64,000 bases of DNA, from positions 16,415 to 80,414 of the forward strand of contig JAFZRX010000010.1 in assembly GCA_017619675.1 (NCBI GenBank), written 5' to 3'. A program made the position numbers and the translations under genes. A model generated the notes under the pieces. The model was not told where the DNA came from. It worked only from the letters and a program-made list of their open reading frames with translations, and made no database searches. Shown here piece by piece: positions 1 to 64,000 of the stretch; the first letter of the stretch is position 1; every line of letters starts with the position of its first letter. The stretch is from Bacteroidales bacterium. Lineage in GTDB: Bacteria > Bacteroidota > Bacteroidia > Bacteroidales > UBA932.

Positions 1-1345
1 GGCCGCGGCCGTGGACCAGGCCATGGAGGAACTCACCCCCAACTGCTTCTACGACCAGCGCCACAGGATGATCTTCGAGGCCATAGCGCATCTTGTCACG
101 GAGCATACTTCGGTGGATATCTTCACCGCTACCAACAAACTGAAGCAGGAAGGGAACCTTGAAGCGGTGGGCGGGGCCATAACCCTGGCCAACCTGTCGC
201 AGAAAGTGGGTTCCGCCGCGCATATAGAGTATCACATAAAGATACTCAAGCAGAAATCCATCCAGAGGGAGCTCATTACCGCTTCCTACGACATCCTGCA
301 CCAGGCCTATGACGAGTCCGTCAAGGTGGACGACCTGGTGGACAACGCCCAGACCAAGATTTTCGACGCCATCCAGAACAACCTCAAGAAGGAAGTCCAG
401 GGAATTGGAGACCTGATCAACGTGGCCATGTCCGACATCCAGAAGATGCAGAACAGCATCGGCCTGAGCGGAGTGCCTTCCGGATTCGTGTCGCTGGATT
501 CCATCACAATGGGATGGCAGAAATCAGACCTGATAATCCTGGCCGCCCGCCCGGCTATAGGTAAGACCGCGTTCGCCCTGAACATGGCGCGCAACGCAGC
601 GGTTGACCATCACATGCCGGTTGCGGTATTCTCCCTGGAGATGTCCGCGGTGCAGCTTACAAAGCGTCTGATGACCAGCGAGTCCGGCCTGCCGGCAAGC
701 AAGATCAAGGGCGGCTCCAAGCTGGAGCCCTACGAGTGGGAGCAACTTGAGTACAAGCTCAAGAACCTCTCCGCCGCCCCCCTGTACATAGACGACACCC
801 CAAGCATACCTGTAATGGAGTTCAGGACCAAGGTGAAGAACCTGGTAAAGAGCAAGCAGGTGCGCCTGGTGATTGTGGACTATCTGCAGTTGATGCAGGG
901 CCCTTCCGAGCTGCGCGGAATGCGCGAGCAGGAAGTCGCCGCAATCTCCCGTACTCTCAAGCAGACGGCAAAGGAACTGGAAGTGCCCATCATAGCGCTT
1001 TCCCAGCTCTCCCGCCAGTCCGTGCAGCGCTCAGGCGGCAGCGGCCGCCCGCAGCTGTCGGACCTGCGCGAGTCCGGTTCAATTGAGCAGGATGCGGACA
1101 TGGTTATCTTCATCCACCGTCCGGACGCCCTTGGCCTTTCCGAGAATCCATCCAGCATGGAGGAGACCCAGATTATAATCGCCAAGCACCGTAACGGATC
1201 GGTTGGAGAACTGCCTATGATATTCAAGAGCGAACAGATCAGGTTCCTGGAGCCCAACCAGACGCTGGACGTAAGGGCCGCCGCGACGGTGGCGTCCGGC
1301 ATCAACGGTTCTCCTTCGGACGATTTCGGTAACCCCAATTTCTGA
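1..1345 (+). CDS. dnaB: Replicative DNA helicase DnaB, 5' end cut off by the window
   Basis: This is the hexameric helicase that unwinds DNA at the replication fork. The reading frame is open to the first base of the window, and the GTG at position 11 lies inside the N-terminal domain, so the true start is upstream. Visible motifs, counted from that GTG, are Walker A (ARPAIGKTAFAL, about residue 180), the SLEM motif that follows the first core strand (about 207), Walker B (VIVDYLQLM, about 289), LSQLSRQ (about 334) and the SDLRESGSIEQDADMV segment typical of DnaB (about 350). The C-terminal RecA-like ATPase is complete. The stop overlaps the start of the next gene (TGATG), so rseC is probably translationally coupled to it. 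No intein is seen in the part present. Confidence 0.96.
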   Translation, partial: AAAVDQAMEELTPNCFYDQRHRMIFEAIAHLVTEHTSVDIFTATNKLKQEGNLEAVGGAITLANLSQKVGSAAHIEYHIKILKQKSIQRELITASYDILHQAYDESVKVDDLVDNAQTKIFDAIQNNLKKEVQGIGDLINVAMSDIQKMQNSIGLSGVPSGFVSLDSITMGWQKSDLIILAARPAIGKTAFALNMARNAAVDHHMPVAVFSLEMSAVQLTKRLMTSESGLPASKIKGGSKLEPYEWEQLEYKLKNLSAAPLYIDDTPSIPVMEFRTKVKNLVKSKQVRLVIVDYLQLMQGPSELRGMREQEVAAISRTLKQTAKELEVPIIALSQLSRQSVQRSGGSGRPQLSDLRESGSIEQDADMVIFIHRPDALGLSENPSSMEETQIIIAKHRNGSVGELPMIFKSEQIRFLEPNQTLDVRAAATVASGINGSPSDDFGNPNF

Positions 1346-1770
1346 TGGCAGGGAAGGAAGAGATAACCCACCCGGGGAAGATACTGGAGATAACCCCGTC
1401 GCAGATATTGGTGGAGATTGAGGCCAGGAGCGCCTGCGCGGCCTGCCACGCCTCCGGCCTTTGCGGGTTGTCGGATTCTGAACAGAAAATAATCAGCGTT
1501 CCCGCCTCATTCAGGGACAATTATTCCGTGGGAGAGGAAGTGGACGTTGTTTTGAAGGCCTCCATGGGCCATAAAGCGGTATGGTTGGCATACTGTATCC
1601 CGTTGGTAGTGTTGATAACAGTGATTTTCACGGCCTTGAAGTCGGGCATGTCTGAACTCGCTGCCGCATTGTTGGGTATCTGCGGCGCCGCACTCTACTA
1701 TTTTGTATTGTGGCTCAAGCGTGACAGACTGCGTACAGAGTACAATTTTATCATTAGAAAGAGGCTTTAA
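1345..1770 (+). CDS. rseC: RseC/MucC-like SoxR-reducing system protein
   Basis: This is a 141-residue inner-membrane protein of the RseC/MucC family. In Bacteroidota, members commonly precede the rnf genes, and they are thought to help mature or reduce iron-sulfur partners. The N-terminal third is a small soluble domain with four cysteines (CAACHASGLCGL, about residues 31-42, preceded by one more small-residue stretch). Two hydrophobic helices follow (about 75-93 and 97-118), then a basic tail. The gene overlaps dnaB by one base and is followed 2 nt later by rnfB, so it is almost certainly cotranscribed with rnf. The family assignment rests on cysteine pattern, topology and position; the biochemical role is inferred. 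Confidence 0.85.
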   Translation: MAGKEEITHPGKILEITPSQILVEIEARSACAACHASGLCGLSDSEQKIISVPASFRDNYSVGEEVDVVLKASMGHKAVWLAYCIPLVVLITVIFTALKSGMSELAAALLGICGAALYYFVLWLKRDRLRTEYNFIIRKRL

Positions 1771-1772
1771 TA

Positions 1773-2651
1773 ATGACGGGTATTTTTCTATGGACAGTAG
1801 GCATCCTTGCCGGCCTGGGTTTCATCCTGGCATTGGTACTGTTCCTCATAGCAAAGAAATTCAAGGTTGAGGAGGACCCCCGCATTGACCTTGTGGAGAA
1901 AGCCCTTCCCGGCGCGAACTGCGGCGGATGCGGCTTTGCCGGCTGCCACGCCTTTGCGGACGCGGCGGTGAAGGCCCCCAACCTGGACAACAATTTCTGC
2001 CCGGTGGGCGGGAACGAAGTCATGAAGAAGGTGGCGGAGATCCTGGGCTATGAGGTCAAGCAGCAGACGCCCAAGGTTGCCGTTCTTAAGTGCAACGGTT
2101 CCTGCGAGAACCGCCCCCGCACAAATGAGTACGACGGAGTGAAGTCCTGCCGCGTGAAGGCAACCCTTTACGCCGGGGACACTTTGTGTCCTTACGGCTG
2201 CCTGGGTTGCGGAGACTGCGTGGCTGCGTGCAACTTCGGCGCTATCGCCATAAATCCGGAGACGCTGCTCCCGGAGGTGGACGAATCCAAGTGTACTGCC
2301 TGTGGCGCCTGCACAAGGGCCTGCCCGAGGGGTCTGCTGGAGCTCCGCAACAAGGGACCGCGCTCCATGAGGGTGTACGTGGCCTGCTCCAACAAGGACA
2401 AGGGAATGTTCACCAGGAAGGCCTGCAAGGCGGGTTGCATTGGCTGCGGCAAATGCGCAAAGGTGTGCCCGCACGGTGCGATAACCGTGGAGAACAACCT
2501 GGCGTACATTGACTACACAAAGTGCAAGCTTTGCAAGAAATGCGTGGCCGAGTGCCCTATAGGCGCAATCCACGCCGTCAATTTCCCCGTCCTCAAGCCA
2601 AAGCCGGAGGCTCCGGCACCTGAAGCAAAAAAGGAGGCGGCAAATGAGTAA
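1773..2651 (+). CDS. rnfB: Ion-translocating oxidoreductase subunit B (RnfB)
   Basis: RnfB is the ferredoxin-accepting iron-sulfur subunit of the Rnf complex. An N-terminal membrane anchor (residues 3-26) is followed by the RnfB-specific four-cysteine cluster domain (CGGCGFAGCHAFADA at about 49-63, with a downstream CPVGG). A ferredoxin-rich C-terminal half then carries at least four CxxCxxCxxxC(P) sets (about 140-180 and 213-265), enough for several [4Fe-4S] clusters. The C-terminal tail is rich in Pro, Ala and Glu. At 292 residues it is longer than the short proteobacterial form and typical of anaerobe RnfB. Its last bases overlap the rnfC start by 8 nt. Confidence 0.96.
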   Translation: MTGIFLWTVGILAGLGFILALVLFLIAKKFKVEEDPRIDLVEKALPGANCGGCGFAGCHAFADAAVKAPNLDNNFCPVGGNEVMKKVAEILGYEVKQQTPKVAVLKCNGSCENRPRTNEYDGVKSCRVKATLYAGDTLCPYGCLGCGDCVAACNFGAIAINPETLLPEVDESKCTACGACTRACPRGLLELRNKGPRSMRVYVACSNKDKGMFTRKACKAGCIGCGKCAKVCPHGAITVENNLAYIDYTKCKLCKKCVAECPIGAIHAVNFPVLKPKPEAPAPEAKKEAANE

Positions 2652-3999
2652 GTATACATTCCCTATAGGAGGCATCCATCCTAACGATGCCAAGTTCTCA
2701 AAAGGCTGCGCCATAGAGGTGCTGCCAATCCCTCCCGTGGTATACGTTTCAATGGCCCAGCACCTTGGAGCGCCGGCCGTGCCCTGCGTGGCCGCCGGTG
2801 ACAAGGTCAAGGTGGGCACGGTGATAGGGGAGCCGGCGGGCTTCATATCGGCTTATATCCATTCCCCGGTTTCCGGAACGGTCAAGTCCGTGGGTCCGCG
2901 CAAGGACCTGGCGGGCAACAACGTGACGCACGTGGAGATTACCGTTGAGGGAGACGAGTGGGAAGATGGCATAGACCTGACACCGGACATCGTCAAGGAA
3001 ATTCCTTCGGACCGCGCGGCGGTGCTTGACAAGATCAAGAAATGCGGCGTTGTGGGCCTTGGAGGAGCCACTTTCCCGGCTCACGTGAAACTCAACCCCT
3101 CTCCTGACACCAAGGCGGACTGCATCCTGATCAACGGAGCGGAGTGCGAGCCGTACCTTACCAGCGACCACCGCATCATGATAGAGCGCCCGGAGGAGAT
3201 TGTGATAGGCGCCGCCATTATGCAGATGGTCCTTGGCGGATGCCGTTGCGTGATAGCAATTGAAGACAACAAGCCGGAGGCCATAGCGTCAATGAAAGGC
3301 GCCGTGGCAAAATTAGGCTACAGGAATATGGAAGTGCTTACCCTGAAGAAGAAATATCCACAGGGCGGAGAGAAGCAGCTGATTGACGCGGTGCTCAGGC
3401 GCCAGGTTGGCAGCGGCGCGCTTCCTATCAGCGTTGGCGCAGTGGTGCAGAACGTAGCCACGGCGCTGGCGGTCTATGAGGCGGTCCAGAAGAACAGGCC
3501 TCTGATAACCAATACCATGACAATCACCGGAGACAAGCTTCCTGTAAGCGAACAGCATAACTATCTGTTCCGCATAGGAGTGCCGTTCAGTTTTATCGCA
3601 GAGCAGGCAGGCGGTGTCCCGGAGTATGCGGCAAAGATAGTGAGCGGCGGACCCATGATGGGAAAGGCCATAGCCAATATGGACGCCACCACCGTGAAGG
3701 GAACATCCTCGCTGCTCTATCTTTCCAAGGAATCTACCAAGAGGAAGGAGGAAGGCCTTTGCATACGATGCGCGCGTTGCGCGGAATCGTGCCCCATGGG
3801 CCTGGAGCCCTTCCTGATCAACCGTGTCTACAAGGCCGGGGACCTTGCAGGAATGGAGAAGGCATCCGCCCAGGATTGCATCGAGTGCGGATGCTGCCAG
3901 TATTCCTGCCCCGCCAACATCCCTCTTGTGGACAATATCCGCATGGCCAAGGGCCAGGTAATGGCTGAAATTAAAAAAAGGCGCAGCAATGGAAAATAA
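2644..3999 (+). CDS. rnfC: Ion-translocating oxidoreductase subunit C (RnfC)
   Basis: RnfC is the soluble, NAD- and FMN-binding subunit that exchanges electrons with NAD at the cytoplasmic face. It is 451 residues long. The N-terminal part is the barrel-sandwich RnfC domain (residues 1-100). The middle has the GLGGATFPAHVK glycine-rich segment (about 138-149) and the NGAECEPYL motif (about 164) of the Complex I 51-kDa-like flavin/NAD fold. Two [4Fe-4S] motifs lie near the C terminus: CIRCARCAESCP at about 373 and CIECGCCQYSCP at about 412. It overlaps both rnfB and rnfD (by 11 nt), consistent with one coupled operon. Confidence 0.97.
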   Translation: MSKYTFPIGGIHPNDAKFSKGCAIEVLPIPPVVYVSMAQHLGAPAVPCVAAGDKVKVGTVIGEPAGFISAYIHSPVSGTVKSVGPRKDLAGNNVTHVEITVEGDEWEDGIDLTPDIVKEIPSDRAAVLDKIKKCGVVGLGGATFPAHVKLNPSPDTKADCILINGAECEPYLTSDHRIMIERPEEIVIGAAIMQMVLGGCRCVIAIEDNKPEAIASMKGAVAKLGYRNMEVLTLKKKYPQGGEKQLIDAVLRRQVGSGALPISVGAVVQNVATALAVYEAVQKNRPLITNTMTITGDKLPVSEQHNYLFRIGVPFSFIAEQAGGVPEYAAKIVSGGPMMGKAIANMDATTVKGTSSLLYLSKESTKRKEEGLCIRCARCAESCPMGLEPFLINRVYKAGDLAGMEKASAQDCIECGCCQYSCPANIPLVDNIRMAKGQVMAEIKKRRSNGK

Positions 4000-4960
4000 G
4001 TTAGTATCCCCCAATCCGCATGTCCACGCCAAGAGTTCAACCTCTTCCCTGATGTGGGATGTGATCATAGCGCTGGCTCCCGCGATGGTAGTTTCAATAC
4101 TGTGGTATGGTTGGTCAGCCCTTATGCTGCTTGCGCTGGGCGCAGGATTCTGCGTCCTCCTGGAATGGACCATCACCAAGTGGATGATGCGCAAGCCGTC
4201 CGTGGCCTGCCTCCCGGCAGCCGCGCTCACGGGCTTGCTGCTGGCGCTGAACATGCCGCCGTCCACTCCATGGTGGACGGTGCTCATAGGCGCCATAGTG
4301 GCTATCGGCGTAGCCAAGATGTCATTTGGAGGAATGGGCCAGAACGTGTTCAACCCGGCCATCACCGGCCGCGTGTTCCTGCTGGTTTCGTTCCCCCAGC
4401 AGCTTACCAACTGGGAAATCCCCAGGGGTTTCATAGGCGGAGGACTTGACGCAGTATCCGGATCCACGCTTCTTTCTCAGGTGAAACTGGAAGGCGCAGG
4501 CTCCGTAGCGGACCTGGATATATTCCGGACGTTCCTCCTGAACCCCGGCGGGTCAATGGGAGAGATATCCGGACTTGCCCTGCTGATAGGTTTCGTCTAT
4601 CTGCTCTGCCGCAAGGTGGTGAAACCCTGGATACCGCTCAGCATATTCCTCACGGTTGCGCTGGTTTCAGGCATATTCCATCTCTGCAACCCCGAGGCCT
4701 ATACCGGCCCGCTCTTCAACCTGGTTGCCGGAGGTCTCATACTGGGAGCCTGCTTCATGGCCACGGACTATGTGACTTCTCCTATGAGCGACTGGGGCGG
4801 AGTGGTCTTTGGTGTTGGCCTGGGCTTCATTGTGATGATGATACGCTACTTTGGATCCTATCCGGAGGGCGTTTCGTTCGCCATTCTTCTGATGAACATG
4901 ACGGTGCCCCTGATTGACAGGGCGTTCCACCGCAAGAAATACGGTTACGGGAGGGCTTAG
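3989..4960 (+). CDS. rnfD: Ion-translocating oxidoreductase subunit D (RnfD)
   Basis: RnfD is an integral membrane subunit of Rnf, homologous to NqrB, that carries covalently bound FMN and takes part in ion pumping. The 323-residue protein has around nine to ten hydrophobic helices. The expected flavinylated threonine sits in the DAVSGSTLLSQ stretch (about residue 160), which matches the S-G-A/S-T pattern. The GGLILGACFMATDYVTSP segment (about 247-264) is the conserved late helix of the family. The start at 3989 overlaps the end of rnfC. Confidence 0.96.
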   Translation: MENKLVSPNPHVHAKSSTSSLMWDVIIALAPAMVVSILWYGWSALMLLALGAGFCVLLEWTITKWMMRKPSVACLPAAALTGLLLALNMPPSTPWWTVLIGAIVAIGVAKMSFGGMGQNVFNPAITGRVFLLVSFPQQLTNWEIPRGFIGGGLDAVSGSTLLSQVKLEGAGSVADLDIFRTFLLNPGGSMGEISGLALLIGFVYLLCRKVVKPWIPLSIFLTVALVSGIFHLCNPEAYTGPLFNLVAGGLILGACFMATDYVTSPMSDWGGVVFGVGLGFIVMMIRYFGSYPEGVSFAILLMNMTVPLIDRAFHRKKYGYGRA

Positions 4961-4962
4961 AT

Positions 4963-5526
4963 ATGGCAGCACAGTCTACACTAAAGAACATGCTTCTGTG
5001 CCTCACGCTGGTATGCTTGGTGTGCGCGGCCCTGCTGGGCGGCGTCTACGCCATGACATACAAGCCAATCCAGAAGACCAACGAGAACATACTCAAGGCC
5101 TCCATAGGGGCCGTGCTTCCGGACGGAGGCTCAATTTCGGACCAGAAGACAACCAGCCTTGACGGAAAGGCATACACTTATTACGAGCAGCTTTCCGGCG
5201 GCGCCGTGCAGGCCTATGCGGTGAAGTCCGCGACCACCGGCTTCGGCGGAACACTGGAACTCATGGTGGGAGTGCTTCCTGACGGAACCGTATACAACAC
5301 CAAGGTGCTTTCACACAGCGAGACTCCGGGCCTTGGCGCAAAGTGCCAGACTGACCGGAAGTTCCTGGACCAGTTCCAGGGACTGGGACCGGACAAGTCA
5401 GTCAAACTGCGCAAGGACGGGGGAGACCTGGATGCCATCACGGCGTCAACAATAACCTCCAGGGCCTATACCCTTGCGGTTTCCAACGCCGTGGAACTTG
5501 TCAAATCTTTAAAGAAGGAGAACTAG
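4963..5526 (+). CDS. rnfG: Ion-translocating oxidoreductase subunit G (RnfG)
   Basis: RnfG is the FMN-binding subunit anchored in the membrane with its flavin domain outside the cytoplasm, homologous to NqrC. It has 187 residues: a single N-terminal membrane helix (about 9-31), then an FMN-binding domain. The motif DAITASTITSRA (about 156-167) is the covalent flavin attachment site, normally S/T-G-A-T-x-T/S; here the glycine is replaced by Ala and the alanine by Ser, while the threonine is kept. It starts 2 nt after rnfD and ends 3 nt before rnfE. Confidence 0.95.
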   Translation: MAAQSTLKNMLLCLTLVCLVCAALLGGVYAMTYKPIQKTNENILKASIGAVLPDGGSISDQKTTSLDGKAYTYYEQLSGGAVQAYAVKSATTGFGGTLELMVGVLPDGTVYNTKVLSHSETPGLGAKCQTDRKFLDQFQGLGPDKSVKLRKDGGDLDAITASTITSRAYTLAVSNAVELVKSLKKEN

Positions 5527-5529
5527 GAT

Positions 5530-6111
5530 ATGGGAAAATGGTCTTTGGTAACTAAAGGTTTCGTAAAGGACAATCCTACCTTTGTCCTGGTTCTTGGAAT
5601 GTGTCCTACGCTGGCCACCACCACCTCCGCCATCAACGGACTGGAGATGGGCCTGGCCACCCTGTTCGTGCTGGTTCTTTCCAACATAGCCATCTCGGCG
5701 CTTGCGCCTCTGGTGCCGGACAAGGTGCACATCCCCGTTTATATCGTGGTTATCGCCACGTTCGTGACGGTGCTGCAGCTGCTCATGCAGGCCTATATGC
5801 CCGCCGCGTACACCACGCTGGGCCTCTTCATCCCGCTCATCGTGGTTAACTGCATCGTGCTTGGAAGGGCGGAGGCCTTCGCCAACAAGAATACAGTGCT
5901 GGATTCGGCGCTGGACGGAATTGGCGTGGGACTGGGCTTCACCCTGTCGCTCACGGTCATCGGCCTTGTGAGGGAGATCCTGGGCAGCGGTTCGGCCTTC
6001 GGCTTCAAGTTTATCCCGGGAGACGGAATTCTGGCGTTCGTGATGGCTCCGGGAGCCTTCCTGGTCCTGGGCTATCTGATGGTTTTGTTCAACAAATATT
6101 TGAAGAAGTAG
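5530..6111 (+). CDS. rnfE: Ion-translocating oxidoreductase subunit E (RnfE)
   Basis: RnfE is one of the two homologous six-helix membrane subunits (RnfA and RnfE) that form the core of the pump. It has 193 residues and is almost entirely hydrophobic. The N-terminal segment NPTFVLVLGMCPTLATTT (about 16-33) carries the conserved half-membrane helix with a cysteine that coordinates the membrane-embedded iron-sulfur site in Rnf/Nqr. The NCIVLGRAEAFA segment (about 107-118) is the matching second repeat. Gene order B-C-D-G-E-A is the common one for complete rnf operons. Confidence 0.96.
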   Translation: MGKWSLVTKGFVKDNPTFVLVLGMCPTLATTTSAINGLEMGLATLFVLVLSNIAISALAPLVPDKVHIPVYIVVIATFVTVLQLLMQAYMPAAYTTLGLFIPLIVVNCIVLGRAEAFANKNTVLDSALDGIGVGLGFTLSLTVIGLVREILGSGSAFGFKFIPGDGILAFVMAPGAFLVLGYLMVLFNKYLKK

Positions 6112-6112
6112 T

Positions 6113-6715
6113 ATGGAGTACCTGTTGATTATCATTTCCGCGATATTTGTAAACAATATCCTGCTTTCCCAGTTCCTGGGAATATGCCCTTTCCTTGGCG
6201 TATCCAACAAGCTCTCCACCGCGACCGGAATGTCCGGGGCGGTATGCTTTGTAATAACGCTTGCAACCATAGTCACCTATCTGATCAACAAATACCTGCT
6301 TTTGCCGTTTGGCCTTGGGTTCCTTCAGACCATAGCCTTCATCCTTGTGATAGCGGCGCTGGTCCAGATAGTTGAGATAGTGCTCAAGAAGATAAGCCCG
6401 TCGCTTTACCAGGCGCTGGGAATATTCCTTCCTCTCATTACCACCAACTGCGCCGTGCTTGGCGTGGCCATCACCGTGGTGACAAAGGAATTCACTTACG
6501 GCGGTGCGGAGCCGCACCTGCTCAACATGGGCGAGGCCATAGTCTACGCCCTTGCCACATCCGTGGGATACGGAATTGCAATGATACTGTTTGCCGGACT
6601 GCGCGAGCACCTTGCCGGCAACCAGGTGCCGGAGGCCTTCAAAGGTTTGCCAATAGCCCTCATTACCGTGGGCATCATGGCAATGGCCTTCCTTGGTTTT
6701 TCAGGAATAGTATAA
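6113..6715 (+). CDS. rnfA: Ion-translocating oxidoreductase subunit A (RnfA)
   Basis: This is the last rnf gene, a 200-residue six-helix membrane protein and inverted partner of RnfE. The conserved motifs NNILLSQFLGICPFLGVS (about 14-31) and TTNCAVLGVA (about 110-119) each supply a membrane cysteine for the shared iron-sulfur centre. The gene starts one base after the rnfE stop. After it there are only 12 nt before the glutamine synthetase gene, with no terminator, so read-through into glnA is likely. Confidence 0.96.
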   Translation: MEYLLIIISAIFVNNILLSQFLGICPFLGVSNKLSTATGMSGAVCFVITLATIVTYLINKYLLLPFGLGFLQTIAFILVIAALVQIVEIVLKKISPSLYQALGIFLPLITTNCAVLGVAITVVTKEFTYGGAEPHLLNMGEAIVYALATSVGYGIAMILFAGLREHLAGNQVPEAFKGLPIALITVGIMAMAFLGFSGIV

Positions 6716-6727
6716 GCTAATTACAAT

Positions 6728-8236
6728 ATGGACAACAGCATTTTGATGAGCCCTAACCCGCTGGTTTCGTATCTGCAGAAACCGGCCACTGAATTCACCA
6801 GGGCGGACATTGTCAAGTACTGCGTTGACAATGAGGTAGAGTGTATTAACCTTCACTATTGCGGATGGGACGGCAAGCTCAAGACCCTTAACTTTGTAAT
6901 CCAGAGCCTGGATCACCTGCAGAGCATACTGCAGGCAGGAGAGAGGGTTGACGGATCCAGCCTTTTCCCGTTCGTGAAAGCCGGCAAGAGCGACCTTTAC
7001 GTTATCCCAAAGTACAGGACGGCCTTTGTAAACCCGTTCAGCGAGGCCAATACCGTTGACCTCCTCTGCTCTTTCTATGACCGTGACGGCCTTCCTTTCG
7101 AGAGTTCTCCGGAATATATCCTCAAGAAGGCGCACAGGGAGTTCACAAAGGTTACCGGCCTTCAGATGGAGGCCATGGGCGAGCTGGAGTACTATGTGAT
7201 TGCTCCGCACGACAGCCTTTACACCGTGGCGGACCAGAGAGGTTACCACGAGAGCGCCCCGTTCTGCAAGTTCGCGGACCTGCGCACTGATGCTATGCGC
7301 TGCATAGCCCAGTGCGGCGGTAACATCAAGTACGGTCACTCCGAGGTGGGCAACTTCTCAGCCGACGGAAGGGACTACGAGCAAAACGAGATAGAGTTCC
7401 TGCCTGTTAATATAGAGCAGGCCGCTGACCAGTTGGTAATTGCCAAGTGGGTTATGCGCCAGCTCGCATACGATTACGGCGTGGACCTGACCTTCGCCCC
7501 CAAGATCACTCCGGGCAAGGCCGGCTCAGGAATGCACGTCCATTGCAAGTTCACCAAGGACGGAAAGTCCTGCATGGTTGAGGGCGGAGAGCTCACAGAC
7601 CTCTGCAAGAAGGCTATCGCCGGATTCATGGCCGCGGGAACTTCGCTCCCGGCCTTCGGAAATCCGCATCCCCTTTCATTCATGAGGCTGGTTCCCCACC
7701 AGGAGGCGCCCACGTCGCTTTGCTGGTCATTCTCCAACCGCAGCGCGCTTGTGCGCGTGCCGTTGGGATGGACGGGCAAAGGCGACATGTCAGCCGACTG
7801 CAACCCTCTTGAAACCCCTTCCGACAAGGACTTCAGCGATAAGCAGACCTTTGAGTGGAGGGCTTCCGACGGCTTCGCCGATACCTACCTCCTGCTTTCA
7901 GCGCTGTGCTGCGCCGCGCGCCATGGCTTTGAGATGCCTGACGCCCTGGCCCTGGCTGAGAAGACCTATGTTGGCCTTGGCGTGAACATACACGACGCCA
8001 ACAACAAGGCAGTCCAGGAGGCTCTGGAGCAGCTCCCCGCATCCTGCGTCGAGGCTGCTGACGAACTGGCCAAGGACCGTGAGATATACACCTCCAAGGG
8101 CGTGTTCTCGGATTCCATCGTAGATTTCTATATAGATTACCTGAAATCATTCGACGACGCCAACATGCGCTCTAAACTGGAGAAGGACCTCCCTGCGCTT
8201 CTGAAGTTCGTCCAGGAAAACATTGACCGCGGATAA
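6728..8236 (+). CDS. glnA: Glutamine synthetase, type I-like
   Basis: The enzyme makes glutamine from glutamate, ammonia and ATP in the cytoplasm. The 502-residue protein has an N-terminal beta-grasp domain (to about 115) and a catalytic domain. Motifs include MGELEYY (first metal-site glutamate, about 146), the ATP-site block PGKAGSGMHVH (about 261-271), the glutamate-site block SFMRLVPHQEAPTS (about 317-330) and SNRSALVRVP (about 336-345). The usual NLYxLPPEE adenylylation site near the C terminus is not visible, so control by adenylylation is unlikely. It is much shorter than the type III enzymes (about 700 residues) that are also common in Bacteroidales. It follows rnfA closely and precedes the DUF6057-like gene by one base. 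Confidence 0.93.
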   Translation: MDNSILMSPNPLVSYLQKPATEFTRADIVKYCVDNEVECINLHYCGWDGKLKTLNFVIQSLDHLQSILQAGERVDGSSLFPFVKAGKSDLYVIPKYRTAFVNPFSEANTVDLLCSFYDRDGLPFESSPEYILKKAHREFTKVTGLQMEAMGELEYYVIAPHDSLYTVADQRGYHESAPFCKFADLRTDAMRCIAQCGGNIKYGHSEVGNFSADGRDYEQNEIEFLPVNIEQAADQLVIAKWVMRQLAYDYGVDLTFAPKITPGKAGSGMHVHCKFTKDGKSCMVEGGELTDLCKKAIAGFMAAGTSLPAFGNPHPLSFMRLVPHQEAPTSLCWSFSNRSALVRVPLGWTGKGDMSADCNPLETPSDKDFSDKQTFEWRASDGFADTYLLLSALCCAARHGFEMPDALALAEKTYVGLGVNIHDANNKAVQEALEQLPASCVEAADELAKDREIYTSKGVFSDSIVDFYIDYLKSFDDANMRSKLEKDLPALLKFVQENIDRG

Positions 8237-8237
8237 T

Positions 8238-10019
8238 ATGAAATTCAACAAGCAGACAGCCGGACTGGCCCTGTTCAGTTTCCTGTTCCTTTGGCTGCTC
8301 AAAGGGGATTTGCTCTACCATATGGAGCAATACTCCTATTTCAGCTTCCATGGGGACTTCCCGGTAAAGTTCTTCGAACAGCCGGGCGGCCTGCTTTCCC
8401 TGCTGGGAGCATTCCTTACCCAATTCTGCCATTTCCCTGTGCTGGGCGCGCTGGTAATAGCCCTTTCGCTCAGCCTGCTGGCATATCTGGTAAGGAAAGC
8501 CTTCCGCCTTGAAGGGAAGAAGGCCTGGCTGGCGCTGGTTCCGTCCCTGTTCCTGCTGCTTTTCATAACCCGCCTGGATTATACCATCTATCACCAGAAG
8601 ACCTACGGCCTGCTGTTCTCCCAGACCCTGGGATTCTGCGCGGCCGTGGCCCTTTTCATGCTTTATCGCCGCAGTTTCAGCGAAAGGAAACTGGGCTGGC
8701 TGTTCGTCCTGCCCCTGATCATTGCGGGGTATCCGCTCATCGGCTCCTACGCGCTTGTCGCCGCGGCGCTGGTGACGCTTGAGGCGCTTCGGGTCAGGAA
8801 AAATATCCTGCCCGCGCTGGCCTCCACGCTGGTCCTGGGCGCCGCGCTCCCGCTGCTCTGCGCCAACCTCCCCGGAATCTACGGAAGGATGAACAGGCAC
8901 TATGCTTTCTTCGCAGGATTCCCGTATTTTGAGTTCGTGGGCAGTTTCATGGGCTTCGTGCCTCTGATACTGGCGTTCGTGGCGCTGGCGGCTTTTGTCT
9001 TTGCAGACTCCTTTGGAAGGAAACTTCCCATACCGGTCTTTGCGGCCTGTGCGATTGCCATGCTGGGACTCACCAACTGGGATCCCAACTTTGGCGCCGT
9101 GCTCAAGATGGAGCGCGCCGTGTCAGACCAGGACTGGGACAAGGTCCTCAAGGTTGCCGCCAAGCATCAGGAGCCTACCCGCGTCCAGGTGCTTTACAGG
9201 AACATAGCCCTGTACAACAAGGGTGAACTGACTGAGAATATGTTCACCTATCCTGACGGCGCAAATCCGCTTAAAACCACCGCAGACGTTCCTATTTCAA
9301 TGGTCTGCTCCGTTCCAGTAGAGTTCTACAGCGGAATGATAAACAGTTGCGAGCGTTCCTCAATGGAGTTCTCATCGGCTTTCTCCAAGAGCGTGTATTT
9401 CTTCAAGTATCAGGCGAAAGTGGCCCTGCTGAAGGGAGATTTCGAACTTGCCCGCAAGTATATGGACGCAGTAGGGGAGAGCTGGTTCCAGGGCCCATGG
9501 CTGCGCCGGTACGAGACCTTCCTGGAGAATACGTCCCTGATTGATTCAGACCCGGAGTTCGCCCAGTTGCGTCCCATCATGGAGTTCGAAGGCCCCAACA
9601 CGGAGCTGGCGTCTTCCCTGGAGATATGCATGAACAATCATTTTGAGTCGCTGGAGTACGTGAACGAAAACGCCTTTGAATGGCAGGCGGCCACCATGCT
9701 CACGTGGAAGAACGAATCGTACTTCATACAGCTCTTCTTCGACCGCTTTGAGAAGCACCCGGAGGCCCCTATAAGCAGGGGCGTCGCCGAGGCGCTTGCC
9801 CTGCTTGGCGGAACCTCCGGAGATTATGAGATAATGGAACAGGTAGCCAAGGCAATGGCCTCAAGGCAGGACGTGCTCAGGCGCCTTACCCCGTTCGCCA
9901 ATTCCATCAATACGGCAAGCAACCTTGACAATCCTTCAACCATAAAGAGGTTCAAGGAACGCTATGGGGACACCTACTGGTTCTATTACTATTTTGTAAA
10001 CGATATCCGAACAAACTAA
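8238..10019 (+). CDS. Polytopic membrane protein, DUF6057-like
   Basis: This protein of about 593 residues has unknown function. The ATG at 8238 is chosen because it comes one base after the glnA stop; the longer reading would begin at a TTG inside glnA. The N-terminal 280 residues contain about nine hydrophobic helices, including a short early helix followed by HMEQYSYFSFHGDFP, a layout I associate with the DUF6057 family of Bacteroidota. The C-terminal half (about 285-593) is soluble, helical and Trp/Tyr-rich, and resembles a tetratricopeptide-like scaffold (repeated A-K/R-Y helices such as FELARKYMDAVGESWFQGPW). The stop (TAATG) overlaps the next gene's start. The pairing with the CxxCH propeller lipoprotein suggests a joint envelope role, not a proven one. 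Confidence 0.75.
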   Translation: MKFNKQTAGLALFSFLFLWLLKGDLLYHMEQYSYFSFHGDFPVKFFEQPGGLLSLLGAFLTQFCHFPVLGALVIALSLSLLAYLVRKAFRLEGKKAWLALVPSLFLLLFITRLDYTIYHQKTYGLLFSQTLGFCAAVALFMLYRRSFSERKLGWLFVLPLIIAGYPLIGSYALVAAALVTLEALRVRKNILPALASTLVLGAALPLLCANLPGIYGRMNRHYAFFAGFPYFEFVGSFMGFVPLILAFVALAAFVFADSFGRKLPIPVFAACAIAMLGLTNWDPNFGAVLKMERAVSDQDWDKVLKVAAKHQEPTRVQVLYRNIALYNKGELTENMFTYPDGANPLKTTADVPISMVCSVPVEFYSGMINSCERSSMEFSSAFSKSVYFFKYQAKVALLKGDFELARKYMDAVGESWFQGPWLRRYETFLENTSLIDSDPEFAQLRPIMEFEGPNTELASSLEICMNNHFESLEYVNENAFEWQAATMLTWKNESYFIQLFFDRFEKHPEAPISRGVAEALALLGGTSGDYEIMEQVAKAMASRQDVLRRLTPFANSINTASNLDNPSTIKRFKERYGDTYWFYYYFVNDIRTN

Positions 10020-11512
10020 TGAAGCGAATTCTGTCCATATTGGCCCTGGCCCTGGTTCTGGCAGGCTGCATCCCGTCCGGGTATCAAGACGCGTCCCAGA
10101 CCTCCGAAGCGCTGGAAATCTACCCTGACTATACCGGGGTGGTGATGCCCGTGAACATCGCTCCGATGAACTTTGAGGTGCTAAATGCGGCGGACGCCTG
10201 CGTGGTGGAGATTTCATACGCCGGACAGACCGTGGCCGTGAAAGGTCCGGTGGTGTCCGTTCCGGTAAAGAAATGGCACGCCATGCTTGAGGCTGCAAAG
10301 GGTGGGGAACTGGTTTACAAGGTTTATGTGAAGAGGGACGGAAAGTGGCTCCGCTTTGCGGAGTTCTCCAACACTGTGGCTCCGGATCCAATAGACGAAT
10401 ACGTGACCTACCGTCTCATTGAGCCGGGTTATTCATATTACGGGCAGATACTGCTCCGCCAGAGGCATCTGACTGATTTCAAGGAAGTTGACCTGTACAA
10501 CAACAGCCTCATCTCCCAGCCGGTTCAGCAGCAGTGCATCAACTGCCATTCCTTCCAGAACTACAGCACGGAGAACTTCCAGTTCCACGCCAGGAACTAT
10601 TCCGGAGGAACCATTGTGGTGACGGGGGACAAGGCCAAGAAACTGGAATTCAAGACCGGAGACCTGATTTCCAACGGAGTCTATCCTTCCTGGCATCCAA
10701 CAGAACCGCTCATAGCGTATTCCCTGAACCTCACGCAGCAGATATTCTTCACCACGGAGCACAGGAGGCTGGAAGTGTTCGACCTTGCCTCTGACCTGTG
10801 CCTGTATGACGTCAATACGGATGCCGTAAGTTACATAGTTCACGATTCCCTCAATTTCGAGACCTTCCCTTACTGGGCGCCTGACGGAAAGACCCTGTAC
10901 TATTCAAGCGCATATCTGCCATCATTTGGAGCTGACTCCAAGACGGACGTTACGCCAATCACCAGAGACATCCGCTACGGCATCTACGCCATAGACTTCG
11001 ACCCGGCCACAAGGGCCTGGGGCGAGCCGTGCGTCATCTATGACGCTCCGGCGGATAGCCTCAGCGCAGTCACCCCTCGTCCGTCACCGGACGGCAGGTA
11101 CCTGCTCAGCGGTGTGGGAAGCTTTGGCTCTTTCCACATATGGCACGATACTGGAGACATATATTTGACTGATCTCCAGACACTTGAGACCAGGCCTCTG
11201 GAGGAACTTAATACCGAGAGGGCGGAGAGTTTCAAGAGCTGGGCTTCCAATTCAAGGTGGATAGCCTTCACCTCCCGTAGGGAGGACGGCACCTACACCC
11301 GCCTCTATCTGGCGTATTTCGATGAGCAGGGCAATGCCCACAAGCCTTTCCTCCTACCCCAGGAGGACCCTGAGCAGAACCACAGGCTCTTCAAGTCCTA
11401 CAACGTCCCTGAATTCACAAAGGATCAGGTACGCTGGGACCCCAAGGCCCTTGAGAAAGTAGTCCTCTCAGACCCTGTGCGTACGCATCAGGTAGAGCCT
11501 GCAAGCAACTAA
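10019..11512 (+). CDS. PD40/TolB-like beta-propeller lipoprotein with a CxxCH haem-type motif
   Basis: A 497-residue predicted lipoprotein. The signal peptide ends in LVLAGC (lipobox Cys at residue 16). Residues 20-130 form a beta-rich N-terminal domain. QQQCINCHSFQNY (about 169-181) contains a single CxxCH, the covalent haem c attachment pattern. The rest has repeated WxPDGxxLYYSS and PSPDGRYLLSG strands (about 285-300, 355-366) of a PD40/WD-like propeller. The cysteine motif sits just ahead of the propeller. The gene overlaps the DUF6057-like gene by one base. It may be a periplasmic electron-transfer or sensing lipoprotein; haem binding is inferred from the motif alone, and CxxCH can also bind zinc. 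Confidence 0.8.
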   Translation: MKRILSILALALVLAGCIPSGYQDASQTSEALEIYPDYTGVVMPVNIAPMNFEVLNAADACVVEISYAGQTVAVKGPVVSVPVKKWHAMLEAAKGGELVYKVYVKRDGKWLRFAEFSNTVAPDPIDEYVTYRLIEPGYSYYGQILLRQRHLTDFKEVDLYNNSLISQPVQQQCINCHSFQNYSTENFQFHARNYSGGTIVVTGDKAKKLEFKTGDLISNGVYPSWHPTEPLIAYSLNLTQQIFFTTEHRRLEVFDLASDLCLYDVNTDAVSYIVHDSLNFETFPYWAPDGKTLYYSSAYLPSFGADSKTDVTPITRDIRYGIYAIDFDPATRAWGEPCVIYDAPADSLSAVTPRPSPDGRYLLSGVGSFGSFHIWHDTGDIYLTDLQTLETRPLEELNTERAESFKSWASNSRWIAFTSRREDGTYTRLYLAYFDEQGNAHKPFLLPQEDPEQNHRLFKSYNVPEFTKDQVRWDPKALEKVVLSDPVRTHQVEPASN

Positions 11513-12691
<1,179 letters not shown>

Positions 12692-12694
<3 letters not shown>

Positions 12695-12760
12695 ACCTTC
12701 TATTGAAGTATGCTTCACACAAACAAAGTGAGTGGAGTATAAGGTCTAGTTACACTCCAC
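12692..12760. terminator. Intergenic inverted repeats between convergent genes
   Basis: The esterase and the nfnB-like gene converge here. TAGACCTT at 12692-12699 (overlapping the esterase stop) is the inverse of AAGGTCTA at 12741-12748, and GTGGAGT near 12733 is the inverse of ACTCCAC near 12754. GAAG/CTTC arms lie between. No clear T run follows on either strand. It is probably a weak bidirectional terminator or simply a structured 3' end. Confidence 0.35.
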
Positions 12761-12767
12761 GACCCCA

Positions 12768-14153
12768 TTATGGTTTCTGGAGATAGGCGTGGATGGCGGC
12801 GGCGGCGCGGCGGCCGGCACCCATGGCAAGGATGACGGTGGCGGCGCCGGTTACGGCATCGCCGCCGGCAAATATGCCGGGACGGGTGGTGGCGCCAACT
12901 TCGTCGGCAACAAGGCAGCCGCGGCGGTTCTGGTCAAGGCCGGCGGTAGTCCTTGCGATAAGCGGGTTAGGGCTTGTGCCCAGCGCCATGATTACGGTAT
13001 CGGCCTCAATCTCGAACTCGGAGCCTGGGATGGCCACAGGGGAGCGGCGGCCGCTGGCATCGGGCTCGCCCAGTTCCATCTTGATGCACTTGATTGCGCG
13101 CACCCAGCCTTTGTCATCGCCCAGTATCTCTACAGGGTTGGTGAGCATTGCAAAGGTGATTCCCTCCTCTTTAGCGTGATGGACTTCCTCCTTGCGGGCG
13201 GGGAGTTCAACCTCTGTGCGGCGGTAGACGATTGTGGTGTCCGCGCCAAGCCTGATGGCTGTGCGCGCGGCATCCATGGCCACGTTTCCGCCGCCCACAA
13301 CTATGCATTTCTTTCCGGCCTTGATAGGGGTGAGGTAGTCATCCCTGAAGGCCTTCATAAGGTTGTTGCGGGTGAGGAATTCGTTTGCTGAGAATACTCC
13401 GTTGAGGTTCTCGCCCGGGATGCCCATGAACTTGGGCAGACCGGCGCCAGTTCCTACGAACACGGCCTTGAAGCCTTCCTGGTCAAACAATTGGTCTATT
13501 GTGACGGTGCGGCCGATGATGACGTTGGTCTCAATCTTCACGCCCTGGGCCACTATGTTGTCAATCTCGTGCTTAACTACGGTGTCCTTTGGCAGACGGA
13601 ACTCGGGGATTCCGTATTCCAGTACTCCGCCGGGGCGGTGGAGAGCCTCGAAGATGGTCACGTCATAGCCAAGCTTGGCAAGGTCGTTGGCGCAGGCGAG
13701 GCCTGAAGGGCCGCTGCCAATGACTGCGACCTTGGGGCCGCTTGGCGCCTTTTCCGCGGCCTTTACGGGCAGGTTCTCGCGGGACCAGTCGCCCACAAAG
13801 CGCTCCAGTTTTCCAATGGACACGCTTTCGCCCTTTATGCCAAGCACGCAACTTCCCTCGCACTGGCTCTCCTGCGGGCATACGCGTCCGCAGATGGCGG
13901 GCAGGGAAGAATCCTTTGCAATGACGCCTGCGGCTCCGGCAAAGTCTCCGTCCTTAATCTTGGCGATGAATTCAGGGATATCGATGCCCACAGGGCAGGC
14001 CTGTACGCAGCGTGGATTCTTGCAGTGGAGGCATCGGGTTGACTCCTGGAGGGCTTCCTGGGCGTTGTAGCCGTAGCAAACCTCCTCAAAATTGTGTGCG
14101 CGGACCTTTGGGTCCTGCTCGCGGGCTTTAAGCCTGTCTATTTTTGCAGCCAT
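12768..14153 (-). CDS. NfnB/GltD-like NADPH-dependent oxidoreductase (flavoprotein with [4Fe-4S] domain)
   Basis: 461 residues. The N-terminal iron-sulfur domain has CLHCKNPRCVQACPVGIDI (about 41-59) and CGRVCPQESQCEGSC (about 88-102). A two-dinucleotide-binding-domain FAD/NADPH module follows, with GSGPSGLACANDLAKLG (about 146), PGGVLEYGIPEFRLP (about 174-188), GGGNVAMDAARTAIRLG (about 288) and a C-terminal GDAVTGAATVILAMGAGR (about 433). This is the GltD fold. Because no GltB is next to it and the preceding gene is an NfnA-type subunit, I read the pair as an electron-bifurcating NADH-dependent ferredoxin:NADP+ oxidoreductase. It is the last gene of the operon and overlaps nfnA by 16 nt. The alternative is a glutamate synthase small subunit. 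Confidence 0.85.
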   Translation of the reverse strand: MAAKIDRLKAREQDPKVRAHNFEEVCYGYNAQEALQESTRCLHCKNPRCVQACPVGIDIPEFIAKIKDGDFAGAAGVIAKDSSLPAICGRVCPQESQCEGSCVLGIKGESVSIGKLERFVGDWSRENLPVKAAEKAPSGPKVAVIGSGPSGLACANDLAKLGYDVTIFEALHRPGGVLEYGIPEFRLPKDTVVKHEIDNIVAQGVKIETNVIIGRTVTIDQLFDQEGFKAVFVGTGAGLPKFMGIPGENLNGVFSANEFLTRNNLMKAFRDDYLTPIKAGKKCIVVGGGNVAMDAARTAIRLGADTTIVYRRTEVELPARKEEVHHAKEEGITFAMLTNPVEILGDDKGWVRAIKCIKMELGEPDASGRRSPVAIPGSEFEIEADTVIMALGTSPNPLIARTTAGLDQNRRGCLVADEVGATTRPGIFAGGDAVTGAATVILAMGAGRRAAAAIHAYLQKP

Positions 14154-14971
14154 TTGGATTCCTCCTCTTTATATTGTCCCTGACGACGCATGGCCTCGTC
14201 AAAATCTACCAGATATCCGTCAAATTCAGGTCCGTCCACGCAGGCGAACTTGGTCTGTCCGCCCACGGAAACGCGGCAGGCGCCGCACATTCCCGTACCG
14301 TCCACCATAAGGGTGTTCAGGCTCACTATGATAGGGAGACCCAGTTTCTTGGCGGTGAGGGTGGCGAACTTCATCATTATCATAGGTCCTATGGCCACTA
14401 CGCGGGTATATTGCTTGCCGGCGGCCACAAGGGCCTCCAGCTGCGCGGTACCCACTCCGTGGAATCCGTAGGATCCGTCGTCGGTACACAGATACAGGTT
14501 ATCGCAGACGGTGCTCATCTCCTCAGTGTATATGAACAGGTCCTTGTTCCTTGCGCCTATTATCACGTCAACGGCCACGCCTTTCTCGTGCAGCCACTTG
14601 GCCTGGGGATAGACGGGGGCGGTTCCCACGCCACCGGCAATGAAAACCACCTTCTGGGCGGCCAGTTCCTCAGGGCTCATGGTCACGAACTCCGAGGCGT
14701 TGCCCAGAGGTCCCACCACGTCAATGAAGCTGTCGCCTTCGTTGGCGTCAACAATGACGGCGGTAGAAGCGCCTATCTTCTGGGTGACAATTGTCACCGT
14801 GCCTTTGGCGGCATCGTAGTCGCTGATAGTCAGCGGGATACGTTCACCTTTCTCATCGGCCCTCACTATGAGGAACTGCCCCGGGAGGGCGGCCTTTGCA
14901 AGCCGAGGGGCCTCCACCACCATCTTGCAGATGTTGGAGGTGAGCATCTTCTTCTCCAGTATCTTGTACAT
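14138..14971 (-). CDS. NfnA-like FAD/NAD-binding [2Fe-2S] subunit
   Basis: About 277 residues. I start it at ATG 14971 (MYKILEKKML); the longer reading from 15004 would overlap the ACT gene by more than 30 nt, while this start leaves one base after the ACT stop. It has a flavodoxin-reductase FAD domain (RADEKGERIPLTISDY, about 36-51), an NAD domain (VFIAGGVGTAPVYPQ, about 101-115) and a C-terminal [2Fe-2S] site with CGACRVSVGGQTKFACVDGP (about 213-232). This is the PyrK/SudB/NfnA family. Together with the downstream GltD-like subunit it probably exchanges electrons between NAD(H), NADPH and ferredoxin. Confidence 0.87.
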   Translation of the reverse strand: MYKILEKKMLTSNICKMVVEAPRLAKAALPGQFLIVRADEKGERIPLTISDYDAAKGTVTIVTQKIGASTAVIVDANEGDSFIDVVGPLGNASEFVTMSPEELAAQKVVFIAGGVGTAPVYPQAKWLHEKGVAVDVIIGARNKDLFIYTEEMSTVCDNLYLCTDDGSYGFHGVGTAQLEALVAAGKQYTRVVAIGPMIMMKFATLTAKKLGLPIIVSLNTLMVDGTGMCGACRVSVGGQTKFACVDGPEFDGYLVDFDEAMRRQGQYKEEESKWLQK

Positions 14972-14972
14972 C

Positions 14973-15401
14973 TTAGAGGAGTTTTGAAATGTCCTTTTCT
15001 TCAATTACGGCCAGGCCGTTGCGGTCTATGGCTTCCTGGGCCTTCTCCGTGTTGTCCGTGCGGAAGATGAGCACGCCCTTTCCCTTGAGCAGGAAGGAGT
15101 ACAGGTAGGAGATGCTTATGTCCTCCTTGGCCAGGAAGTCTATGGCGTCCGCGGCCTTGCCCGGAACATCGTCCAGCTCAATTGCAAAGACTTCGCTCAG
15201 GGACACGGCTACGCCGGCGTCCTTGAGGATCCTGTAGGCCTTGTCCGGCTCGCTGCACAGGATGCGGTAGATACCGTAATCCGTGGTATCGGTAATGGTG
15301 GAGGCTATCAGCTGTATGTTGTGAGCCTTGAGAAGCTTGAGCACCTTTACAAGAGTGCCTGACTTGTTCTCTATGAATACAGATAATTGGTTGACAGTCA
15401 T
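14973..15401 (-). CDS. ACT domain protein (tandem ACT)
   Basis: 142 residues forming two ACT domains: one begins with NQLSVFIENKSGTLVKVLKLL (about 4-24), the second with FAIELDDVPGKAADAIDFLA (about 72-91). ACT domains bind amino acids and regulate enzymes. Proteins of this size commonly lie beside phenylacetate-CoA ligase and indolepyruvate oxidoreductase genes in Bacteroidota, as here, so an aromatic or branched amino acid is the probable ligand. It lies 16 nt downstream of paaK and one base upstream of nfnA. Confidence 0.9.
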   Translation of the reverse strand: MTVNQLSVFIENKSGTLVKVLKLLKAHNIQLIASTITDTTDYGIYRILCSEPDKAYRILKDAGVAVSLSEVFAIELDDVPGKAADAIDFLAKEDISISYLYSFLLKGKGVLIFRTDNTEKAQEAIDRNGLAVIEEKDISKLL

Positions 15402-15417
15402 TGTATTGAGCTTTTAG

Positions 15418-16731
15418 TTAAAACTTTATCCTTAAATCTTTTACACGTACGGCCTTGCCCTCTGACTTAGGCAGGGAACCCTTTGGCACAAGTTTCACCT
15501 TTGGAGTGATGAGGATTTCGTCGCGGAGCTGGCGGGTGATTTCCCTTTCCAGGTTCTGCAGCCTTCCAAAGTCGTCGAAGGACATGTTGTCCGCAACTTC
15601 CACCTCCACGGTCATGGCGTCGTTGTTCTCCTTAGTCTCCAGGGTGATGAGATAGTCGGATGCGAGTTCCTTGAACTGCATCAGGATTGTCTCTATCTGG
15701 ATAGGGAATATATTGACTCCCTTGAGGATGATCATGTCGTCCGAGCGGCCTTTCATGCGGTCGAGCCTCTTGTGATGTCTTCCGCAGGGGCATTCGCCCG
15801 GAAGGATGCGGGTGAGGTCGCGCGTGCGGTAGCGCAGAAGCGGCATGGCCTCGCGCTTGAGCGTGGTGAGCACCAGTTCTCCGATCTCTCCGTCAGGAAC
15901 TGGTTCCAGCGTATCGGGATCCACTATTTCCACGATGTAGTAGTCCTCCCAGATGTGCATTCCGTTCTGCTCCTTGCACTCGAAAGCCACGCCAGGGCCG
16001 CACATCTCGCTCATTCCAAAGGAGTTGTAAGCCTTCACGCCAAGCATTTCCTCGATGCGCTTGCGCGTGTCTTCGCTGTGGGGCTCCGCCCCGATAACCA
16101 GCGTGCGGAGCTTGGTGTCCCTGCGCGGGTCGATGCCCTTCTCCTGCATCACCTCGAAAATCCTGGATGCGTAGGAGGGGATTGCGTGTACCACGGTGGT
16201 GCCGAAGTCCGTGAAGAACTTGATCTGCCTGAGCGTGTTTCCGGCGGCGGCGGGAACGGTGAGCATTCCCAGCAGTTCAGCGCCGTACTGGAATCCGAGG
16301 CCTCCGGTGAACATTCCGTAGCCCGATGAGTTCTGGAACACGTCGTTGGGGCGGCATCCCACCATCCAGAGGCAGCGCGCTACGGCGTTGGCCCACTCCT
16401 CGAGGTCTTTCTGCGTATGCAGGATGACCGTAGGATTGCCGGTGGTGCCGCTGGAGGAGTGCAGCCTGACGCATTTGTCAAGCGGCACGGAGGCTATCCC
16501 AAAGGGATATGTGTCACGCAGGTCCTGCTTTGTGGTGAAAGGGATCTTGCGCAGGTCATCTAGTGTCTTGATGTCTGAAGGCTTCAGGCCTTCTTTCTTG
16601 AACCTTTCCCTGTAGAAGGGGGAGTTCATGCAGTGCTCCACGGTTTTCTGGAGCCTTTCCAGTTGGTATTTCTCTATTTCCTGACGGGTGAAAGCCTCCT
16701 CAGGGTTGTAAAAATTATTGTTCCAGCTCAT
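15418..16731 (-). CDS. paaK: Phenylacetate-CoA ligase (aryl-acid AMP-forming)
   Basis: 437 residues of the PaaK branch of the ANL adenylate-forming superfamily: arylacetate plus ATP and CoA give arylacetyl-CoA. Visible motifs are the P-loop-like SSSGTTGNPTVILHT (about 92-106), YNSFGMSEMCGPG (about 235-247), LLRYRTRDLTRIL (about 300-312) and the hinge GRSDDMIILKGVNIFP (about 330-345). The C-terminal AMP-binding domain is complete. Its first 17 bases overlap the end of iorB. With IorAB upstream it either interconverts arylacetyl-CoA and arylacetate or activates imported arylacetates for reductive carboxylation to aromatic amino acids. Confidence 0.93.
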   Translation of the reverse strand: MSWNNNFYNPEEAFTRQEIEKYQLERLQKTVEHCMNSPFYRERFKKEGLKPSDIKTLDDLRKIPFTTKQDLRDTYPFGIASVPLDKCVRLHSSSGTTGNPTVILHTQKDLEEWANAVARCLWMVGCRPNDVFQNSSGYGMFTGGLGFQYGAELLGMLTVPAAAGNTLRQIKFFTDFGTTVVHAIPSYASRIFEVMQEKGIDPRRDTKLRTLVIGAEPHSEDTRKRIEEMLGVKAYNSFGMSEMCGPGVAFECKEQNGMHIWEDYYIVEIVDPDTLEPVPDGEIGELVLTTLKREAMPLLRYRTRDLTRILPGECPCGRHHKRLDRMKGRSDDMIILKGVNIFPIQIETILMQFKELASDYLITLETKENNDAMTVEVEVADNMSFDDFGRLQNLEREITRQLRDEILITPKVKLVPKGSLPKSEGKAVRVKDLRIKF

Positions 16732-17290
16732 ATCCTAGGTCAAAACATTTACAGTTAGCTTCTACAATCGCATCTCCCTTGGCGGCGAAGATGCTTCCTA
16801 TTGCCGCGCGCAGTTGCTCCGGCTTGAATACTCCCATGTAGCGCGCGGCCATTCCAAGCAGCACCATGTTGGCGCCCTTGGGGTTGCCGGCCTCGCGCGC
16901 GAGGGACTCGATATCGTATTTAAGCACGTGAGGAAGTGCCTCCAGTTCAGCCATCACTGCATCCTCGGCAGGATAGTTGGGGATGTTCACGAAAGGCTTG
17001 GAAGATGTCACAATGGCACCGTCCGGGCCCAGGAACGGGATGTAGCGCAGGGCTTCCATGGGTTCCATTGAAATAATGAGGTCCGCGTGTCCGCGCGGGA
17101 TAAGGTCGCTGTGGATTTCCTCAGTGCTGAGGCGCAGGTCGCTCTGAACGTCGCCTCCGCGCTGGCTCATTCCGTGAACCTCCGCCTGCTTCAGCTGCAG
17201 GCCGGCGGCGGTTGCCGCTTCTCCGATCACCGTGGCTATTGACAGGATGCCCTGTCCGCCAACTCCGCAAAGTATTATGTCTGTCTTCAT
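16715..17290 (-). CDS. iorB: Indolepyruvate oxidoreductase subunit beta (IorB)
   Basis: 191 residues of the gamma-type domain of pyruvate-ferredoxin oxidoreductase-like enzymes. I start at ATG 17290 (MKTDIILCGVGGQGILS) because it forms an ATGA overlap with the iorA stop; the upstream reading to 17323 would run into iorA. The GVGGQGILSIATVIGEAA glycine-rich loop (about 9-26) and HGMSQRGGDVQSDLRL (about 39-54) are diagnostic of the family. With IorA it converts indolepyruvate or phenylpyruvate, CoA and oxidised ferredoxin to aryl-acetyl-CoA, CO2 and reduced ferredoxin. Confidence 0.95.
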   Translation of the reverse strand: MKTDIILCGVGGQGILSIATVIGEAATAAGLQLKQAEVHGMSQRGGDVQSDLRLSTEEIHSDLIPRGHADLIISMEPMEALRYIPFLGPDGAIVTSSKPFVNIPNYPAEDAVMAELEALPHVLKYDIESLAREAGNPKGANMVLLGMAARYMGVFKPEQLRAAIGSIFAAKGDAIVEANCKCFDLGYELEQ

Positions 17291-18852
17291 TTCTTGGAAT
17301 GTCTTCTGAGGGTTTGCATGCATTCTCTGCGAGGGATGATAACGGAAACGCCGTTATACTCTATTTCCTTGCGGATCAGTTCTGTGATGGCCGCCATGTT
17401 GGGGGCTATGGGGTTCACCACGTGAAGGTGCTCCGGTTCAACGCCAAGTCCGCGGCAGATTGCCTCGAACTTGCTGGTTCCAGCGGAATCCTGGCCTCCG
17501 GTCATTGCGGTTGTCAGGTTGTCGGAGATGATCACGGTTATGTTGGAATGGTCGTTGACCGCGTCAAGAAGGCCGGTCATTCCGGAATGGGTGAAAGTGG
17601 AGTCGCCTATGATTGCAATGGCCGGGAAGAGACCCGCGTCAGCGGCTCCCTTGGCCATTGTGATGGAGGCGCCCATGTCCACGCAACTGCTCAGCGTCTG
17701 GAAAGGCGGAAGCGCTCCCAGGGTGTAGCAACCGATGTCGCCGAACACGCGTGCGCCGGGGTACTCCGCAGCCACCTTGTTCAGGGCGGTGTAGACGTCG
17801 CGGTGGCCGCAGCCCGGGCAGAGCTGTGGCGGGCGGGCGGCGAGGTTCTTTGCCGGAGGGAAGCCTTGGCCAGTGGCTGCGCCCAGGGCTGCGGCCACGT
17901 TGTCCGGGTTAAGCTCGCCGGTGCGCGGGAGATTTCCCGTAAGCCTTCCTTCCACCTTGTATCCTGCGCCCAGGATGGCCTTGATATCCTGCTCTACTAC
18001 AGGCTGGCCGTCCTCCACAACCAGGATGCTTTGGCTCCTGGCCGCCAGTTCCTTTATCTTTTTCTCCGGAAGGGGATATTGCGATACCTTGAGCACGTTC
18101 TGCGCTCCAGCCTCGCATACGTAGTTGTATGCAATTCCGCAGGCGATGACGCCCAGCGGAGCGGCGCCGCCCTTGAGGGCGTTGTGCGCGGACTCCTCCG
18201 CGGCCGCCGCCATTGCCGGCTGCTTCTCTATCAGGGATATATACTGCTTGCGTGCGATGCCGGGGAGCAGCACCCAACCCTTGCCTGTTGCAGGGTTGAA
18301 TCCGTTCTGCTCCTGAGGCTCTCCAATCTCCACAGCCGCGCGTGAGTGCGCCAGGCGGGTGACAACCCTGAACAGCACCGGAACGCCCATCTTCTCTGAC
18401 AGGTCGAATGCCTCGCCCATCATCTCATAGGCTTCCTGCTGTGTGGAAGGCTCAAAGATTGGTATCATGGCGAACTTGCCGTAGAAACGGCTGTCCTGCT
18501 CGTTCTGGGAGGAGTGCATTGAAGGATCGTCCGCGGCCAGCACCACAAGGCCTCCGTTCACGCCGGTGATGGCGCTGTTAACAAAGGCGTCTGCACAGAC
18601 GTTCATTCCAACGTGCTTCATGCAGACCAGGGCGCGCTTGCCCGCGTAGGACATTCCCAGAGCAGCCTCCATCGCGGTTTTCTCGTTGGTGCACCAGCGG
18701 CTGCGGATCCCGCGCTCGCGCGCAAGGGGATCTTTCTGAATGAATTCAGTGATTTCAGTAGAAGGGGTGCCCGGATAGGCGTACACGCCCGAGAGTCCGG
18801 CGTAGATAGCCCCAAGGGCTATGGCTTCGTCCCCTAACAATAGTTTCTTCAT
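17287..18852 (-). CDS. iorA: Indolepyruvate oxidoreductase subunit alpha (IorA), without C-terminal ferredoxin domain
   Basis: The 521-residue catalytic subunit. The N-terminal pyrimidine-binding half begins MKKLLLGDEAIALGAIYAGLSGVYAYPGTPSTEI. The thiamine-diphosphate-binding half includes PPQLCPGCGHRDVYTAL (about 348-364), GDIGCYTLG (about 383-391), DMGASITMAKGAADAG (about 403-418) and the metal site IGDSTFTHSGMTGLLDAVND (about 425-444). The protein ends shortly after VSVIIPRREC, so the C-terminal two-cluster ferredoxin domain of archaeal IorA (about 600 residues or more) is absent. That short form may be usual in this phylum. It overlaps the omega-amidase gene upstream (ATGA) and iorB downstream (ATGA). 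Confidence 0.95.
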   Translation of the reverse strand: MKKLLLGDEAIALGAIYAGLSGVYAYPGTPSTEITEFIQKDPLARERGIRSRWCTNEKTAMEAALGMSYAGKRALVCMKHVGMNVCADAFVNSAITGVNGGLVVLAADDPSMHSSQNEQDSRFYGKFAMIPIFEPSTQQEAYEMMGEAFDLSEKMGVPVLFRVVTRLAHSRAAVEIGEPQEQNGFNPATGKGWVLLPGIARKQYISLIEKQPAMAAAAEESAHNALKGGAAPLGVIACGIAYNYVCEAGAQNVLKVSQYPLPEKKIKELAARSQSILVVEDGQPVVEQDIKAILGAGYKVEGRLTGNLPRTGELNPDNVAAALGAATGQGFPPAKNLAARPPQLCPGCGHRDVYTALNKVAAEYPGARVFGDIGCYTLGALPPFQTLSSCVDMGASITMAKGAADAGLFPAIAIIGDSTFTHSGMTGLLDAVNDHSNITVIISDNLTTAMTGGQDSAGTSKFEAICRGLGVEPEHLHVVNPIAPNMAAITELIRKEIEYNGVSVIIPRRECMQTLRRHSKK

Positions 18853-19610
18853 ATTATCTCAAATGTATCAGCGTCTTCAAGGACCGGGAACTTTGCCCTG
18901 TAGTCCTGAATCAATTTCCTGTCAAATTCTCCGGAGCATTCGCTCTCCTGGTTGTCCGGGCAGGCGGCCATGGGGTTTCCGTACGGGTCAAGGAGCACGG
19001 TTCCGCCATTGTAAACGCACACGGGATCAGTTCCCACGCGGTTTACGCCAAGCACGTAGCACTGGTTCTCGATAGCGCGGGCGCGAAGGAGAGTGTCCCA
19101 GTGGTAGCGGCGCTTGTCGGGCCAGTTGGCCACGCAGATCATTGCGTCATAGTCATCCCTGTTGCGCAGCCAGATGGGGAAGCGGAGGTCATAGCATACC
19201 GTCAGGAGGAACCTCCAGCCGCGCCATTCCACGATCTCCCTCTTGTGGCCTGCGGAGAACCTTTCCTTCTCCCCGCCGTATGTGAACAGATGGCGTTTGT
19301 CGTACACCGTCACTTCTCCGTCCGGCTTTACAAAGAAGAAACGGTTGCGGCAGCCGTCCGCGGCCTTGAGCGCAATGCTGCCCGCAACGGCAGCATTGGT
19401 GCGCGCCGCGGCGGCCTTCATCCAGGCAAGGCCCTGTGAAGGTTCTTCTTCTACGGTGGCGTCAGGGAGGGTTGCGAAACCGGTTGTGAACATTTCCGGC
19501 AGAACGTAAAGGTCAGCGCCTGGATTCCTGTCCAGAGCCTGGTCCAATTGCGGCAGATTTGCCCCCGGGTTGCCCCAGGCGATGTCTCTTTGCAGTAATA
19601 CTACTCTCAT
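18849..19610 (-). CDS. Carbon-nitrogen hydrolase, omega-amidase (YafV/nitrilase family)
   Basis: 253 residues from ATG 19610 (MRVVLLQRDIAWGNP); an extension to 19625 adds only a few residues. The Glu-Lys-Cys triad of the nitrilase superfamily is visible: LPEMFTTGF (about 43), YDKRHLF (about 103) and TVCYDLRFP (about 137). The family hydrolyses alpha-keto acid amides such as alpha-ketoglutaramate, which arise when glutamine or asparagine aminotransferases make keto acids. As first gene of the ior-paaK-nfn operon it fits a pathway in which aromatic amino acids are transaminated with glutamine and the resulting amide is cleaned up. Confidence 0.88.
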   Translation of the reverse strand: MRVVLLQRDIAWGNPGANLPQLDQALDRNPGADLYVLPEMFTTGFATLPDATVEEEPSQGLAWMKAAAARTNAAVAGSIALKAADGCRNRFFFVKPDGEVTVYDKRHLFTYGGEKERFSAGHKREIVEWRGWRFLLTVCYDLRFPIWLRNRDDYDAMICVANWPDKRRYHWDTLLRARAIENQCYVLGVNRVGTDPVCVYNGGTVLLDPYGNPMAACPDNQESECSGEFDRKLIQDYRAKFPVLEDADTFEII

Positions 19611-19639
19611 AATAACTATAACCATACAAATATAAATGT

Positions 19640-19673
19640 TTTGCCACCAAAAAGCAAAATAGTAGTATATTTG
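19640..19673 (+). promoter_or_regulatory. Probable promoter of the DUF2007 gene
   Basis: TTTG at 19640-19643 and TATATTTG at 19666-19673 match the Bacteroides -33 and -7 elements (TTTG, TAnnTTTG). The spacer is 22 nt, a little longer than the usual 19-21. Transcription would start near 19679, leaving a leader of about 20 nt. The omega-amidase operon diverges from the same 88-bp gap; I see no equally good promoter for it. Confidence 0.6.
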
Positions 19674-19698
19674 CGTAGTGTCTTAAAATCACATAATT

Positions 19699-19935
19699 AT
19701 GAAAGACGGAGAATACAAGACAGTAGCCCGCTACGCAGACGCTGTTTCTGCCCACATAGCAGAAGGAATGCTGCTGGAGAACGGTATTCCGGCAGTTGTG
19801 TTCGGAGAGGTTTCCTCCTATCCGAGCCTGAACGTGATGGATTCAATAGAACTCAAGGTCTTCGAGAAGGATTACGACGCCGCAATGGCCCTACTCAACG
19901 CCCCCGCGGACCCCGCCCCGGCGGATTCCGAATAG
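19699..19935 (+). CDS. Small DUF2007 protein (putative signal-transducing protein)
   Basis: 78 residues, cytoplasmic. The pattern YKTVARYADAVSAHIAEGMLLENGIPAVVFGE (starting at residue 6; a helix joining two strands, with the L-E-x-x-G-I-P turn) and a second strand set ending VFEKDYDAAMALL is that of the DUF2007 ferredoxin-like domain. The molecular role is unknown; family members are described only as putative signal transducers. It stands alone, with a promoter upstream and tRNA-Arg 60 nt downstream. Confidence 0.85.
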   Translation: MKDGEYKTVARYADAVSAHIAEGMLLENGIPAVVFGEVSSYPSLNVMDSIELKVFEKDYDAAMALLNAPADPAPADSE

Positions 19936-19996
19936 TTTTGTAAATCCACAATAAAGAATTAACTTTGCGCTCCCATTTTAATGGGAACATATGGAC

Positions 19997-20070
19997 GGTT
20001 CCGTAGCTCAGCTGGATAGAGCAACAGATTTCTAATCTGTGGGTCTAGGGTTCGAATCCCTACGGAATCA
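19997..20070 (+). tRNA. tRNA-Arg (anticodon TCT)
   Basis: A full cloverleaf can be drawn: acceptor GGTTCCG pairs with CGGAATC, D arm GCTC/GAGC, anticodon stem ACAGA/TCTGT with loop TTTCTAA giving anticodon TCT, and T arm TAGGG/CCCTA around TTCGAAT. The discriminator is A and the CCA is not encoded. Confidence 0.97.
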
Positions 20071-20071
20071 C

Positions 20072-20099
20072 AAGAGGCAGAGCATATGCTCTGCCTCTT
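20072..20099. terminator. Bidirectional terminator, perfect 28-bp palindrome
   Basis: Arms AAGAGGCAGAGCAT and ATGCTCTGCCTCTT are exact inverses with no loop base left over; the middle bases will open to form the loop. On the + strand it is followed by TGTTTATCTTT. It separates tRNA-Arg from the convergent arabinofuranosidase gene, whose stop is 10 nt away. Confidence 0.85.
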
Positions 20100-20108
20100 T
20101 GTTTATCT

Positions 20109-21641
20109 TTAGTCGATGGTGATGAAGGTGATGGAATGGGCCGGGATGGAAACGGTGTTGTTCCTGACGGTCAGGGTAGTCTGGTAGGGCTTTACGCTCT
20201 CGTCACCTATGTCGTTGTAGTCGTCTATTCCTTCGCCGGCAAGGACTTTTGCGGAAACGCGGCTCTTTGCGGACTTGCCCATCCCCTTGAAGTCCAGGGT
20301 GAGGGACACTTCCTTCTCAGGATCCTTGTTGACCACGGCGTAGACGAACTTCTTGCCGTCCTTGTCTGAGGTGAGGATCACGTCCAGGGCCTTGGTGTTG
20401 CGGTTCTCGTAGGTAACCGCATCGGAAAGGTCCTCGGAGGTTGGAACCACGTATGGCAGCAGGTCGTTGGCGTACATGTACAGGGTGTAGAAGGTGCTTC
20501 TCTTGACCAGGCCTTCGGGATAGACATAAAGCGCTCCGCGGGCGTTGACGATGGGGGAGAAGCATGCCATCTCCACTATGTCCGAGTGGCGCAGGCAGGC
20601 GTTCAGGAAGCATCCGGAGAAGACGGCATCGGCCATGGTGTAAGTGGTGGCCTTGTCGTTGTTGCGGCGCGCGTCCAGGTCGAAGCCCTTGCGCAGGTCC
20701 CCGTGATACGGGTGATGCCAGCCGCGGAGGTTCCATTCGTCATAGGCTATCTTAATCTTGCCGTCGCCGAAGCCCGCTTCCTCCAGGATTGCCACGGTGT
20801 TGTTGATGGTCCTTTCAGGGCCGTCCGTGGACATCATGCAGTTGAGGTAGGACTTGGGGTTGTCCACTATCTGCAGGGAGTCCCAGTAGCCGTGGATGGA
20901 GACGTAGTTCAGGTAGCGGCCGGCGGCCTGCAGCAACGGCAACGTCCAGTTGCGGTTGGACTGCGCCGCCGCGAAGAGCACCAGCGACTTGTCCACGGCC
21001 AGCATCAGCTTCGCCGATTCCCTTACCAGGGGCCCCCATTCTTCCACTGTCTTGGCGCCCAGTTCCCAGGTGCCGTAGTTTTCATTGCCGATGCTCCAGT
21101 ACTTGACGTTGTACGGCTCCGGATGGCCGTTCTGCGCGCGGAGGCGGGCCCATTTGCCCATGGTCTGGTTGCAGTATTCAACCCAGTCGCTCATTTCCTC
21201 CGCCGTGCCTGTTCCGGCGTTGGTGCAGATGTACGGCTCACAGCCCACCTTCCGGCACCATTTGATGTATTCATCGGTGCCAAAGGTGTTGGGATCCTCC
21301 ACCTGCCAGGACTTGTCGTATGTGGGAACGCGCGGATTGGTCACGCCGTCAAGCCAGTGGTATGATGACACGAAGCATCCGCCCGGCCAGCGTACGATAG
21401 GGACCTTGAGCTCCTTCATTGCAGCGATGACGTCGGTACGGAAGCCGTCCTCGTCAGAGAGGGGATTGCCGGGGCAGAATATGCCCCCGTAGATCTGGGT
21501 GTCGAAATGTTCTATGAACTGACCGAAGATCATGTTGCTGTACTCGATCTTCTCGGCCCCAGCCTTTATTGTGGTTGTGTTCTGTGCGTTCGCAGCGCCC
21601 GCCAACAGCACCCCGGCCGCAAACAATAGTATCTTCTTCAT
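20109..21641 (-). CDS. Secreted alpha-L-arabinofuranosidase, GH51
   Basis: A 510-residue exported glycoside hydrolase that removes arabinofuranosyl side chains from arabinan or arabinoxylan. The signal peptide ends near AGAANAQ (residue 20). The (beta/alpha)8 catalytic domain contains PIVRWPGGCFVSSYHWLDG (about 81-99), the acid/base Glu in SIGNENYGTWE (about 174-184) and the nucleophile Glu in IAYDEWNLRGW (about 297-307). The C-terminal beta-sandwich (about 390-510) is complete. It lies just downstream of the fimbrial locus 1 terminator and is transcribed from its own start; a TATATTTA resembling a -7 element overlaps the T run of that terminator. Confidence 0.95.
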   Translation of the reverse strand: MKKILLFAAGVLLAGAANAQNTTTIKAGAEKIEYSNMIFGQFIEHFDTQIYGGIFCPGNPLSDEDGFRTDVIAAMKELKVPIVRWPGGCFVSSYHWLDGVTNPRVPTYDKSWQVEDPNTFGTDEYIKWCRKVGCEPYICTNAGTGTAEEMSDWVEYCNQTMGKWARLRAQNGHPEPYNVKYWSIGNENYGTWELGAKTVEEWGPLVRESAKLMLAVDKSLVLFAAAQSNRNWTLPLLQAAGRYLNYVSIHGYWDSLQIVDNPKSYLNCMMSTDGPERTINNTVAILEEAGFGDGKIKIAYDEWNLRGWHHPYHGDLRKGFDLDARRNNDKATTYTMADAVFSGCFLNACLRHSDIVEMACFSPIVNARGALYVYPEGLVKRSTFYTLYMYANDLLPYVVPTSEDLSDAVTYENRNTKALDVILTSDKDGKKFVYAVVNKDPEKEVSLTLDFKGMGKSAKSRVSAKVLAGEGIDDYNDIGDESVKPYQTTLTVRNNTVSIPAHSITFITID

Positions 21642-21678
21642 AGAGTGGTTAGTTAGTTTCCCCTAAATATAATAAAAA

Positions 21679-21709
21679 AAAGCGAGGCAGGGATTGCCTG
21701 TCTCGCTTT
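21679..21709 (-). terminator. Intrinsic terminator of fimbrial locus 1
   Basis: Read on the minus strand, AAAGCGAG...CTCGCTTT with inner CAGG/CCTG pairs forms a strong stem of about 12 pairs followed by an uninterrupted T run (complement of positions 21674-21681). It lies 20 nt after the stop of the last fimbrillin-like gene and ahead of the arabinofuranosidase gene. Confidence 0.9.
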
Positions 21710-21728
21710 CTTAAGAAAGATAAAAGTC

Positions 21729-24650
21729 TTATCTATTGGTATTGACTTCCGTAGCAGGCCATACTGCCCAGCAGTGACCCTTGGACATACTGTCTACAGG
21801 CCCAGGGTTGCCCCAATAGCGGTTCCTTGTAAAGCAAGTAAAGTACCTGTCACCGGAAACCTTTGCAGTAAGGTAGAATGAACCTGTTCTGGTTGGTGTA
21901 TGCAGATAACCGTTATATCGGCAGCCGGTGGCCGGTATATACATGGTCTGTGTCTGTTCATCATTAGTGTAGAACGTATATCCAAAATTGCTGGAGTTAT
22001 CGTTATCGACATTCCATACTCCAGGAGGATTCGTCGTACCGGTGTTATTACCGTTTGAAGTGAAGATTGTGAAGGCTCCATAAGAAGGGACACTGAAACC
22101 AGGAGGACAAGGGTCCTGAATAGTTTTAATGACTACTTTATCCAAATCAGGATTGAATGTATCCTGCTCAGACGGAAGAGTAGTGGCAGAGGTTTCAGAC
22201 ATATTCCACAAGTTGAGAGGGGTAATATTACCACCTATCCAACATCCGCCGCCAAGACCACCGGTGAATACAACGGTAGGATTCTGGATTCCATATGAGA
22301 AATCAAAGCTTGACGATGATGGATTGTTTGCAACAGGAAGTATATAAGGAGCTTGCAATACTTGATATCCTTCAGGAGAATAGTAATTCTTGTCCCTGGA
22401 ATTCGCAGACATATAATCAAACCAGAGATTGCCAGACCACAACAGATCAGATGTCTGTGGCAGGAACGGGTCCTTACGGGTTGGCTGATAGTGAGTCATG
22501 GTAGGCATAGAGCGCCATAATTCGTCATCCTCGACCTGGGTAATCTCAAAAATGACAGGTGCTGCGTTCCCTTCGGCCTGACTGACCTCTACAAAATATT
22601 TGCGTGGGATGTAGTAAGTCCTGGTTTCAATGATATCATCGCAGAAACCGAGGGGTTTAGCAAGCATTTGGTTGATCGGAACGGTAGTACTACGTGATTT
22701 CAATGTCGTGGTAGAGCTGAAATCTGCATCGGAAATCCATATGTGCCATGACCATATAATCCGTTTGTCATCGTTCTTTTCCCTGAGGGCGATGACGGCA
22801 TTTCCTTCGCGGATTGTGTTCCTTGGTACATTAAATACTATGAACGGGACAGATGACTTGGTATTGCCGTCTTGATCCTTATAACTGGCGCTGAAATTAT
22901 CAGGTTCTATTACATCTACATCATCAGGATTAATGAACAGTTCATCCTCTAAAACATCCTCCCACACAATGACAGCCTCTACATCTGTTAAAGAAAGACC
23001 TGTGTCGTCAAGAATATAAGGAGTAGTTATTCCGTCATTGACATAATTCCTGAATCTTGGGATGAGGGCGGAGCCGGTTGCATATGAGTTGACATAAGAT
23101 CTCTCATTCCATCCGTTGGTGGTAGATCCGAATTCGCAATCCAGAGCATTACCATAAACCAAAGGGAACATATACCATCCTGCACGGTTCACGACATAAC
23201 TGTTGGCGGTCTTGATTCCATTGCCAGAACGGGGGTTCAAAGATCCGACATCGTAAAGAGCAAGATCCTGAGGAGCGGATAAAGATCCGCCGTTGGTTCC
23301 CTTGGCTTTAAGTGTTACGCTGTGTTCTTCGATCTGATTTAGCGTTATCTCCTGATTAGCCGGCATGGCAATATAGGTTCCGGTCAGGGTATAAGCCTCA
23401 TTGGGGGACTGCTCGTCAGTATGTTCACCTACAAGCATGGAAGTAAGCCAGTCTGGAAGATCGGAAGACCAATCCTCAAGATTCTCTCCGGTTTCCTCAT
23501 CGGCGGGAGAATAACGGAACTGCATCTCAACGGCCTCTGTAACGCCGTCCTTTGTCCTATAAGAATACATTTCCTTAGTGGCAGTGCCTGCTGCGGCATC
23601 AGTCCTTGCCATCGCGGTGCCTGGTTCAACCTCCTCAAGGGTGTAGATCCAGCCGTCGCCGGGAACACCGACGTTGGTGATGCGGTATTTCTTGCCGGCC
23701 TCGAAGGTGATGAAGGTGTATTCAGTGGCTCCCTCCTCCTTGCGCTTAAGGTCCAGCTTCTTGACCGTGTTGTCAGTCAGGGTGAACTCCATGGTCAGGT
23801 TGGTGAGGTCCTGAGGCAGGGCGAAGATCGTGAAGGTGACAGGGCTGTCTGATGCAGCTACTACATCTCCAAGATCGACGTTGATTGCTGTTGCCCCGTT
23901 GGCAATGTCTGTAATGGTGCAGCTTGCGAGGTCATCGCTTACGGCTGCGGTGAAGTCTCCCGCAATGACAGGAGATTCAGCGTCGGTCTTGAGGGCGAAA
24001 GAATGGAGCTGGGCTCCGTCAGAGTTGGGCGATACTACCGTGAACTCGAAGGTGGTCATGAGGGGCTTGAATGGCAGACTGACATTGTTGCCCGGCGTAG
24101 CCTGGGTGGCGGCCCACATGAACGCGTAGTTCATATCGGGCTTGAAAACCTTTGAGCCGGATTCTGCGGTTACTACCTGTGTTGCAGGGATGGTGGCCGT
24201 AATCACGTTGCCGTTGAGGCTGACCTTGCTCGCATCCGTGAAGTTCTCCGTATTGGGAGAAGGATAAAGGGCATAAATGGTGTGGGTGGCGTTTGAAAGC
24301 CAGGTGAGAGGGGTTCCAACGCTCTTTACCTTTGCGTTGCTGTTCTGCTGGTTGCTCTCGTCCGTCTCGTGAGACTCGACGCTGTAGTCGCCGTTTTCCT
24401 TGGTGCTGGCGTCAACCTGCGCCCAGATGCGGAGAAGGTCCTCATCCACCCAGTTGATGCGCTCGTACTTTGTCTCGTCGCCAAAGAATTCTCCGCTGTA
24501 CTCGGTACGGGTGCCTATTCCGTTCTGGTAATAGGTGTTTGCGGAGAAGGTGATGGGCTTACCGGTTTCGGAGCCGCGGAAAGGATCGAAGTCATTGCAA
24601 CCAACCAACAATGGCATAGCCGCCAAAAGTAATACAAATAACTTTTTCAT
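21729..24650 (-). CDS. Large fimbrillin-family lipoprotein with C-terminal DPCPPGF domain (locus 1, second gene)
   Basis: About 973 residues. ATG 24650 is chosen: it gives a clean lipoprotein signal (MKKLFVLLLAAMPLLVGC, lipobox Cys at 18), follows the 56-residue peptide stop by 2 nt, and discards an overlapping upstream ATG. Residues 25-340 are a fimbrillin (Mfa-like) domain (ITFSANTYYQNG, WVDEDLLRIW, DMNYAFMWAAT). The rest is a long second region ending in VIKTIQDPCPPGFSVPSYGAF (about 857) and a C-terminal segment of the type seen in the Fibrobacter major-paralogous domain. It is probably exported to the outer membrane and assembled in, or at the tip of, a fimbria. Its N-terminal third is almost identical to the preceding gene's; the C-terminal two thirds are AT-richer and diverged. 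Confidence 0.85.
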   Translation of the reverse strand: MKKLFVLLLAAMPLLVGCNDFDPFRGSETGKPITFSANTYYQNGIGTRTEYSGEFFGDETKYERINWVDEDLLRIWAQVDASTKENGDYSVESHETDESNQQNSNAKVKSVGTPLTWLSNATHTIYALYPSPNTENFTDASKVSLNGNVITATIPATQVVTAESGSKVFKPDMNYAFMWAATQATPGNNVSLPFKPLMTTFEFTVVSPNSDGAQLHSFALKTDAESPVIAGDFTAAVSDDLASCTITDIANGATAINVDLGDVVAASDSPVTFTIFALPQDLTNLTMEFTLTDNTVKKLDLKRKEEGATEYTFITFEAGKKYRITNVGVPGDGWIYTLEEVEPGTAMARTDAAAGTATKEMYSYRTKDGVTEAVEMQFRYSPADEETGENLEDWSSDLPDWLTSMLVGEHTDEQSPNEAYTLTGTYIAMPANQEITLNQIEEHSVTLKAKGTNGGSLSAPQDLALYDVGSLNPRSGNGIKTANSYVVNRAGWYMFPLVYGNALDCEFGSTTNGWNERSYVNSYATGSALIPRFRNYVNDGITTPYILDDTGLSLTDVEAVIVWEDVLEDELFINPDDVDVIEPDNFSASYKDQDGNTKSSVPFIVFNVPRNTIREGNAVIALREKNDDKRIIWSWHIWISDADFSSTTTLKSRSTTVPINQMLAKPLGFCDDIIETRTYYIPRKYFVEVSQAEGNAAPVIFEITQVEDDELWRSMPTMTHYQPTRKDPFLPQTSDLLWSGNLWFDYMSANSRDKNYYSPEGYQVLQAPYILPVANNPSSSSFDFSYGIQNPTVVFTGGLGGGCWIGGNITPLNLWNMSETSATTLPSEQDTFNPDLDKVVIKTIQDPCPPGFSVPSYGAFTIFTSNGNNTGTTNPPGVWNVDNDNSSNFGYTFYTNDEQTQTMYIPATGCRYNGYLHTPTRTGSFYLTAKVSGDRYFTCFTRNRYWGNPGPVDSMSKGHCWAVWPATEVNTNR
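23630..24650 (-). repeat. Duplicated segment, copy 1 (N-terminal part of fimbrillin-like gene)
   Basis: The first third of this gene is repeated with very high nucleotide identity in the adjacent gene (about 26660-27680). Identity is highest over the stretch encoding the ITFSANTYYQNG to GWIYTLEEVEPGT region and fades sharply after it. This marks a tandem duplication or recent gene conversion. Confidence 0.85.
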
Positions 24651-24652
24651 CG

Positions 24653-24823
24653 TTACTCCCATTGAGTGTTAAACGTGTCCGCGTCAGAAAAGTCAAATGT
24701 TTCCGTTTTCTGGCCGGTTGTAGAAACCATCGATTCTTCAGTAACGATGGACGCCTGAAGAAGACTGCATCCTGGAACGGCGTCCAGACATGTCATGCAT
24801 AATTTTTCGTAAGGCTTTTTCAT
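24653..24823 (-). CDS. Conserved 56-residue peptide before a fimbrillin gene, copy 1
   Basis: Too short for ordinary gene calling but clearly a gene. It begins MKKPYEKLCMTCLDAVPG and ends FDFSDADTFNTQWE, 56 residues, with no signal peptide, no membrane helix and no recognised domain. Residues 21-56 match the copy at 35589 in 34 of 36 positions, while at least eleven codons in that stretch differ synonymously, a sign of selection on the protein. This copy sits inside an operon: 25 nt after the stop of the upstream fimbrillin-like gene and 2 nt before the next. It differs from the other copies in residues 11-20. Possible roles are a small secreted or assembly factor, a coupling peptide, or a structural subunit; function unknown. 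Confidence 0.85.
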   Translation of the reverse strand: MKKPYEKLCMTCLDAVPGCSLLQASIVTEESMVSTTGQKTETFDFSDADTFNTQWE

Positions 24824-24848
24824 CTTTAATAATACATTGTTTTACACT

Positions 24849-27680
24849 TTATTGAATCTCCTTGGCAGGACGTACTGAATAAGCATTGCTCTTGATGCCG
24901 TCCTGCATCGTACCTCCGTAATTGAACATAACGTTATAGTTGTCGCCGGATGCCTTTGAATTGATTAGATAGAAGGGGCCTGCATAAATGAGACCATTTG
25001 CTCTGAAACCGTGGTAGGGGAAGAGCATTTTCGGTCCACCGGCAGCAGTCGTATACAAAAGGTACCCAAGACCGTCTTCCGTCTCCGGATCCGGGGTGTT
25101 CCAACCGGAAGAAGCCGGACCGTTAGTGGTAAAGATGGAGAATGCCATATAATTGGGTACGCTGAAGCCCGGAGGACAGGGATCGTAGATAGATTTGACC
25201 ACTATTTTGTCCTTGTTCACATCAAAAACATAATCATGATAAGAATGACCATTTGAAGAGGTTTCCGTCACATCCCACAAGTTGTGCTGCTTGGAAGTTA
25301 CCCAGCCATACGAACTGCCACTAGTGTGGCAATATTGAATATGTGGATTCTGGATTCCATAGGACACATTTCCGGGAGAACTTGTCTGCTCCGTTGAATT
25401 GGAAATGGTTGTGTTGTTTTTCACTAAGGTATAGCCTGCAGGGGAGTAGGACTCCTTGTTGAAAGGATCCATAAGTTCGCCCTTCATTGGCAGGAACGGA
25501 TCCTTTCTGCCATACTGATAAAAGGTTGCGGAACCTATGAAGGTTCTGGTTGAGGTGGGGCCGGTCTGTGTAACGGCAAAAACGACAGCATCGGCATTAC
25601 CCTCGGTCTGGGTAACTTCTACAAAATATTTCCTTGGAGTATAGGAAAAATCGGTAATAACTTTTGTATCACACCATCCAAGATTGACTTTAAGCATCTG
25701 ATTGCTTGGAACTGTAGAACTGCGTGTTTCAACAGTCATGGTGCTAAGATCTGTGTCTGTAACCCAAATGTGCCAAGACCAGATGATGCGTTTCTCTCCA
25801 CTCTTTTCCCTGAGGGCAATGACTGCATTGCCCTGGCGGATGTTAGTATCATCTACATCAAATTTGATGTAAGGAACCGTCTTGGAAGTAGTCCCGTCCA
25901 ACTCTTTATATACGGCTGTAGTAGTAGGAGTGTCAACAACCTCGGCAGTGTTGATGAACAGTTTGTCACTTGTAACATCTTCCCAAACGATGACTGCCTC
26001 GACTTGATCTTCGGTCAGATGCGTATCATCAAGTATGTAAGGAGAAGTGATGCCTGTATTGAGATAATTCCTGAATCTGTGAAGGACGTAATAATTTTCA
26101 GAATCCCAGCCATTGCCCAAACCGTCGTAGTATGAGCCGACATTTAATCCGCTGGAAGGAACCTTTTCCCAATCTATGGCATTGCCATATACAAGAGGGA
26201 ACATATACCATCCGGCCTTGTCAACGACGTATGAGTTGGCTGTCTTGACTGTTCCACGGGGACTGGCCAGGTTGTTGATATCATAGAGCGCCAGGTCTTG
26301 AGGAGAGGCGGAAGTGGCTCCGTTGTTTCCTTTTCTCTTGAGGATAGCGATATGTTCATTAATTTCATTGAGTGTTTCAGTTTCTACTACTGACATTTCA
26401 CTGTAAGAACCTGTCAGAGTGAAAGGATCATCTGCACCCTGTTCGGGTGTGTGTGCGCCAACGAGCAGGGGTTCAAGCCAGTCAGGCAGGTCGGCGGACC
26501 ACTGCTCAAGATTGTTGCCGTCATCATCAGCAGGGGAGTAGCGGAATGTCATTGCAACTTCCTCTACATCAGCGCCTTTAGTCTTGTAAGATTTGATTGT
26601 CTTTGTGGCGGTGCCTGCCGTGGGGTCATCTCTTACCATATCGGTGCCGGGTTCTACTTCCTCAAGGGTGTAGGTCCAGCCGTCGCCGGGAACGCCCACG
26701 TTGGTGATGCGGTATTTCTTACCGGCCTCGAAGGTGATGAAGGTGTATTCAGTGGCTCCCTCCTCCTTGCGCTTGAGGGCAAGTTCCCTGGTGGAGTCGT
26801 CGGACAACGTGAACACCATTGAAAGGTTGGTCAGATTCTGCGGCAGTGCGAAGACAGTGAATGTTACGGGGCTGTCTGCAGTGACTGCGACATTTCCAAG
26901 GGAAACGTTAATGGCTGTCGCTCCGTTTGCTATGTTTGTAATGGTGCAGTTTGCGAGGTCATCGCTTATGGCTGCGGTGAAATCTCCCGCAATGACAGGA
27001 GAGTCAGCGTCATTGTCAGTCTTGAGGGTGAATGATTTCAGGGCGAGGCCTTCAGCCACGCTTGTGCCCACGGTGAACTCGAAGGTTGTCATGAGGGGCT
27101 TGAATCCCAGGTTGACATTGTTGCCCGGTGCGGCCTGGGTTGCGGCCCACATGAACGCGTAGTTCATATCGGGCTTGAAGACCTTGGAGCCGGATTCTGC
27201 GGTTACCACCTGGGTTGCAGGGATGGTAGCCGTGATCACGTTGCCGTTGAGGCTGACCTTGCTTGCGTCCGTAAAGTTCTCTGTATTGGGAGAAGGGTAA
27301 AGGGCGTAAATTGTGTGGGTGGCGTCTGAAAGCCAGGTGAGAGGGTTCCCGACGCTCTTCACCTTAGCGTTGCTGTTCTGCTGGTTGCTCGCGTCCGTCT
27401 CGTGGGATTCGACGCTGTAGTCACCGTTTTCCTTGGTGCTGGCGTCAACCTGCGCCCAGATGCGGAGGAGGTCCTCATCCACCCAGTTGATGCGTTCGTA
27501 CTTGGTCTCGTCGCCAAAGAATTCGCCGCTGTACTCGGTACGGGTGCCTATTCCGTTCTGGTAATAGGTGTTCGCGGTGAAGGTGATTGGCTTGCCTACG
27601 CCGGAGCCTTTTGAGAACTCGTTGAAGTCACAACTTGCCAGTGTGAACAGGGCGGCGAGGAGTAAAAATGTTTTTTTCAT
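24849..27680 (-). CDS. Large fimbrillin-family lipoprotein with C-terminal DPCPPGF domain (locus 1, first gene)
   Basis: About 943 residues from ATG 27680; the longer reading to 27719 would start upstream of the predicted transcription start. The lipoprotein signal is MKKTFLLLAALFTLASC (Cys at 17). The N-terminal Mfa-like domain is nearly the same as in the neighbouring gene. The C-terminal part has IVVKSIYDPCPPGFSVPNYMAF (about 829) and a Tyr/Gly-rich end, again like the Fibrobacter major-paralogous type. It is the first gene of the locus 1 operon, preceded directly by a consensus promoter, and unlike the other fimbrillin genes it has no 56-residue peptide before it. It may be an adhesive or tip protein; this is inferred from family and order. 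Confidence 0.85.
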   Translation of the reverse strand: MKKTFLLLAALFTLASCDFNEFSKGSGVGKPITFTANTYYQNGIGTRTEYSGEFFGDETKYERINWVDEDLLRIWAQVDASTKENGDYSVESHETDASNQQNSNAKVKSVGNPLTWLSDATHTIYALYPSPNTENFTDASKVSLNGNVITATIPATQVVTAESGSKVFKPDMNYAFMWAATQAAPGNNVNLGFKPLMTTFEFTVGTSVAEGLALKSFTLKTDNDADSPVIAGDFTAAISDDLANCTITNIANGATAINVSLGNVAVTADSPVTFTVFALPQNLTNLSMVFTLSDDSTRELALKRKEEGATEYTFITFEAGKKYRITNVGVPGDGWTYTLEEVEPGTDMVRDDPTAGTATKTIKSYKTKGADVEEVAMTFRYSPADDDGNNLEQWSADLPDWLEPLLVGAHTPEQGADDPFTLTGSYSEMSVVETETLNEINEHIAILKRKGNNGATSASPQDLALYDINNLASPRGTVKTANSYVVDKAGWYMFPLVYGNAIDWEKVPSSGLNVGSYYDGLGNGWDSENYYVLHRFRNYLNTGITSPYILDDTHLTEDQVEAVIVWEDVTSDKLFINTAEVVDTPTTTAVYKELDGTTSKTVPYIKFDVDDTNIRQGNAVIALREKSGEKRIIWSWHIWVTDTDLSTMTVETRSSTVPSNQMLKVNLGWCDTKVITDFSYTPRKYFVEVTQTEGNADAVVFAVTQTGPTSTRTFIGSATFYQYGRKDPFLPMKGELMDPFNKESYSPAGYTLVKNNTTISNSTEQTSSPGNVSYGIQNPHIQYCHTSGSSYGWVTSKQHNLWDVTETSSNGHSYHDYVFDVNKDKIVVKSIYDPCPPGFSVPNYMAFSIFTTNGPASSGWNTPDPETEDGLGYLLYTTAAGGPKMLFPYHGFRANGLIYAGPFYLINSKASGDNYNVMFNYGGTMQDGIKSNAYSVRPAKEIQ
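26655..27680 (-). repeat. Duplicated segment, copy 2 (N-terminal part of fimbrillin-like gene)
   Basis: Partner of the segment at about 23630-24650. The two differ mainly by scattered substitutions and small indels (for example around TSVAEGLALKSF), then diverge strongly downstream. Confidence 0.85.
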
Positions 27681-27716
27681 AATTTTGAGTTTGTGACGAA
27701 TTATCATTACAAACTG

Positions 27717-27748
27717 CAAAACTACTCAATATCAGGGCAATATGCAAC
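27717..27748 (-). promoter_or_regulatory. Promoter of fimbrial locus 1
   Basis: Read on the minus strand: GTTG (complement of 27745-27748), a 20-nt spacer, then TAGTTTTG (complement of 27717-27724), matching TTTG-N20-TAnnTTTG. Transcription would start near 27710, giving a leader of about 30 nt before ATG 27680. No flanking inverted repeats that would make it an invertible segment were found. Confidence 0.75.
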
Positions 27749-27763
27749 GATTTACCCGGTTTT

Positions 27764-28513
27764 TTAAAGGATGGTGAGGGAAACGGGGCAGTGGTCGGAG
27801 CCAAAGACGTCGTTGAGGATGTCTGCTTCGCAGACCTTTTCGCGGAGATTTTCGGATACCAGGAAGTAGTCGATGCGCCAGCCCACGTTCCTCTCGCGGG
27901 CGTTCATGCGGTAGGACCACCAGGAATACTTGGCCTCGCCGGGATGGAGGGAGCGCCAGGTGTCAACGAAGCCTGCGCCAAGCAGCTGAGTCATCTTGGC
28001 GCGCTCCTCGTCGGAGAAGCCGGCGTTCATGTGGTTGGTTGCGGGGTTCTTGAGGTCGATCTCTTCGTGGGCCACGTTCATATCGCCGCAGACGATTACG
28101 CCTTTGCGGGCCGCCAGGCCGCAAAGATAATCGCGGAAGGCGTCCTCCCATTCCATGCGGTAGGGGAGTCTGCGGAGGCCGTCCTGGGAGTTGGGGGTAT
28201 AGACGTTAACCAGGTAGAAATCAGGCATTTCCAGGGTGATGACGCGGCCTTCCGCATCGTGCTCGGGAATGCCTATTCCGTAGGTGACGCCAAGGGGGTG
28301 CTGACGGGTATAGATGGCGGTGCCGGAGTAGCCCTTCTTTTCCGCGTAATTCCAGTAGGACTCGTATCCCAGGAATTCCAGGTCCAGCTGACCGGCCTGC
28401 AGCTTGGTCTCCTGCAGGCATACGAAATCAGCGTCAAAGGCGTCAAAGATATCGGCGAAGCCCTTTCCGGCCACGGCCCTCAGGCCGTTCACGTTCCAAC
28501 TGATGAATTTCAT
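27764..28513 (-). CDS. xth: Exodeoxyribonuclease III / AP endonuclease
   Basis: 249 residues of the exonuclease III family, which cleaves DNA at abasic sites in base excision repair. Motifs are MKFISWNVNGLRA (start), CLQETKL (catalytic Glu, about 33-39), YTPNSQDGL (about 106-114), GDMNVAHEEIDL (about 142-153), a late WRIDYFLVS (about 218-226) and SDHCPV near the C terminus (about 241). It starts one base after the cysS stop, so it belongs to the flippase-cysS-xth run. Its stop lies 16 nt from the predicted -33 element of fimbrial locus 1. Confidence 0.95.
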   Translation of the reverse strand: MKFISWNVNGLRAVAGKGFADIFDAFDADFVCLQETKLQAGQLDLEFLGYESYWNYAEKKGYSGTAIYTRQHPLGVTYGIGIPEHDAEGRVITLEMPDFYLVNVYTPNSQDGLRRLPYRMEWEDAFRDYLCGLAARKGVIVCGDMNVAHEEIDLKNPATNHMNAGFSDEERAKMTQLLGAGFVDTWRSLHPGEAKYSWWSYRMNARERNVGWRIDYFLVSENLREKVCEADILNDVFGSDHCPVSLTIL

Positions 28514-28514
28514 A

Positions 28515-30041
28515 TTATTCCAGGGTCCACTCGGCCCCGTCCTTGGTGTCCTTTACTACAATGCCCAGTTTCTTGAGGCTGTCGCGGATGTGGTCCGAAG
28601 TGGCCCAGTCCTTTGCGGCCTTGGCGGCTGCGCGGCTCTCCAGGACCATGTCCATGAGGCCGGCGATCACGCTGTCCGCCTTGCCTCCGGAGGATTCCTC
28701 GTCGCGGAGGCCCAGCACGCCGAACACTATGTCGTCAAAGATCTGGGTCAGGGTGGCGATATCGCCCTTTGACAGCTGTATCTGCTTGTCTTTTGCGGAG
28801 TTGATCAGTTTGACGGCGGCGGAGATGTGCGCCAGCGCCACAGGGGTGTTCATGTCATCGCAGAGGGCTTCGTATATACCCTCGAAGATGGCCTTCACCT
28901 CCGGGTTGTCAGCAGGGCAGCTGTCCGGCGCAACGCCAAATCCGTACTCTTCATATGAGTACTCCGGCGCCTTGCGCCCTGCCAGCGCATAAAGGTCGCG
29001 GGCGGCCTGCATTACGCGTTTATAGCCTTTTTCAGCGGCTTGAAGGGCTTCGTTGGAGAAGTCCAGGGTCCCGCGGTAATGGGCCTGTAAAATGAAGAAA
29101 CGGACGGTCATGGGACCGTATGCCCTCTCCAGTTTTGGATGGTTGCCGCTGAACAGTTCCGGAAGGGTTATGAAGTTGCCCAGGGACTTGCCCATCTTCT
29201 GGCCGTTTATGGTGATCATGTTGTTGTGGACCCAGTAGCGGACGCCGCCGGTTCCGCGGCTGGCCACGTTCTGGGCTATCTCGCACTCATGGTGCGGGAA
29301 CATCAGGTCCATGCCGCCACCGTGTATGTCAAACTCGTATCCCAGATACTTCTCTCCCATCACGGAGCACTCCAGGTGCCAGCCCGGGAAACCCTCTCCC
29401 CAAGGGGAAGGCCATTTCATAATATGCTGGGGCTCAGCCTTTTTCCAGAGGGCGAAGTCGTAAGGGGCGCGCTTGTCGCCCTGGCCGTCCAGGGTGCGCG
29501 TGCCTTCCAGCGTGGCGTCAAGCGAGCGCCCTGACAGCACGCCGTAATGGTGGTCCTTGTTGTACTTCTCCACGTCGAAATAGATGCTCCCGTTGCTCTC
29601 ATAGGCGTAGCCCGATGCCAGGATCTTCTTCACCGCCTCTATCTGCTCCACGATGTGTCCGGACGCACGCGGCTCTATCGATGGCGGAGCCACGTTCAGC
29701 GCGCGCATGGCGTCGTGGTAGCGCAGAGTGTAACTCTGCACCACTTCCATGGGCTCCAGCTGCTCCAGGCGAGCCTTCTTCGCAATCTTGTCCTCGCCTT
29801 CGTCAGCATCGTGCTCCAGGTGTCCCACGTCCGTGATGTTGCGCACGTAGCGCACCTTGTAACCAAGGTGGCGCAGCAGTTTCTGCAGCACGTCGTAGGT
29901 TACGCCGGGGCGCGCGTGACCAAGGTGTGCGTCCCCGTAAACGGTGGGGCCGCACACGTACATTCCCACGCGCCCCTCGTTCAGGGGAGTGAACAGTTCC
30001 TTGCGCCTGGAAAGCGTGTTTGTCAGATAAAGAGCTCTCAT
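28515..30041 (-). CDS. cysS: Cysteinyl-tRNA synthetase
   Basis: 508-residue class I aminoacyl-tRNA synthetase. The HIGH signature appears as [12 protein letters not shown] (about 36-47) after [10 protein letters not shown], with the zinc-site residues WHLECSVMG (about 223) and HHECEIAQ (about 251). The KMSKS loop is [11 protein letters not shown] (about 280-290). The C-terminal DALR-like and anticodon domains are complete. It is preceded by the flippase-like gene with a 2-nt gap. Confidence 0.97.
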
Positions 30042-30043
30042 AT

Positions 30044-31057
30044 CTATTTCTTTTTATTTACCGATAACAATATCAGGGAGAACACTCCCAGAATGATGAA
30101 TCCAAGCGCCTGCGTCTCGTGCGCCATTATGGCGTAGGTCATTCCATAGGAATCAGCCGCCAGTTTGTCTATTGCCATGATTCCCTGGAAATATACTGAC
30201 GACAGCGCGAACTGGATAATTGCGTGGAAGGTCCCGAATCCGCCCGGAGCCGGCAGCACGGAAGCCAGGCTTCCGATGAGCGTCAGGCACAGCGCGTCGG
30301 TCAACCCCAGCCCGCTGAACACCCCGCCCAGCGCGTTGATGGTGCACACGCTCTGCAGCCAGTACATGCTCCAGATCACTATGGTATAGAACACGAACAG
30401 CCACTTTCCCTTCATCCTGATGCAGCTGCCGAAGCCCTTCCACATTCCCAGCAGCAACTGGTATATCTTGGCGCACAGGCGCCCGAGGCCGTTGTCGCGC
30501 TTGCGGAGCAAAGCCACGGCGGCAACGAAGGCGCCTCCCGCCACCAACAGCAGCGCTATTATGAGCAGGAACGATGCGTTGAAACTGTCCCGCACCCATC
30601 CCGCGATGAATTCGCCGAAGCGTCCGCCTCCAAGAAGCAGGATCAGCAGGAATGTCGCGAACATGGAAACCAGGTCCCAGACCCGGTCCAGGGCCACCGT
30701 GCCCAGTACCTGGTCATACGGGGCCCCCGTCCCGGAGGTTATGACCCCGCACCTTACCAGTTCCCCTGAATACGGCACCGCCATGTTGGAAAGGTTGCCT
30801 ATGTTTACCCCGTGGAATGCGGTCATCCGCTTTATTGACGGGGCTATAGGCTTGATTGTCAGCCTCCAGCGCAGTGCGCGGAAGTACATTGCCACAAAAC
30901 CGGCAAGCAATGCCAGCAGGATGTAGGCCCAGTTGCAGGACTCCATAGCCTTTGCAAAACTGCTCCAATCCACCTTGCTGCAAGAGTATGCTATAAGGCC
31001 CCCCGCAAGGGCGAAGGACAGCACATACTTCAATATCTTTTTTACTTTGGAATCCAT
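30044..31057 (-). CDS. Flippase-like / lysylphosphatidylglycerol synthase-type membrane protein (UPF0104)
   Basis: About 337 residues starting at [11 protein letters not shown] (ATG 31057; an ATG four codons upstream is less likely). Seven to eight hydrophobic helices, with [12 protein letters not shown] (about 61-72) and [20 protein letters not shown] (about 86-105) typical of the LPG-synthase transmembrane/UPF0104 family, and [16 protein letters not shown] late in the protein. There is no soluble aminoacyltransferase domain, so it is a lipid or glycolipid transporter-like protein and not a true MprF. It is first in the run with cysS and xth. Confidence 0.85.
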
Positions 31058-31086
31058 ATATCCCTGCAAATATACCGATTATTTGT

Positions 31087-31094
31087 TAACTTTG
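31087..31094 (+). promoter_or_regulatory. -7 element of the PfkB kinase gene
   Basis: TAACTTTG is a perfect TAnnTTTG element lying only 6 nt upstream of ATG 31101. The matching -33 position (about 31063-31066) reads CCTG, a weak fit. With this element transcription would start at or within a few bases of the start codon, so the mRNA is probably leaderless or nearly so. Confidence 0.55.
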
Positions 31095-31100
31095 ACCCCT

Positions 31101-32102
31101 ATGAAATCTATACTGGGGATAGGGAACGCCCTCACCGACATCCTAGCAATACTGCCTGACGACAGCCTCCTTCGGGAATTCCACCTTCCCAAGGGCAGCA
31201 TGCAGCATATTGACATGGAAACCGGTGACAAGATTTGGGCAAGGATCAAGGACATGGACGTCCATTACGTTGCGGGCGGGTCCGCCGCCAACACCATAAC
31301 CTGCACTTCCATCTTTGGAATGCCGTCGTACTACATTGGCAAGATAGGTGACGACGAGATAGGCCACCTCTACCAGAGCGACGAGGAGCAATACGGAGTG
31401 AAATGCACCCTCCTGCGCGGCAAGAACTCCACCGGAAAGTCCATAGTCTTCGTATCAGGCGCAAATGCGGAAAGGACCTTTGCCGTATGCCTTGGCGCCG
31501 CCCTTGAACTGGTTCCGGAAGACCTCAAGCCGGAGTATTTCCAGGGAAAGGATTACTTCCACATAGAAGGCTACCTGGTCCAGAACCAGGATGTGGTCCG
31601 CACGGCCGTGAAGATGGCCCGTGACGCCGGCTGCATCATCTCCCTGGACCTGGCCTCCTACAACGTGGTGGAATCCAACGAGGCCTTCCTCCATGACATA
31701 GTGGAGAAATACGTGGACATAGTCTTCGCGAACGAATCCGAATCCCGCGCCTTCACCCATCAGAGGGACCCGCGCAAGGCCCTTGACGAGATTGCCCGCT
31801 ACTGCGACATCGCCGTGGTCAAGATTGGCAAGGCGGGCAGCTGGGTCAAGGGCGGCGGCCAGGCCATCTTCATAGGGTCCTGGCCCGGCGAGGCCATTGA
31901 CGCCACCGGGGCGGGGGACACCTATGCCGCAGGCTTCCTCTACGCGCATTCCCTTGGAATGCCGCTGGAGGTGTGCGGCAAGGTTGGCAGCATCATCGCC
32001 GCCAAGGTGGTGGAGGTCATCGGAAGCAAGATAGACATCCCACGCTGGAAAGAAGCAAAAGAAGAGATCCGCGCGCTGCTGGCGGAATACACAAATAACT
32101 GA
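31101..32102 (+). CDS. PfkB-family carbohydrate/adenosine kinase
   Basis: 333 residues from ATG 31101 (MKSILGIGNALTDILA); the open frame reaches back to 30933 but that would cross the divergent flippase gene. PfkB signatures: GGSAANTITCTSIFG (about 56-70), GKIGDDEIG (about 76-84) and the C-terminal anion-hole motif DATGAGDTYAAGF (about 268-280) with the catalytic Asp. The overall pattern is that of the adenosine kinase/ribokinase-like proteins common in Bacteroidota; the true substrate cannot be fixed from sequence. It heads a + strand run with the next three genes. Confidence 0.9.
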   Translation: MKSILGIGNALTDILAILPDDSLLREFHLPKGSMQHIDMETGDKIWARIKDMDVHYVAGGSAANTITCTSIFGMPSYYIGKIGDDEIGHLYQSDEEQYGVKCTLLRGKNSTGKSIVFVSGANAERTFAVCLGAALELVPEDLKPEYFQGKDYFHIEGYLVQNQDVVRTAVKMARDAGCIISLDLASYNVVESNEAFLHDIVEKYVDIVFANESESRAFTHQRDPRKALDEIARYCDIAVVKIGKAGSWVKGGGQAIFIGSWPGEAIDATGAGDTYAAGFLYAHSLGMPLEVCGKVGSIIAAKVVEVIGSKIDIPRWKEAKEEIRALLAEYTNN

Positions 32103-32103
32103 T

Positions 32104-32670
32104 ATGCCAAATTTCGTTACCAAGTATCTGCGGGCAAAGAACTTGCGTGAAGCGTTGCTGCCGGTCCCCGTGCCGGAGGGAGAAGAAGTCCCGCAGCCTG
32201 TCCTGAGTAAAGAAGTAAAGAACGTGCTGGTGCTGGTAGATGTCACGGACCTCACCTGGAAAGACATCCGCAGCAAGGCCATGGAACTGTTCATCCGCAG
32301 GAGCATCACCGGCCAGGTGGTCTACATATATCCCGCAAAGGTTGACAAGAAGACCATCCTCACCACTCCGCCGGACCAGACCATAACAATGGCGGACATT
32401 TCCCGTTTCGGCAAGCCCGTAACGGACAAGATACCCCTCATAACCGGCCAGAAACCGGACGTCCTGATCAACCTGGTTCAGGAAACCAGTTTCCTCATGG
32501 AATACATAGTGCGCGTCTCCGGCGCCCGCTTCAAGATTGGCCGTCAGGAATTCGATCCAGTGGCCTATGACATGATCCTCAAGGATGCGGACGGCGAGCC
32601 CCTTTCCCCAATGGAAAGTTTCTGCGCCATAATTGAATATCTTGACAAGATGAAATGGAAAGTCTTGTAA
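32104..32670 (+). CDS. Conserved hypothetical protein, possibly DUF6913
   Basis: 188 residues, soluble. It begins one base after the kinase stop and overlaps the DUF368 gene by 16 nt. The middle has a Rossmann-like strand-helix order (VKNVLVLVDVTDLTWKDI at about 39-56, VVYIYPAK about 77-84, KPDVLINLVQETSFLMEYIV about 119-138) and an SGARFKIG stretch. I associate this with a Bacteroidota-specific uncharacterised family, DUF6913, but with limited certainty. No catalytic motif is seen. Cotranscription with DUF368 is clear from the overlap. Confidence 0.7.
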   Translation: MPNFVTKYLRAKNLREALLPVPVPEGEEVPQPVLSKEVKNVLVLVDVTDLTWKDIRSKAMELFIRRSITGQVVYIYPAKVDKKTILTTPPDQTITMADISRFGKPVTDKIPLITGQKPDVLINLVQETSFLMEYIVRVSGARFKIGRQEFDPVAYDMILKDADGEPLSPMESFCAIIEYLDKMKWKVL

Positions 32671-33518
32671 GCCATATAGTTACGGCGGTCAAAGGCTTCT
32701 TCATGGGGGCCGCTAACGTGGTTCCGGGCGTTTCCGGAGGCACCATAGCCCTCATTACCGGAATCTATTCCAGGATCATCCAGGCCCTGAACGCTGTTCT
32801 AAGCTGGGACACCTGGAAAGAACTCTTCCACGGAAACCTCAAGGGCTTCTGGAAGAAGATTGACGGCTGGTTCCTGCTGGCCCTCGGCGTGGGCATGGTG
32901 CTCAGCGTCTTCACGCTGGCAAAGCTGCTGGAATACTGCCTCGCCTCGTATCCCGTGGCCACCTGGGCTTTCTTCTTCGGGCTTATCCTGGCTTCGGCCT
33001 TCTTCATGCTCAAGGCCCTTAAAGGCTGGAAGGGCGCCGATGTGCTGTTCCTCCTTGCAGGCATCGCCCTGGGACTGCTGGTGTGCACGCTCACTCCATC
33101 GCAGACTCCTGACAACCTGTTCTTCATATTCCTGTGCGGAGCAATCGCCATTTGCACAATGATACTTCCGGGCATCTCCGGCAGTTTCATTCTGGTGGTG
33201 ATGGGCAAGTATGACTATATGATGGGCGCCGTGAGCAACCTGGACTGGCCCGTGCTGGCCGTCTTCGCCCTTGGCTGTCTCGCAGGCATCCTTGCATTCG
33301 CCAAGCTCCTGCACTGGCTACTCGCCCGCTGGGAGCGCCAGACCATGCTGGTGCTCACCGGCTTCGTCCTGGGCTCTCTGGTCAAGGTCTGGCCCTGGGC
33401 CAACGTCCCCGCTGGCTTGGACCCTCGCATCGGCTCCGCCGTCCTCTGGTGCTTCATCGGCATCGCCCTCATAGTAGGAATAGAACTTATTGGAAACAAA
33501 AAGACTAAAGACAAATAA
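32655..33518 (+). CDS. DUF368 polytopic membrane protein
   Basis: 287 residues with eight to nine hydrophobic helices. GFFMGAANVVPGVSGGTIALITGIYSRII (about 14-42) is the signature of DUF368, and MILPGISGSFILVVMGKYD (about 168-186) is its second repeat. Members of this family have been linked to recycling of undecaprenyl phosphate (the carrier for cell-wall precursors) across the membrane, so that role is probable here. The start overlaps the preceding gene. Confidence 0.92.
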   Translation: MESLVSHIVTAVKGFFMGAANVVPGVSGGTIALITGIYSRIIQALNAVLSWDTWKELFHGNLKGFWKKIDGWFLLALGVGMVLSVFTLAKLLEYCLASYPVATWAFFFGLILASAFFMLKALKGWKGADVLFLLAGIALGLLVCTLTPSQTPDNLFFIFLCGAIAICTMILPGISGSFILVVMGKYDYMMGAVSNLDWPVLAVFALGCLAGILAFAKLLHWLLARWERQTMLVLTGFVLGSLVKVWPWANVPAGLDPRIGSAVLWCFIGIALIVGIELIGNKKTKDK

Positions 33519-33541
33519 TCATAAAACAAAGAATCACAGCT

Positions 33542-34132
33542 ATGAAAAGGATTATTGCAGTATTGATTGGAATTATGCTCCTTGGAGCCCCCGCGCTCAA
33601 GGCTCAGCAGTACAACGACGGCCCCCGCAATGACATCAACGTGTCTTACGGTTACATCACCATCCCGCAGATGGCCGCTGTCCTTGGTGGCGTATTTGTA
33701 GCGGCGTTCTCACTTGGCAATGCAGCCCCTTCAGAAATCTACAGCACCGGATCCATCCAGCTGGAATATCTCCACAGGACAAACAACTGGCTGTGGCTCG
33801 GACTGGGAGCCTCAGGAGAGAAGGATACCCTGGTTATAGACACCAAGGACTCCGATGGCAATGTCACCGGCAGCAGCAACACGGACATCCTCACGGCCAG
33901 CGTATTTGGAACCGCCAAGGCCAACTGGCTCCGCAGGCGCAAGATGGCAATGTACACCAAGTTGTCAGGAGGCGTCTTCACCACCTTTGACAAGGAAGAC
34001 CCCAGCCTGTCACCAAGTTTCCAGCTCAGCCTCCTCGGCCTTGAGGCCGGCGGCGAGAACTTCCGCGGCTTCGTTGAGCTTGGCGTGGGCATGCACGGCA
34101 TCCTTTCAGGCGGTTTCAAGTACCTTTTTTAA
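33542..34132 (+). CDS. Small outer-membrane beta-barrel protein
   Basis: 196 residues. The signal peptide MKRIIAVLIGIMLLGAPALKAQ ends at about 22. The mature part has alternating amphipathic strands (SIQLEYLHRTNNWLWLGLGASG, KMAMYTKLSGGVF, FQLSLLGLEAGG, FRGFVELGVGMHGI) and ends in an aromatic residue (FKYLF), as outer-membrane barrels do. There are too few strands for a porin-size channel; it resembles the OmpW/PagP-size class. Function unknown. It is the last gene of the PfkB-DUF368 run, 23 nt after DUF368. Confidence 0.75.
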   Translation: MKRIIAVLIGIMLLGAPALKAQQYNDGPRNDINVSYGYITIPQMAAVLGGVFVAAFSLGNAAPSEIYSTGSIQLEYLHRTNNWLWLGLGASGEKDTLVIDTKDSDGNVTGSSNTDILTASVFGTAKANWLRRRKMAMYTKLSGGVFTTFDKEDPSLSPSFQLSLLGLEAGGENFRGFVELGVGMHGILSGGFKYLF

Positions 34133-34155
34133 GCAAAAGTTAACCGTCATTTTAC

Positions 34156-34176
34156 AAAAAAAGGCCCCGACGGGCC
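34156..34176 (-). terminator. Terminator downstream of the recombinase remnant
   Basis: On the minus strand, GGCCCGTCGGGGCC folds into a five-pair GC stem followed by seven T. It would end transcription from the recombinase pseudogene at 34242-35372. On the + strand it is followed by A residues, so it is not an intrinsic terminator for the barrel gene. Confidence 0.65.
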
Positions 34177-34241
34177 AAAAAATAAGGTTCAAATCCGAGG
34201 GGAATTCAAACTGAAGTAAAAATTGGCATCGATCCGGAATT

Positions 34242-35372
34242 TCAGGAGAATTTCAGTAGGAAGAGGGCCGTTTCTGACGGGGTAGGTGCGGGGTGAATGA
34301 CAACAAAAAGAAGGCAGTAATTTTTTTCATATCCACCAGTTCCTTCTTTATATCGTCGTCTATGCTGCGGTAGCCGCTCCTTCACCTTCTTGTACAGGTT
34401 TCCCGCAAATGTGCGCCTGGCCATATGGCTGCTCGCGATATCGCAGATGCGCACCTTGCGCTCCGTGCGGGTGAGCGGGTCCAGCACCGTCACCATCCGG
34501 TCCACGCCCACCTTCTCGCAGATTTCCTTGATGGCCTCGTTGTATTTCTGCGTGGAGATGAAGGGCAGGAGCTTGTCGGTGGGGGAGGAAGCGTATCGGG
34601 CCGCAATTGTCCTGGCTGTTTCGTTAAGGGGATGACTATGGTCTTGGGGTTCTTGGCTATGGTCTTGTGCGGGATGTACTGCAGCGCTCCGTCTATCACG
34701 TCGGTTTTCTTGAAACTGAGGAGGTCGCCCACGCGGCAGCCAACGCAGCACTGGAACACGAACACGTCCCGTTGCCGCTCCAGGCGGGGGCTCGCGCTTG
34801 TCAGGGAAGGCCTGGAAGAATTCAGGGTGTTCTTTATATATAAGGTATTCTTTTTCAGTGAACTCCCAGAGGTCGATCAGGAGGTTGGTGTCAAAGAAGC
34901 GGAGGTCCGTGTCGCGGGCGTAGGCGCTGTCTGCGCGGCCCTTCTTCCAGAGAAGGAAGCGCAGTACCAGGCGCCGGAGGACCTCATATTGCGAAATTCT
35001 GCTGTCAGAAAGCTCATGTACATGCAGGAATTTGTCAAATGCCGCGTTAAATGTATAGCTGCCCCTGTTTCCAAAGTATTCTTCAAGGGCGTCGCGCAGC
35101 CATCGGGGGCCAACCCTGGTGGTCAGGCTGTCGTTGATGAACTTACGGGTAAGATGCTTCCGGAGCGCGGATATGGCGTCGTTGACGCTTTCCCAATCCA
35201 GTTCTTCCGGGCATTTGGAGGCGTTTAGGAGTTCAAGTTTGCTGTTCCAGGCGGCGGGAAGTACAATTATGTTGGTGCTGCCTGTCTGGTCCGTTGAGCG
35301 TCCGTCCCGGAGGCGTACATAGAGTTTTGACAGTTTGGAGGATTGTCCTCTGGTGAAATAATTGATAGTCAT
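34242..35372 (-). pseudogene. Tyrosine recombinase (integrase), decayed
   Basis: A Bacteroidales-type integrase with an arm-binding N terminus (MTINYFTRGQSSKLSKLYVRLRDG) and a SAM-like domain (NAAFDKFLHVHELSDSRISQYEVL). The open frame is continuous but not faithful. Near 34787 an extra C in a C run shifts the frame, so the box I segment CVGCRVGDLLSFKKTDVIDG lies in another frame. Near 34625 a missing C in a second C run shifts it back (PLNETARTIAARYASSPTDK). HMARRTFAGNLYKKV (box II H-x-x-R) is present. Just after it roughly 20 codons, including the expected SGH box, are missing, and the tyrosine-containing end (YRSIDDDIKKELVDM) is again out of frame. It is almost certainly inactive. Such enzymes often sit next to fimbrial or capsule loci as phase switches. 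Confidence 0.88.
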
Positions 35373-35473
35373 GGATTTGAAATTAGTGTTATCCCCAATA
35401 ATTCCCCACAATGGCTTCTGTGAGGCCCTATTAAAGATTCGAAAAAAAAATTAAAGAAAAAAATGCAAGAAAT

Positions 35474-35505
35474 ATTGTATATATAAGTGAATATGCATAA
35501 CTTTG
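35474..35505 (+). promoter_or_regulatory. Promoter of fimbrial locus 2, unit A
   Basis: ATTG at 35474-35477, a 20-nt spacer, then TAACTTTG at 35498-35505: a good Bacteroides-type promoter. Transcription would start near 35512, leaving a leader of about 77 nt before the 56-residue peptide. The leader holds a small GATTC/GAATC hairpin around 35550 and nothing else recognisable. Confidence 0.75.
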
Positions 35506-35588
35506 TGGCCTATATGTGTGCATTTGGACACTAAAGCGGTAAATGATTAGATTCCATTGAGAATCAATAAGATAAACCAACATATAAG

Positions 35589-35759
35589 ATGAAAAAGCAT
35601 TACGAAAAAATGTGTATGACCCCCCTCGGGTTTGTATTCGAGGGAAATCTTCTTCAGGCTTCTATAGTAACTGAGGAATCGATGGTCTCAACAACCGGTC
35701 AGAAAACGGAATCGTACGATTTCTCTGATGCGGACACGTTTAACACTCAATGGGAGTAA
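35589..35759 (+). CDS. Conserved 56-residue peptide before a fimbrillin gene, copy 2
   Basis: 56 residues, starting MKKHYEKMCMTPLGFVFEG and ending YDFSDADTFNTQWE, with the invariant core LLQASIVTEESMVSTTGQ at 21-38. No signal peptide or helix that could span a membrane; the C-terminal half is acidic and rich in Ser and Thr. Its stop (TAA 35757-35759) is 5 nt before the fimbrillin start, and the last codons (TGGGAGTAAGGA) provide a purine-rich stretch ahead of that start, so translation of the two is likely coupled. It is the first gene after the unit A promoter. Not recognised as any named family. Confidence 0.88.
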   Translation: MKKHYEKMCMTPLGFVFEGNLLQASIVTEESMVSTTGQKTESYDFSDADTFNTQWE

Positions 35760-35764
35760 GGAAA

Positions 35765-37294
35765 ATGAAAAAAGCAAGAATTCTTTTCCTGCTCTTAGCA
35801 GGAGTGCTCCTTTTGGCGGGATGCCAGAAGGAAGGAAGGATTGGCGGCAAGGACGCCATCCGTTTCTCAGCAGAATCCAACCCCGGTACCAAGACGGTTT
35901 ACGCTGGCGAAGGCGCCAACGGCCGTGAGCGTATCAACTGGAGGGAGAATGATGAGATTCGCATCTTCAGCGACAAGTCTGAGCATCGTTATCACGAGGG
36001 CCAGCACTGGGCTGATTACATCATCACAAGCGTCAGCAACAGCGGATCCGTGAGCAAGGGTAAGATTGACAACGTACCCGGAGACGGCACAGGCAACGGA
36101 CTGGTCTGGAAGGAAGCCGGAGACTACAAGTTCTTCGCCATCTATCCCCCTCAGGACCAGGAGTACGGCCATAAGGGTAAATTTGTCGCAAACATACCTA
36201 ACATACAGGCCATTGACATAACCACCAGGGCGCCTTTTACTCCAAGCATGGACTACGCCGTCATGACCGCAGCCACAAACATTACCACTAGCGTGGACGG
36301 TGAAGGCCCAACCATCAATATGGAGTTCGAACCGGCCTACACTGCATTTGAGTTCACCTTCAATTCAGACATGCCCCTGGAGATTACCCGTATGGTTCTG
36401 GTAAGGTTAAATTCTTCAACCGGAGAAATGTACCCTCTTGCAGGCCAGTATTCGATTGAATACGATGAAGACCAGAACGTTTCTTATAATCCGACTTCTG
36501 CCACGAATGTAATTATTGTCGCGTTCGATGAGCAAAAGCCAAAGGTAACTGCAGATGATTCTTTCACTTTCTCTGCTTTTACACTGCCTATTGACATCTC
36601 TAATCTTGAATTTTCTTTAACTGTCAAGGCTGATGACTGGGATGCTGCAGAGACCCGCGTTCTCAAGCTGTACTACAAGAACGGTGAGCCTGTAACATTC
36701 GCAGGAGGCCTCAAGCACAAGATTTCCGCAACCATCCAGGGTGCATACAACTTCAAGTCCATCACCTTGAACGGTGAGGCTGTAGACTGGACGGAAGAGA
36801 CCATTACAACCAATTCCAATGAAACTCCCCAGGCATCCCAGTTCGCTGTTACCGGAGAGGATGTCTTCAACGTCTATGACAAGTCCGGACAGCAGGCCCA
36901 GTACAAGCCCCTCCGCCAGACCTGGGTTCTCGGGAACAATCTTGCTACTGTATCCTTCAAGATTTTCTCGCCGGTTGACGGCAAATACCGCATCGAGCCT
37001 TTTGTAAAGAAAGCCGACGGCACCACCATCGTTGAAGGCGCAGGCGATTTTGTGGTCACTTACGAAACGGGAACCAACGAAGGATACATAGGAGATCCCG
37101 ATACAACTATTCATGAGTCAACCAGTGTGTCATTCACGATTGACGCAAGTAATGCCCAGGCGGGAGACCAGCTCTTCTTCAAGACATATGCTCTCTCCAA
37201 TGACGGCTCATCACAGTTCAGCCTGGATTCCGAGACACAGCTGTATGATCTCCGAGGATATCATTACTTCAGATATGACAATCCGCTTGATTAA
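35765..37294 (+). CDS. Fimbrillin-family lipoprotein, unit A
   Basis: About 509 residues from ATG 35765 (an upstream overlapping ATG at 35750 is rejected because it gives a worse signal peptide). The lipobox is LLLLAGVLLLAGC (Cys at 20). The Mfa-like domain begins IRFSAESNPGTKTVYAGEG, then RINWRENDEIRIFS and HRYHEGQHWADYIIT. Near the C terminus it has ATVSFKIFSPVDGKYRIEPF and a Cys-free beta-strand tail. The length is somewhat above the usual major fimbrillin (350-450). It is probably a structural fimbrial subunit exported as a lipoprotein and processed at the surface. It is followed 16 nt later by the 811-residue lipoprotein. Confidence 0.88.
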   Translation: MKKARILFLLLAGVLLLAGCQKEGRIGGKDAIRFSAESNPGTKTVYAGEGANGRERINWRENDEIRIFSDKSEHRYHEGQHWADYIITSVSNSGSVSKGKIDNVPGDGTGNGLVWKEAGDYKFFAIYPPQDQEYGHKGKFVANIPNIQAIDITTRAPFTPSMDYAVMTAATNITTSVDGEGPTINMEFEPAYTAFEFTFNSDMPLEITRMVLVRLNSSTGEMYPLAGQYSIEYDEDQNVSYNPTSATNVIIVAFDEQKPKVTADDSFTFSAFTLPIDISNLEFSLTVKADDWDAAETRVLKLYYKNGEPVTFAGGLKHKISATIQGAYNFKSITLNGEAVDWTEETITTNSNETPQASQFAVTGEDVFNVYDKSGQQAQYKPLRQTWVLGNNLATVSFKIFSPVDGKYRIEPFVKKADGTTIVEGAGDFVVTYETGTNEGYIGDPDTTIHESTSVSFTIDASNAQAGDQLFFKTYALSNDGSSQFSLDSETQLYDLRGYHYFRYDNPLD

Positions 37295-37310
37295 TTAAAA
37301 GGAACGAAAG

Positions 37311-39746
37311 ATGAAAAAACATATAATACTTACAATCCTTGCGGCCGCCGGCGCTCTCCTGGCTTCCTGTACGAGTTTCGAGCCGGTTGAGATTCCCGGA
37401 GACGGCTTCACCCTGGCGCTCGACAGCGGCTCCATGACCACCAAGGCCGACGGAGAGGTTTCCTTTGAAGATGTCATCACCGGCTTCGACTACTTCTTCT
37501 TCGACGATGCGGACGGAACTGTCCCTACGGAAGGCATGCATGGCCACGTGGCTGACGCCAGCACCATTACTTTGCAGACCGGCCTGGGCCAGGACTTCGA
37601 GGCCCTGAGGACCGGCACCCACTATGTATACATCCTCGCCAACTATCCTACGGCCATAGGCCACTCCCAGGACTATAAACTGGAGGACCTTCTTGGAATG
37701 AAGTTTAAGAGCGACCTGGCCCAAAGTGCGGATGACGAAGGAAACGTCACTTTCGCCAGCAGCCTGGTCATGGATTCATACAATCCCTCTACCGGGAAAT
37801 ACCTGGTGAAGCTCACTCCTACGATGATACAGGAGCAGCGCAGGGAGACCGTCAAGCTGAGCCGCGTCGCCGTCAAGCTCTCCTTCACAATCAATGTCGC
37901 AGAGAAAGTGGAGGGAACGATGGGCGACACCTGGAAGCCCCTCACCGACTACATCCAGGCTTACTTCGTTAACGCCCTGAACAACATGACACTGCTCAGC
38001 GGGGAGCCGGTAAGGCGCGCCGTCCCGGATCCTCTCGCAGGCCCGGACCTCGCGTACTATACCTATCCGACCAACTATCCGCTCGGAGGCCAGGATCTCG
38101 CTTTCACTTCAGGTCCTTACTACACATATCCCCAGACATGGAACATTGAGGACAACGGAGAGCCGTACCTGAAGATCTACCTGCCCTGGATCAGCGACTT
38201 GAGGGGAACCTCCGACTTCTACTACAAGGTGGTCCTCCCCGAGCAGGTGAATGAGAAATGGACCCTGGAGCGCAACTGCTGGTACAACGTCACCGTGAAC
38301 CTTTCAGTGGTGGACACCGCCACCGATTACATAGAGGTGGACGGCAGCTATACCATCCATCCTTGGAGCGGCAGCACCGATCCTGGCTCAAGCCCGATCA
38401 GTTCAGCACGCTTCTTTGACGTGCCCACAAAGGAATATCATCTTTACAGTCAGGACGATATCAAGGTCCCGTTCTCTTCAAGCTCTGCTGTCAGTGCATA
38501 CTTTACCCATATCACTTACACATATTATGGAGCTTCAAACGGAGTATTGGCAACGTATGTGTTCGATTATACAAAAGATGACAACAAAACAGATTTTGTC
38601 CTTCCCAATCAGGATACTTCAGATCCGCCTCAGACAGTAGTCGCAAAAGCAAAAGATCCCAATTCGTATAAACTTGCTGTCGAGAATAAGAACGTGGTAT
38701 TTACACATGCCTTGAATGAAGTTTATACTGAACGTACCATTACTTTTGTAATAGAGAATCTTGAAGGACGTTCTGAAACAGTTACTGTTATCCAGCATCC
38801 AGCAATCGAAATCAAAACCCATACAACTAAAAACGGTTTTGTAAATGGATGGTTTGCCCGTGCTACCAAAGGCGTTAAAGACGGCGATGGCAATTTGATG
38901 GGAGTAGGTCCTTATACTGCAACCCATTTTGGTGGAGGAGAGTATTACCATGCTTCTACTTATTGGTATACAAATAGTTCAGGACCTAGAATCGGAGAGA
39001 ATGCCAATACATTGGGCATAGGTATTCTATATGGTGATTGTACTACCTCGGTACATGCCGACTGTCTGTTTGACACTGAAGTTACCGTAAGTGCGTTCAC
39101 TGAAGATAATAACTCCTATACTATAAAGTATACAGGAACCGGTGCCGGAACATATACCCGTCATTTTAGAATAGGAGACCCCCGTGTCCCTGCTTCTACC
39201 GTTTCTGGTTTCAGTCTTCCTGATTACCTTTACAGTGACAAAGTTCATCGTGATCCGGCTACTGACGAACAGATTGAAGGATCGGCAAATGACATGCGTC
39301 CATGGGATAGTCCTCTGGAAATATTGATTGCTAATCAAAATGTTTCAGCGAATGAAGTCATAGCTCCTAGATTCCTTGTTTCTTCTAACTTCAACAATAT
39401 GTCCAGTTGGCCGCTGTCCAATGCAAATTGCGTCAGGAGAGCTGCAACTTATCAGGAGAATGGTTATCCTGCCGGTCGTTGGCGCCTCCCTACAGAAGCG
39501 GAGATAAACTTTATGATGACCTTGCAGCAGAAAGGTATCATTCCTGAACTGTATGCTTTTGGAAGCTCATATCAATGCGCAAATGGAAGAGCCATTACAA
39601 TTGCAGCAGATGGTACCCGTACTTCTGTAGATCCCAAAACTGCATATGTCCGCTTTGTGTATGACCTCTGGTATTGGGGAGACGAACAGATGGATCCTGA
39701 TGTTTATCATCCTAACATGCATCTTGTGGCACCTAATCAGAACTAA
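37311..39746 (+). CDS. Large fimbrial accessory/tip lipoprotein, unit A (811 residues)
   Basis: Signal peptide with lipobox LLASC (Cys at about 20). The N-terminal half (about 20-360) has the layout of minor fimbrial subunits of the FimB/Mfa2 type: VITGFDYFFFDDADG, HYVYILANYP, RVAVKLSFTIN and a central DTATDYIEVDGSYTIHPW segment. The C-terminal half ends in GYPAGRWRLPTEAEINFMM (about 721-739) and AYVRFVYDLWYWGDEQ, a module also present in the 816-residue protein of unit C and reminiscent of the Fibrobacter major-paralogous domain. From about 38440 the DNA becomes clearly AT-richer, so the C-terminal half may have a different origin. Probably an anchor or tip adhesin. Confidence 0.8.
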   Translation: MKKHIILTILAAAGALLASCTSFEPVEIPGDGFTLALDSGSMTTKADGEVSFEDVITGFDYFFFDDADGTVPTEGMHGHVADASTITLQTGLGQDFEALRTGTHYVYILANYPTAIGHSQDYKLEDLLGMKFKSDLAQSADDEGNVTFASSLVMDSYNPSTGKYLVKLTPTMIQEQRRETVKLSRVAVKLSFTINVAEKVEGTMGDTWKPLTDYIQAYFVNALNNMTLLSGEPVRRAVPDPLAGPDLAYYTYPTNYPLGGQDLAFTSGPYYTYPQTWNIEDNGEPYLKIYLPWISDLRGTSDFYYKVVLPEQVNEKWTLERNCWYNVTVNLSVVDTATDYIEVDGSYTIHPWSGSTDPGSSPISSARFFDVPTKEYHLYSQDDIKVPFSSSSAVSAYFTHITYTYYGASNGVLATYVFDYTKDDNKTDFVLPNQDTSDPPQTVVAKAKDPNSYKLAVENKNVVFTHALNEVYTERTITFVIENLEGRSETVTVIQHPAIEIKTHTTKNGFVNGWFARATKGVKDGDGNLMGVGPYTATHFGGGEYYHASTYWYTNSSGPRIGENANTLGIGILYGDCTTSVHADCLFDTEVTVSAFTEDNNSYTIKYTGTGAGTYTRHFRIGDPRVPASTVSGFSLPDYLYSDKVHRDPATDEQIEGSANDMRPWDSPLEILIANQNVSANEVIAPRFLVSSNFNNMSSWPLSNANCVRRAATYQENGYPAGRWRLPTEAEINFMMTLQQKGIIPELYAFGSSYQCANGRAITIAADGTRTSVDPKTAYVRFVYDLWYWGDEQMDPDVYHPNMHLVAPNQN

Positions 39747-39758
39747 ACAGCTAAAGAA

Positions 39759-41858
39759 ATGAAAACTATAAGATATATTGTTTCAGCAATTGTTCTGGCT
39801 GCCGGGCTGATTGCCTGCCAGCGTGAAATAACCCCCGACGTACAATTGTCTGTACCTGACGACGATGCCGTAATGGTCAGCTTCAAGGTGCAGTTCCCCG
39901 AACCTGTTCCCGTAAACACCAAAGGCCATATGGGAGAAGGTCCTACCCTTGCCGACGGATTCGACCTGTGGTTCTGCGTTCTCGGCCCTGGTGACGGATT
40001 CGTCCAGAACTGGGTACAGGCTGATTTGAAAACCCCTTCCACGACGAACGGATATATTACCGGAGGCGAATTCACAGTAATGCTTCCGATCTCTGACGAC
40101 AAGCGCGTCCTCGAGGTCATAGCCAACCCTCCGTTCCCCATACCTGCAGAGGGAGAGGACCTAGTACCTCCGGTCGGTGACTATTTCTATAATGTCCTTG
40201 AGAAACTTATCAACGAAAAGGGCACGGACAACGAAAGCTCCTATTGGCAGGAGATTGTCCTTGAACGCGGTATCAGAAGGCATCTGAACGGGAACACATA
40301 TGTTCCTGACGATGATCTTGTCGCCGCCCTTGAGAACATTCATCTAGTCCGCAATTTCGCAAAGTTTTCCGTAATTTCATCTGGTGTAGAAGACTTCACC
40401 ATCGGACGTTGGACTCTTGTTAATGTTCCCGACAAGGCATACGTTGCTCCTTTCGACGGCAGCCACAGTCTCACTTTCCCTTTGGGATACACTGATATCG
40501 TATCCTATACCAGCGGAGATGCCCTTCTTGCACAGCTTACTGGATATGATCCTGAAGGACAATTCAATTATCCCAATCCTGATTATTATCCCGGTTACTT
40601 GCCTCCAGAAGCGACAATTGTCGAGAACTTCCTCGGTGAGCCGGATGACTTCCCGGACGCATACGCAGATGCCTCTGCCTCAGGTTCATTATACATGTAT
40701 GAGCGCCCGATCCCTACCAGCAGTCAGGTGCAGACCGCAGTATTGATGGAAGTGACTTTCGGCGATCATATTGTTACTCAGAATTACAACCAGCTGCACT
40801 ATAACCAATCCACAGGTACTTATGATGAAGGATTCCCTGTAGATGAAGTAACATTCTGGTATAAAGTGGAGTTGCTTGACAAAGAAGGTCAATATGAGCC
40901 ATTCCTCCGCAATATTGCATATCGTCTTGATGTCAAAGAGATAGAAGAGGCGGGAGAACTTACAGCGACAGATGCTTTAAGAGGAGCATATTTCGGTAAT
41001 ATTTCCGCATCACTTGAAACGGCGTCGCTCAATGAACTCTCCAACGGCACTTCGTTGATCCATGTAGACCAGATGGATTACACCTTCATGATCGGATCAA
41101 CAGATGGCGTGACCAAAGAAGAACTGCTCATGTTCGGAGATCATGCGGCACAATTCTATTTCATCCCGGATCAGTCAACAGGTACGATGTATTACCAGGA
41201 TGAAGAAGGGGTTTGTGAAGTTAGGACTGATATCCTCCCTGTAGCAGGTTATCAAGCGGCTGTAACCAGTCATGTGACAAACGCTGATGCTGGAGGAAAT
41301 GGTGCTATAAAGGTAACCCTTGCCAAAACTGGTGACAAGGTTAAGAAGAGTATTATCCGTGTCAGCGGCAAGAGCATCGCCACAAACAAGACAATATACC
41401 GTGAGATTGTCATCAATCTGATGGAGACCCAGTCCTTCGCACACGGTGACGATGTTACCGCCATTACCAACACCCCTGTCATCAGCGGAGCCGGTAATGA
41501 GGTGGATATCACTATATACCTGCCTGAAGACCTCGGAGCGTCTATTTTCCCTGTCCAGGTAAGGATTGAGGCGGAGAACAACAGTCTTTCTGCAACATCT
41601 GCCGACCTTCCTGTAGCTACGGGTAAGTCAATATTCGATGAAACCCGCAACACTTATTACTTCATAAAGACCATCAATTACAGCGATTACTGCAAGCTGA
41701 ACCCTAGGACCAAGAAGTACGAGTACACCTATGCCTTCCCGATGAAATTCTACACGAATAAGCCTGGAGACAACTCCACACAGATATACTTAGGCGATAT
41801 GGCAACTCCTGCCAGATTCAACTCTACGACTCTGACGCTGGGAACAGTTACTCCTTAA
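39759..41858 (+). CDS. Fimbrial minor-subunit lipoprotein, DUF4906-like, unit A (699 residues)
   Basis: Lipoprotein signal MKTIRYIVSAIVLAAGLIAC (Cys at 20). The N-terminal strand AVMVSFKVQFPEPVPVNTKG (about 36-55) and the long middle domain (FDLWFCVLGPGDGFVQNWV; LIHVDQMDYTFMIG) resemble the DUF4906 proteins that accompany fimbrillins. The last 75 residues (NTYYFIKTINYSDYCKLNPR ... LTLGTVTP) form a module shared with the fimbrillin of unit B. It starts 12 nt after the 811-residue gene and is the last gene of unit A. Exact role (anchor or tip) not determined. Confidence 0.78.
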   Translation: MKTIRYIVSAIVLAAGLIACQREITPDVQLSVPDDDAVMVSFKVQFPEPVPVNTKGHMGEGPTLADGFDLWFCVLGPGDGFVQNWVQADLKTPSTTNGYITGGEFTVMLPISDDKRVLEVIANPPFPIPAEGEDLVPPVGDYFYNVLEKLINEKGTDNESSYWQEIVLERGIRRHLNGNTYVPDDDLVAALENIHLVRNFAKFSVISSGVEDFTIGRWTLVNVPDKAYVAPFDGSHSLTFPLGYTDIVSYTSGDALLAQLTGYDPEGQFNYPNPDYYPGYLPPEATIVENFLGEPDDFPDAYADASASGSLYMYERPIPTSSQVQTAVLMEVTFGDHIVTQNYNQLHYNQSTGTYDEGFPVDEVTFWYKVELLDKEGQYEPFLRNIAYRLDVKEIEEAGELTATDALRGAYFGNISASLETASLNELSNGTSLIHVDQMDYTFMIGSTDGVTKEELLMFGDHAAQFYFIPDQSTGTMYYQDEEGVCEVRTDILPVAGYQAAVTSHVTNADAGGNGAIKVTLAKTGDKVKKSIIRVSGKSIATNKTIYREIVINLMETQSFAHGDDVTAITNTPVISGAGNEVDITIYLPEDLGASIFPVQVRIEAENNSLSATSADLPVATGKSIFDETRNTYYFIKTINYSDYCKLNPRTKKYEYTYAFPMKFYTNKPGDNSTQIYLGDMATPARFNSTTLTLGTVTP

Positions 41859-41879
41859 TAAGGAGCAGCCCTTACAATA

Positions 41880-41914
41880 AGCAGAGCCCGACCATTAAAT
41901 GGCCGGGCTCTGCT
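41880..41914. terminator. Terminator after unit A, between convergent genes
   Basis: Arms AGCAGAGCCCG and CGGGCTCTGCT pair over 11 bp; an inner CCAT/ATGG extends the stem past one mismatch, with loop TAA. It lies 21 nt after the unit A stop and 27 nt before the ATPase stop on the other strand. Flanks are A/T-rich but without a long T run. Confidence 0.8.
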
Positions 41915-41941
41915 ATTAATTGCATCATGCGCCCCATTCTG

Positions 41942-43078
41942 CTACTCTTTTGATAAGGAACGGAGCCACAGGCCGAAGAACCGGTCATATATCATGTATC
42001 CTTCCGGAGAGCGGTAAAGAAGTTCGTTTTCTATCAGACGGTTTGAAGCGCTCTTAACACTGCTAGTAGCAGTGAGCCCATATTTGGAAATGAAACTTCC
42101 GGAGGTAATCTCTTTTACCAGACCTTCTGCCGCCACTGCTTTCAACAGTTTCGCCTGTCCTTTTGTGTATGATCGAAGCAGCATCTGGTAATAGTAATCG
42201 TTCTCGCGGAGAATCTGTCCGGTGGCTTCTATTACCGCAGCGTCATCGATATTTGCATATGGGCCTCCATATAGCTGGTTCATGATTTTTTGAATATACC
42301 AGGTATGTCCGTCATATTGCCTATACACTGCTTCAAATACTTCAAAAGGCAGGATGCGTCCCTGCACCGAGAAAAACTTTGATGCAAAATTAAAGTAAGG
42401 ATCGCAATCTATGGCACCTATGGTCTTGTTTGCAGTACTTTGATAGAAGGGCCTTTTGGGAGAAAGGAACATCTCTGACAAAAGATGAGACTGGCTCCCC
42501 GAGAATATGAAATGCACATTATGGATATTCTGGATATATGAGCGCAACAGGGCCTCCACGTTCTTTTCGGGATACTGCGCAATCTGCTGGAATTCGTCAA
42601 AAGCAATGTAGCAATCCTTGGAAGACTGCTTCAGATAATCAAATACCTGGGATAGTGTATGCTCTTCTTCTCCCTGCTCTATGTCAATGCCTACTTTAGC
42701 TTTCCCTGTTATTCCGTCAATAGTAATATTGGGCCGGATCCCTTTAAGGATGGCTGTGGCTTGTTTCAGTATTTTCATAGGGTTGGAGTCCAGGCTTCCA
42801 AGAACTTCTGAGGCAAACATTCTTGTAAAGTCCTCAAGCGATTCCGTGGAGAATAAATCCATATATATGGTAACCGCTTTCGGTTTCCTTTCTTTGAGAA
42901 TGTGGAAAGCGTGAAGTATCAGGCCCGTCTTTCCCATTCTTCGCGGGGAAGTAAGTGTGACATTCCTTCCGTTCTCCAGTGCGTCCAGCAACTCCCTGGT
43001 TTCCCTTTCCCTGTCGCAGAAGTATTCCGGTGATTCGTATCCGGTTATTATGAATGGATTGAAGGTCTTGGTCTTCAT
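41942..43078 (-). CDS. AAA-type ATP-binding protein (archaeal-ATPase-like, STAND-type)
   Basis: 378 residues. Walker A is LTSPRRMGKTGLILHAF (about 42-58), Walker B CYIAFDEFQQI (about 158-168) and sensor 1 FIFSGSQSHLLSEM (about 191-204). The C-terminal 90 residues look like a winged helix (GSFISKYGLTATSSVKSASNRLIENELLYRS), followed by YMIYDRFFGLWLRSL. This is the archaeal-ATPase/MNS clade, frequent in Bacteroidota as single genes of unknown role and possibly linked to defence or mobile elements. It faces the fimbrial genes and lies exactly between units A and B. A 29-bp palindrome begins 15 nt upstream of its start. Confidence 0.85.
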   Translation of the reverse strand: MKTKTFNPFIITGYESPEYFCDRERETRELLDALENGRNVTLTSPRRMGKTGLILHAFHILKERKPKAVTIYMDLFSTESLEDFTRMFASEVLGSLDSNPMKILKQATAILKGIRPNITIDGITGKAKVGIDIEQGEEEHTLSQVFDYLKQSSKDCYIAFDEFQQIAQYPEKNVEALLRSYIQNIHNVHFIFSGSQSHLLSEMFLSPKRPFYQSTANKTIGAIDCDPYFNFASKFFSVQGRILPFEVFEAVYRQYDGHTWYIQKIMNQLYGGPYANIDDAAVIEATGQILRENDYYYQMLLRSYTKGQAKLLKAVAAEGLVKEITSGSFISKYGLTATSSVKSASNRLIENELLYRSPEGYMIYDRFFGLWLRSLSKE

Positions 43079-43093
43079 AGATACATTATATTA

Positions 43094-43122
43094 TTTGCGT
43101 TGCGAGAATCTCGCAACGCAAA
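43094..43122. promoter_or_regulatory. Perfect 29-bp palindrome upstream of the ATPase gene
   Basis: Arms TTTGCGTTGCGAGA (43094-43107) and TCTCGCAACGCAAA (43109-43122) are exact inverses around a single A. It lies 16-44 nt upstream of the ATPase start codon. It is too close to the start and has no T run, so it is more likely an operator for a dimeric regulator or an RNA hairpin in the leader than a terminator. A further partial copy (TATCGCAA) follows at about 43123-43130. Confidence 0.8.
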
Positions 43123-43154
43123 TATCGCAAAATAAAATGAATATCCAAACATAA

Positions 43155-43307
43155 AGACGCGTTCAATTCCCCCTCGGATTCATTTTTGAGGGTAATCTTC
43201 TTCAGGCATCTATAGTAACTGAAGAGGCTATGGTTTCCACAACCGGTCAGAAAACGGAATCGTATGATTTCTCTGATGCGGACACGTTTAACACACAATG
43301 GGAGTAA
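43155..43307 (+). pseudogene. 5'-truncated copy of the 56-residue peptide, copy 3
   Basis: From about 43169 on, the frame matches copy 2 (PLGFIFEGNLLQASIVTEEA, then the same ending and stop at 43305-43307). Upstream of that the similarity stops: the first eleven codons are gone, an in-frame TAA lies at 43152-43154, and the first in-frame ATG is residue 32 of the family (43230), which would leave 25 residues. There is one extra change in the core (Ser to Ala). The break lies about 50 nt beyond the ATPase palindrome, which suggests that arrival of the ATPase gene removed the start. Confidence 0.8.
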
Positions 43308-43312
43308 GGAAG

Positions 43313-44845
43313 ATGAAAAAGGTAAGAATTCTTTTCCTGCTCCTTGCAGGAGTGCTTCTTCTGGCGGGATGCCAGAAAGAAGGAAAGATTGGCGACAAGG
43401 ACGCCATCAGGTTCACTGCATCTTCCAATCCTGGAACCAAGACTGCGTACAGCGGTGATGTTGTGAACGGCTATGAGCGCATTGAATGGAACATGGGGGA
43501 CAAGATCCGCATTTACAGCAATGTCGCAGAGCATCGTTACCATGAAGGCCAGCACTGGGCGGACTACCAGATTACGGAGATCGTAAGCAACACCGGTGTC
43601 AACAGCAAGGCCAACATTGACAACGTTCCGGGAGACGGACACGGCAACGGACTTGTATGGGGAGACCCCAATGTCTATGAGTTCTATGCGATTTATCCTA
43701 ATCTGGATTGCGCAGACGGTGCATCAGGAGTACTGTCGGCTACCATCCCGGCAGATCAGGTATGTACCGCATCCTCCAACGTATATGATCCGGACATGGA
43801 TTATGCAGTGATGACCGCATATCAGGTGATGGATACTAATACTGAAGAGGAGGGAGACCTTGACCTTCCGTTCTCTCCTGAGTTCACTGCTTTCTCATTC
43901 GATCTCAAGAGCAAGGACCGTGAGATTACAGTGACCAAGTTCGAACTGCTCTCAGAGGAAACTCCAATTGCCGGTCCGTTCACCGTTTCTTACAACGGCG
44001 GCAAGAGCTACGGCTTCAGCGGCGCAACTGATAAGGTTGTCACCCTTGCATTTGAGAGTGGAACCACCATTTCCACAACCCAGAACCTGAAGTTCACCGT
44101 ATTCGCCCTTCCTAGGAACCTTAGCATGCTCTCAATCCGCTTCACAATCCTTTCTGACGATCCTAACGAGACTCAGACCCACACATTGAAACTTGCCAAG
44201 AAGACAGGTGAGACCCTTACTTATATGGATTTCCCCGCTTGCGGCAAGTACAACTTTGAGGGAATCCAGATGGAAGGCTCATGGAGCTTCAAGACCATCA
44301 CCCTCAACGGGCAGGTTATGGAGTGGAAAACTTCTGAAGTTTCCCTTTCATCAGATGATCTTCCTCAGGCTACCCAGTTCGTGGTTACAGGAGCACAGAA
44401 TGTTTATAGTGACCTCCATCCGACCAGCACGGAAGCCAAGGAAAAGTATCGTCAGACAGGGGTTATCGATCCCAGGGAACCGGCAAAGGTAACCTTCAAG
44501 ATATTCTCACCTGTTGGTGGGACCTACGAGATAAAGCCTATGAACCGTCTCTTCTCAGTTGCTGGAGATCTTAGTGGCCAAATCAATGAGCGCACAGATG
44601 ACGGTGTTACCACAGTAAAACTCACAATCACTCCAACCCGCAATACGTTCTACTTTATCTATACGATAAATTATTCTGACTATTGCAAGCTTAATCCAAG
44701 GACAAGGAAATACGAATATACTTACGATTTCCCTCTTGCGTTCTTCACGAATAAGAGCACTGACAATTCAACTAGAATTTTGATTCGTGATCTGAAGGGA
44801 GACTTCAATCCTAAGGAACTTGCCCTTGGTACTGTAACTCCGTAA
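43313..44845 (+). CDS. Fimbrillin-family lipoprotein, unit B
   Basis: About 510 residues from ATG 43313; lipobox LLLLAGVLLLAGC. The first 120 residues are very close to the unit A fimbrillin (IRFTASSNPGTKTAY, EHRYHEGQHWADYQIT, NIDNVPGDGHGNGLVW), but the last 75 residues (NTFYFIYTINYSDYCKLNPR ... LALGTVTP) match the C terminus of the DUF4906-like protein of unit A instead. It is a single-gene unit: a terminator follows 24 nt after the stop, and no accessory genes accompany it. Because its peptide copy and probable promoter region were lost, its expression is uncertain; no clear TAnnTTTG promoter is seen between the ATPase and this gene. Confidence 0.87.
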   Translation: MKKVRILFLLLAGVLLLAGCQKEGKIGDKDAIRFTASSNPGTKTAYSGDVVNGYERIEWNMGDKIRIYSNVAEHRYHEGQHWADYQITEIVSNTGVNSKANIDNVPGDGHGNGLVWGDPNVYEFYAIYPNLDCADGASGVLSATIPADQVCTASSNVYDPDMDYAVMTAYQVMDTNTEEEGDLDLPFSPEFTAFSFDLKSKDREITVTKFELLSEETPIAGPFTVSYNGGKSYGFSGATDKVVTLAFESGTTISTTQNLKFTVFALPRNLSMLSIRFTILSDDPNETQTHTLKLAKKTGETLTYMDFPACGKYNFEGIQMEGSWSFKTITLNGQVMEWKTSEVSLSSDDLPQATQFVVTGAQNVYSDLHPTSTEAKEKYRQTGVIDPREPAKVTFKIFSPVGGTYEIKPMNRLFSVAGDLSGQINERTDDGVTTVKLTITPTRNTFYFIYTINYSDYCKLNPRTRKYEYTYDFPLAFFTNKSTDNSTRILIRDLKGDFNPKELALGTVTP

Positions 44846-44868
44846 TTATAGTTTACTCCATAATAGCA

Positions 44869-44898
44869 GCAGAGGCTGGCCATTTGGCCGGCCTCTGC
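44869..44898 (+). terminator. Terminator after unit B fimbrillin
   Basis: GCAGAGGC and GCCTCTGC pair, with inner GGCC/GGCC separated by ATTT, giving a stem of about 12 pairs, followed by TCGTTTAT. It isolates unit B from unit C. Confidence 0.82.
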
Positions 44899-44973
44899 TC
44901 GTTTATAACCCTGGTTGTAAAGCATTGTAAGTCAATACTTTTTAAAATACTTTAGAAAAAATCTTAAGAATTA

Positions 44974-45005
44974 TTTGTTTTGTATGGGAGTAAGGCCTAT
45001 CTTTG
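44974..45005 (+). promoter_or_regulatory. Promoter of fimbrial locus 2, unit C
   Basis: TTTG at 44974-44977, a spacer of exactly 20 nt, and TATCTTTG at 44998-45005: a very good Bacteroides promoter. Transcription would start near 45012, about 70 nt before the 56-residue peptide. The spacer holds ATGGGAGTAAGG (44984-44995), the same 12 bases that end the peptide genes of copies 2 and 3. Confidence 0.8.
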
Positions 45006-45079
45006 CGCCAATTTCGCCCTAGAATATAAGGCTAAGCAGGGCATGATTTGGTTAGTTAGAACAGTAAAAGGCCTTTACT

Positions 45080-45250
45080 ATGAAGAAACATTACGACAGA
45101 CTGTGTATTACCTCTCTTGGGTTTATTCCGCAGGGAAGCATTCTACAGGCTTCCATAGTTGACGAGGATTCCATGGTTACCACAACCGGACAGAAGACCG
45201 AGTCCTACGACTTCTCAGATGCGGACACGTTTAACATAGAATGGGAGTAA
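45080..45250 (+). CDS. Conserved 56-residue peptide before a fimbrillin gene, copy 4
   Basis: 56 residues, starting MKKHYDRLCITSLGFIPQG and ending YDFSDADTFNIEWE. It is the most diverged intact copy in the N-terminal third and has D for T/E changes in the core (ASIVDEDSMVTTTGQ), yet the length is identical and the TTGQKTESYDFSDADTFN block is kept. The stop is 4 nt before the fimbrillin ATG. It is the first gene after the unit C promoter. No signal peptide or known domain. Confidence 0.88.
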   Translation: MKKHYDRLCITSLGFIPQGSILQASIVDEDSMVTTTGQKTESYDFSDADTFNIEWE

Positions 45251-45254
45251 AGTG

Positions 45255-46787
45255 ATGAAAAGAGCTAGAATGTTTTTCCTGCTCTTTGCAGGAGTACTCT
45301 TTTTGGCGGGATGCCAGAAGGGTTTTAATGAGAGAATAGGAGGAGCGGAGGTGCGTTTCACCGTTGCTTCCAATCCTCAGACGAAGACCGCCTATGACGG
45401 CGGAAGTTATAACGGATATGACCGTATCAGTTGGATTGACGGCGACCAGATCCTTATCTGGGGCGACAACGCCCGCGTTAGGGAGTCTGACCCTGCTGTA
45501 AGGAACGCCGCTTATGATATTGACGGTACCTCCGTACAGAACAATAACAACAAGAGTACGGCAAAGCTCGTGAAGAAGGAGACCGGAGGTCTTGTTTTTG
45601 ACGAGGGCGCCAGCTCTTACAATTTTGCGGCCATTTACCCGGCTTCAGGTTTCAGCGCAATAACAATGACCGATGAGGGCGTTGTTACGGCTGTAAAGCC
45701 TGAAATCCCGGCGGCACAGACCCTGACAGACGGATTCCCTGACATGACCAAGGCCGTCCTGATGGGAACACCTGTGAACGTGGGATACATGGAAACTGTT
45801 TCTCTCCAGTTCAACCCTATTTACACCATGCTCCAGTTCAGCATTAACGCTGAGAAGGACATGAAGGTTACGGGCGTGGACTTTATTTCTTCCAAGGTGG
45901 AGAATGAAGGCAGCACCTTTGGCCCGTCCGTATTGAACGGACCTTACGAGCTCAGGTGCAGCTTCACCCAGGGCTGGTCCATCATCGTTCCTGACGAGGC
46001 TACAGAGCAGAACAGCAAGACTACCGTCACTTTCGCAAGCCCTATCGAGCTTACCAAGGAAGAGGGCGCAGCCACCACCAATACCGCTACATTCGCAGTT
46101 CTGGCAGTGCCTCAGGATATCACGGGCCTTTCCATCGTCTTCCATGTAACTACTGACGACGGCGACCAGACCCGTACCCTCACAGTTTCCTACGCAAAGG
46201 ACGATGCCAACGGTCATTACAGGAAGGGAGATCCCGTCAACTTTGAGAAATGCAAGAAGCACAACATCACCGGCATCACCCTTCCGGCCAACATGGCTCC
46301 TAACGTAGCCCTTGACCTCAAGGTTATCCCCTGGGAGGATGAGACAGGTACAATTACCTACGGCCCCGGCCAGCCTGTTGTAAGCGCTATCGCCCTTGAA
46401 TACGCTTCAGGAGCCGCAATCAACGAAGGCGAGGAAAGAAGGCTCAACAACAACTTTGCGAACGCCACAGATCCTATCAAAGCCTACTTCTACGTATTCT
46501 CTCCTACCGATGCAACCTGGAAGATTAAGATTACAGGCGCTACCGATAAGTTTACCGTAACATCAGCCAATGCCACCAGCACCAGCGCAAAGGAGCTCTC
46601 AGGAGCTGTGAACGGCAATACCACCAACCCTGGCCGCGTAGACTTCACCATTGCCAGGAACGGCGCAACCGCTTCCGATAAGATCCAGCTAACATTCTCT
46701 CTTATGCTTGGAGACCGCGAGATGAGCATAGACTCAGAGATTATCCGCGGAAAGGAATTGACAATTACAGGTAAGGTAGGACAATAA
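45255..46787 (+). CDS. Fimbrillin-family lipoprotein, unit C
   Basis: 510 residues from ATG 45255; lipobox FLLFAGVLFLAGC (Cys at 20). The Mfa-like domain opens VRFTVASNPQTKTAYDGGSYN and RISWIDGDQILIWGDN, and has FNPIYTMLQFSINAEKDMKVTGVDF in the middle. The end (PGRVDFTIARNGATASDKIQ) is of the same kind as unit A's fimbrillin and unlike unit B's. Its signal peptide is clearly related to those of units A and B, but the mature part is the most divergent of the three. The next gene starts 8 nt after its stop. Confidence 0.88.
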   Translation: MKRARMFFLLFAGVLFLAGCQKGFNERIGGAEVRFTVASNPQTKTAYDGGSYNGYDRISWIDGDQILIWGDNARVRESDPAVRNAAYDIDGTSVQNNNNKSTAKLVKKETGGLVFDEGASSYNFAAIYPASGFSAITMTDEGVVTAVKPEIPAAQTLTDGFPDMTKAVLMGTPVNVGYMETVSLQFNPIYTMLQFSINAEKDMKVTGVDFISSKVENEGSTFGPSVLNGPYELRCSFTQGWSIIVPDEATEQNSKTTVTFASPIELTKEEGAATTNTATFAVLAVPQDITGLSIVFHVTTDDGDQTRTLTVSYAKDDANGHYRKGDPVNFEKCKKHNITGITLPANMAPNVALDLKVIPWEDETGTITYGPGQPVVSAIALEYASGAAINEGEERRLNNNFANATDPIKAYFYVFSPTDATWKIKITGATDKFTVTSANATSTSAKELSGAVNGNTTNPGRVDFTIARNGATASDKIQLTFSLMLGDREMSIDSEIIRGKELTITGKVGQ

Positions 46788-46795
46788 AAAGACAG

Positions 46796-49246
46796 ATGAG
46801 TATGAAAAAGATAGCATTATTGATCTCAGCCGTTGCGGCTCTTGCCCTGACTTCCGCTTGTAACATGAAGGCAGACTTCCCGGAGCCGGCTTCAGAGAAT
46901 GCAATTTCCATTGACCTTGTCTATGCCGCCCCTGGAACCAGGTCAGACGGCACTGAGAAGGAGAACAAGATCAATTCAGTAGATTATTTCTTCTACACAG
47001 ATACAACCCTTGCCCCTGTTTTCAAGACCAGGGACGAGAACCCTAGCGTTACCGGAAACATTTATTCCATCAACGTAGTAGCCGGAGAGAACGGCGTGCC
47101 TCGCGTTTCCCAGTTGTTTTCCAACAACAATCAGTTTGAGGTTTTTGCAGTTTTCAATTCCACAGAGGCTATAACCGCCGCTCCTCTCGCTACATTGAAG
47201 CAGAAGGCAGTGGGCGTCACATTCGCCCATCAGGAGGATGGCCAGTGGGTGCCTACTTCAGACAATGACCTCGCAGGCAATGACAAGTATTTTGTCATGA
47301 CAGGCCAGAAGACTGTGAAGCGCGCTACCAGCGGCAGTTACGCGAATGTCCAGGGCGATGCAAAGACCGTGGACATGAAGCGTGTGGCCGCAAAGGTTTC
47401 TGTTAAGCTTTACATCAAGAAACAGGTAGAGCAGTCCTCTACAGTTCACTGGATCCCTATGGTAGACGATCCTACCCTGGTTCCCGCCATCAAGGGAAAT
47501 GTACGCATGTATATGTGCAACTTTGTACAGAATTCCATCCTGAGCGCTACGAATCCTACTCCGGCTCTGCCCGCAAGTTTGACTCAGTCAGACTACAAGC
47601 CCTATACGCTTGCTACCGGACCGGATGACCGCACGGAGACTAGCACTGACTATGTAATTGCCAGCCAGCAGGACTACTACACATATCCTATACAGTGGAC
47701 CCCGGGTTCCGTTACCGAGCCTTATATCAAGCTTGTCCTTCCCTGGAGGATGAAAGAAGGCTTTACAACCCAGAAGGAGGTCTATTACAAGATCCTTTTC
47801 CCGGCAAGCATCACAAGCATAGAGGCCAACAAGCACTATCAGCTTGAGGTCAACGTCTCATTGCTTGGCATTGAGGGCGTGCCCGTGGTAACAGTCAGGG
47901 GATACAACGCCAAGGTCCTGCCTTGGGTTTCTGACCAGTCAGTCAACTCTGCCGTCAGCAACGCGAAGTATCTTTCTGTAGAGAAAAACAGTTCCAAGTA
48001 TTTCACCCAGAACAACGGTATTTCATTCGTGGCCAGCGACCAGGTTTACCTTGAGATCACTGACGTATATCAGGAAAACCTCAAGACCGGCGCAATGGAG
48101 TACATTGTTGAGGACGGTGAACTTACTGACCAGCGTGATGATCTTGGTGCAAGGTCCTTCATCATGGAAAACGGCCGTATTGTTGGTTTGACGGTCGGAG
48201 ATGGAGATAAGGCGGAAGACTGGATTAAGCTTAGCAACACTGCAAGTTTCCTTGAAACCGGTCATAAACTCAACGCCAACCTTGCATCAGAGCATCTCGA
48301 CGTTACTCCTTGGCATTACAATGTCACCATGAAGCTCGTGGGTGCTGATGCCACTTACGACAGGGCAGTCACCTTTGAGCAGTGGCCTAACCTGTATATT
48401 GACAAGGATCCCAACAGTAACAACGGCGCTGCCAATAACGTGGGCGTGTTTGTAAACAACCACCAGGGCGGCAGCAACACTTACGATAAGGGAAAACCCA
48501 GTGGAACCAGCATCTGGGGGAATCAGACATATACCAATGACGGTACATTCAATTTGGGTAATGTCAGTGGTCTGACAGGCTCAAATACTAACCCCAACAT
48601 GTACGTTATCACCATCAGTGTAAGTGATACCTATGATATTGGAGATCCAAGATCCAAGGAAGAGAATAACTTCCCTGATTTCTATCATGCCACAAACTGG
48701 AGTGTTTTAAATTTGGGTTATCTTGATACCGAGTCCAACTGGGCGTCCGCTCCCGGAATTGAGGGTGGAAGCAACCGCAGGCTCCAGCACTATCATCCTG
48801 CAGCTTCAGACGAGGCTCTCAAGGATATGATCGCTCCAAAGATCAGGATCGCATCTTCTTACGGTGTATCTTCTGCCCTTGGCAGCAGGGAAGAGGCCCA
48901 GCTCCGCTGCGCAAGTTATCAGGAGGACGGCATCCCTGCGGGACGCTGGAGGCTCCCTACACTTGCGGAAGTCAAGTTCATCAGCTCTCTCTCCGCACTC
49001 AACCGTATCCCTTATCTTTTTGCAAACGAAGAAGGCACTACCGGTTTCAACTCAACGACATATTATTGGACAGCCAGCGGACAGATCGCAGTCAACAACG
49101 GAGCTCAGACAGCACAGGAGCCTACAACCCAGAATGGAACCGCCTATGTACGCTGCGTCTATGACGAGTGGTTCTGGGGCGATGCAATGACCACCAGGCC
49201 GGTATCAAACAAGAGGACATTCACTTGGGGAGACCGTGCATATTAA
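46796..49246 (+). CDS. Large fimbrial accessory/tip lipoprotein, unit C (816 residues)
   Basis: Counterpart of the 811-residue protein in unit A. Signal peptide with lipobox ALTSAC (Cys at about 22); a start two codons later (ATG 46802) is equally possible. N-terminal features match the minor-subunit type (INSVDYFFYTDTTLAP; FEVFAVFNS; RVAAKVSVKLYIKK). The C-terminal part has GIPAGRWRLPTLAEVKFIS (about 713-731), TTYYWTASG and GTAYVRCVYDEWFWGD. The pair shares domain order but has diverged extensively, more so in the region between the two halves. Unlike unit A, its base composition is even along the gene. Confidence 0.8.
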   Translation: MSMKKIALLISAVAALALTSACNMKADFPEPASENAISIDLVYAAPGTRSDGTEKENKINSVDYFFYTDTTLAPVFKTRDENPSVTGNIYSINVVAGENGVPRVSQLFSNNNQFEVFAVFNSTEAITAAPLATLKQKAVGVTFAHQEDGQWVPTSDNDLAGNDKYFVMTGQKTVKRATSGSYANVQGDAKTVDMKRVAAKVSVKLYIKKQVEQSSTVHWIPMVDDPTLVPAIKGNVRMYMCNFVQNSILSATNPTPALPASLTQSDYKPYTLATGPDDRTETSTDYVIASQQDYYTYPIQWTPGSVTEPYIKLVLPWRMKEGFTTQKEVYYKILFPASITSIEANKHYQLEVNVSLLGIEGVPVVTVRGYNAKVLPWVSDQSVNSAVSNAKYLSVEKNSSKYFTQNNGISFVASDQVYLEITDVYQENLKTGAMEYIVEDGELTDQRDDLGARSFIMENGRIVGLTVGDGDKAEDWIKLSNTASFLETGHKLNANLASEHLDVTPWHYNVTMKLVGADATYDRAVTFEQWPNLYIDKDPNSNNGAANNVGVFVNNHQGGSNTYDKGKPSGTSIWGNQTYTNDGTFNLGNVSGLTGSNTNPNMYVITISVSDTYDIGDPRSKEENNFPDFYHATNWSVLNLGYLDTESNWASAPGIEGGSNRRLQHYHPAASDEALKDMIAPKIRIASSYGVSSALGSREEAQLRCASYQEDGIPAGRWRLPTLAEVKFISSLSALNRIPYLFANEEGTTGFNSTTYYWTASGQIAVNNGAQTAQEPTTQNGTAYVRCVYDEWFWGDAMTTRPVSNKRTFTWGDRAY

Positions 49247-49264
49247 TATTTGGGAGGAAAAAGA

Positions 49265-51046
49265 ATGAAAAAGATTATATACATACTTTTCGCAGCCCTC
49301 TTGGGCGCAGTATCCTGCACAGTCAGCGAACCCGAGTTCCCGTCAAATCCGGAGGAGGGAACAGTCACCCTTATGATGAAGGTGTCCTTTCCTGAGCTCT
49401 TCGTACAGACCAAGAGCAGCGATATGGCCGTGAACCCTAATATCGACAACATCTATGTCGCAACCTTTGGAACGGAGCATTTCCTGAACGATTACGTCCA
49501 GGCGATACCTTGTGACGAGGACGGCAATCCTATAAGCAACTATTCCGGACTTGAGAACGATACTGATTTCTTTTTCAAGGTCACCCTCAACTCTACCCAG
49601 ACCAAGCGCTATGTACACGTAATAGCCAACGGTCCTGCGGCAGTGAACTATCACGATCCGGAGGATGAGTTGATGAAGAAACTCACAACCAGCGGCACGA
49701 CAGGTGCATACTGGACTTATTTCGTGCTTCCTAACGGAACCTATGACCCGGATCCGGTATCAGGAGATAACAGGGCTGAGAATTACTTCAGGAACCTGAA
49801 ACTTATCCGCAACTTTGCTAGGGTATCCGTTTCGCTCGCATCAAGCGTTACCAATTTCAGCCTCACCGGATATCAGGTTTACAACACCCCTACACACGGC
49901 TCCGTAGCTATCTGGAGCGAGAATGCGCAGGGATCCGTTGACTCCGGCAACTCCGGATATTTCCCGGGCTACAGTGACAAGACCATGAGCGAACTGCTCA
50001 CCAGCTACACCGCTTTCATGCCTGACGATGAGATCAACAACGCTCAGCCTACAAGCACCACCACTTACTCCAATACCGAGGACAAGTTCGTGTTCGAGCG
50101 TCCTGACCGCGACTCCAACCGCCCCTACATTATCATGCAGGGCCGTTATACAGGGGATTCCGCAGATACTTTCTATCGCCTTGACTTTGTTGATCCTGAC
50201 GGAAACTATCTTCCTATCCTCCGTAACTTCGAGTACAAGATTCAGCTTACTGCCGTCACAAAGAGCGGCGCCGCTGATCCTACCCAGGCCAAGAGTTCAA
50301 ACGCAAACGTTTCCGCACTTGCAGAAACAGCAAACCTTTCCGATATATCCGACGGCACATCCCGTATGTACGTCCAGTGGCTTGACCAGTCTTACATGGA
50401 TGCTGGCCAGAGGACCTTCAAGTATATGTATCTGAAGGATGCCGGCGAGGACACCAGGTCTTCCCTGGCCGAACTGTCCATCCGCTCAGGCGCCGGAGAG
50501 GCTATCGTAGGAGCGACTGCCTCAGCCGCCTTCACCCAGTCCCTGGGATCTGACGGCTGGTACACCGTTACCTTCAGCACGAACTCAGCCGGTTCTTCCG
50601 AAAAGGCTACCAAGTTCCGCGTTACCGGAGTTAACGACCAGGGCCAGAAACTCTATCGTGACATCGTGGTGCACGTACTTCCTACCCAGGAGTGGGGAAC
50701 CGCATCCGCTGCCGCTTCAGGAAGCAACGTTACCGTTACCGTCACCCTTCCTACCGGCCTTCCTTCTTCACTGTTCCCGCTGGAGATCTCCTTCGAGGAT
50801 TCACAGAAGGCACTGAACCCGGTTGGTCTTGGAATGCCTGCAAAGGTCGGCCCTTCAATTGTTCCGGGTAACACCAACACTTCCTACCAGTTTGTAAAGA
50901 CTGTAAGTTACCTTGAGTACAACCCGGCCGCCGGCGGAAGCAACGTGGTTACATGCGAGTTCAAGCGTGTCCGCAACGACGCCACCCGCCTGTACTTCTA
51001 CAACCAGTACTTCGCCGCCACGGACAACTACGTTGACATCAACTAG
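49265..51046 (+). CDS. Fimbrial minor-subunit lipoprotein, DUF4906-like, unit C
   Basis: 593 residues from ATG 49265 (the longer frame needs a TTG start). Lipobox LLGAVSC (Cys at about 16). It starts with GTVTLMMKVSFPELFVQTKS, contains FFFKVTLNSTQTKRYVHVIANGP and VSALAETANLSDISDGTSRMYVQWLDQSY, and is the counterpart of the 699-residue protein of unit A (same SLFPLEISFEDSQKALN ... YQFVKTVSYLEYNP ending layout). It is last in the fimbrial cluster, 18 nt after the 816-residue gene, and ends at a terminator shared with the convergent rpoC. Confidence 0.78.
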   Translation: MKKIIYILFAALLGAVSCTVSEPEFPSNPEEGTVTLMMKVSFPELFVQTKSSDMAVNPNIDNIYVATFGTEHFLNDYVQAIPCDEDGNPISNYSGLENDTDFFFKVTLNSTQTKRYVHVIANGPAAVNYHDPEDELMKKLTTSGTTGAYWTYFVLPNGTYDPDPVSGDNRAENYFRNLKLIRNFARVSVSLASSVTNFSLTGYQVYNTPTHGSVAIWSENAQGSVDSGNSGYFPGYSDKTMSELLTSYTAFMPDDEINNAQPTSTTTYSNTEDKFVFERPDRDSNRPYIIMQGRYTGDSADTFYRLDFVDPDGNYLPILRNFEYKIQLTAVTKSGAADPTQAKSSNANVSALAETANLSDISDGTSRMYVQWLDQSYMDAGQRTFKYMYLKDAGEDTRSSLAELSIRSGAGEAIVGATASAAFTQSLGSDGWYTVTFSTNSAGSSEKATKFRVTGVNDQGQKLYRDIVVHVLPTQEWGTASAAASGSNVTVTVTLPTGLPSSLFPLEISFEDSQKALNPVGLGMPAKVGPSIVPGNTNTSYQFVKTVSYLEYNPAAGGSNVVTCEFKRVRNDATRLYFYNQYFAATDNYVDIN

Positions 51047-51070
51047 TTTACGACGGTAAACAATAAAATA

Positions 51071-51097
51071 AAGCCCCGAGGCATTGCCCCGGGGCTT
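51071..51097. terminator. Bidirectional terminator between the fimbrial cluster and rpoC
   Basis: AAGCCCCG pairs with CGGGGCTT (inner GGCA/TGCC extends it), followed on the + strand by CTTTTAT and on the minus strand by TATTTTATTG. It serves both the fimbrial unit C and rpoC. Confidence 0.9.
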
Positions 51098-51117
51098 CTT
51101 TTATCAGAGTATTTCTA

Positions 51118-55368
<4,251 letters not shown>

Positions 55369-55387
55369 AATGTTCTATTGTCTGAAA

Positions 55388-58300
55388 TTAATCCAAAGTA
55401 ACCTTGAGTCCGAGGCCTCTGAGCTCGTGGAGGAGCACATTGAGGGATTCCGGAATGCCTGCTGGAGGCATGGGGTCACCCTTTACAATGGCCTCGTAAG
55501 TCTTGGACCTACCTGTAACGTCGTCAGACTTGACAGTGAGGATTTCCTGGAGGGCGTTTGCTGCTCCGAATGCTTCCAGAGCCCAAACCTCCATTTCTCC
55601 GAAACGCTGACCTCCAAACTGAGCCTTTCCTCCGAGAGGCTGCTGGGTGATCAGTGAGTAAGGACCGATGCTTCTCGCGTGCATCTTGTCGTCAACCATG
55701 TGTCCCAGTTTGATCATGTAGATCACTCCCACGGTGGCCGGCTGGTCAAAGTAGTCGCCGGTGCCTCCGTCACGCAGGCGGGTCTTTCCAAAGCGTGGAA
55801 TGCCGGCCTGGTCAGTATAGTTGCAGATCTGGTCGATGCTTGCTCCGTCAAAGATAGGGGTGCTGAACTTGAGGCCGAGCCTGTATCCGGCCCATCCAAG
55901 GACAGTCTCGTAAATCTGACCCAGGTTCATACGTGAAGGTACTCCCAGAGGGTTCAGTACTATGTCCACAGGTGTTCCGTCGTCCAGGAACGGCATGTCT
56001 TCCTGCCTTACTATCTTTGCAACGATACCCTTGTTTCCGTGGCGTCCCGCCATCTTGTCTCCTACGGTAATCTTCCTCTTCTTGGCGATGTAAACCTTTG
56101 CAAGCTGCATCACTCCGTTAGGAAGTTCGTCACCGATCTTGATCTTGTCCATATCCCTCTTGCACTCTGCCGCCTCTGTCTTGAGGGTTATGCAGTAGTT
56201 GTTGATGAGGTCACGGATAAGGAGGTTGGTGTCCTTGTTGTCAGTCCACTTGTTGGAGTTGACGTTCTCGTAGTCGATGTCCTTGAGCTGGTCAGCGGTG
56301 ATCTTCTTGTCCTTGGGGATAAGTTCTACACCGTACAGGTCGCTGATACCTGCGCTCTTCTTGTTCTTTGTCAGGGCTGCAAGCCTTGAAAGGAAGTCTG
56401 CGCGCAGTTTCTCCGCGAACTGGTTGAACAGGTCCTGGCGGCTCTCCAGCTTGGCCTTCTGGTCATTGCGGGAAGAGCGGCGGCCGCTGGAAATCTTGGA
56501 ATAAAGGGATGTCTTGATTACGGTTCCGCTCAGAGAAGGATTTGCCTTGAGGGATGCGTCCTTTACGTCTCCGGCCTTGTCTCCGAAGATAGCCTTGAGG
56601 AGTTTCTCCTCAGGTGAAGGATCGCTCTCGCCCTTAGGGGTGATCTTACCGATCATGATGTCGCCCGGCTCGATGTGGGCACCGATCCTGACGATACCGT
56701 TCTCAGCAAGGTCCTTGGTGGCGTCCTCGCTTACGTTGGGGATGTCGGAAGTGAGTTCCTCCATTCCACGCTTGGTGTCGCGTACCTCCGTGAGGTACTC
56801 GTCAACGTGGATGGATGTGAGGATGTCCCACTTTACCATCTCCTCTGAAAGCACGATGGCGTCCTCATAGTTGTAACCCTTCCAAGGCATGAAAGCAACC
56901 TTGAGGTTCCTTCCAAGAGCCAGTTCTCCGTCTTGGGTCGCATAACCCTCTGTGAGCACCTGTCCTTTCTCCACGGTGTCGCCCTTGCGGACGATAGGGG
57001 TAAGGGTCACGGTAGTGCTCTGGTTGGTCCTGCGGCAGATAGGGAGCTTGTAGACTGTCTCCTCAGGGGCGAAACTTACGGACTGTTCCTCCTTTGTGCG
57101 TTCGTATTTGATGTGGATCTCATTTGCATCTACGTAGGTGACTTCTCCCTTGCGCTCTGCAATGAACTGTGTACGGGAATCAAGGCATACGCGCTGCTCC
57201 AGTCCGGTACCCACGATAGGGGATTCCGGGGAAAGAAGCGGCACTGCCTGCCTCATCATGTTGGCTCCCATAAGGGCGCGGTGGGCATCGTCATGCTCAA
57301 GGAAAGGAATGAGGGATGCAGCCACTGAAGCCATCTGGTTGGGGGCTACGTCCATGTAGTTCACTTCCTCCTTGGTCACAACGGGGAAGTCGGCCTCAAG
57401 GCGGCACTGGATCCTGTCGTCCTCCAGCGTTCCGTCGTCAGCCATCTTCACGTTGGCCAGGGAAACAAGCTTCTTCTCTTCCTCTTCTGCGCTCATGTAA
57501 TGCCATCCGCTGTCGCTCAGGTCAACCTTTCCGTCCTTGACGTCACGGTAAGGGGTCTCTATGAAACCAAGTTCGTCCACCCTTGCGTAAACGCACAGGG
57601 AGGAGATAAGACCAATGTTAGGACCTTCAGGAGACTCGATAGGGCAGAGACGTCCGTAGTGCGTGTAGTGCACGTCGCGGACCTCGAATCCGGCCCTGTC
57701 CCTTGAAAGACCTCCCGGACCCAATGCGGAGAGACGCCTCTTGTGGGTGATCTCTGCCAGAGGGTTGGTCTGGTCCATGAACTGTGACAGCTGGCTTGTA
57801 CCGAAGAACGAATTGATTACTGAAGAGAGGGTCTTTGCATTGATCAGGTCAATGGGGTTGAACTGCTCGGAATCCCTTACGTTCATCCTCTCGCGGATGG
57901 TCCTGGCCATACGGCTCAGACCAACGCTGAACTGATTTGCAAGCTGCTCTCCAACGGTACGCACGCGCCTGTTGGACAGGTGGTCGATATCGTCTACGGT
58001 AGCCCTTGAGTTGATAAGCTGGATGAGGTATTTAATGATCTCAATGATGTCCCTGTTGGTGAGAATCCTGGTGTCCGGATCGGTGTCAAGACCCAGTTTC
58101 CTGTTGAGACGGTAGCGTCCAACATTGCCAAGGTCATACCTCTTCTCTGAGAAGAAGAGTTTCTCGATGACGTCACGCGCGGTATTCTCATCTGGCGGTT
58201 CGGAGTTGCGGAGCTGCTTGTAAATGTAGTTCACAGCCTCGATCTCCGTGTTTGTAGGATCCTTCTGCAGGGTGTTGTAGATGATGGCGTACTCGTTGGA

Positions 58301-59200
58301 GTTGGCCTCGTCCTTCTGCAGGAGGATGGTCTTGACATCGGTCTCAAGGATAGCCTTGATGGTATCGTCATCAAGGATTTCGCCCCTCTCTACGATAGGG
58401 ACGGTACGCTCGATGGGGATAACCTCTCCGGTATCCTCGTCCTCGAAATCTTCAGTCCAGGTCCTGAGGACCTTTGCCGCGAGCTTGCGGTCCTTGTTGG
58501 CCTTGAGCTCCTTGGCTGTGGCTTTGATCTCGTCGGCAAGGCCGAAGATGTCAATTATGTCTTTGTCACTGGTGTAACCGATTGCCCTCAGGAGGGTGGT
58601 TACAGGCAATTTCTTCTTGCGGTCGATGTAGGCGTACATGACATTGTTGATGTCAGTAGCGAACTCGATCCAGGAACCCTTGAACGGGATAATACGCGCC
58701 GAGTACAGTTTTGTACCGTTGGCGTGCATGCTCTGATCGAAAAATACGCCCGGGGACCTGTGCAGCTGGGATACGATGATTCTCTCCGATCCGTTGATGA
58801 CAAAGGTTCCGGCAGGGGTCATATACGGGATGTTGCCCAAGTACACGTCCTGCACCCTGGTATCGAAATCTTCGTGCTCCGGGTCCGTGCAGGACAGACG
58901 GAGCTTTGCCTTCAGGGGAACATTGTATGTCAATCCTCTCTGGAGGCACTCTTCGATCGAATACTGAGGCGGGTCTATGAAGTAATCGATGAACTCCAGC
59001 TTATAGTTGTTGCGGGTGTCCTCGATTGGGAAGATCTCCTGGAAAACCTGGTAAAGGCCTTCGTTTTTCCTGTTTTCAGGGGTGGTTTCCAGCTGGAAAA
59101 AGTCCTTGAAGGACTTGAGCTGGACCTCGAGCAGGTCAGGATACTCAAGAATTTTTGATCTTGCGAAATTAATACGTTTTGTACTGGTCTGGTTTGACAT
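55388..59200 (-). CDS. rpoB: RNA polymerase subunit beta
   Basis: 1270 residues from ATG 59200 ([23 protein letters not shown]); a longer frame to 59242 would start inside the attenuator region. The rifampicin region shows [33 protein letters not shown] in wild-type order (about residues 494-526). Later motifs include [31 protein letters not shown] and [21 protein letters not shown] near the C terminus. No insertion or split is seen. Confidence 0.98.
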
Positions 59201-59245
59201 AGATCTGCCTGCAAGTAAAGAAAAAATGATTTTTAAGGGCAAAAA

Positions 59246-59273
59246 GGTTTAGAGCCTTTTGCGGCTCTAAACC
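59246..59273 (-). terminator. Attenuator-like hairpin between rplL and rpoB
   Basis: Read on the minus strand, GGTTTAGAGCC and GGCTCTAAACC pair perfectly over 11 bp with a six-base loop (GCAAAA) and are followed by TTTTTGCCC. It has the form of an intrinsic terminator, but it sits inside the rplKAJL-rpoBC run, 35 nt after the rplL stop and about 45 nt before rpoB. Partial termination here would lower polymerase relative to ribosomal protein output, as at the equivalent place in Escherichia coli. Confidence 0.75.
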
Positions 59274-59307
59274 TGATTGTTTTCCCACCAAGGGGAAGAG
59301 GGGAGAG

Positions 59308-59679
59308 TTACTTAATCTCAACCTCAGCGCCGGCCTCTTCGAGGACAGCCTTGAGAGCCTCAGCCTCTGCCTTGGAGATTTTTTCTTTAACTGTTGCAGG
59401 AGCTCCGTCAACGAGATCCTTGGCTTCCTTAAGTCCGAGTCCGAGCTCAGCCTTAACCACCTTGATCACATTGAGTTTTGCCTGTCCGGCTGCAGTGAGG
59501 ATAACATCGAATTCGGTCTGCTCAGCCTCTGCGGCTGCACCGGCTCCCTCTACAGGACCGGCAACTACTGTTGCTGCAGGCTCGATGCCGTACTCCTCCT
59601 TGAGGATGTTAGCAAGTTCCTGAACGTCTTTCACTGAAAGGCTTACAAGCTCTTCAGCAAGTTTTTTTACGTCTGCCAT
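59308..59679 (-). CDS. rplL: 50S ribosomal protein L7/L12
   Basis: 123 residues, the usual length. The N-terminal dimerisation domain ([26 protein letters not shown]) and an Ala/Glu-rich hinge (about 35-52) are followed by the C-terminal domain with [27 protein letters not shown] (about 67-93). It forms the ribosomal stalk that recruits translation factors. Confidence 0.98.
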
Positions 59680-59715
59680 AATTAATTATATTTTAAATTG
59701 TTATTGTTATTTCTA

Positions 59716-60243
59716 TTATTCCGCAACAGTCTCTGCCGGAGCCTCCTCCTTTACTGGAGCCACTGCGTTCTCCTTGTTCTCGAGAGCGGAGAGGATCCTG
59801 CGGATAGGGCTGAGGAGCAGGGTGACAACATCGCCGATAAGCTCTTCCCTGGTCTTGATTGCTGCGAGCTCGTTGAGGGACTCTGCGCCAAGATAGATGC
59901 ACTCCTGAACATAAGCTCCCTTTACTACAGGCTTCTCGAAGCCGTCCTTCTGGAGCTTCTTGATGAGCTTTCCAGGAGCGTTGGGAACGTTGGTGTACAT
60001 GATGGCGGTATTGCCCTTGAGTGTAGGGATAAGGTCCTTGAGGGCCTCGTTCTCCTTGATCACGTGCTCGAACAGGGTGTTCTTAACAACTGAGAGCTTC
60101 ACTTGGTTCTCAAAGCAGGCGCGGCGGAGCTTGGTTGTCTGGGCTGCATTCAGGCCGGAAATATCGGTAATGTAGAAATTAGGATATTCCTTAAGCTGGG
60201 CTGAGATGTTTTCAATAATCTGATCTTTTAATTCCTTTTTCAT
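59716..60243 (-). CDS. rplJ: 50S ribosomal protein L10
   Basis: 175 residues. It contains LKDQIIENISAQLKEYPNFYITDISGLNAAQTTKLRR in the RNA-binding N-terminal half and an Ala/Val/Glu-rich C-terminal helix that holds L7/L12. It starts 14 nt after rplA and ends 36 nt before rplL, inside the operon. Confidence 0.97.
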   Translation of the reverse strand: MKKELKDQIIENISAQLKEYPNFYITDISGLNAAQTTKLRRACFENQVKLSVVKNTLFEHVIKENEALKDLIPTLKGNTAIMYTNVPNAPGKLIKKLQKDGFEKPVVKGAYVQECIYLGAESLNELAAIKTREELIGDVVTLLLSPIRRILSALENKENAVAPVKEEAPAETVAE

Positions 60244-60257
60244 AACATTGATCTTTT

Positions 60258-60962
60258 TTACTCAACGCCGTTCAAGAATGCTTTGAGATCTATTTTAATA
60301 CCATCGCTCATTGTGCTGCACATGGCTGCGCTCTTCATATAGGTTCCCTTGAGAGCCTGAGGCTTGAGCTTGGAGATAGCGTTGATGAACTCAGCGGCGT
60401 TCTCCTGGAGCTGCTGTGCAGTGAATGAAACTTTTCCCACTGCGGCATGTACAATGCCGGTCTTGTCCACTTTGAAGTCAATCTTACCTGCCTTAACTTC
60501 CTTGATAGCGTTACCGATTTCCATGGTAACGGTACCGGTCTTGGGGTTAGGCATAAGTCCGCGGGGACCCAGGATCCTTCCAAGGGCTCCCACTTTTCCC
60601 ATCACTGAAGGTGTGCAGACAATGACGTCAACGTCAGTCCAACCTCCCTTGATCTTCTCTATGTAGTCTTCAAGTCCTACGAAGTCAGCACCTGCTGCGG
60701 TGGCCTCGTCAACCTTGTCCGGAGTACAGAGTGCAAGCACCCTGACAGGCTTTCCCGTTCCGTTAGGAAGGGTAACCACGCCACGGATCATCTGGTTGGC
60801 CTTGCGCGGGTCTACTCCCAGATTGACATGAACTTCTACTGATGCATCGAATTTGGTCCAGGTGATTTCCTTTACCAGGGCACATGCCTCAGAGAGAAGA
60901 TAAGCCTTCTGAGAATCATATTTCTCTGCGGCTGCTTTTTGGTTTTTTGTCATTTTACTCAT
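60258..60962 (-). CDS. rplA: 50S ribosomal protein L1
   Basis: 234 residues. Motifs are [34 protein letters not shown] (about 38-71), [17 protein letters not shown] (about 91) and the [17 protein letters not shown] signature (about 128-144). The first three codons (MSK) before [12 protein letters not shown] are uncertain; either ATG is possible. Confidence 0.97.
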
Positions 60963-60974
60963 CTCGCATGTGTT

Positions 60975-61418
60975 TTAGATGTTCTCAGGGAAAGTACCTG
61001 TAACGTTGATACCAAGGCTGCGTGCTGTTCCTGCAACCATCTTCATTGCTGATGCAAGTGTGAATGCGTTGAGGTCCGGCATCTTCTCCTCGGCGATGGT
61101 CTTGACCTGATCCCAAGTGATTGATGCAACTTTCTTTCTGTTAGGTTCTCCAGAACCTTTCTGTACCTTCGCAGCTTCCTTGATTGAAACAGCAACTGGA
61201 GGCTGTTTAACCTGGAAACTGTAAGACTTGTCAGAATAGACTGTAATAACTACAGGAAGGATCTTTCCTGCACGGTCCTGCGTCTGGGCGTTGAACGCCT
61301 TGCAGAAGTCCATAATGTTCAAGCCTTTGGAACCGAGTGCCGGTCCTACCGGAGGTGCTGGATTGGCAGCTCCGCCTTTGATCTGGAGCTTAATGAATCC
61401 GGTAACTTCTTTTGCCAT
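60975..61418 (-). CDS. rplK: 50S ribosomal protein L11
   Basis: 147 residues. [37 protein letters not shown] at the N terminus and [11 protein letters not shown] near the C terminus (as [11 protein letters not shown], about 128-138) are diagnostic. It binds 23S rRNA at the GTPase centre. It is 8 nt after nusG. Confidence 0.98.
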
Positions 61419-61426
61419 GATTTGTG

Positions 61427-61993
61427 TTATTCTTTAGTTACTTGTGTAAAACTGAGTTCCAGAAGGGTCTTCCTTCCAAAGATCACAACAATGACCTTGA
61501 TCTTGCTTCTGTCCTCCAGGATTTCATCTACTATACCGCTGAAACCGCTGAACGGGCCGTCAGTGATCCTGACAGACTCGCCAACTTCGTAGTTAACCTC
61601 GGTCTCGGCTGCGTTGTCAGCATTCTCATCCTGCACGCCGAGTATCCTCTGGGCTTCTTCGTCCCTGATTGGAACAGGAACTCTCTCGAACTGTGATCCG
61701 CTGATTGTCTTCTTCTCCGTAAGGAAACCGGACATACCGGGAACCATGGTCCTGATGATGTTCTCAAGCGTTCCGCTGAGTTCCGCCTGGATAAGCACAT
61801 AGCCGGGGAAAAGCAGTTTGTCAACCACTTTCCTCTTGCCGTTCTTGGTCACTATTTCTTTTTTGACGGGAACTAGGACTTGTGCTACCTGGTCTTGAAG
61901 GCCGCTTCTTTCAATCTCTTTCTCGAGATAGTCTTTAGCTTTCTTTTCTTTTCCCCCGGCAGTTCTGAGAACATACCATTTTTTGTCGCCCAT
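61427..61993 (-). CDS. nusG: Transcription termination/antitermination factor NusG
   Basis: 188 residues. The NGN domain begins [24 protein letters not shown] and includes [16 protein letters not shown] and [12 protein letters not shown] (about 83-96). The C-terminal KOW domain has [21 protein letters not shown] (about 137-157). It links RNA polymerase to Rho or the ribosome. It starts 17 nt after secE. Confidence 0.97.
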
Positions 61994-62010
61994 AAGAATA
62001 TCAAGGTTAA

Positions 62011-62199
62011 TTACAATGTGTAAATTGCAGTCATCAGATGCTGGAATACGAAGTCAATGAGGAAGAGCGCTACTGCAAGAAGGGCTGTGGTGACCATGAC
62101 CAGGATGGCTGAACTCTGCAGCTTGTCCCAGGTTGGCCACGTAGTCTTCTTCACGAGCTCTACGTATGACTCCTTCAGATAGTTAATAAACTTGCTCAT
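62011..62199 (-). CDS. secE: Protein translocase subunit SecE
   Basis: 62 residues, the short single-helix form. The pattern INYLKESYVELVKKTTWPTWDKLQSSAILV (amphipathic helix with the conserved VxWP-type turn) is followed by one membrane helix, VTTALLAVALFLIDFVFQHLM. It is part of the SecYEG channel. No terminator separates it from nusG. Confidence 0.95.
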   Translation of the reverse strand: MSKFINYLKESYVELVKKTTWPTWDKLQSSAILVMVTTALLAVALFLIDFVFQHLMTAIYTL

Positions 62200-62285
62200 C
62201 TTTACTTTTAATGGACCCCGTTCAATTGGAAGCGCGAATGGAGTCTGTTAAACAATTACCAAATCGTAACCTTTGATATATTTGG

Positions 62286-62356
62286 CAGGGGAAGCAGGAT
62301 TCGAACCCACATCGATGGTTTTGGAGACCACTGAACTACCCTTGTTCTATTCCCCT
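62286..62356 (-). tRNA. tRNA-Trp (anticodon CCA)
   Basis: Minus strand. Acceptor AGGGGAA pairs with TTCCCCT, D stem GAAC/GTTC, anticodon stem GTGGT/ACCAT around loop CTCCAAA (anticodon CCA), and a T arm around TTCGAAT. It lies between tuf and secE, the usual place in Bacteroidota. CCA is not fully encoded. Confidence 0.95.
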
Positions 62357-62360
62357 GAAA

Positions 62361-62388
62361 AGGAGGACGGATTTCTCCCGCCCTCCCT
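62361..62388 (-). terminator. Hairpin between tuf and tRNA-Trp
   Basis: On the minus strand GGAGG and CCTCC pair, with inner CGG/CCG, and the hairpin is followed by TTTT. It lies 17 nt after the tuf stop and could terminate tuf transcripts or help process the tRNA. Confidence 0.55.
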
Positions 62389-62404
62389 TGGAAGTTATCT
62401 TGTC

Positions 62405-63592
62405 TTATTCAAGAATCTTGATAACCTGACCTGCGCCTACGGTACGGCCACCCTCGCGGACAGCGAAGCGGAGACCCTCGTTAAGGGCAACAGGAGTGAT
62501 GAGGTTAACGTTGATCTCAACGTTGTCACCCGGCATAACCATCTCGATTCCGTCAGGAAGAGTGATCTCTCCGGTAACGTCCAGGGTACGGATGAAGAAC
62601 TGAGGACGATACTTGTTGTGGAAAGGAGTGTGGCGTCCGCCCTCTTCCTTCTTCAGAACGTAAATCTGTCCAAGGAAGTGAGTGTGAGGGGTGATTGAAC
62701 CCGGCTTTGCAACAACCTCGCCGCGCTTAACCTCTTTCTTGTCGATACCACGGAGAAGAAGACCTACGTTGTCTCCAGCCTCTCCCTGGTCGAGGAGCTT
62801 GCGGAACATCTCAACGCCTGTGCAGGTAGAGGTCTTAGGCTTATCGTTGAAACCTACGATCTCGATAGGGTCACCTACATGGATGGTACCGGTCTCGATA
62901 CGTCCGGTAACTACAGTTCCACGTCCTGTGATAGAGAAGATGTCCTCGATAGGCATGAGGAAAGGCTTCTCGTTCTCACGTACCGGAAGAGGAATGTACT
63001 CGTCAACGGCGTCCATGAGCTCGACAACCTTCTCCTCCCACTGAGGCTCTCCGTTGAGGGCGCCAAGTGCGGAACCGCGGATAACAGGTGCGTTGTCACC
63101 GTCGAAGTCATACTTGCTCAGGAGGTCGCGTACTTCCATCTCAACGAGGTCAAGCATTTCCTCGTCGTCAACAAGGTCAACCTTGTTGAGGAAAACAACC
63201 ATCTTAGGCACGTTAACCTGCTTTGCGAGAAGCACGTGCTCGTTTGTCTGAGGCATAGGACCGTCGGTAGCGGCTACAACAAGGATAGCTCCGTCCATCT
63301 GGGCGGCACCAGTTACCATGTTCTTAACGTAGTCAGCGTGACCAGGGCAATCTACATGCGCATAGTGACGATTTGCGGTCTGGTACTCTACGTGAGCGGT
63401 GTTGATGGTGATACCACGCTCTTTCTCCTCAGGAGCGTTGTCGATCTGGTCGAAGGTCTTGATTTCGCTGAGACCCTTCTTTGCAAGCACCATTGTGATG
63501 GCTGCGGTAAGAGTAGTCTTGCCGTGGTCAACGTGGCCGATAGTACCGATGTTGACATGCGGCTTGGTTCTTTGGAAAGTTTCTTTTGCCAT
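62405..63592 (-). CDS. tuf: Translation elongation factor Tu
   Basis: 395 residues. The G motifs are [10 protein letters not shown] (about 19-28), the RGITI switch I end (about 60), DCPGHADYV (about 81-89), and NKVDLVDD (about 136-143). Domains II and III follow ([49 protein letters not shown]). The protein is complete, ending [11 protein letters not shown] tRNA gene cluster lies directly upstream. Confidence 0.98.
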
Positions 63593-63623
63593 AATATTAT
63601 GTTAAATTTTTAATGTGTATTTA

Positions 63624-63649
63624 CAAAATTAAACCGGCTTGTCAACCGG
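63624..63649 (-). promoter_or_regulatory. tRNA terminator hairpin and -7-like element ahead of tuf
   Basis: On the minus strand a CCGGTT...AAGCCGG hairpin (complement of 63634-63649) lies 9 nt after tRNA-Thr(GGT), and its T-rich tail contains TAATTTTG (complement of 63624-63631), a TAnnTTTG element about 32 nt before the tuf ATG. No good -33 element is seen at the right distance, so tuf may be read mainly from the tRNA promoter. Confidence 0.5.
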
Positions 63650-63657
63650 CGTCTTGG

Positions 63658-63729
<72 letters not shown>

Positions 63730-63739
63730 AAATTTTTTG

Positions 63740-63812
63740 AGCGGAAAACGAGGTTCGAACTCGCGACCCTCAGCTTGGAAGGCTGATGCTCTACCAACTG
63801 AGCTACTTCCGC
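63740..63812 (-). tRNA. tRNA-Gly (anticodon TCC)
   Basis: Minus strand: acceptor GCGGAAG pairs with TTTCCGC (one wobble), D stem GCTC/GAGC, anticodon stem TCAGC/GCTGA around CTTCCAA (anticodon TCC), T arm CGAGG around TTCGAAC. Lies 10 nt from tRNA-Thr. Confidence 0.95.
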
Positions 63813-63828
63813 GTGGATTATCATCCTG

Positions 63829-63909
63829 TGGGAGGTGGTGGACTCGAACCACCGAACCCTGAGGGAGCGGATTTACAGTCCGCCGCAATTGCCACTATGC
63901 GAACCTCCC
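63829..63909 (-). tRNA. tRNA-Tyr (anticodon GTA)
   Basis: Minus strand class II tRNA: acceptor GGGAGGT/ACCTCCC, anticodon stem GCGGA/TCCGC around CTGTAAA (anticodon GTA), an enlarged variable arm (CTCCCTCAGGGTTC region) and T loop TTCGAGT. Confidence 0.95.
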
Positions 63910-63925
63910 AGCGTTTTTCCTTTCG

Positions 63926-63999
63926 AGCCGATAGAGGGATTCGAACCCACGACCCCGAGATTACAAATCACGTGCTCTGGCCAACTGAGCTATATCGGC
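63926..63999 (-). tRNA. tRNA-Thr (anticodon TGT)
   Basis: Minus strand: acceptor GCCGATA/TATCGGC, D stem GCTC/GAGC, anticodon arm CGTGA/TCTCG around TTTGTAA (anticodon TGT), T loop TTCGAAT. Both the anticodon stem and the T stem (GTGGG/CCCTC) contain one T-T mismatch, but every other invariant is in place. It is the first gene of the tRNA cluster inside the window, and its 5' end is one base from the window edge. Confidence 0.9.
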
Positions 64000-64000
64000 A

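Follow-up and report, generated by a model that had tools for sequence, protein, structure and literature searches.

In gut Bacteroidales, the choice of capsule is set by UpxY and UpxZ together with DNA inversion. Bacteroidales promoters carry a -7 element with the consensus TAnnTTTG. The UpxZ protein is larger than the peptide of about 56 residues that is the subject here, and we know of no counterpart of this peptide in the classical Fim and Mfa operons. The choice among pilus operons is much less clear than that among capsules, and the peptide provides a concrete handle on it: a conserved small protein is often encoded exactly between an antiterminator and the first pilin, and different cassettes are joined there across species. 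In the sections of PMC7315117 consulted, UpxZ is described as repressing non-adjacent capsule operons by interacting with UpxY, and CPS8 as the only capsule locus of Bacteroides thetaiotaomicron with FimA homologues.

We analyzed a 64-kb stretch of DNA (the window), in which a search of the organism's own genome with the peptide encoded at 35589 found four copies, three intact and one front-truncated (Table 1). We tentatively interpret the peptide, at somewhat less than an even chance, as an operon-specific cytoplasmic regulatory protein that links exchangeable control fronts with equally exchangeable pilin cassettes. A preliminary description of the window had reported three intact ORFs of 56 amino acids, all of which were found where it placed them. 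It had also given a spacing of 2-5 nt before the fimbrillin starts, and we measured 5 nt (35589), 2 nt (24653), 4 nt (45080) and, for the truncated copy, 5 nt. Its count of four in five fimbrillins preceded by the peptide is right if the first genes of operons are counted; the fifth (24849-27680, minus strand) has no peptide in front, and more lipoproteins sit inside the operons. The truncated copy keeps about 45 C-terminal codons, with codons 22-56 nearly unchanged. Neither a signal peptide nor a lipobox is apparent by eye in the peptide; given the missing signal peptide, its location is probably cytoplasmic.

Table 1 Features of the window (positions in the 64-kb stretch)
Feature	Position	Strand	Remarks
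Fimbrillin-like lipoprotein gene directly after peptide 24653	21729..24650	-	Part 23676-24458 passes Mfa_like_1
Intact peptide gene, 56 aa	24653..24823	-	Between two tandem fimbrillin-like genes
Fimbrillin-like gene, tandem sister of 21729..24650	24849..27680	-	59% aa identity to sister; no peptide before
Decayed tyrosine-recombinase gene	34242..35411	-	Divergent from peptide 35589
Bacteroidales-type -7 promoter element (TAACTTTG)	35498..35505	+	91 nt before ATG of peptide 35589
Intact peptide gene, 56 aa	35589..35759	+	Head of fimbrial operon 1; family HMM E 1.9e-23
Inverted-arm motif CCCTCG-N10-CGAGGG, candidate recombination site	35623..35644	+	Inside codons 12-19 of peptide 35589
Fimbrillin-like lipoprotein, operon 1 gene 1	35765..37294	+	
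Operon 1 gene 2	37311..39746	+	Front part: weak FimA match (PF06321, E 7e-4)
Operon 1 gene 3	39759..41858	+	Homologous to third genes of G323 and G170
Front-truncated peptide copy	43155..43307	+	Codons 1 to ~11 gone; no start codon
CCCTCG-N10-CGAGGG, one mismatch	43171..43192	+	In truncated copy
Fimbrillin-like lipoprotein after truncated copy	43313..44845	+	Stretch matches 81 aa of operon 1 gene 3 (63%)
Bacteroidales-type -7 promoter element (TATCTTTG)	44998..45005	+	82 nt before ATG of peptide 45080
Intact peptide gene, 56 aa	45080..45250	+	Head of third operon
Fimbrillin-like lipoprotein, third operon gene 1	45255..46787	+	Mfa_like_1 24 bits, below cut-off
Third operon genes 2 and 3	46796..51046 (46796-49246, 49250-51046)	+	

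The identification of the downstream proteins as fimbrillins has support but is not assured in every case. For the 24650-21729 protein, one fragment exceeds the Pfam Mfa_like_1 cut-off (E 9e-13), although the whole protein has no Pfam match; a fragment of the 45255 protein narrowly falls short of the same cut-off of 27 bits, and operon 1 gene 2 scores 20.2 bits against PF06321 (cut-off 21.4). Fragments of the 35765 and 43313 proteins had no Pfam match, but BLAST relates both proteins to the 24650 protein (E 8e-21 and 3e-26). The downstream proteins have a lipobox. The 56-residue peptide does not itself qualify as an Mfa_like_1 or FimA fimbrillin, having no lipobox by eye and no Pfam match. Because the fimbrillin at 43313 matches operon 1 gene 3, the unit headed by the truncated copy looks like the remnant of an internal deletion.

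Several other features of the window were noted. The two tandem genes at 21729-24650 and 24849-27680 share 74% DNA identity over 2 kb, and the only peptide gene of the pair lies between them. At 43092-43124, an AAA-type ATPase gene (41942-43078, minus strand) and the truncated peptide copy are separated by a perfect inverted repeat of 16 bp with a loop of 1 nt (TATTTGCGTTGCGAGA...), whose 27-bp core is unique within the window; the ATPase unit may have been inserted there. The arms of a 58-nt inverted repeat (81%) lie 44 kb apart (20004-20061 and 63935-63992), one of them at the window edge.

Searching 300 same-genus genomes with 14 seeds gave peptide matches in 91 genomes (E <= 0.1), or in 68 when the limit is E <= 1e-4; identities of 31-42% were seen for same-genus homologues. 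Outside the genus but within the same family, six genomes from three other genera have matches (E <= 0.01), which are strong in three (12/149 genomes in the family-level search overall, counting own and same-genus ones), and the order-level search matched 3/343 non-own genomes. The peptide is thus part of a wider Bacteroidales family, as the preliminary description had supposed, with homologues in 68/300 same-genus genomes and some beyond; in rumen and gut Bacteroidales it heads many pilus operons. With a broader, more diverse profile, 52/276 genomes match at E <= 0.3, many of them noise. We read 17 of these more distant loci, and 11 have a short [YF]xxP ORF at +11 to +80 nt before a lipoprotein gene; reading 29 order-search loci by motif turned up a single short [YF]xxP ORF (L178). 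Two of the distant loci are from a goat omasum Bacteroidales MAG and from the uncultured Bacteroidia MAG RUG10680, in which RUG presumably stands for rumen genomes. By motif rather than by the family profile, we also found in the own genome (L246:2239-2373, contig C6) a 44-aa ORF of [YF]xxP layout 25 nt before a gene for a 1556-aa lipoprotein.

Across 72 non-redundant members, a serine is invariant (72/72), an aligned tryptophan is present in 71, all 72 have a tryptophan among their last 12 residues, and one leucine, one glycine, one glutamine and one proline position are each more than 85% conserved. The N-half (about 27 residues, mean charge +0.8) has the motif [YF]xxPxVLxxVxVExxxIL.xS, and the acidic C-half (about 32 residues, mean charge -5.9) the motif VxTTGQEVxxxDFSD..FNHxWE. 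Pfam and NCBIfam scans of 48 members gave no credible model, only single-member matches to unrelated models at E above 0.01, so the family described here has no model in the libraries searched. No UpxZ model, which Pfam presumably includes, was among these matches. The peptide had no PDB match (best E 0.41), and a pilin alignment retrieved only lysine-tRNA ligases from PDB, at E above 0.05. No such peptide is described in the open-access literature searched, including the sections consulted of PMC9409006, PMC12632263, PMC10352776 and PMC7315117.

Selection was estimated as omega from Nei-Gojobori counts with a custom script. Between window copies (pairs with finite dS), omega is 0.07-0.10 over the whole ORF and 0.02-0.05 over codons 22-56, where dS is 0.48-1.7 or saturated and dN 0.01-0.10. 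The copies are thus well diverged silently while the protein is conserved, and recent gene conversion as the source of their likeness is excluded by the same values. Codons 1-21 are less constrained (omega 0.23 in the only pair with finite dS). The copies at 24653 and 35589 had been said to show two replacement against many synonymous differences; over codons 22-56 we count 2 non-synonymous and 13 synonymous changes (dS 1.09, dN 0.025, omega 0.023), and the associated claim that selection acts on the protein is upheld by the whole-ORF values, none of them near 1. Cross-genome pairs of at least 72% identity mostly give omega of 0.05-0.42 where it is defined. Chance ORFs are ruled out by the homologues in many genomes and the low omega.

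To describe the surroundings of the family we retrieved, from 63 genomes other than the own one, the 80 best-matching places (E of 3.4e-7 or better), leaving aside the contig-edge fragment G308:C60:5-91; some are near-identical, and the counts are not independent. Loci with more than 300 nt downstream were evaluable, and a lipoprotein ATG was sought from -12 to +45 nt of the peptide stop. Such an ATG occurs between -10 and +21 nt (median 12) at 73 of the 77 evaluable same-genus loci. Two of the four exceptions (L067, L070) are behind UpxY at the front of polysaccharide genes and a third (L074) adjoins polysaccharide genes; in the fourth (L110) an ATG at +3 opens a frame that soon stops, and a fimbrillin-like frame follows further on. 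Across the family, 22/65 downstream proteins match Mfa_like_1 (PF13149) at E <= 0.01. Three of the 65 downstream pilin-like lipoproteins match leucine-rich repeat models, as adhesive tips might.

The preliminary description had proposed a tight linkage to fimbrillins, and homologues mostly away from fimbrillins, which would have contradicted it, are not what the profile search found (73/77 lie before a lipoprotein start). The linkage is restricted, however, to a subset of fimbrillins. The peptide is absent at all 30 best-scoring Mfa_like_1 loci read in the genus and present at one of the 30 best-scoring in the order, which is the window's own; on these counts a link to fimbrillins in general was dropped. 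At two loci (L067/L252 and L070/L253, in genomes G060 and G016) the peptide follows UpxY with no fimbrillin seen, as judged from the first residues of ORFs over 12 and 16 kb. The peptides of these two genomes give omega 0.077, at a dS of 2.4 that is near saturation. Gene maps often place the peptide-pilin operon at one end of an exopolysaccharide locus and UpxY with a sugar-transferase-like gene (PF02397 in the one tested) at the other; in G057 and G220 some 26 kb lie between operon and UpxY. Pilin-like operons inside exopolysaccharide loci were seen at L308-L311, L320 and L321, and NTP_transf_5 nucleotidyltransferase genes (one tested) recur beside such operons.

A position directly before a lipoprotein gene in 73/77 loci, and +11 to +80 nt before one in 11 of the 17 more distant loci read, would also suit a cytoplasmic export or assembly helper, which binds the new pilin lipoprotein or the Sec/lipoprotein route and keeps the pilin exportable, its gene adjoining the pilin gene so that both products are made together. 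We consider such a helper unlikely, though deserving of attention. The best-scoring canonical fimbrillin loci do without the peptide, and the peptide is retained at the two UpxY-polysaccharide loci with no fimbrillin seen.

Among the 71 loci with 600 nt or more of upstream sequence, 29 have a upxY gene whose end lies no more than 50 nt before the peptide gene (28 by a strict-motif recount, plus L104 with UpxY at 30 nt), and in five further loci (L096, L100, L120, L124, L127) UpxY lies about 150-500 nt upstream. Ten of ten tested proteins, taken from 30 full-length ones, pass the cut-off of the NCBIfam UpxY model NF033644. We defined a UpxY subfamily by E <= 1e-40 to a profile of the peptide-adjacent UpxY proteins, scoring at most 11 candidates per genome; it is present in 59 genus genomes, and 91 further genomes have only a weaker UpxY. 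The subfamily occurs in 50/68 peptide genomes versus 9/232 others (p 2.6e-32), the peptide and UpxY samples being equated as the same 300 genomes on equal draw size and shared handles. Among the nine, four have weaker peptide matches and another (G266) has a peptide-like ORF by motif. Weaker UpxY proteins are depleted in peptide genomes (6/68 versus 85/232); no convincing peptide follows them at 16 loci, where two motif matches are unlike the family. The peptide was seen after 10 of the 22 subfamily-UpxY loci read, several of which ended at contig ends or in a misread frame, and 18/68 peptide genomes have no UpxY of the subfamily. This co-occurrence may reflect physical linkage, since UpxY and peptide-fimbrillin operons are often in one polysaccharide locus.

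No UpxY lies beside any peptide copy in the window, and the association, found outside it, goes beyond the earlier sequence-only reading, as do the recombinase remnant and the intragenic seam described below. A UpxY elsewhere in the own genome (C5:148190) was dropped as a trans partner of the window copies, its context being common to G001 and G325, two incomplete genomes with no peptide match. Promoter elements fall largely into the complementary set of loci: TAnnTTTG is present 30-220 nt upstream in 34/48 loci without adjacent UpxY, versus 4.2 expected from shuffles, and in 1/29 loci with it. From this distribution, the peptide gene appears to be either the first gene of its transcript or the one that follows UpxY. 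The truncated copy has no TAnnTTTG in the 260 nt before it.

Gaps this short, with some overlaps, could mean that the ORF is a translated leader: ribosomes would load at the constant front, read it and then be coupled to the fimbrillin start, possibly with nascent-chain pausing, and the peptide need not act once released. The last codons are often TGG GAG (GAG in 29/39 WE endings), which puts GGGAG ahead of the following ATG. Synonymous change dips to 0.19 at 6-10 codons from the end, against 0.26-0.45 in the other bins, and codons 48-52 (GCG GAC ACG TTT AAC) are identical in 4/4 window copies, unlike most other conserved codons, which vary synonymously. We nevertheless regard a leader as unlikely, on a par with the export helper. 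The whole-ORF omega (0.07-0.10) and the motifs in the two halves call for selection on the amino-acid sequence, a conservation that a pure translational leader fits less well; the peptide is retained where no pilin is seen downstream; with an adjacent UpxY the ORF is not the first gene; and the RNA fold at the peptide-fimbrillin junction is not unusual (mean z -0.06, n 72). A hairpin at this junction was rejected on the same values.

We then compared the two halves of the peptide with its neighbors, using Mantel tests on 27 UpxY-peptide-fimbrillin triples, whose p-values ignore relatedness among genomes. The split was made at the serine column (serine in 25/30 rows). Similarity of the N-half tracks UpxY (r 0.49, p 0.001) and not fimbrillin (r 0.11), while that of the C-half tracks fimbrillin (r 0.44, p 0.001) and not UpxY (r -0.01). 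For the whole peptide the correlation is higher with fimbrillin (r 0.38) than with UpxY (r 0.15, p 0.08; partial 0.12). Over all 73 peptides the correlations are 0.13 between the halves, 0.14 between N-half and fimbrillin and 0.24 between C-half and fimbrillin. The halves may each have their own partner, or crossovers may fall inside the peptide gene, or both; the correlations could also reflect the decay of linkage around crossovers and not contact with a partner.

Paralogues within a genome are more alike (N-half 0.51, C-half 0.57) than peptides of different genomes (0.27 and 0.32; 73 peptides, window copies not counted as one genome), and fimbrillins are hardly more alike within a genome (0.21; 22 pairs) than between genomes (0.15). 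In G288, near-identical C-halves precede fimbrillins of only 0.15-0.28 relative similarity. For the export helper these results cut both ways: C-half and whole-peptide similarity tracks fimbrillin, as it predicts, but the N-half tracks UpxY and the G288 C-halves are shared by dissimilar fimbrillins. A chaperone dedicated to each fimbrillin is disfavored because sister copies stay alike while fimbrillins diverge and because no fimbrillin is seen at two UpxY loci; such a pilin-specific chaperone fits the persistence, the repetition and the within-cell likeness of the copies less well.

At a single chromosomal locus, the three species represented by the window, G323 and G170 share the N-half and differ in the C-half/fimbrillin cassette, of which there are three. 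The flank of the window is orthologous in the other two, as its genes are 64-90% identical: against G323 a 188-aa gene is 90%, a PF04018 gene 84% and the next gene 66% identical, and this third gene is 64% identical to its G170 counterpart. Codons 1-21 of the window peptide share 94% DNA identity with G323, and DNA similarity to G170 covers the recombinase region, the promoter and the N-half and stops at base 35662, in codon 25. Behind the shared N-half, the three genes of the window cassette have 38-47% identity with G323's second operon (one with no peptide found in front of it), the G170 cassette is 44-58% identical to the window's third operon, and G323 itself has a third type. Judged from these alignments, the peptide gene forms a seam: regulatory fronts and pilus genes were exchanged there, with the reading frame kept.

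Recombinases are found near several of these genes. In G170, two divergent cassettes flank an intact 434-aa recombinase of the Phage_integrase family and have in common a repeat of 252 nt or more (89% complementary); the peptide of the left cassette is without its first codons and has no TAnnTTTG in the 260 nt before it. The recombinase gene of the window matches the intact G170 gene in four pieces and two frames, and as it is decayed, present-day cassette switching in the window is unlikely. Recombinases also adjoin peptides in G253 and G313 (both pass the PF00589 cut-off) and in G543 (which passes a SAM-like integrase domain cut-off only), and the G170 and G543 loci have inverted repeats. 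The truncated copies in the window (43161) and in the left G170 cassette both begin near codon 11-12; a defined 'silent end' common to them was withdrawn, as 56/500 shuffles score as high.

Inside the peptide gene, the motif CCCTCG-N10-CGAGGG is a further candidate feature. It occurs perfectly once in the window, in 35589, with one single-mismatch place, in the truncated gene, and six two-mismatch places; these eight compare with 3.6 expected, and 2/100 shuffles reach eight. In 357 loci (1.67 Mb with duplicates), the only other perfect copies are in the two G170 peptides. Their arms are identical and their spacers differ, whereas an inversion site would have identical spacers. Because of these spacers, and because the motif is partly fixed by coding, it is a lead only as a recombination site. 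If it were one, the conserved piece might be nothing but a tyrosine-recombinase crossover site for pilin switching, with the peptide incidental. The restriction of the motif to these peptides, the adjoining recombinases in four genomes and the inverted repeats in two agree with this, but we think it very unlikely: recombinases were recognized by eye among the upstream ORFs at only four of 80 loci (L121, L122, L126, L130), a simple tyrosine-recombinase crossover does not tolerate differing spacers such as those of the two G170 sites, strong amino-acid selection acts outside the site as well, and an inverted state was not seen.

The YxxP of the N-half resembles the lasso-leader motif YxxPxLxxxG, which raises the question of a RiPP-like precursor recognized by a PqqD-like protein. 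Three stand-alone PqqD-family proteins are encoded in the own 2-Mb genome, G000 (C1:402, C5:110135, C6:162135), with matches above the cut-off; the 44-aa YxxP-type ORF of L246, ahead of its lipoprotein gene, shares its locus with a stand-alone PqqD and a kinase-like gene; and an NTP_transf_5 gene is upstream of the peptide in L308. We give this origin hardly any credence, since no maturase was recognized by eye in the gene maps adjoining peptide genes, PqqD matches occur in 13/14 control genomes (three over the cut-off), so that their presence says little, and the kinase-like gene of L246 has no Pfam match. A double-glycine export leader was rejected on inspection because the alternating hydrophobic pattern does not fit.

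Returning to the regulatory interpretation, the peptide would be a small cytoplasmic protein encoded right at the head of a surface-structure operon, in most cases that of a type V pilus (fimbrillin). In evolutionary terms, its N-half would go with the control module upstream (a co-transcribed UpxY, or a promoter that in some loci has a tyrosine recombinase beside it) and its acidic C-half with the downstream pilin cassette, cassettes being exchanged at the in-gene seam with the reading frame preserved across it. Of this, the position, the selection, the separate evolution of the two halves and the three cassettes behind one N-half are observed. By acting with the expression machinery, be it UpxY, another complex of NusG type or the ribosome at the front of the operon, the peptide might set the expression of the operon that encodes it, in the way that UpxZ works as the second gene product of capsule operons. 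We infer this action on expression from the persistence of the peptide behind UpxY where no pilin is seen, from the apparent purifying selection, and from copies that are repeated operon by operon and stay alike though the pilins differ. A more general version appears doubtful, and we rate it as quite unlikely: an order-wide class of bipartite operon-front regulators of Bacteroidales pili, with this peptide as its first known member, in which the N-half reads the UpxY subfamily or an equivalent, the C-half identifies the pilin cassette, and the gene is an in-frame seam used by a recombinase to connect one expression front with alternative pilin cassettes.

Among known systems, type V pili (Mfa/FimA; PF13149, PF06321) are matched by the downstream lipoproteins and their often three-gene operons, although the peptide itself is not a pilin. 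CPS8 of B. thetaiotaomicron resembles several of our maps in having type V pilin genes inside a polysaccharide locus; it differs in that no small peptide gene is mentioned for it in the sections of PMC7315117 consulted, the comparison being by description only. As in invertible Bacteroidales surface loci with internal tyrosine recombinases, a recombinase lies between divergent peptide-fimbrillin operons and inverted repeats are present (G170, G543), but in our loci the repeats extend into a small protein-coding gene, and the N-half would putatively change at the seam. The UpxY/UpxZ pair of Bacteroides capsule loci shares with our loci a small second gene right after upxY (29/71 evaluable loci within 50 nt, none of them in the window), the position at the front of a surface-structure operon and the presence of several paralogous operons per genome. 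It differs in that the peptide has only about 56 residues, usually precedes pilins and in many copies is without UpxY. As a testable new player in surface control, the peptide could reveal whether pili have their own UpxZ-like layer.
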